The notes under the pieces are model-generated. The model had not been told where the DNA came from, searched no databases, and was given only the letters and a program-made list of their open reading frames with translations. From a virus, in the IMG/VR virus record IMGVR_UViG_3300025009_000398, positions 1 through 21,187 of that record: a stretch of 21,187 nucleotides of DNA; one strand, given 5' to 3'. Each line of letters opens with the position of its first letter. Position 1 is the stretch's first letter. The translations under genes and the position numbers were made by a program. Below are positions 1 through 21,187 of the stretch, one piece after another.

Positions 1-703
1 CGTTTTCGATGTAGGGCATCAAAAATGCGTCCAAGAGTTTTGGCGCGCGGGCGGCCATCTCGGGCGCTTCTTTCATCGCGGCCTTGGCCAATCCCCCGCC
101 ACCGACCACGGCCTGCGAACCGAAGCGGTTGACGTTGTACTTGGTTTTTTCAAGAAGGCTCATCTGCTCGGGCTCAACCGTCTCGACACCCGCCTTGCTG
201 GCCAGCAGATCGGCGCCGGCGGCGATGGAGTCGGCGCCTAGCGGACTCGGCTGGAACCGGTAGTCGACCCCCATATCCGGGACGTACTTCTCTGCCCAAC
301 CCGGCAGCAGGGCCTCCAGGAGCCACTGCGCGCCTTGGCCCCCTTTGTCCGCCGTCCCCAGCGCAAGGTTGGCCGCGCCTGTTGATAAATCGGCCGGCAT
401 TCCGACGAGATCGGCCATGCCCCGGCCTGCGCCTTGCACAGCGATCTTCAAATCTCGGCCAACGTCCCCCGCGTCCCTCGTTGGAAGGGGCCTGCCTGCG
501 GCGGCCAACGCGGCAAACGAATCGGCCAGCGGAGACTTGGGTTCCGGTTCGGCGGCCGGCTGCGTCTGCAAGCCGACCTTGGCGTCGAATTCCTCGCGCG
601 GCATGTCGGCGTAGAATTTCCGGTACAGCCGGTCAGCAAGATCCGCATCGGGCAGGTCGCTGTACTGCGGATACTTCTGCCGGATTTCAGCAAGCGTCGC
701 CAT
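1..703 (-). CDS. Large virion/ejection-type protein, N-terminal part (runs off left edge)
   Basis: An open frame of 234 codons runs from the ATG at 703-701 to the window edge without a stop. The first ~45 residues contain IRQKYPQYSDLPDADLADR and FYADMPREEFDAKVG, a signature I recognise from the N-terminus of very large podoviral virion proteins thought to enter the host with DNA. The next ~190 residues are rich in Ala, Gly and Leu and predicted helical (for example GRGMADLVGMPADL). Its ATG overlaps the TGA of the preceding 488-aa gene by one base (TGATG), so translation is probably coupled. The position after the gp14-like gene corresponds to T7 genes 15/16. The enzymatic or structural C-terminus lies outside the window, so no catalytic domain can be assigned. 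The reading frame is certain; the role is inferred from position and motif. Confidence 0.85.
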   Translation of the reverse strand, partial: MATLAEIRQKYPQYSDLPDADLADRLYRKFYADMPREEFDAKVGLQTQPAAEPEPKSPLADSFAALAAAGRPLPTRDAGDVGRDLKIAVQGAGRGMADLVGMPADLSTGAANLALGTADKGGQGAQWLLEALLPGWAEKYVPDMGVDYRFQPSPLGADSIAAGADLLASKAGVETVEPEQMSLLEKTKYNVNRFGSQAVVGGGGLAKAAMKEAPEMAARAPKLLDAFLMPYIEN

Positions 704-2169
704 CAGCGGAGCCCCAGCGGGTCATCGTCGGACGTGTTGCCTGTGGAGATGGGCGGCGTACCTTTTCCCTTGCCCAGCGCGTTGTCGATGACCTTCTTCC
801 GGCCGCTGACGATCTGCTCGATGATGTCCAACTTGGCGAGGTAGCGCTGCTGTGATGTCAGGAAGTCGCGCGGATTGCCGACGATGTCTTTGAAGATCTT
901 GACATCGCGGTCGGAGATGCCCCGGCCCGACTGTCCGGCCAGCGCCTCGGCGGCCGAGTACACCAGCAGGTCGGAAGCCGTTTCCAGCGCCGGCAGGCTG
1001 GGATCGAAGATACCGCTGAACAGCGCGGGATCGAGGTTTGGATCGCTGGTAATCTTGGCGCGCAGCTCGGCGGCTGCCTCGTTGGCTCCGGTATACCCGA
1101 GCCCCGTGGCCAGGCCCTCCGTCAACGCCTGCACGTCCTGCATCTTACCCTTGACAAAGCCCGGCAGGCCAAAGTTGTTCGGGTCTTTCTGCGCCAGGGC
1201 GCGCGTCTGATCGAGCAGGGTGCTGAATCGCTGGATGCCGATCGCATCCTTTTGCAGCGCCGTGACGGTCGACTTGGTCAGGTCGCCCGGCGTACCGGTC
1301 TGCACCTGCCCGGTGAACACCGTCGAGCCGCCGGCAATCGGCTGTCCGCTCTGCGAATCGGTGATGCCGTCCAAGGTGATGCCGCGCGTGCCGTCGGCCG
1401 ACAGGTAGTTGCGCGGCGTACCGCTGTTGGCGCCAATCATCGCCCGCACGATCGGGCTGACATCTTCGCCGGCCGCCGCCTTGTTGACCAAAGCGGCCTT
1501 CGCCGTCGACTCGGTGTCTCTGCCGTAGACCGGCCCGCCGCGCGGGTCGTCCGGCGCGAACGTGGTGACGGCACCCGCCGCCGTGTCAACCGGCCGGGCG
1601 AAGATCTTGGAAATCTCGTTACCCTGGACCTGATCCCGAAGAGGCTGCAAATCTTCGGCGGCGTATGCCTTTCCGGGATCGAGCGCGTCGCCAGCCCCGA
1701 GGAAAGAACGCGCGCCGGCCTCGCCCCCACCCATGCCGGTGTTGCCAACGAAGAAGCGCCACATGTTGGCGACGTCCTTGGGGTCGACGCCCCCGCCGGC
1801 GGCGATCGAGGCCGCCTGCCCCGCGGCAGCCGGCAATGCGGCGCGCATCTCGTCCCTGCGCCGCGGAAGCGCCGTCGCCTGCGGGCCGGCCACCGCACCC
1901 TCGTTGGTATCGGCGAATACGAACGGCGCCGTCGCCTGGCCCTGCAAACCGGTAAACAGGCTCGACAGGTCCGTTCCCGCCTTCTGCTTGCGACGCAGCG
2001 CGTCCGCCTCAAGCGCCGTTTTCCGACGGCTCTCTTCCAGTGTCGACAACTTGGCCGCCGACAGGGCCTGCTCGTTGGGGCCGGGGGCCGCCGCGAACAC
2101 GTCCATCATCCGGCCGAGTGCGGCGCCGATCGGGGTTTGGTAGCCGTAGGGGTTGATAATCGTCGGCAT
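703..2169 (-). CDS. Putative internal virion (ejection) protein, 488 aa
   Basis: A 488-residue soluble protein starting MPTIINPYGYQTP, preceded by AGGTGA six bases before the ATG. Residues ~35-70 are charged and helical (coiled-coil-like); the middle is Ala/Gly-rich; residues ~300-470 are helical, with the segment GQSGRGISDRDVKIFKDIVG that I associate with conserved podoviral internal proteins. No signal peptide or membrane segment is evident. It sits between the gp14-like gene (26 bp upstream) and the large virion protein (1-base overlap downstream), the place of T7 gene 15. I infer that it forms part of the core or ejected channel. I do not see direct sequence similarity to T7 gp15, so the function rests on gene order. 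Confidence 0.8.
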   Translation of the reverse strand: MPTIINPYGYQTPIGAALGRMMDVFAAAPGPNEQALSAAKLSTLEESRRKTALEADALRRKQKAGTDLSSLFTGLQGQATAPFVFADTNEGAVAGPQATALPRRRDEMRAALPAAAGQAASIAAGGGVDPKDVANMWRFFVGNTGMGGGEAGARSFLGAGDALDPGKAYAAEDLQPLRDQVQGNEISKIFARPVDTAAGAVTTFAPDDPRGGPVYGRDTESTAKAALVNKAAAGEDVSPIVRAMIGANSGTPRNYLSADGTRGITLDGITDSQSGQPIAGGSTVFTGQVQTGTPGDLTKSTVTALQKDAIGIQRFSTLLDQTRALAQKDPNNFGLPGFVKGKMQDVQALTEGLATGLGYTGANEAAAELRAKITSDPNLDPALFSGIFDPSLPALETASDLLVYSAAEALAGQSGRGISDRDVKIFKDIVGNPRDFLTSQQRYLAKLDIIEQIVSGRKKVIDNALGKGKGTPPISTGNTSDDDPLGLR

Positions 2170-2195
2170 ATTAAATCACCTGAATTTCACCGGCT

Positions 2196-2894
2196 TTACG
2201 ACGAAATCAACCACGAGGCGTTGTCCGGCGCGAACGTCCGCGCATGACCCCCGCCGCTGAACATATCCGCGATTTTACCGAAGTTGCCTCCCGTGGCGCC
2301 GTATATCGTCGCGGCCGTTCCCGCCAGTTTCAAAAGGTCTCCAAACATGCCCGGCGCTTTCGTGGCGTTGGCGGCGGCCACCTGCTGCTCGTATGGCAGC
2401 AATCCCGCCGACCGAGCCGAAAAATCGCCGATGGTGCCCAACTTCGACCGGTTGCCTGTCAGCATTTGGCTGTTGTTGAAAAACAGATCCCCGAAACCGC
2501 CCAACTTGGCGGCGCGCGACGCCTCGGCCCGCGCGTCCGCGGAGGCGCCGGCCATCTTACGCGCGGCTTCCGCGCGGACCACCTGTGGCGCGCTGCCCGC
2601 CGTCGGCAGGCCAACGGACTTGGTCTCGGCAGCCGCTTTATCGACAGCCGTCATTCGACGGTCCACCGCCTGCCGCTCGCCCTTCGCCTGCTCCGCGCCT
2701 TGATACTCGCCGAGCGACTTGTTGAACACGCCGGCCGCCGCCTCCTGGTGCGCTTTCTGGCGAATACGCTCCGCCTCCGCCGTGTCATTGCGGGCAGCGA
2801 CCTGCCTCTTGGCATTCTTGGCCTGCTGCTGACCGCTGTACGCCGTCCCAGCCGCGTTCAACGCGAGGCCCGTGGCAATCATCGGATCGCACAT
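2196..2894 (-). CDS. T7 gp14-like internal virion protein
   Basis: A 232-residue protein beginning MCDPMIATGLALNAAG, the hallmark of the gp14-type ejection protein family: a short MCDP start, a small-residue hydrophobic helix (~5-20), then a long Ala/Gln/Arg/Lys-rich helix (residues ~20-130). A second glycine/alanine-rich hydrophobic stretch lies near residues 180-205 (LLKLAGTAATIYGA). In T7 the equivalent protein is ejected first and is thought to form a pore in the outer membrane. The start codon directly abuts the TAA of the 202-aa gene upstream (TAA|ATG, no gap), supporting translational coupling. The family call is good; the membrane-pore role is established only for T7 and inferred here. 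Confidence 0.8.
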   Translation of the reverse strand: MCDPMIATGLALNAAGTAYSGQQQAKNAKRQVAARNDTAEAERIRQKAHQEAAAGVFNKSLGEYQGAEQAKGERQAVDRRMTAVDKAAAETKSVGLPTAGSAPQVVRAEAARKMAGASADARAEASRAAKLGGFGDLFFNNSQMLTGNRSKLGTIGDFSARSAGLLPYEQQVAAANATKAPGMFGDLLKLAGTAATIYGATGGNFGKIADMFSGGGHARTFAPDNASWLISS

Positions 2895-3503
2895 TTACTT
2901 CACCGTCCGCACGGCGGAACTGTCCGCCGAGAACAACCCCGTCTTGAACCCCGGGTAGCCCTTACTCTCCGCCGCCAGGGGGATCGCCGCGCTGCTGATC
3001 AGGCTGGCGAAAATGTCACCCAGAGGACTAAACGCCGGCAGCGGGGTAAGCACGCCCGCACGCGCCATGGCCGACGACGCGGCCGCCGATGGATCGGCGG
3101 CGGCCCGGTTCTGCGCGATCAACTCCTGGCGGGCGGCCTCGACGTTGCTGCGAGTCGTGTTACCGAAGTCGAGCGCGCTGCCGGCCGTCGTGCTTCGCTG
3201 CGTCTCAAACGCCTTCGTCAGGTCCGCCATCTCGCCGGCGCCGGAGCCCGAGTTCAGGTTGCCCGAACCCGCCAAAGACAGCACCAGTTTTCGCCGCGCG
3301 TCGTTGTACTGTTCCTCCAGTTGCGGGAAATAGTAGTCCGTGTACGACTTCTCACGGGAGGCGTAGAAAGGGTCATCAAACTGACCAAAAGCCTCGCCGA
3401 TCTTAGCCTCACCTTCGGTAATGCGCGCCTGGCGGGCGGCCTCCTCCTGGCGGGCGATCTCGGCGGAATTATCTTTCGGGACACTTGCAGAAGGCAGGCA
3501 CAT
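2895..3503 (-). CDS. Conserved podoviral virion-cassette protein, 202 aa
   Basis: The protein starts MCLPSASVPKDNSAEIARQ. Three ATG codons stand in a row (3509, 3506, 3503). GGAG lies six bases before the third, so I place the start at 3503, giving 202 residues; the second would overlap the upstream TGA by one base and cannot be excluded. Residues ~10-75 are charged and helical with EAFGQFDD and YYFPQLEEQYNDARRKL; then comes a Gly/Ser turn (SGNLNSGSGAGEMADL) and an Ala-rich helix. I recognise this as a protein commonly found between gp13-like and gp14-like genes in podoviruses, but I know no biochemical function. The neighbourhood suggests a component of the internal core or tail. It contains no membrane segment or Cys-based metal site. 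Confidence 0.78.
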   Translation of the reverse strand: MCLPSASVPKDNSAEIARQEEAARQARITEGEAKIGEAFGQFDDPFYASREKSYTDYYFPQLEEQYNDARRKLVLSLAGSGNLNSGSGAGEMADLTKAFETQRSTTAGSALDFGNTTRSNVEAARQELIAQNRAAADPSAAASSAMARAGVLTPLPAFSPLGDIFASLISSAAIPLAAESKGYPGFKTGLFSADSSAVRTVK

Positions 3504-3505
3504 CA

Positions 3506-3964
3506 TCATCTCCAAACGTACCGGCGAAAAGACTCCCGGTTTCGGCCGTAGTCTTCGATCGTCGGACCTTCCTGTTTGGCACCAAGCAGCTCCAGCCACC
3601 GATGGGCGATTTCATGGCCTTCAATTGAGCAGCATTCCGCGCGATGCGCGCCCGTTTGTCTCAATGCCGGGATCATAACACGCTTGACGAACTTTGTCAG
3701 GGAAAACGAAATCCGTCGAAAATCGTCGGTCGCGAACATGAACACCGACCACACCCCCGGCCAGGTCGGTATGGCGCCGATGACCGCAATAGGCTTCTCC
3801 AGCCCCGCACACCACGAAAAAGAACCCGCGCCAGCGCAGTCCATCGCCACCACACGAGGGTCTTCCGTCCAACGGGTGGCGTAGATCTCACGGTGGTCCC
3901 ACTCGCGCATACGTTCCGCGACGAACAAGGCGGATTCGTAGGTGACGGGGTTTTGTAGTTCCAT
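3506..3964 (-). CDS. T7 gp13-like internal virion protein (DUF2833 type)
   Basis: A 152-residue protein. I chose the ATG at 3964 because the upstream nozzle gene ends at 3967, leaving a 2-base gap. The body resembles the T7 gp13 family: an N-terminal ALFVAERMREWDHREI helix, a central hydrophobic region (IAVIGAIPTWPGVWSVFMFA), and the C-terminal EGHEIAHRWLELLGA followed by a YG-N-E-F-RY end. The C-terminal half looks like an acetyltransferase (GNAT) fold, where AHRWLELLGA occupies the position of the cofactor-proximal helix. T7 gp13 is needed for proper virion assembly, and catalysis has not been shown for it. The gene lies between the nozzle and gp14-like genes, as in T7. The family call is moderately strong; any enzymatic activity is inference. 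Confidence 0.75.
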   Translation of the reverse strand: MELQNPVTYESALFVAERMREWDHREIYATRWTEDPRVVAMDCAGAGSFSWCAGLEKPIAVIGAIPTWPGVWSVFMFATDDFRRISFSLTKFVKRVMIPALRQTGAHRAECCSIEGHEIAHRWLELLGAKQEGPTIEDYGRNRESFRRYVWR

Positions 3965-3966
3965 CC

Positions 3967-6357
3967 CTACTCGCTCAACTCGTTGTGAAACACGATGATA
4001 CTGTTCAACGTCGCCGGGCCCGCCTGCGAGCACACCATCTTGGGCGCGAAGTGTGTGGTCCGGTGCTCCCCCGCGCCGCCGGGTGACTTAAAAATTGATT
4101 TCGTGAACCGACCGATCGTGACGTACGCCGAGGTGTCGGTCGGCTCGACCAGGAGCGCCACCAACCATTGGCCGGTGCAACCCAGGCCCACACCTGTCAC
4201 CGTTTTCTCGGACCCCGGCCGGTCGGCGTCGAGGAAAGGCAACTCTACCGTCGCCACCGCCTCATCGTCCTCCGGGTATGTGTCGCCGTCAGATCCGCCG
4301 TAGAGGAAAATCGTGTCGCCGGCGCGGGCGTACAGCTTCTCGGCGATACGCGCCCAAGCCGTAATCTGCCCCCCGACGTCGTCGGTTGTGTCAAAATAGG
4401 TCCACGCGCTGATTTTCGAGCCCGGAAAGTAGTTGAACACAAAAACCCGGTTAGTGCCCAACGCCGCCCAATACCGATCATCATCCGGCTGCAGCACCGC
4501 TATCGCATCCTCGATCTGCGCATCCGTCAGCGTCTTGGCGTACTCCTTGACAAACGGATCGATCGCTGTGCCCACGTCGTTGACGTAAGCGGCGTTGCTG
4601 CTGTCCCGGGCCCGCAGCGAACGGAACCCGGAATCGGCGTAGTAGAACAGATCGTCGTTGCCATATCCGAGGATCGTGCCACCCGAACGGCTGCCGGTGT
4701 TCTTGAGGGTCTGCAGTAGCGTGTTGCTATCCTCGTCGGCGAAAATGGCCCACACCTGCACCGCATTGCGCGCGAAAAAGGCAAGGTTGCCTTGATACTG
4801 CCCCAGCCCGTAAAGCGTCTGCGAACCTTCGTCCTGGCTGGCCAGATTGATGTAGTTGGCACCCGGATACTCGACGCTGTCGCGATTCCATGACGCCGCG
4901 TTGTTGACACCGGAGAACTGCGCCAGACTGCCAGAGACGGTGTACATCTTCGCCTTGTGCGTAAACAACTGAGCACCGCGCACCAGCGGATTCCCGACGT
5001 AGCCGAAACTCTCGTCACCCAGGGCAACATTGAACTTGTCGCCCACCTCGAATGTACCGCTGATCGTAAACGTGTTTTTCTGCGGCTGGCCAGTCACGGC
5101 GTCCACGCCGCCCGCCATGTTGGCCGTTGTCGCCGTGACACCGCTGTCCGCGGTCACCGCCACCAGCGCGCCATTTGGGCCGTCGCCGGTGCCTGCCGCC
5201 GCACGAATAGTCACCGTTGGCCCGGAGGCGGTGGCCGAGTATTCGGGGCTCGACGTGTAAGTGTTGATCTGCGCCGCCAGGGCGGCGGCCAGAATCGAGT
5301 TGCTGGTCGTGTAGTTGACCTGCGCGCCCAACACCTCGACGCCATCGGCCTTGACGGAGGATATCCCTTTATTGGCGCCACTCGCCATGTTGACATCCGT
5401 CTTGGTGATCGTAGTCACCGACGACGCGACGACGTACCCGTTGGGCGCCGCGCCGGCCGATGCCGCCGCGCTGATCGTGACAACGGCGCCGACCGCCGCG
5501 GCCGTATACTCCGGGCTCGACGTGTGCGCCGTGATGTTAGCGGCCAAATCCGTCGCTGTCTGGTCCAGGGAACTGTTGAATGGCACGGCCCCACTGGTGA
5601 CCGTGACCCCGTTGACCGTGACGCTGTCGACACTGCCCGAAGCCCCACCCGTTAGCTCTACTGAGCCTGTCGCCGCCGTTGCCGACGCTCCGGCGGTCAC
5701 CGTTACTGCGCCGGTCGCCCGTACTTCGATCACATCCTCGACCGCCGTCTGCGTGGTCGCCGTGGCAATCGCCTGGTTGTCCGTCGCGCCGCCGTTCTCG
5801 ACCGTTGTCTCGGTATCGAAAGCGACGTTCGCGGCTCCTGTCACCGTAAGCACCGCGCCCGATCGCGTCGCGCTATAATCCGCGCTGGCGTTGATCAGCA
5901 CCTTCAGGTGCTCGGCGATACCGTCGTTGTTGGTCATATCCGCGCGCACAATGCCGACGTACCAGTCGGGCACCAACGCACCATCATAAAAATGGTACAC
6001 CCCGTTGTCGGCGAATTTCGCCACGACGTAAGGCTTGCCATCGAAGTTCTCGGCCGACAACACTTTGGACATCGCCGTGGATCCGTCGGGGTGCTGAAGA
6101 CGCTGGTAGGCCACCCCCGAGGGCACGACGGGCGCCGCGGCGGAACCGAACACCCGCAACGTCGAGCCAGTCGCATGCATGCCAAAAGTGTCGGCCGGCA
6201 GGGTATACGTTGAAACGAACTTCTTGCGCCGCTCGATCTCCCCCTTGCGGTTGATCAGCACGTTGCAGGCATCCCACAACGAGCCGGGGTCGCCGCCAAC
6301 CTGCGACCCGCGCCGGTCCAGACCCGCTTTAAAGTTCTTGACGACGACGTAGCTCAT
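3967..6357 (-). CDS. T7 gp12-like tail nozzle (tubular protein B) with inserted repeat domains
   Basis: A 796-residue protein that probably forms the distal tail tube of a short-tailed virion. Its N-terminus (VVKNFKAGLDRR, then DACNVLINRKGEIERRKKF) and C-terminal half (residues ~430-796, with WNRDSVEYPGANYINLASQD, VQVWAIFADED, and GTAIDPFVKEY) match the nozzle/stabilisation family. Residues ~138-422 are an insertion built from related Thr/Ala/Val-rich units. Two clear ~90-residue copies (~243-332 and ~333-422) share TSSPEY-(T/S)-A, a G-x-x-VTI strand and G-x-x-PNG; a degenerate third copy precedes them (~138-240). The start ATG abuts the TGA of the adaptor gene (TGA|ATG). Adaptor-nozzle-gp13 order is the T7 order. 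The repeats are probably beta-sandwich decorations exposed on the tail. Confidence 0.85.
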   Translation of the reverse strand: MSYVVVKNFKAGLDRRGSQVGGDPGSLWDACNVLINRKGEIERRKKFVSTYTLPADTFGMHATGSTLRVFGSAAAPVVPSGVAYQRLQHPDGSTAMSKVLSAENFDGKPYVVAKFADNGVYHFYDGALVPDWYVGIVRADMTNNDGIAEHLKVLINASADYSATRSGAVLTVTGAANVAFDTETTVENGGATDNQAIATATTQTAVEDVIEVRATGAVTVTAGASATAATGSVELTGGASGSVDSVTVNGVTVTSGAVPFNSSLDQTATDLAANITAHTSSPEYTAAAVGAVVTISAAASAGAAPNGYVVASSVTTITKTDVNMASGANKGISSVKADGVEVLGAQVNYTTSNSILAAALAAQINTYTSSPEYSATASGPTVTIRAAAGTGDGPNGALVAVTADSGVTATTANMAGGVDAVTGQPQKNTFTISGTFEVGDKFNVALGDESFGYVGNPLVRGAQLFTHKAKMYTVSGSLAQFSGVNNAASWNRDSVEYPGANYINLASQDEGSQTLYGLGQYQGNLAFFARNAVQVWAIFADEDSNTLLQTLKNTGSRSGGTILGYGNDDLFYYADSGFRSLRARDSSNAAYVNDVGTAIDPFVKEYAKTLTDAQIEDAIAVLQPDDDRYWAALGTNRVFVFNYFPGSKISAWTYFDTTDDVGGQITAWARIAEKLYARAGDTIFLYGGSDGDTYPEDDEAVATVELPFLDADRPGSEKTVTGVGLGCTGQWLVALLVEPTDTSAYVTIGRFTKSIFKSPGGAGEHRTTHFAPKMVCSQAGPATLNSIIVFHNELSE
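5092..5946 (-). repeat. Tandem protein-coding repeats within the nozzle gene
   Basis: This stretch encodes nozzle residues ~138-422. Two units of about 270 bp align in protein and partly in DNA; for example, GGGCTCGACGTGT occurs in both at the codons for the S-S-P-E-Y segment. A more divergent unit precedes them. The units share the pattern N-[IT]-[NT]-x-(Y/H)-T-S-S-P-E-Y, G-x-x-VTI, and PNG-x-x-VA. They are absent from the shorter T7 gp12, so I read them as an internally duplicated insertion. Confidence 0.7.
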
Positions 6358-7056
6358 TCAGCGCACCCGAATGATCGTGTGCCCGCGCATCGAACGCCGA
6401 GCATCCCCGCCGCCAATGGCGAAAGGCTGATGCAGCCCTGACGTTTGCTTGAGCAGCGACGCCAACCGCCCCTGGCCCGCGGCCAGCTTCAGTTTGGCGT
6501 CCTTGGCATCACGCGACGCCAGGATCTCGGCGGCGGAGAAAAGCACAATCAGTGTGTCGTCAAGGGTCGCCCGGTCGGTGTTCGCCACCAGAGGGTTGAG
6601 GTTACGAATGCCCCGGAACCGAAGTTTCTGCGTGTTGGTCGAGGGAATCGGCCACACCTCGATCTGCGTAGCCGTCTCGCTCGTACGCCGCCAGTCCCAG
6701 CGCAAGGCAGGCTCCGACCGCTCGTCGCCATCACTGTCGTATTCAGCGTATTCCTGGAAACCAATGCCTTGCTCGATCGGGTAGGGCTCGCCGCTCCACT
6801 CGACAGCGACATCGGTGATACGCGCGTCGGAGAGCCCATCGGGCATGTCGTAGTACCGCTGCCCGGCCGCCAGGTCCTTCGAGACATAGAATTGAAGGAA
6901 TTTCCAGTCGTGGTCGTCATAGAGCGTTTCCTGCGTGCGCCGCAGAATTTGCTTCAGATTATCCTCAGCATCGGTGCCGACCGAGACCTTGGAGCTGTCG
7001 CGAGTCTCGGCCCGGAGCTGGCTAACCAGTGTTTGCAGTTGCGTACCCCGGGCCAT
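6358..7056 (-). CDS. T7 gp11-like tail adaptor (tubular protein A)
   Basis: A 232-residue protein starting MARGTQLQTLVSQLRAETRD, with GGGAGA five bases before the ATG. The helical N-terminus carries SVGTDAEDNLKQILRRTQE and LYDDHDWKFL, typical of the adaptor that sits between portal and nozzle in podoviruses. The middle is beta-rich (YYDMPDGLSDARITDVAV, IEVWPIPS) and the C-terminal helix (~160-205) ends in a basic tail. It lies immediately before the nozzle gene with a TGA|ATG junction, so the two proteins are likely made in coupled amounts. In T7 the adaptor forms a dodecameric ring docking onto the portal. The family assignment is strong by motif and position. Confidence 0.82.
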   Translation of the reverse strand: MARGTQLQTLVSQLRAETRDSSKVSVGTDAEDNLKQILRRTQETLYDDHDWKFLQFYVSKDLAAGQRYYDMPDGLSDARITDVAVEWSGEPYPIEQGIGFQEYAEYDSDGDERSEPALRWDWRRTSETATQIEVWPIPSTNTQKLRFRGIRNLNPLVANTDRATLDDTLIVLFSAAEILASRDAKDAKLKLAAGQGRLASLLKQTSGLHQPFAIGGGDARRSMRGHTIIRVR

Positions 7057-7068
7057 TCGACTCTCCCA

Positions 7069-7446
7069 CTATCCGAGGATGCTGGCGGATTCCTCGCCGG
7101 TCTCGGCGATCTCGTCGGGCATCGGCGCCCGGGTCCGCTTGCGCCGGCCGTCGTCAGCCGCCGCCTTGCCACCGTTCACATGGATCGGGAGATCCTGGTG
7201 CGGCGGCCCGAAAATCGCGTTCAAGGTCAGTTCCCGCTTGGCCAGGACAAGACCATACTTGTCCTCCAGGCGGGCCCGCTCCTTCTCGTGCTCGATCTGG
7301 CCGCCCTTGCTCTTCTCCAATTCCACCACTGCGTCACCACCGTGGATGTATTTGAGAATCAGGATTTCGGGGGCTGGAACGTCAGACAGGCGAACCTCAT
7401 TCAGCACGTTGCCGCCAAGGCGAACTTTGCAATTATAAAAATCCAT
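7069..7446 (-). CDS. Conserved phage protein of unknown function, 125 aa
   Basis: A 125-residue protein starting MDFYNCKVRLGGNVLNEV, with AAAGGA nine bases before the ATG. The first ~45 residues look like a small beta/alpha domain ending in EILILKYIHGGDAVVEL; residues ~50-75 are strongly charged and helical (EHEKERARLEDKYGL); the C-terminus is disordered with a basic patch (GRRKRTRAP) and an acidic end. Similar short proteins occur between capsid and tail-adaptor genes of podoviruses, but I know no function. The first gene after the hairpin at 7477-7507, it probably depends on transcription passing that hairpin. A virion-joining or tail-assembly role is possible on context only. Confidence 0.72.
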   Translation of the reverse strand: MDFYNCKVRLGGNVLNEVRLSDVPAPEILILKYIHGGDAVVELEKSKGGQIEHEKERARLEDKYGLVLAKRELTLNAIFGPPHQDLPIHVNGGKAAADDGRRKRTRAPMPDEIAETGEESASILG

Positions 7447-7476
7447 GCGTCGTTATCCTTTCTGCCTGGAAGAAGG

Positions 7477-7507
7477 GGTCGGGAGGGGCGGCGACCCCCT
7501 CCCGACC
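7477..7507 (-). terminator. Strong hairpin after the decoration gene; probable leaky terminator
   Basis: A perfect 12-bp inverted repeat (GGTCGGGAGGGG / CCCCTCCCGACC) with a 7-nt loop begins 10 bases after the TAG of the decoration-like gene. Read leftwards, the stem is followed by CCTTCTTCC, a pyrimidine run with few Ts, so termination would be partial. T7 has its partial terminator (T-phi) at the same point, after the capsid gene and before gene 11. An RNA-processing or stability role is the alternative. Confidence 0.65.
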
Positions 7508-7516
7508 GGTTGAGTG

Positions 7517-8827
7517 CTAGGCCGCGTACTGCGGAACGCCGCGGTTGCCCGGGTCGGCCAACATGGCCAGCAGGGCAAACGACGTGGAACCATCGCAGGC
7601 CGTCGTGGCGTCGTAGGTGCCACGAACGTCGCCCGTGGTCGCAGTCGCCTTGCTGGTGACGCCGGCAACGAACGTGCCGTCCATCTGGTCGTCGGGATCG
7701 ACCGCGATGACGAGCACACCGTTGATTGCGCCCGCCGAGTCAAACCCTGACGCGCCAAGGATCGTGATGAGATCCCCCTTGGCGACAACGGCGGAAGCGT
7801 GGCCCGCCGTGGCCGTATCGGAGTCCAACTCGTCGGCGGCCTCGGTGCCGATGGTGACGGAAAGCCCGTCAACAGGCGTGGCCCCAACGTTCACGGTGAC
7901 GGCCCCGCCGGTGGTGAAAGCGATTTCCACCGCCGTACGAAGTTCGATGATCCGGCCCGCCACCGGGGAGTTGATGAACCACCCGGTCCCGGCATTGATC
8001 TGCGTGGCGCCGTAGTGGAACGGGATGTAGACGTATCCCGGCTTGCGGGGCAGGCACACGCCATCTTCCATCTCGGCCGCGACGTAACTGGCGTCCGGCA
8101 CGTAGACCGGCAGGCCCAGCACGTCGCCCCATCCGAGGTTCAGCGTATTGGCCTCCGCATCGGCCGCGGCGGTGATCGCCACCGACGTTACCTCTTTGAA
8201 CGCCTTGAGACCAGCCGCCGTCTGCGACGTACCGGTCGCGGCGATGGACATCTCCTCGTACATCTCGACGTCGAAAACGTCCTTGCCGGTCACCTTGATC
8301 GTCATGGCCACAACGGACGAGTCGTGAGTGACGGTCGCGGTGATATTGCGAGGGGCGTCCAGCACCCACGTCTGGCTGGCACCGTCGAGCGGCGACGTGC
8401 CGGCCGTCGCGATCGTGTAGGTCACGGTCTCGGTGTCGGGCAACTCGGTGCTGGTGGCCGCCTTGATCAGGCCGTCGGCATCGAGAGTGATCGGAGCGCC
8501 CAGGTCAATCAGGTGCATCCTGGCTGGGACCAGGTTGTTTGGCAAAATGACTTCCTGGACGTCATCGCTGCCGAGCTGATCGAACTGGAAGCGCACGGTG
8601 GTCCCGGCGGGAATGGTCGTCGAACCGTTGTAGGTCACGACGATCGTGGCGCCGAAAGCCACGGTGAAGTCGTTGGGGGCCGCGAAGTTGGCACCCATCG
8701 CATACATCTTGTGCGCGTGCGCCCCGGTGTAGTCGCCGGCGCTGCGGCCGGTGGGGTAGGCGAGCGTGATGGTCCCGGCCGACGCGACGGCGGAGGCGAG
8801 GGAAGTGGTCACAACATCGAAAGACAT
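7517..8827 (-). CDS. Putative capsid decoration / head-associated protein, 436 aa
   Basis: A 436-residue Thr/Ala/Val/Gly-rich protein starting MSFDVVTTSLASAVASAG, with AAGGA eight bases before the ATG. It begins with a beta-rich segment containing AYPTGRSAGDYTGAHAHKM, then alternating beta strands; residues ~280-330 contain a jelly-roll-like stretch (VAGRIIELRTAVEIAFTTGG) and residues ~380-436 another (GVLVIAVDPDDQMDGTFVAG). No signal peptide, membrane helix or catalytic motif is visible. It follows the major capsid gene by 36 bp, the usual place for head-decoration or head-fibre proteins. I infer that it coats or protrudes from the capsid. A structural role is likely; the exact attachment is unknown. 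Confidence 0.7.
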   Translation of the reverse strand: MSFDVVTTSLASAVASAGTITLAYPTGRSAGDYTGAHAHKMYAMGANFAAPNDFTVAFGATIVVTYNGSTTIPAGTTVRFQFDQLGSDDVQEVILPNNLVPARMHLIDLGAPITLDADGLIKAATSTELPDTETVTYTIATAGTSPLDGASQTWVLDAPRNITATVTHDSSVVAMTIKVTGKDVFDVEMYEEMSIAATGTSQTAAGLKAFKEVTSVAITAAADAEANTLNLGWGDVLGLPVYVPDASYVAAEMEDGVCLPRKPGYVYIPFHYGATQINAGTGWFINSPVAGRIIELRTAVEIAFTTGGAVTVNVGATPVDGLSVTIGTEAADELDSDTATAGHASAVVAKGDLITILGASGFDSAGAINGVLVIAVDPDDQMDGTFVAGVTSKATATTGDVRGTYDATTACDGSTSFALLAMLADPGNRGVPQYAA

Positions 8828-8863
8828 GACAAAATTCCTTATTCTCTGTTTCCGACGCCTGGA

Positions 8864-9937
8864 CTACGAAATCCAGTACACGCCCGAGCTGTTGCGCTTC
8901 CGGCAGACGAGACCGCCGGTCGACGTCACCGCGCGATGGATGACGTACTGGTTCTCGGGCCGGGCCGGCGCGTGCCGCTTCTTGTCCTCACCCTCCATCA
9001 TCATCGGAAAGATGTGCTTGGTGTCGAGGAGGAAGAGGTACTTCGACAGCCCCTCATCGTCGAGAGTCGGGTCGTACTCCAGATTGACGCCCTTGAAGGC
9101 GAGATCGGCCACGCTGGCGTCGATCCGGCCGCTCTTCGACCAACCGTCCAGGGTGTAGTTGCCTTTCGCGCGAAGCTCCTGCTCGAAGGCGTCCAGAAAG
9201 TCGGAACCCGCCAGGGCGAGGTGTTTGGGGGCGCCATACCGGCGAAGCTGGCGCATCTCGCGCTGCAGCGCCGTGACGAGCAACTGATTGGCCGGCGTGG
9301 CCACGTTGATCGCGCCGCCGGTCAGCAGGGCCGCCGCCAGGTTCACGTTGGAGCGGTTCCGCCACCAGGTGTTGGTCGACTGGTCAATGCCGGCGACCAC
9401 CGTGGCCGAAGCGGGGTTGTCCAGGATGAACGACCGCACGCCGGGGGCCAGTTTGGAATCCAGGGTGCCGTCGCGCCAGTACATCAGGTTCTCGCCACGG
9501 GCGGTGCCTTCGGCCATGTCCTCGACCTTGTCTTCGAGGAGATTCGCCAGGGCGGTCTTCTCGCGCCCGCTGTGCTCGGACGTGTTCTTGCCGGTCGTGC
9601 TGTCGTTGACGGAGATGCCGTCCTTCTTCAGCTCGGTCATGGTGACCTTGATACCGGAATGCCACTCCTTCCACGGGAAACTCGCGGTTTTGATGTTGGC
9701 CGGGTTGCCGTAGGACACCTCGTCATCCTCGGAGTACCCTTCGATGTCCGTGGTGTACGTGCCCTTCACCCGGACGGTGATGTTCTCCTTGCCGCCGGGG
9801 AAGGTCTTCTTGGCCGACTCCATAGCCTTCAGAAGAGGCTTGTCCTGAATGGTCTGCGACCAGATTTTGCCCTGGTCCATGTGAAAATCGATCACCGCGT
9901 TGGCGATGTTTTCGAGTTCGAGAGCGGTAAAAGGCAT
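8864..9937 (-). CDS. Major capsid (coat) protein, HK97-fold type
   Basis: A 357-residue protein starting MPFTALELENIANAVIDF. Recognisable family elements are KTFPGGKENITVRVKG, LANLLEDKVEDMAEG with LMYWRDGTLD, VRSFILDNPAS followed by STNTWWRNRSNV, and a C-terminal DTKHIFPMMMEGEDKKRH that matches coat proteins of podovirus-like prophages. About 350 residues is the usual size for an unprocessed HK97-fold coat made with a separate scaffold, and a scaffold gene lies directly upstream. AGAGGA stands eight bases before the ATG. The protein would form the icosahedral shell. There is no sign of an N-terminal delta domain or maturation protease, which agrees with scaffold-based assembly. Confidence 0.85.
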   Translation of the reverse strand: MPFTALELENIANAVIDFHMDQGKIWSQTIQDKPLLKAMESAKKTFPGGKENITVRVKGTYTTDIEGYSEDDEVSYGNPANIKTASFPWKEWHSGIKVTMTELKKDGISVNDSTTGKNTSEHSGREKTALANLLEDKVEDMAEGTARGENLMYWRDGTLDSKLAPGVRSFILDNPASATVVAGIDQSTNTWWRNRSNVNLAAALLTGGAINVATPANQLLVTALQREMRQLRRYGAPKHLALAGSDFLDAFEQELRAKGNYTLDGWSKSGRIDASVADLAFKGVNLEYDPTLDDEGLSKYLFLLDTKHIFPMMMEGEDKKRHAPARPENQYVIHRAVTSTGGLVCRKRNSSGVYWIS

Positions 9938-9966
9938 GATGGTTGTCCTCTACGCGGATGGTTGGA

Positions 9967-11034
9967 TCACCGCGCGGCCGATGCCCGAAGCGCCTGGTTC
10001 ACGACGTCCAGGGTCGTCTTCGGCACGGGCTGCGCGTCTGGCGCCGCGCCGCCGGAGACCGGAGGATCGATCGCGTCCTTTTTGCTGGGCCGAAGAGCCT
10101 TGAACTCCGCGTTGACTTCGTCGATCGCCTTTTGGGCGATGGCGACGGCTTCCTTGGCGGAAGGCACATGCCCCAGCTCAAGAACAGCGAGCTTGATTTC
10201 CTTCTGTACTCGCGGCTGCTTGGCCTTATAGTCAGGGTCGGCTGCCCGCCACTTCTGCTCCCACAAGGAGACAGACTGCTGAACCTCCAGCGTGTTCGTC
10301 CGCGTCTGCGTCTGCTGCTGAATGCTCTCGGCCTTGTCCGCCGCTCGCTTCGCCGCTGCCTGCGCAAGCGCTTCCCTCGACTGCGACCGTTGCAGCTGCC
10401 GGGCGTCCTCTTCCGCGATCGCCCCCTGCTTGACTCGCTCAGCCAGTTCCGGTGCCAAAACCTCGCCGGCGATCTGTTCGAGCCGAGCCATGTACGGCCG
10501 CAGAGCTTCCCTCGCCTTGAGCGGTTCCTGCTTCATCAGCCGCATGATCTCGAAACCGGTGCTCACCTCTTCCGAGACGAGGCCCGCTTCCTCGATATAC
10601 GCGGTGATCCGCGTGAACTGCTCGTGCGAATGTTTGAACTGCTTGACCTCCTCGGGCGTACCGATCTCACGGTATTCGTCCCGCTGGGCGAGCAGTTTCC
10701 GTATCCGCTTTTGCGTCTTCGGCTTTTGCGCCTTCAGTTCGTCTTCGGTGACTTCGTCCGGCAGTTCCTCCTCGGCGCCCTTCGACTTGTCGTCGATGGC
10801 CGCCTTATCGGTCCCGTCGGGGCCTTCCTGACCTGTCTCGGAGTCGGGCGCCTGCTCCGCGCCGGGCTTGCTGGCGGCTAAAACTTCGTCCAGCACCTCG
10901 GCGGTCGTCTTTTCGCCCTTGCCATCCGCGGGGGACGGATCCGCGGCAGTCTTTTCTTTTCCGTCCACGTTTTTCCCGTCGACCGGGTTGCCCCGGCCGG
11001 CGGGATCCTTCTCTACCGCTGACGAATTCGGCAT
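9967..11034 (-). CDS. Capsid scaffolding protein
   Basis: A 355-residue, highly charged protein with no hydrophobic core pattern. Residues 1-105 are Asp/Glu/Lys/Gly-rich and probably disordered (EEELPDEVTEDELKAQ at the end). Residues ~105-320 are predicted long helices rich in Ala, Gln, Glu and Arg (QLQRSQSREALAQAAAKRA), and the C-terminus is Pro/Ala-rich and then basic. This composition, and the position between portal and coat genes, are typical of scaffolds that guide procapsid assembly and then leave. GGAGA lies four bases before the ATG. Sequence conservation in such proteins is weak, so the call relies on composition and order. Confidence 0.8.
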   Translation of the reverse strand: MPNSSAVEKDPAGRGNPVDGKNVDGKEKTAADPSPADGKGEKTTAEVLDEVLAASKPGAEQAPDSETGQEGPDGTDKAAIDDKSKGAEEELPDEVTEDELKAQKPKTQKRIRKLLAQRDEYREIGTPEEVKQFKHSHEQFTRITAYIEEAGLVSEEVSTGFEIMRLMKQEPLKAREALRPYMARLEQIAGEVLAPELAERVKQGAIAEEDARQLQRSQSREALAQAAAKRAADKAESIQQQTQTRTNTLEVQQSVSLWEQKWRAADPDYKAKQPRVQKEIKLAVLELGHVPSAKEAVAIAQKAIDEVNAEFKALRPSKKDAIDPPVSGGAAPDAQPVPKTTLDVVNQALRASAAR

Positions 11035-11044
11035 TTCGTCTCCA

Positions 11045-11107
11045 TTAAAGAATCCCGCGCTTCTCGACGCTGGTCTTGTTGAACATGTAGTAAGCGCACT
11101 TTCTCAT
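11045..11107 (-). CDS. Possible 20-residue micro-protein between portal and scaffold
   Basis: A 20-codon frame from ATG at 11107 to TAA at 11045 fills most of the 88-bp gap between portal and scaffold. The peptide starts MRKCAYYMFNK and ends KRGIL. From codon 6 onward nearly all third bases are G or C (TAC, TTC, AAC, AAG, ACC, AGC, GTC, GAG, AAG, CGC, GGG), like neighbouring genes and unlike random intergenic DNA. No good Shine-Dalgarno precedes it, so reinitiation after the portal TGA (15 bases upstream) would be needed. It could be a real micro-gene or the remnant of a longer one. No function is known. Confidence 0.4.
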   Translation of the reverse strand: MRKCAYYMFNKTSVEKRGIL

Positions 11108-11122
11108 TTTTCTACAAAACAA

Positions 11123-13243
11123 TCAAGCAGGAAATGCGGGCTGACCCCCCGGCTCGTTCCGGTTCGCCTGGTCGTCGGCCACCTTACCACCCGCGCCACC
11201 TTGCTGCGCCGGATCCGTCGCCGGGTCACCGGTAGCCATCTGCGCCGCCCCGCCAGCGGCCGACCGCGCCATCTGGTTCATGGCGACGATCGACGGCAGC
11301 CCCTCCACGATCGCCTCGGAAACATCGATGCTGTCGTCCAGCCGCTCGAGCACCTGCCGGGCGAACCACACCGGCGAGATGCCCGGCACCTGCAGCACGG
11401 TCGGCGCCGCCCGCTCCAGGTTAGCCAGCTCCGCCGCCCGATTCGGCCGCCCAGACGACCCGGCTTTAACCTCGAGCCAAATCTCCTTGGCGTTCTGTTC
11501 CGGCGATACCTCCGGCCACACAGCGCCGGGCCCAACGATTTCGACAACGCTCTCCTTGGGCAGTTCCGAGAGCATCATCTGGCTCTGCGACCGCGCGTAA
11601 TCGGTCAGCAGGTCATCCAGGCTGTCGACGTCCGAAGACTGCACGGACATGCGCGAGGACTCGGCGATTGAGCTTTCCGTCGCCGTGCCTCCGCTGTTCG
11701 GCCCGAAATTGGCTTCCTGCGAGCCGACCGTGCGCAACACGTCCTCAAAGATCGGCGTGGTGTCGTAAAGCGCCGGGTCGATCGGCACCGTAGGAAAGCG
11801 CTGGATCAGGTCGCCGACCTTCTGGTTCGGCTGCAGGGCCTTGATTTCCAGCAGGGCACTGTTCGGATGTGACTTGAGCTGATCCTTGTCGGACTGATCC
11901 AGGCCGGCCGACGCCGCCGTGACGTACTTCGGCCGGTTGGCCTGGCGCTGTTCGCGCAAGCCCTGCCGCGACCGATTGTACTCCTGCTGCATGGGATAAA
12001 GCATGCGCACGTCGGAATTCGGGAACAGTTCGCACTCGTGAGCGATGTCGTTGAACGTCAGGGTCAAATACGGCCAGAAGCGCTCCAACATCGGCCGCGG
12101 CGCCGCCGGTTCGCGCAGGAAGTCGGGGTAGCCTTCGGCGACAGTGAGCACCTGGCGATTTTTCTTGTGGTGAATCTCATAGACGACGCAAAGACCCTTG
12201 TGCGCGTCCTTCGCCGACGGCTCGTCGCTCTCGTAGAACTTTTCGAACTTGGTCAACGTGTCGGCCGTGTGCTCCCGATAGTTCTTACCGAGATCGACCT
12301 TGTAAATCTCCTTCACCTCGTCGGGCGTTTTGATAAACTTCTCGGCCACCCAATCGGCGCCGATGAAACCATCCAACTGCTTGCACTTGGGGTCGGGAAT
12401 GATCGCCGTCGACTCGGGGAACAGCGTCACCGGCCCCTCGCGCACGACGATGCTTTCTTTCGACTGCAAGTCAGCCAGCAGCAAACGCAGTTCCTCGACG
12501 TTCGGCGAATCCGGGTCGACGTCGACACCGTCGGCCGCGTCCGCCATCATCCGCTCGGCCACCGAGATCTGCTCGGTCACATCGTTGATGCGCGCCGAGA
12601 TGTCCGGCTGCGGCTCCAAGATGCGCTGGAACCCCAACTTCAAGTAGGCGATGCCGGTCACAATGGCCCGGCGCACCATCATCTTCGCCAGCTTCTTGAA
12701 GCGGGGCTCCTGCTCATCGAGGTAGTAGTGAAACAGGATCTCCAGCGTTTTCCCCATGCGATCCAACATGCGGATGCGCGCCTGCGCCTCGGCGATGTCC
12801 TGCAAAATCGCCTGCGACTGCGGGTCCGCCAGCAGCGGCGCCATCGGGTCGCCCGCCCTTGTGGCCTGCGCCTGGGCGGCCACCGCCTGCTGCGCCGCCA
12901 TCGCGCTCTGCGGGTCGCCATCCCACACCGCGAATTCCAGTCGCTCCCGCCGCTTGGCTCGCGCCCGCGGGTTACGCGCGTAGAGCGCTGCGACCTTCTG
13001 GTTGACGTGCCGCTGGATCAGGTTGGCCACATAATTGTCTGCGCCCACCCAATCACCATCCGCGCCCAATCGCGCCAGGTCCATGTCCCGGCGCATCGCC
13101 TTGAAGTCCTTCTCCCAATACTTCTCGGCGGCGCGCACCTTGGTCAACCACTGCGTCACCAGCGCCTTGCGCGCGGGATCGACTTCCGGCGTCTGGCGAT
13201 CGCCCGAAGGTTCGCTCTGCCGCATTTCCATCTGCTCGTCCAT
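11123..13243 (-). CDS. Portal protein
   Basis: A 706-residue protein. I use the ATG at 13243, one base after the TerL stop, rather than an upstream start inside terL. The N-terminus has AEKYWEKDFKAMRRDMDLAR and DNYVANLIQRHVNQKVAALY, typical of podoviral/P22-type portals; an Ala/Gln-rich helical stretch follows (~110-150), then the clip/stem region with RAIVTGIAYLKLGFQRI. Residues ~395-440 contain YPMQQEYNRSRQGLREQRQ, the conserved portal helix. The C-terminus is low-complexity and Gly/Gln-rich. The size fits the ~700-residue podoviral portal class. It forms the dodecameric ring through which DNA is packaged and to which the gp11-like adaptor binds. Terminase-portal-scaffold-coat order supports the call. 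Confidence 0.88.
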   Translation of the reverse strand: MDEQMEMRQSEPSGDRQTPEVDPARKALVTQWLTKVRAAEKYWEKDFKAMRRDMDLARLGADGDWVGADNYVANLIQRHVNQKVAALYARNPRARAKRRERLEFAVWDGDPQSAMAAQQAVAAQAQATRAGDPMAPLLADPQSQAILQDIAEAQARIRMLDRMGKTLEILFHYYLDEQEPRFKKLAKMMVRRAIVTGIAYLKLGFQRILEPQPDISARINDVTEQISVAERMMADAADGVDVDPDSPNVEELRLLLADLQSKESIVVREGPVTLFPESTAIIPDPKCKQLDGFIGADWVAEKFIKTPDEVKEIYKVDLGKNYREHTADTLTKFEKFYESDEPSAKDAHKGLCVVYEIHHKKNRQVLTVAEGYPDFLREPAAPRPMLERFWPYLTLTFNDIAHECELFPNSDVRMLYPMQQEYNRSRQGLREQRQANRPKYVTAASAGLDQSDKDQLKSHPNSALLEIKALQPNQKVGDLIQRFPTVPIDPALYDTTPIFEDVLRTVGSQEANFGPNSGGTATESSIAESSRMSVQSSDVDSLDDLLTDYARSQSQMMLSELPKESVVEIVGPGAVWPEVSPEQNAKEIWLEVKAGSSGRPNRAAELANLERAAPTVLQVPGISPVWFARQVLERLDDSIDVSEAIVEGLPSIVAMNQMARSAAGGAAQMATGDPATDPAQQGGAGGKVADDQANRNEPGGQPAFPA

Positions 13244-13244
13244 G

Positions 13245-14909
13245 TCAGAACCCCGCTGTCGCCTTGCGCATCTTCCTCTGACGCTCTTCACGCGCCGATG
13301 CCGCCTTGATCCACGAAATCGAACCGACCTTAATCACCTTCTCCTCGCACTGCGGCGCCGCGTCCGCCGCCACCTCCGCCATCAGCCCGCGGCCGATCCA
13401 CGCCAGCCAGTCGACAAAATCATCATGCGTCGCCCGGGGGAACTTCAGCAGTTCCGCCCGCGCCCGCGGCCACCACGGCGCAAACGCGGGGAAGTGGACC
13501 ATTTTCATCGACATGCGGCCCTGAATCGCCCGGGCACGCGCCCGTTTGTCGGCCGACGGCGTCTGCGCGTCGATCGCGCAGTAGACCTTCTCTTCCATCA
13601 TCCGTTTGTAGAGGAACGGGCCAAACGATTTGGAGATGTTTTCGCTTTCCATCCACCATAGCAGCGGCCGACGATTGCGCATCATCGCGATCAATTCCTC
13701 GACGATCCGATCGGTCTCCATACGCTCCCACACTAAATCAGGGAAGATCCAAACGTGATCCTTCTCATCGACGCCGACGCAGCCGATGACGTTGGGGTCG
13801 TTCTTCTTTTTCTCGGTGATGGCGTGATCCGACGCCCCGTAGATGCGCAGATTCCGGGGCAAGTCCTGCGCCTGGTACTCGACAATCCCTTCCGCCTTGA
13901 AATAGTCGCCGTCCTCGGGGTTCGGGTGCCCCTGGTACAGCGCCTCGAAATTGTTCTTGTCAAGCTTCTTGGCCGACGCCAAATGGCGCAGGTTGAATTC
14001 CTCCGGCCACAACGCCGCCATCGGCTTCTTTCCAAACGCCGATACCACCTGCGGATCGGTCGGGATCTCCAGATTTTTGTTCAGCGCCTGGGCGATCGGC
14101 CCGTCGAAGAGTACCGCCGGAATGTTGATATAGTCCCAGCGCGCCGCCTCTTCCTTGCCGTCGTCGGTCTGCCGCCAGGGGTGATCGGGGTCACACATGC
14201 GCCCCAGCAAGTCGTCCTCAACCCAGCGGGTGTGAATGATGACGATCGCCGTTGTGGCACGGACACGCGAATAGATCGTCGAGGAATACCAGTCGTGCAG
14301 CGACTCGATAATCGTCGGGCTATTCGCCTCGCTGTCGCCCTTGATCGGGTCGTCGATCACGACGAGATCGGCCGGCAATCCCGTGCCGGACCCGCCCCGG
14401 CCAACGAAGTTGAGCTGGCCGCCTTCGCAGGTCTCGAGCGCGTCCTTGGCGCGCGAACCCTTATCCAGCGTAACGTGCGGAAAGACGGCAGCATACTGCG
14501 GCGACTGCATGACGCCCCGCACCAGCCCGCCGATCTTGCTGGCATACGTCTCGTTGTACGCCGCGAAAATGGTGTTGCGCCGCGAGTGCCGGCCGGCGTA
14601 CCACGCCGCGAAGTTGACCGAGGCTAACCGCGTCTTGCCGTGCTGCGGAGGCAGCGACATGCCGAGCCGCAGGCACTCGCCCCGGTCGACCCTCTCCAAC
14701 CCCTCGGCCAGCAATATATGGTATGGCTGCGCCCGATAAAGCGAGCGAGTCGCGTCGTCCATATCCTCGGGATCGGGCATCATGAATTCGGCGAAGTCGA
14801 TCAAATTGGTCCGCGCAAGCTGAATCTTCTTCGCCCGCTCCAGCAGGCGAATCTGCCGCTCGGAGTCACCGAGCGACTGCGCGTCCGCTTGCCTACTTCG
14901 ACGCGCCAT
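13245..14909 (-). CDS. terL: Terminase large subunit (packaging ATPase-nuclease)
   Basis: A 554-residue protein that translocates and cuts DNA during packaging. Residues 85-93, SLPPQHGKT, form a deviant Walker A; residues 182-187, LVVIDD, form Walker B; IIHTRWVEDDLLGRM (~224-238) matches the coupling motif. The C-terminal RNase-H-like nuclease is represented by GASDHAI (Asp361), the ESEN segment (~421) and the ATHDDFVD cluster (Asp496/497/500). I place the start at the ATG at 14909 (GGAG four bases before) rather than a TTG six codons upstream. The gene overlaps the holin-like gene by 17 bp and runs into the portal gene one base after its TGA. All expected motifs are intact. Confidence 0.93.
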   Translation of the reverse strand: MARRSRQADAQSLGDSERQIRLLERAKKIQLARTNLIDFAEFMMPDPEDMDDATRSLYRAQPYHILLAEGLERVDRGECLRLGMSLPPQHGKTRLASVNFAAWYAGRHSRRNTIFAAYNETYASKIGGLVRGVMQSPQYAAVFPHVTLDKGSRAKDALETCEGGQLNFVGRGGSGTGLPADLVVIDDPIKGDSEANSPTIIESLHDWYSSTIYSRVRATTAIVIIHTRWVEDDLLGRMCDPDHPWRQTDDGKEEAARWDYINIPAVLFDGPIAQALNKNLEIPTDPQVVSAFGKKPMAALWPEEFNLRHLASAKKLDKNNFEALYQGHPNPEDGDYFKAEGIVEYQAQDLPRNLRIYGASDHAITEKKKNDPNVIGCVGVDEKDHVWIFPDLVWERMETDRIVEELIAMMRNRRPLLWWMESENISKSFGPFLYKRMMEEKVYCAIDAQTPSADKRARARAIQGRMSMKMVHFPAFAPWWPRARAELLKFPRATHDDFVDWLAWIGRGLMAEVAADAAPQCEEKVIKVGSISWIKAASAREERQRKMRKATAGF

Positions 14910-15081
14910 TCCGCTCCGCCCGATCAAGCAGGACTTGCCGGCGCCACCGCCACAGTAGGAAGGCGAGAGTGCTGGCAGCCAACAAAGCCGACAACACGCC
15001 GTTGATGATGCCCAGCCAGGGGACGATGCTGGCCGTCGCCGCCGCGGCTATCGCGCTGTGGTCCAATGCCCGCTCCATCAT
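14893..15081 (-). CDS. Small one-helix membrane protein, holin-like
   Basis: A 62-residue protein starting MMERALDHSAIAAAATA, with one hydrophobic helix at ~20-44 (LGIINGVLSALLAASTLAFL) followed by a basic WRWRR segment and a charged tail. The ATG overlaps the TGA of the 128-aa membrane gene by four bases (ATGA), which fixes the start; a second ATG directly follows. The size, single helix, cationic tail and location just before TerL resemble podoviral holins (T7 17.5 also precedes terminase genes), so it may time host lysis by permeabilising the inner membrane. No endolysin is present in this window, so the assignment is provisional; a spanin-like or unrelated membrane role is possible. Confidence 0.6.
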   Translation of the reverse strand: MMERALDHSAIAAAATASIVPWLGIINGVLSALLAASTLAFLLWRWRRQVLLDRAERNGASK

Positions 15082-15464
15082 GCCCACCCCCACAAGACCA
15101 ACGGAACGCACGCCCAGAACGTGCCTCCCAAAAACAGCTCGCCGATCGCGGTGCCGCCGTCGACAAAAGGCGGCCGGTTCCAACTCGATCGCCAAAAGCG
15201 GAAGGCCAGGGGATACCCGAGACCAAACGGCCCGTACCTCTTAACCGCGCCCCACCCCTCGAATTCGTGAGCCATCGCGAAGAACAGCCCGCACACAGCC
15301 GACGCGAGCAGCGCGGGAAGCGCCGGCCACACCAGCCAGAAGGGCCACACCAAAAGGGGCAGAACGGCGAAGCGAACCCACCGCTCCCCGCCGAGCCAAC
15401 CACCCAGCCAACGCCGCCACAAAGCGCCGACGATGAAAAAAACGATGGACAGCGTAAGGATCAT
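15078..15464 (-). CDS. Phage membrane protein with about three membrane segments
   Basis: A 128-residue protein starting MILTLSIVFFIVGALWRRW. Hydrophobic segments lie at ~2-16, ~33-65 (long enough for two passes) and ~108-127, separated by basic or aromatic loops (RRWLGGWLGGERW, KRYGPFGLGYPLAFRFWR). The ATG at 15464 overlaps the preceding TGA by four bases and has GGAG eight bases before it. I recognise it only as a type of small polytopic phage protein found beside holin-like genes. A lysis accessory or superinfection role is possible from context, but nothing in the sequence proves it. Confidence 0.7.
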   Translation of the reverse strand: MILTLSIVFFIVGALWRRWLGGWLGGERWVRFAVLPLLVWPFWLVWPALPALLASAVCGLFFAMAHEFEGWGAVKRYGPFGLGYPLAFRFWRSSWNRPPFVDGGTAIGELFLGGTFWACVPLVLWGWA

Positions 15465-15871
15465 TGGTCCCACTCCAAAGCCGGCAGTTCGGAAAAAAGC
15501 TGTTCGAGCGTCGGCACCGCGCGGGCGCCTGCGAGCACATCAGCCAAGATAGCCCAAGCGGCCCGCCAAGTGGCGTCGCGCAGATCGACGCCGCGCTGCC
15601 CTTCAGCGGCGAACGCGGCATCGGTGGAAGCCGCGTAGGTACAGAGCGACAGGATGCCATCGTACAGTCGCTCGCGGGCGAAGGCGTCGAGGCGGGCCTG
15701 GATGGCTGCGGACATGCGGGCCTGGACCTGGGCGGGGGTTTCCGGCGACGGCGCCAGGAAGGCCGCCAACTCGGGGTCGCTGTCGTCGCGGATCTCGGTG
15801 GCGCGGCGGCTGGGCGACGGGGAGGCCGACGCGATGGAGCCGGAAGCGTCGAGGGTGAGCCAGTAAAGCAT
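15461..15871 (-). CDS. Conserved phage protein of the tail-fibre region, 136 aa
   Basis: A 136-residue soluble protein starting MLYWLTLDASGSIA. A consensus AGGAGG five bases before the ATG at 15871 sets the start; a GTG two codons earlier would overlap the ribosome site. The first 50 residues are variable (Ser/Pro-rich). Residues ~48-110 hold the recognisable core: ARLDAFARERLYDGILSLCT, then AAFAAEGQRGVDLRDATW and RAAWAILADVLAG. This core recurs next to tail-fibre genes in many phages and prophages. The function is unknown; a fibre-assembly chaperone is a reasonable guess from position. It overlaps the following membrane-protein gene by 4 bp. Confidence 0.72.
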   Translation of the reverse strand: MLYWLTLDASGSIASASPSPSRRATEIRDDSDPELAAFLAPSPETPAQVQARMSAAIQARLDAFARERLYDGILSLCTYAASTDAAFAAEGQRGVDLRDATWRAAWAILADVLAGARAVPTLEQLFSELPALEWDQ

Positions 15872-15880
15872 TTCCACCTC

Positions 15881-16507
15881 CTATTTCGCCGGCCGGCCGA
15901 TTACGGAAAAAATGGCGTCGACGGCGGCGTCGGCCGCCCAGGCGCCGCCGTTGCCCGCGTAATTGCCGGCGTGCGAGGGCGACGTGGTGTCGATGCCGAC
16001 CAGCGGCCGGTTTGAAACGTCGCCGCCGTTGTACTCGACGGTCAGGGCCACGTCCCCGGCGGCGGCCTCGTAATAGGCCGGGAACGTGAACTCGACCATG
16101 GCGAACGCGCCGCCCAGCGTCGCCACGTCGAGCGAGGCGGTGGCCAGGGCCGATCCGGTTGGCACGGCGGTCGAACCGACCGTGCCGCTGACGGCGTACA
16201 GCTTGGCGTAGATCGTGCCGGTCGGGCTGCCCTGCTTTCTCAAATCCCAGGCGACCCCGGTTATCCGGGTCGGTTGGGCCAGGGTGATGCACTGCGCCTT
16301 GCCGGTGTTGCCGCCCGTATACATCGAGTGTTCTTCGTTTTGGTTGGCGATGTCGTAGCTATCGATGACCTGGATAGGCCCCCAGCCGGCGGCCGGGACA
16401 GCCAGCCTTGGCCGGTCGACGATCAACCCGGGCACCGCCACCTGGACCGGTTGGATCAGCCCCGGCCGGCCACGGCGGATCAGTCCGGGCGAGCGCGTGA
16501 CGATCAT
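15881..16507 (-). CDS. Putative adhesin/appendage protein with choice-of-anchor-R-like beta domain
   Basis: A 208-residue protein. After a Pro/Arg-rich N-terminus with three repeats of PGLI (residues ~8-30), residues ~55-170 read like the choice-of-anchor R beta-sandwich: ITGVAWDLRKQGSPTGTIYA, KLYAVSGTVGSTAVPTGSAL, and DVALTVEYNGGD. This domain is found on surface and phage appendage proteins. The C-terminus is Gly/Asn/Ala-rich. The ATG at 16507 overlaps the TGA of the upstream gene by one base; a GTG at 16510 has better ribosome-site spacing and would add one residue. Between a tail-fibre gene and a fibre-region protein, it is likely a receptor-contacting or fibre-tip protein. Confidence 0.65.
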   Translation of the reverse strand: MIVTRSPGLIRRGRPGLIQPVQVAVPGLIVDRPRLAVPAAGWGPIQVIDSYDIANQNEEHSMYTGGNTGKAQCITLAQPTRITGVAWDLRKQGSPTGTIYAKLYAVSGTVGSTAVPTGSALATASLDVATLGGAFAMVEFTFPAYYEAAAGDVALTVEYNGGDVSNRPLVGIDTTSPSHAGNYAGNGGAWAADAAVDAIFSVIGRPAK

Positions 16508-16920
16508 CACGACAGGTCCTGGTACTCGGCGGCGAAGACGACGCCCTCGGTATCCATGGACGTGACGCCGACGACGGCGCCGGCCGGCAGGATGATAGCG
16601 CTGTCCGGCGTTTCCTTGTCAACGAACGTCACCGCCGTCTGAACCGTGGTCGCCGCCACCGTGTAGAGCGCCATCAGTGCGCTCTCATGCAGTTTCCACG
16701 TAGCTCCGGCGTCCTGCGAAATGAACACGTTCAGACGGGCCGCGCCGGCGTTGGTTTCCGTCGCCCAGGCCTTGAGGCTGGTGACGATGGCGCCATCGGC
16801 GCCGGCGGTCAGCAGGGTGATGATCGTCCCCGTGCCGTCCACGTTGGCGTTGGCGGCTGCGGACGCAGCGTGCGCCATCTTGGGGGTTTTTCCGAACACC
16901 GGATCGTTGTTGACGGCCAT
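16507..16920 (-). CDS. Conserved phage structural-type protein, 137 aa
   Basis: A 137-residue protein starting MAVNNDPVFGKTPKMAHA, with AGGAGA five bases before the ATG. It is Ala/Thr/Val-rich and predicted all-beta. The pattern DGTGTIITLLTAGADGAIVT followed by LNVFISQDAG and ILPAGAVVGVTSMDTEG fits a family of small phage proteins found in capsid or tail-fibre clusters, starting MAVN-DPVF-KTPK. The specific function is unknown; it may be a fibre-associated trimer or head-tip protein. It follows the fibre gene by 9 bp and overlaps the next gene by one base, so all three are probably made together. Confidence 0.68.
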   Translation of the reverse strand: MAVNNDPVFGKTPKMAHAASAAANANVDGTGTIITLLTAGADGAIVTSLKAWATETNAGAARLNVFISQDAGATWKLHESALMALYTVAATTVQTAVTFVDKETPDSAIILPAGAVVGVTSMDTEGVVFAAEYQDLS

Positions 16921-16929
16921 GATCTTCTC

Positions 16930-17655
16930 CTATCGGGCCAGGTTGAAAAGGGAAAGGCGGGCGGCGTTCTTCACACGCACGGGGGCGTTGCTGAAAAGAA
17001 GCGACGCCGCCACTCCGCGGACCGTGACGTCGATGTCCGCGTCTTTCAAAATTGTCGCGTCGGCGGGCTCGTACACCCCGTTGTGCCCGTGGTCGCCGGC
17101 CGCCACGGTCCCAGCCGTCGTGCCGACGTCCAAAGTCGCCGAATCGCCAAGATCGGCGGTGTTCGCCTTCTCGGACGCCAGTTCGTCGATCGCGGCCTGG
17201 GCGTCGTCCGCCGTCAGGCTGGAGGTGGCGTTGTTGTAGGTGACCTCATCAGCGGCATACGAACCGTTCTCGATCAACAGCCACTTGCCGGCGGCCAAAT
17301 CCGTCGCGAACGTGCCCGCCGTGTGCGCCACCGCGCAGACGTAGGTGTTCCCGCCACTGGTGACGACGTCGCTCTGCGCGTAGACGGTGGTCGTCGTCCA
17401 CGCGCCCTCGGGAGACCACGCGCCCCCCATCAGCGCCAGCGACGCCGCGGTAAAGCTGTCCGGGGTCACTACCGCGTTGGCGATCGCGCCGTCGTCCCTC
17501 TGGATCAAAGCCAGGTTGGTGCGGATCTCGTCGGTGGTGGTCTTGATCGCGGCCAGCTCGATGTCGACCTTGTCACCGGGCAGCGGGTCCGCCGGGTTGC
17601 TCGTCTGGTAGTCGCTGAAATCGTAGGCCGGGTTGTAGGCGGTCGGCTGCGCCAT
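16930..17655 (-). CDS. Short tail fibre / appendage protein
   Basis: A 241-residue protein starting MAQPTAYNPAYDFSDYQTSN. The N-terminal ~55 residues (PLPGDKVDIELAAIKTTTDE, then NLALIQRDDG) are the typical attachment region of podoviral tail fibres. Residues ~80-127 resemble a small carbohydrate-binding module (AWTTTTVYAQSDVVTSGGNT, with YVC and W125). Residues ~140-200 contain a helical AQAAIDELASEKAN coil and the fibre motif GDHGHNGVYEPADATILKD. GGAG lies seven bases before the ATG. At 241 residues it is short for a complete fibre; the adjacent two genes may provide the receptor-binding part. The role in host adsorption is inferred from the motifs. Confidence 0.75.
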   Translation of the reverse strand: MAQPTAYNPAYDFSDYQTSNPADPLPGDKVDIELAAIKTTTDEIRTNLALIQRDDGAIANAVVTPDSFTAASLALMGGAWSPEGAWTTTTVYAQSDVVTSGGNTYVCAVAHTAGTFATDLAAGKWLLIENGSYAADEVTYNNATSSLTADDAQAAIDELASEKANTADLGDSATLDVGTTAGTVAAGDHGHNGVYEPADATILKDADIDVTVRGVAASLLFSNAPVRVKNAARLSLFNLAR

Positions 17656-17724
17656 GAGTGGTCTCCATCGGTCGGGACTCGGCGTCTCGCGACGCCGACG
17701 GGAAAAACATACACCGCTTCGCTG

Positions 17725-17753
17725 TTGCTTTCTACAAAATCCCGCAATACACT
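17725..17753 (+). promoter_or_regulatory. Sigma70-like promoter for a candidate small RNA
   Basis: TTGCTT at 17725-17730 and TACACT at 17748-17753 are separated by exactly 17 bp, reading rightwards. No plus-strand gene follows, but a Rho-independent terminator ends about 90 bases later. The predicted start is near 17760. Confidence 0.5.
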
Positions 17754-17759
17754 ACGCGC

Positions 17760-17848
17760 GGACGTTACGGGTTCCTTTCACCCCATCGTTCCTTTCGGTC
17801 GGTTCAAGCAAACTTCCCCCGGTGCTTCGCGGCGCCGGGGGTTTTTTT
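17760..17848 (+). ncRNA. Candidate small regulatory RNA with anti-Shine-Dalgarno elements
   Basis: This ~89-nt unit lies in the 413-bp gap between TerS and the tail-fibre gene and is oriented against both. It is bounded by a promoter-like pair (17725-17753) and a strong terminator (17816-17848). The unstructured 5' part contains GTTCCTTTC twice (17771-17779 and 17788-17796), complementary to a ribosome-binding site. GGTTCCTTTCAC at 17770-17781 is exactly complementary, over 12 bases, to the leader of the gene starting at 19298 (19282-19293). Shorter matches of 7-8 bases exist to leaders at 18701, 19665, 20166 and 20405. I infer a trans-acting RNA repressing early-operon translation; the minimal alternative is a fortuitous promoter before an orphan terminator. 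Confidence 0.45.
17816..17848 (+). terminator. Rho-independent terminator in plus orientation
   Basis: A 10-bp stem (CCCCCGGTGC / GCGCCGGGGG, one G-T pair) with a 6-nt loop TTCGCG is followed by seven Ts. Read on the minus strand there is no T-run, so it acts rightwards only. No plus-strand protein gene precedes it, which supports a short RNA ending here. Confidence 0.8.
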
Positions 17849-17926
17849 GTGCCGATTTCCTGTTTGGCTTTTTTGGGCCGCGACGCGAGGCAGACAGCGC
17901 GTTCAGTTCTTCGCTGCTTCGGCTGC

Positions 17927-17943
17927 TAGCAAGCCGTTTGCTA
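17927..17943. promoter_or_regulatory. Second copy of the 17-bp palindromic operator-like site
   Basis: TAGCAAGCCGTTTGCTA matches the site at 18652-18668 at 16 of 17 positions, and its outer bases extend the symmetry to CTAG...CTAG. It lies 272 bp before the fibre start (leftward sense) and 126 bp past the TerS stop. I see no convincing promoter overlapping it. Confidence 0.55.
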
Positions 17944-18068
17944 GTTAGTTTGGCGAGGCGGAAAATTTGTCGAAGCGGGTGGCCGCCGTCCGCGGCAACG
18001 TCACCCCCTCCCCCCGGGGGGCCGGGAACAACCTTGGGGGCCGAGCGGGGAATGTCACATACCCTTGC
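17944..18068. other. GC-rich noncoding stretch after TerS, with a C6G6 palindrome
   Basis: This is the remainder of the gap between TerS and the fibre gene. It contains a perfect 12-bp palindrome CCCCCCGGGGGG (18010-18021) inside runs of C and G, and no plausible gene. A position next to the small-terminase gene is where packaging start sites (pac/cos) are often found, but nothing here proves it. Confidence 0.35.
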
Positions 18069-18602
18069 TTACCCATATATATCAACGTCTTGCCCGTCCT
18101 GCTGCGCGCTACCCTGCGCGTTATCCGGGGCCACGTCGATCACCTGCGCCTGATCGGACCGGGCCGTCTTGGCGTCCTGCAACGCCTGCTCGATCTCCTC
18201 AAGGGACATCTCACCTATGCCTCTTGAGCGGCCCCCAGCGGCTTGCGCGGCGCCTTGAGCACTGTGGCCGGCCATGCTGACCAAGGTCTTAGCGGCTTCA
18301 AGCTGGATCTTCTTTCCGCCTTCCGTCGTCGCGTCGACAGTTGCGTAACGCTCAATAACCTTAATCGCTTTGGTCGCAGCCCGTCGGATTACCCCTTTTT
18401 GTGCCTCAAAAACAGCCATCTGCACGTGAGGCGACGAAAGTGCATTAAAAATGTGCATTTCCGTCAACCCGAGAACAGCCGCAATATCGGCCGGCGACGC
18501 GCCCCCCATGACCAAAGCCGCAATCTCGCGATCACGGTCATTTGCCTCTTTTTTGGGCAGGAAGCGCCCCAGTGCATCTTTTTTAATCATGTCTTGTGCC
18601 AT
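18069..18602 (-). CDS. terS: Terminase small subunit (DNA recognition)
   Basis: A 177-residue protein with a basic N-terminus (MIKKDALGRFLPKKEA), a helix-turn-helix at ~25-55 (REIAALVMGGASPADIAAVL then TEMHIFNAL), a central helical oligomerisation region (VIRRAATKAIKVIERYAT, KIQLEAAKTLVSMAG), and an acidic Gln-rich C-terminus that usually contacts TerL. This matches terminase small subunits, which bind the packaging site and load the TerL motor. TerL itself is 3.2 kb downstream, after the fibre and membrane genes. No Shine-Dalgarno is visible before the ATG at 18602; a promoter-like pair places the transcription start at that ATG, so the message may be leaderless. A second ATG four codons in (18590) is the alternative start. 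Confidence 0.82.
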   Translation of the reverse strand: MAQDMIKKDALGRFLPKKEANDRDREIAALVMGGASPADIAAVLGLTEMHIFNALSSPHVQMAVFEAQKGVIRRAATKAIKVIERYATVDATTEGGKKIQLEAAKTLVSMAGHSAQGAAQAAGGRSRGIGEMSLEEIEQALQDAKTARSDQAQVIDVAPDNAQGSAQQDGQDVDIYG

Positions 18603-18608
18603 GTGCGC

Positions 18609-18637
18609 ATTTTACCCGTGTTGGATTTTTCCCACAA
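18609..18637 (-). promoter_or_regulatory. Leftward promoter for TerS (probably leaderless)
   Basis: Read on the minus strand: TTGTGG (18637-18632), a 17-bp spacer, then TAAAAT (18614-18609). Six bases later is the TerS ATG, so transcription would begin at the start codon. The -35 matches consensus weakly, the -10 at five of six bases. An inverted repeat GTGTTG...CAACAC (18618-18640) overlaps it. Confidence 0.45.
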
Positions 18638-18643
18638 CACCTG

Positions 18644-18672
18644 TTGACGTGTAGCAAACCGTTTGCTATATG
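18644..18672 (+). promoter_or_regulatory. Rightward early-operon promoter
   Basis: TTGACG (18644-18649), a 17-bp spacer, and TATATG (18667-18672) give a good sigma70-like promoter reading into the small-gene operon. Its spacer contains the 17-bp palindrome at 18652-18668, so a bound protein would block RNA polymerase. A further palindrome, CAACA-CC-TGTTG (18635-18646), overlaps the -35 and lies between the divergent promoters. Confidence 0.65.
18652..18668. promoter_or_regulatory. Perfect 17-bp palindromic operator in the early promoter
   Basis: TAGCAAAC-C-GTTTGCTA has perfect 8-bp arms around one base. The GCAAAC/GTTTGC half-sites resemble those bound by LacI-family repressors, though those usually have an even-length centre. 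It occupies the spacer of the rightward promoter and stands 15 bp behind the -35 of the TerS promoter, so one regulator could affect both. No gene for such a regulator is obvious here; the HTH protein at 20419 is a candidate. Confidence 0.7.
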
Positions 18673-18721
18673 TTATACAACAAAGCAGACAAACCCGACA
18701 TGAAAGGACACCGAAATCGTC

Positions 18722-18784
18722 ATGATCAACTATGACCGCCCACTTTCCGCCCGCCATCGTCAACACATAGTAGCGGTGTGTTAG
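18722..18784 (+). CDS. Possible 20-residue leader peptide at the head of the early operon
   Basis: A 20-codon frame starts MINYDRPLSARH and ends at TAG 18782-18784, about 45 bp before the first clear gene. AAAGGA stands 13 bases before its ATG, farther than usual. Codons 2-13 mostly end in C or another pattern like the neighbours, later ones do not. A 6-bp hairpin (AACACA/TGTGTT, 18762-18782) overlaps its end. It could be a leader ORF, a decayed gene start, or chance. Confidence 0.22.
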   Translation: MINYDRPLSARHRQHIVAVC

Positions 18785-18827
18785 TCATCAAGAGCGGCGA
18801 GGGCCGCAGGAAACGAGGAGAGCCAAA

Positions 18828-19133
18828 ATGACCGTCATCAACCATATCACCGTCACCGCCGAGAACCTGGACGAGGCCCGCGAAGAGTGCAGCGCCCTTG
18901 ACCAGCGTGCCGAACTTCGCCCCGGCTGCGAGACCTGGGGCATCATCTATGAGGGTGGACAGCGCGGCCAGATGACCGTGTGGACGGGAGAGGGTCGGGC
19001 GGCGGTGGAGTGGGGTGCCGACAGCCAGTGGGGCGATTGGGACGCGACCACCCGCACTCTACGTCTGGACAGCGGCGAGACCGTCACCGAGACGGGTGGA
19101 GTCCTGGCCGACGAGAAGAGGCTTGATCCATAA
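18828..19133 (+). CDS. Hypothetical early-operon protein, 101 aa
   Basis: A 101-residue acidic protein starting MTVINHITVTAENLDEAREE. GAGGAG nine bases before the ATG sets the start clearly. The first ~25 residues are predicted strand-helix; the rest is beta-rich with several Trp and Gly (ETWGIIYEGGQRGQMTVW, GADSQWGDWDATTRTLRL). There is no Cys pair, membrane helix or recognisable enzyme motif. It is the first clear gene behind the operator-controlled promoter at 18644, so it is likely expressed early or under repression. I do not recognise the family. Small acidic first genes of phage accessory operons often inhibit host proteins, but this is speculation from context. Confidence 0.72.
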   Translation: MTVINHITVTAENLDEAREECSALDQRAELRPGCETWGIIYEGGQRGQMTVWTGEGRAAVEWGADSQWGDWDATTRTLRLDSGETVTETGGVLADEKRLDP

Positions 19134-19158
19134 CCGGGATTGTCGAGGTCTACAAGCG

Positions 19159-19338
19159 GTGGCCGACAACCGCGCCGAGGCCGAGATCTTCGGCAAGGTC
19201 ATCAAGTCTCGGTGGCCGCTCCACCCAGAAGCCATCTCTGACGACGATTACGATAAAATGCTGGCCGAGAACGCTGACAGCGTGAAAGGAACCAACCATG
19301 AACTACCGTCCTCGCCGTGCAAGCAAACGCTGGCTTGA
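19159..19338 (+). CDS. Small hypothetical protein, 59 aa, GTG start, overlapping the next gene
   Basis: The frame reads VADNRAEAEIFGKVIKSRW, then PLHPEAISDDDYDKMLAENA, and continues 41 bases into the next gene before TGA at 19336-19338. Codon use changes to mostly G/C third bases exactly at the GTG (19159), while codons before it look random, so I take this as the start; GAGG lies 10 bases upstream, and an alternative TTG at 19123 would overlap the preceding gene. The charged, amphipathic composition suggests a small soluble helical protein. The 41-bp overlap is unusual for this window, so the C-terminus may have been extended by a mutation. No function is recognisable. Confidence 0.45.
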   Translation: MADNRAEAEIFGKVIKSRWPLHPEAISDDDYDKMLAENADSVKGTNHELPSSPCKQTLA

Positions 19339-19633
19339 CGCCGACTGTCCCGACGGCGTACTGGCCATCTTTGACATCCCGAACATTTACGACCGATACA
19401 CAGTTTTCTACCGCGAGATTTACGGCGGAGCAGGCCGGAACGGCTACATGTGGGGCCGGGGAATGTCCGCCTATCCTTTCCACCCTCAGGGAATCGGAAT
19501 GTCTTTCGAACTACAGCCTCACCAAGTCGCCGCTTATCGCTACTACAACAGCCATCACGCGTGCAAATGGTCAGATCTGCCCGAGGACGTCAAGGCATGC
19601 GTCCGGCAGGATCTAAACCCCAAGCAGGAATAG
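19298..19633 (+). CDS. Conserved phage protein with RYTVFY / PFHPQGIG motifs
   Basis: A 111-residue basic, aromatic-rich protein starting MNYRPRRASKRWLDADC. It shows the pattern of a phage-encoded family of unknown function: VLAIFDIPN, then DRYTVFYREIYGG, then GMSAYPFHPQGIG, then the C-terminal SDLPEDVKACVRQDL. Its ribosome-binding leader GTGAAAGGAACCAACC precedes the ATG and is exactly complementary over 12 bases to the candidate small RNA at 17770-17781. If that pairing occurs, this is the gene most likely to be silenced by it. The gene overlaps the end of the 59-aa frame. No catalytic residues can be assigned; its presence in many phages suggests a useful but dispensable accessory role. 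Confidence 0.78.
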   Translation: MNYRPRRASKRWLDADCPDGVLAIFDIPNIYDRYTVFYREIYGGAGRNGYMWGRGMSAYPFHPQGIGMSFELQPHQVAAYRYYNSHHACKWSDLPEDVKACVRQDLNPKQE

Positions 19634-19677
19634 CCGCGCCCAACACGTAGAAAACCGCGAATAGAAGGAACCAAGCC

Positions 19678-19767
19678 TTGCCAACCCTAATCCTTCGCAC
19701 CCTGAACCTGTTTCTTTTCCTCACCGTCCTGGCCGTTTTATTGCTGGCCGGTTGCACGGCGATTTAA
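19678..19767 (+). CDS. Tiny lipobox peptide, 29 aa (predicted lipoprotein)
   Basis: A 29-codon frame with TTG start and TAA stop. After a short N-terminus with one Arg (MPTLILRTLN) comes a hydrophobic core (LFLFLTVLAVLLLA) and the lipobox L-A-G-C at residues 23-26, then only T-A-I. If processed by signal peptidase II, the mature product would be a four-residue lipid-anchored C-T-A-I. AGAAGGAACC eight bases before the TTG is a good ribosome site and is related to the leader of the previous gene. The nearly complete signal-peptide design argues against chance. Possible roles are a membrane-perturbing lysis peptide or a toxin-like peptide; the unprocessed hydrophobic form could also be the active one. 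Confidence 0.6.
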   Translation: MPTLILRTLNLFLFLTVLAVLLLAGCTAI

Positions 19768-19781
19768 GAGGAGTCCGAACA

Positions 19782-20168
19782 ATGCTTTCTGTTAAGCGCA
19801 AATCCGACCGAGCCGCCATGGTCGCGGATTTGGCCCGCGTCGCCACCGAACACGGCGCCACCGTTGAAATCGAAGCTGAACCCGGTTGTTTCCTTGGTAA
19901 GCGCGCGAATCTCGTGCAAATCCGCGCGCCCCGCGGCCTGTGCCTCAACGTCGGTATCGATGGCTCAAGCGAATTGGGAAATACTCACGTCCTATCTTGG
20001 TTCATCCCACACAACTTTGACACCCGCTTGGCCGTCACCTTCGCGCCCAGCGTCAACGAATTCCATTTTCACAAGGCAACGGATGTGGCCTACGATTTCA
20101 AAGAATTGCTAGCGATCGTGGCCCTTCGCCTCAATAGCGCCGCCAACGGATCCGCATTCCAGGATTGA
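19782..20168 (+). CDS. Hypothetical early-operon protein, 128 aa
   Basis: A 128-residue protein starting MLSVKRKSDRAAMVADLARV; GAGGAG eight bases before the ATG defines the start. The N-terminal helix (~8-28) is followed by a beta-rich body: GATVEIEAEPGCFLGKRANL, LCLNVGIDGSSE, and LAVTFAPSVNEFHFHKATD. The end is helical (FKELLAIVALRLNS). It has two Cys, not paired as a metal site, and no membrane helix. The composition suggests a small alpha/beta fold. I do not recognise the family or a function. It follows the lipobox peptide by 14 bp and is followed by the zinc-ribbon-like gene with a shared junction sequence (TTGAAAGGCCCCACCATG). Confidence 0.75.
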   Translation: MLSVKRKSDRAAMVADLARVATEHGATVEIEAEPGCFLGKRANLVQIRAPRGLCLNVGIDGSSELGNTHVLSWFIPHNFDTRLAVTFAPSVNEFHFHKATDVAYDFKELLAIVALRLNSAANGSAFQD

Positions 20169-20182
20169 AAGGCCCCACCATG
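20165..20182 (+). repeat. Gene-junction repeat, copy 1
   Basis: TTGAAAGGCCCCACCATG includes the TGA stop of the 128-aa gene, the ribosome site AAAGG and the ATG of the next gene. An identical 18-bp copy occurs at 20404-20421. Such stop-SD-start linkers may help gene cassettes recombine or be regulated alike. Confidence 0.7.
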
Positions 20183-20407
20183 GCTTATTTCGCTCAAGAC
20201 GGCTCAATGCACGGATGGAATGACCGCAAAGGCTATCATCCCGGCGCCCCCATAACCCGCGTGCTTTGTGATGAGTGCGCAAAAAAGGAAGTCGAATTCG
20301 AAACATGCGTCTTTGCCGACGGCAAAAAGCACTCGCACCAAAAACACCCCTGGAAGTGGGCGCCTTTTTTTGGCACGACCTGCGACGTCTGTGGCTCAAA
20401 ATGTTGA
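20180..20407 (+). CDS. Small zinc-ribbon-like protein, 75 aa
   Basis: A 75-residue protein starting MAYFAQDGSMHGWN. Six Cys are present (30, 33, 43, 68, 71, 75). The pairs C-D-E-C (30/33) and C-D-V-C (68/71) look like the two knuckles of a zinc ribbon, with Cys75 and several His (51-55) as further possible ligands. The ATG at 20180 has AAAGG seven bases upstream. Phage zinc ribbons of this size often bind nucleic acid or host proteins; no specific role can be read from the sequence. It lies between two junction repeats, as if inserted as a cassette. Confidence 0.7.
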   Translation: MAYFAQDGSMHGWNDRKGYHPGAPITRVLCDECAKKEVEFETCVFADGKKHSHQKHPWKWAPFFGTTCDVCGSKC

Positions 20408-20421
20408 AAGGCCCCACCATG
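20404..20421 (+). repeat. Gene-junction repeat, copy 2
   Basis: Identical to 20165-20182. Here the TGA stop belongs to the zinc-ribbon-like gene and the ATG to the HTH gene. The two copies are 239 bp apart and enclose the zinc-ribbon gene exactly, from stop codon to stop codon. Confidence 0.7.
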
Positions 20422-20643
20422 CAAATCCCCCCCAACCCAACCCCCCAGCAAATCGCGCACGCCGGCGTCCACCTTTACGGCGACCGCTGGCAAACCGCCA
20501 TGGCGCGCGATCTCGGCTGCACTCCGCAAGCCATCCGCGCCTGGTTCTCGCCAACCAGGCCAAGCCGCCCCTCACGATCAACCCTCCGCGCAATCCAACT
20601 CCTGCTGGAAAAGCACGAGTCGGCCGCTTCGATTTTTGGATAA
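20419..20643 (+). CDS. Small helix-turn-helix DNA-binding protein, 74 aa
   Basis: A 74-residue protein starting MQIPPNPTPQQIAHAG. Residues ~18-43 (HLYGDRWQTAMARDLGCTPQ, then AIRAWFS) fit a helix-turn-helix common in small phage proteins with the pattern LYG-RWQ-A-ARDLG. A second helix (~54-66) follows a Ser/Pro/Arg-rich linker. The start is fixed by the AAAGG of the junction repeat seven bases upstream. It could be a transcription regulator; in this operon it is the only obvious DNA-binding candidate for the 17-bp palindromes at 18652 and 17927, though this link is conjecture. Confidence 0.7.
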   Translation: MQIPPNPTPQQIAHAGVHLYGDRWQTAMARDLGCTPQAIRAWFSPTRPSRPSRSTLRAIQLLLEKHESAASIFG

Positions 20644-20655
20644 GGAGTCCTGAAC

Positions 20656-20934
20656 ATGACGCACACTCCCGGACCTTGGTACGTCACACGCGACATCGCC
20701 GGGCATTGGTTCGGCGAGAAATCAAAAGGCACCCCTGCGTTCATGATTCCCGGCACCGGCCTACCCGAATCAGGAAACGATGACAACGCCCGCCTGATCG
20801 CCGCCGCCCCGGACATGCTGGCCGCGCTTAAACACGCCTTGGACCTTCTGCCCGTCCTGCAACCCCACGACCCCAACCACTACCAATACCGCGCCATTAT
20901 CGACGCCATCGCCAAGGCAACAAAACCCAACTAG
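20656..20934 (+). CDS. Common phage protein of the THTPGPW family, 92 aa
   Basis: A 92-residue protein starting MTHTPGPWYVTRD, with AAGGAG eight bases before the ATG. It shows the two conserved blocks of a widespread phage/prophage family: the N-terminal THTPGPW and the central DDNARLIAAAPDMLAALKHA (~42-61), followed by a C-terminal helix (AIIDAIAKATK). The middle is variable. Its function is unknown despite its abundance in phages of Proteobacteria and relatives. It is the last gene of the early operon and is followed, after 27 bp, by a terminator. Confidence 0.85.
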   Translation: MTHTPGPWYVTRDIAGHWFGEKSKGTPAFMIPGTGLPESGNDDNARLIAAAPDMLAALKHALDLLPVLQPHDPNHYQYRAIIDAIAKATKPN

Positions 20935-20961
20935 CAGACCCCTTTCTCCACCACCTCAAAA

Positions 20962-20988
20962 CCGGGCCCCACAAGCCCGGCTTTTCTT
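20962..20988. terminator. Bidirectional terminator between convergent operons
   Basis: A 6-bp GC stem CCGGGC / GCCCGG with a 7-nt loop is followed by CTTTTCTT on the plus strand and, read leftwards, by TTTT on the minus strand (the As at 20958-20961). It can therefore stop both the early operon and the leftward gene at the right edge. Confidence 0.7.
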
Positions 20989-21032
20989 ACACCCCTAGAA
21001 TGCGATTTCCGGCCCCGTGGTGCGCGAAGCAC

Positions 21033-21185
21033 CTATTCGGGCTGTCCATATAGCCTCAAGGTCTCTTCAACAGCCTGGCGCTCGATTTTCGCCACTGGTT
21101 TCAATCGGTATTCGTACCAGCACGCGTCGGCGCCCAGCCGGCCCCTAATCTCACAAGGCACCGCGAGACCGGTCTCGCGACGCTC
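21033..21185 (-). CDS. C-terminal end of a leftward gene entering from the right edge
   Basis: An open minus-strand frame runs from the window edge to TAG at 21035-21033 (50 codons seen). The readable part includes GLAVPCEIRGRLGADACWYE, then YRLKPVAKIERQAVEETLRL and the end YGQPE. The other two minus frames are broken by stops. It is convergent with the early operon and ends before the shared terminator. A start codon lies outside the window. No family is recognisable from 50 residues. Confidence 0.6.
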   Translation of the reverse strand, partial: ERRETGLAVPCEIRGRLGADACWYEYRLKPVAKIERQAVEETLRLYGQPE

Positions 21186-21187
21186 CA

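Follow-up and report, generated by a model that had tools for sequence, protein, structure and literature searches.

Does the gap that separates the small-terminase gene of this phage from its tail-fibre gene encode a small RNA aimed at the ribosome sites of the phage's own early genes, or does it merely hold a terminator next to antisense copies of a ribosome-site module? The window, which is the whole 21,187-base IMG/VR virus record that was analysed, has its late operon (terminase, coat and tail genes) on the minus strand, whereas its small early genes form a short cluster on the plus strand. The closest relatives available, IMGVR_UViG_3300001242_000042 (43 kb; G001 below) and 3300025000_000394 (25 kb), are 98.6-98.7% identical to it in the late genes. 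The initial annotation placed a plus-strand transcription unit in the gap, with a promoter, two anti-Shine-Dalgarno elements and a terminator.

The gap and its elements

The 413-bp gap is flanked by minus-strand genes at 16930-17655 and 18069-18602, and the features within it are as follows.

17725-17753, plus strand: proposed promoter TTGCTT-N17-TACACT, 7/12 consensus matches (3/6 + 4/6)
17756-17848, plus strand: candidate small RNA of about 90 nt in the non-coding gap, 5' end approximate
17769-17783, plus strand: predicted hairpin GGGU-UCCUUUC-ACCC, the 7-nt loop displaying the first anti-ribosome-site element
17771-17779, plus strand: first copy of GTTCCTTTC
17788-17796, plus strand: second copy of GTTCCTTTC, partly unpaired
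17816-17848, plus strand: intrinsic (Rho-independent) terminator of 11 pairs (9 G-C) with a 4-base loop, then T7
17752-17796, minus strand: module GAAAGGAAC, with a 9-codon frame a few nt on
17927-17943, no strand assigned: operator-like palindrome TAGCAAGCCGTTTGCTA, a copy of one in the early promoter

The terminator is present where the initial annotation had put it, after a non-coding stretch. Its stem occupies 17816-17841 and the seven T follow directly; it is the sole structure of its class on either strand of the window and also the strongest, and when the whole window was dinucleotide-shuffled 60 times, an equally strong one never arose. Therefore, the plus-strand terminator at this position is clearly above chance. 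No open reading frame starts in the 60 nt ahead of it, and the sequence confirms that no gene lies between the promoter-like site and the terminator and that both flanking genes are on the minus strand.

The proposed promoter is a different matter. The two hexamers are where they were said to be, but they do not rise above chance: 242 plus-strand sites in the window score at least as well, and the site is absent from the list of a standard promoter scan. With 7 of 12 consensus matches and so many equals, it was rejected as evidence for the RNA.

The second element of the proposal, that the RNA would carry GTTCCTTTC twice, holds, as both copies were found. In 1.9% of the window segments, some 9-mer recurs within 60 nt. 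The candidate RNA has a minimum free energy of -33.7 kcal/mol, most of it supplied by the terminator, and a fold z of only -1.4; the loop bases of the hairpin have a predicted unpaired probability of 0.98-1.0. Terminator and anti-site elements are on one strand within 90 nt. A non-coding RNA that ends there would be the most natural role for an isolated strong terminator in such a gap, given the anti-site elements on its strand.

The same bases can be read from the other side. In reverse complement, the anti-site elements read AAGGAAC(C), a recurring ribosome-site module of the early genes, and so they could equally be copies of that module on the minus (late-transcribed) strand. AAGGAAC precedes the starts of two early genes in the window and of four in G001; beyond these, the window has just two copies, both on the minus strand of the gap. 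The upstream one of the gap copies is followed, at a distance comparable with that in early leaders, by a minus-strand frame of nine codons (17781-17752: GTG AAA GGA ACC CGT AAC GTC CGC GCG TAG), and the second copy sits inside this frame with no start codon after it. Since a single stretch of DNA displays the anti-site on the plus strand and the site module on the late strand, complementarity alone cannot separate the two.

The palindrome TAGCAARCCGTTTGCTA beyond the terminator has two copies, at 17927-17943 and 18652-18668. The latter is within the spacer of an early promoter candidate.

18644-18672, plus strand: early promoter candidate TTGACG-N17-TATATG, with the palindrome (18652-18668) in its spacer

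The early promoter of G001 (TTGACA-N17-TATATT) has the same palindrome with altered flanks; it looks like a repressor operator common to the early promoter and the late-side gap. A pattern scan of IMG/VR for the palindrome returned seven stretches, which is about chance level, and apart from G001 none of them matches the gap beyond the 17 bases. On the minus strand, TCGACA-N18-ACTAAC (17927-17973), with the palindrome immediately downstream, is a weak candidate for a repressor-controlled leftward late-gene promoter inside the gap. The alphaproteobacterial SOS-box consensus is GTTC-N7-GTTC, and the GTTC spacings in the gap are 17 and 14, not 11. The gap contains no tRNA or tmRNA remnant.

Complementarity to the leaders

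The leaders to which the RNA is complementary include the following.

19282-19293, plus strand: GTGAAAGGAACC, ribosome-site leader of the 111-aa gene, 12 nt complementary to 17770-17781
19665-19672, plus strand: AAGGAACC, leader of a short lipobox peptide, 8 nt complementary plus one G-U
17668-17675, minus strand: CCGACCGA, leader of the tail-fibre gene, complementary to 17795-17802 of the RNA

The perfect 12-nt complement claimed for the 111-aa leader is real and was recovered as an inverted repeat, and the shorter matches reported with it (8 nt at 19665-19672 and at 18701-18708, and 7 nt in two junction repeats) are confirmed. A 12-nt complement to a leader is found in 0.2-0.3% of dinucleotide-shuffled 60-mers and in 0.4-0.7% of the real 60-nt segments of the window, so that the match to the 111-aa leader is nominally rare (p about 0.002-0.007), though it was picked post hoc. 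The caveat attached to the original claim, that richness in pyrimidines by itself explains the match, is not borne out, since none of 1115 equally pyrimidine-rich segments from positions 1-17600 reaches 12 nt. Matches of at least 7 nt are seen with seven of 20 leaders, where shuffles average 2.2 (p 0.0065). The same 3.7 kb also contains a perfect inverted repeat of 14 nt without evident meaning.

Pairing energies corrected for accessibility were calculated for 25 leaders with a simple script of our own, which considers uninterrupted helices only. The best of the 25 targets is the leader of the adjacent tail-fibre gene (-11.2 kcal/mol, through RNA segment 17795-17802). The initial annotation had the RNA pairing with early leaders; of these, that of the 111-aa gene is second with a net -8.7 kcal/mol, and the lipobox leader scores poorly, at only -2.4 kcal/mol. 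The junction-repeat leaders are weak as well (-1.3 and -5.4 kcal/mol), and the value of -5.4 arises from another segment of the RNA.

Relatives and known RNA families

G001 covers all of the window but 16384-18489, a stretch of 2.1 kb that includes the gap, and some divergent early stretches, and 3300025000_000394 ends at window position 17012; therefore, neither of them holds the gap with the proposed RNA. The stretch 16384-18489 is perhaps a recombination hot spot: both contig ends of G001 and one of the 25-kb relative are located in or at it, and a more distant relative (L004) has only the C-terminal end of the tail fibre in common with the window.

The targets can be compared in G001. The 111-aa leader there is ATAGAAGGAACC, not GTGAAAGGAACC, and 8 of the 12 nt are complementary contiguously. 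The lipobox leader of G001 is identical to that of the window, and another G001 gene (13621) has a 10-nt match, GAAAGGAACC, at -6.7 kcal/mol. Taken together, the shortened match, the kept lipobox leader and the 10-nt match elsewhere imply that the shared core is the module and not the 12-mer. There is early-gene mosaicism at the proposed target site: at 19160-19300 (compared with L038:411-1193), a gene present in G001 as a 132-aa frame is reduced in the window to its C-terminal end, one further G001 gene is absent from the window, and the break is immediately upstream of the 111-aa leader. At 20165-20182 and 20404-20421, the same 18-nt ribosome-site leader, TTGAAAGGCCCCACCATG, stands ahead of two adjacent early genes; this duplicate and AAGGAACC suggest that leaders move as modules at gene junctions.

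Homologues of the gap were found neither in phages and plasmids, nor in 385 genomes (the class of the Alphaproteobacteria bin), nor in IMG/VR pattern scans. The search of the 385 genomes returned five short matches of 32-53 bases, and the two inspected are terminator-like. The gap module is absent among 113 stretches with a double GTTCCTTTC and among 69 with TTCCTTTC ahead of a G5T6 terminator. The DNA upstream of four related tail-fibre loci (L013, L032, L036 and L162) differs from that of the window, and a small-terminase search of the 385 genomes and the phages gave no match.

No Rfam family matches the gap RNA at threshold. The best sub-threshold match is suhB (mmgR, RF00519), with 22 bits against a cut-off of 41; it spans the full model (E 0.009 on 151 bases). 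The two resemble each other in length (about 77-90 nt for mmgR/suhB, also called alpha-r8), in a 3' hairpin with a long U-run and in an anti-Shine-Dalgarno element in the 5' part. However, the CUCCC of mmgR is not at the aligned place in the phage candidate. The alignment is carried by the terminator, on which several unrelated small-RNA and cis-regulatory models also reach 13-18 bits. With its score below the gathering score, and with CUCCC unmatched in the alignment, the candidate falls short of this family on both counts.

In the alpha-r14, or cuckoo, RNAs, several loops each display a CCUCCUCCC motif (PMC10746234). The candidate resembles NfeR1/alpha-r14 and AbcR1/2 in having redundant pyrimidine-rich anti-Shine-Dalgarno motifs in unpaired regions (PMC10746234, PMC7143759), but its motif is UUCCUUUC and not CCUCCUCCC, in two copies of which one is in a hairpin loop. 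It is also phage-borne, and a relation in sequence to these RNAs was not found; CCUCCUCCC is absent from 17756-17848. Closer in kind are the phage antisense RNAs that block translation, namely c4 RNA of P1/P7, sar RNA of P22 and OOP RNA of lambda; the pairing of c4 with the ribosome-site region of its target probably involves loops (PMC12197685). These are likewise short phage RNAs that base pair with phage mRNA, and the candidate has an intrinsic terminator at its 3' end as phage small RNAs that block translation do, a functional kind and not a sequence family. However, c4, sar and OOP have been shown experimentally, whereas the candidate and its effect are predicted from sequence, and c4 and sar target an antirepressor mRNA, of which none is known in this phage.

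Readings of the locus

What stands of the original small-RNA interpretation is a plausible terminator-ended non-coding unit with an exposed anti-site loop; the promoter is no better than chance, the 12-nt target is not kept in the nearest relative and the lipobox pairing scores poorly. We tentatively prefer, with rather less than even confidence, the reading in which the RNA exists, cis-antisense pairing with late mRNA is its surest interaction and trans effects are possible. In this reading the gap would be a control region, the plus strand of which most likely encodes a non-coding RNA of about 90 nt ending at the strong terminator. If made, the RNA would be fully complementary to the gap within any late minus-strand mRNA that reads through, and cis-antisense pairing would for this reason be the surest interaction. 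The loop UCCUUUC and the second UUCCUUUC could in addition pair in trans with the module AAGGAACC of some early genes, which would mask ribosome entry.

Nearly as likely, although on balance doubtful, is that the terminator only insulates. It would keep stray rightward transcription from running across the late operon into the gap operator and the early control region, the GTTCCTTTC pair would be the antisense of GAAAGGAAC modules that are remnants of gene starts or of a 9-codon leader frame, and there would be no regulatory small RNA. The operator palindrome and early control region just beyond the terminator fit this arrangement, as do a promoter no better than chance and the fact that AAGGAAC is the ribosome-site module of this phage group, with both gap copies reading as the module on the late-gene strand and a GTG frame after the first copy at the spacing of early leaders. 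However, the second copy has no start codon after it, the frame is just nine codons long, and to the left there is no rightward gene for which a terminator would be needed. The initial idea, that an RNA from the late side turns off early genes, is a guess. In its specific form, a trans-acting RNA that silences the early operon late in infection, above all the 111-aa gene, whose ribosome site it would cover, it is unlikely; the nominally rare 12-nt complement, its second rank among 25 leaders and the 10-nt match ahead of another G001 gene speak for it, and the loss of all but 8 nt of the match at this gene in G001 and the weak lipobox and junction-repeat leaders speak against it. Quite unlikely, too, is that one RNA with loops complementary to AAGGAACC serves as a phage-wide translational off-switch for all of the genes that bear the module. 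Least probable is a phage copy or mimic of alphaproteobacterial mmgR/suhB that acts on host mRNAs. A genuine mmgR (62 bits) is present in a bacterial genome bin that carries a related terminase, and suhB is the best Rfam match of the candidate, but that match is sub-threshold and terminator-borne with CUCCC unmatched, and unrelated models score on the same terminator.

A real RNA at this locus would extend the set of phage-encoded small RNAs, a class with few tested members, and by aiming at the phage's own ribosome-site module it would provide a simple means of co-regulating genes that lie apart. If there is no such RNA, the locus illustrates that a ribosome-site module, read in antisense, can mimic an anti-Shine-Dalgarno small RNA.
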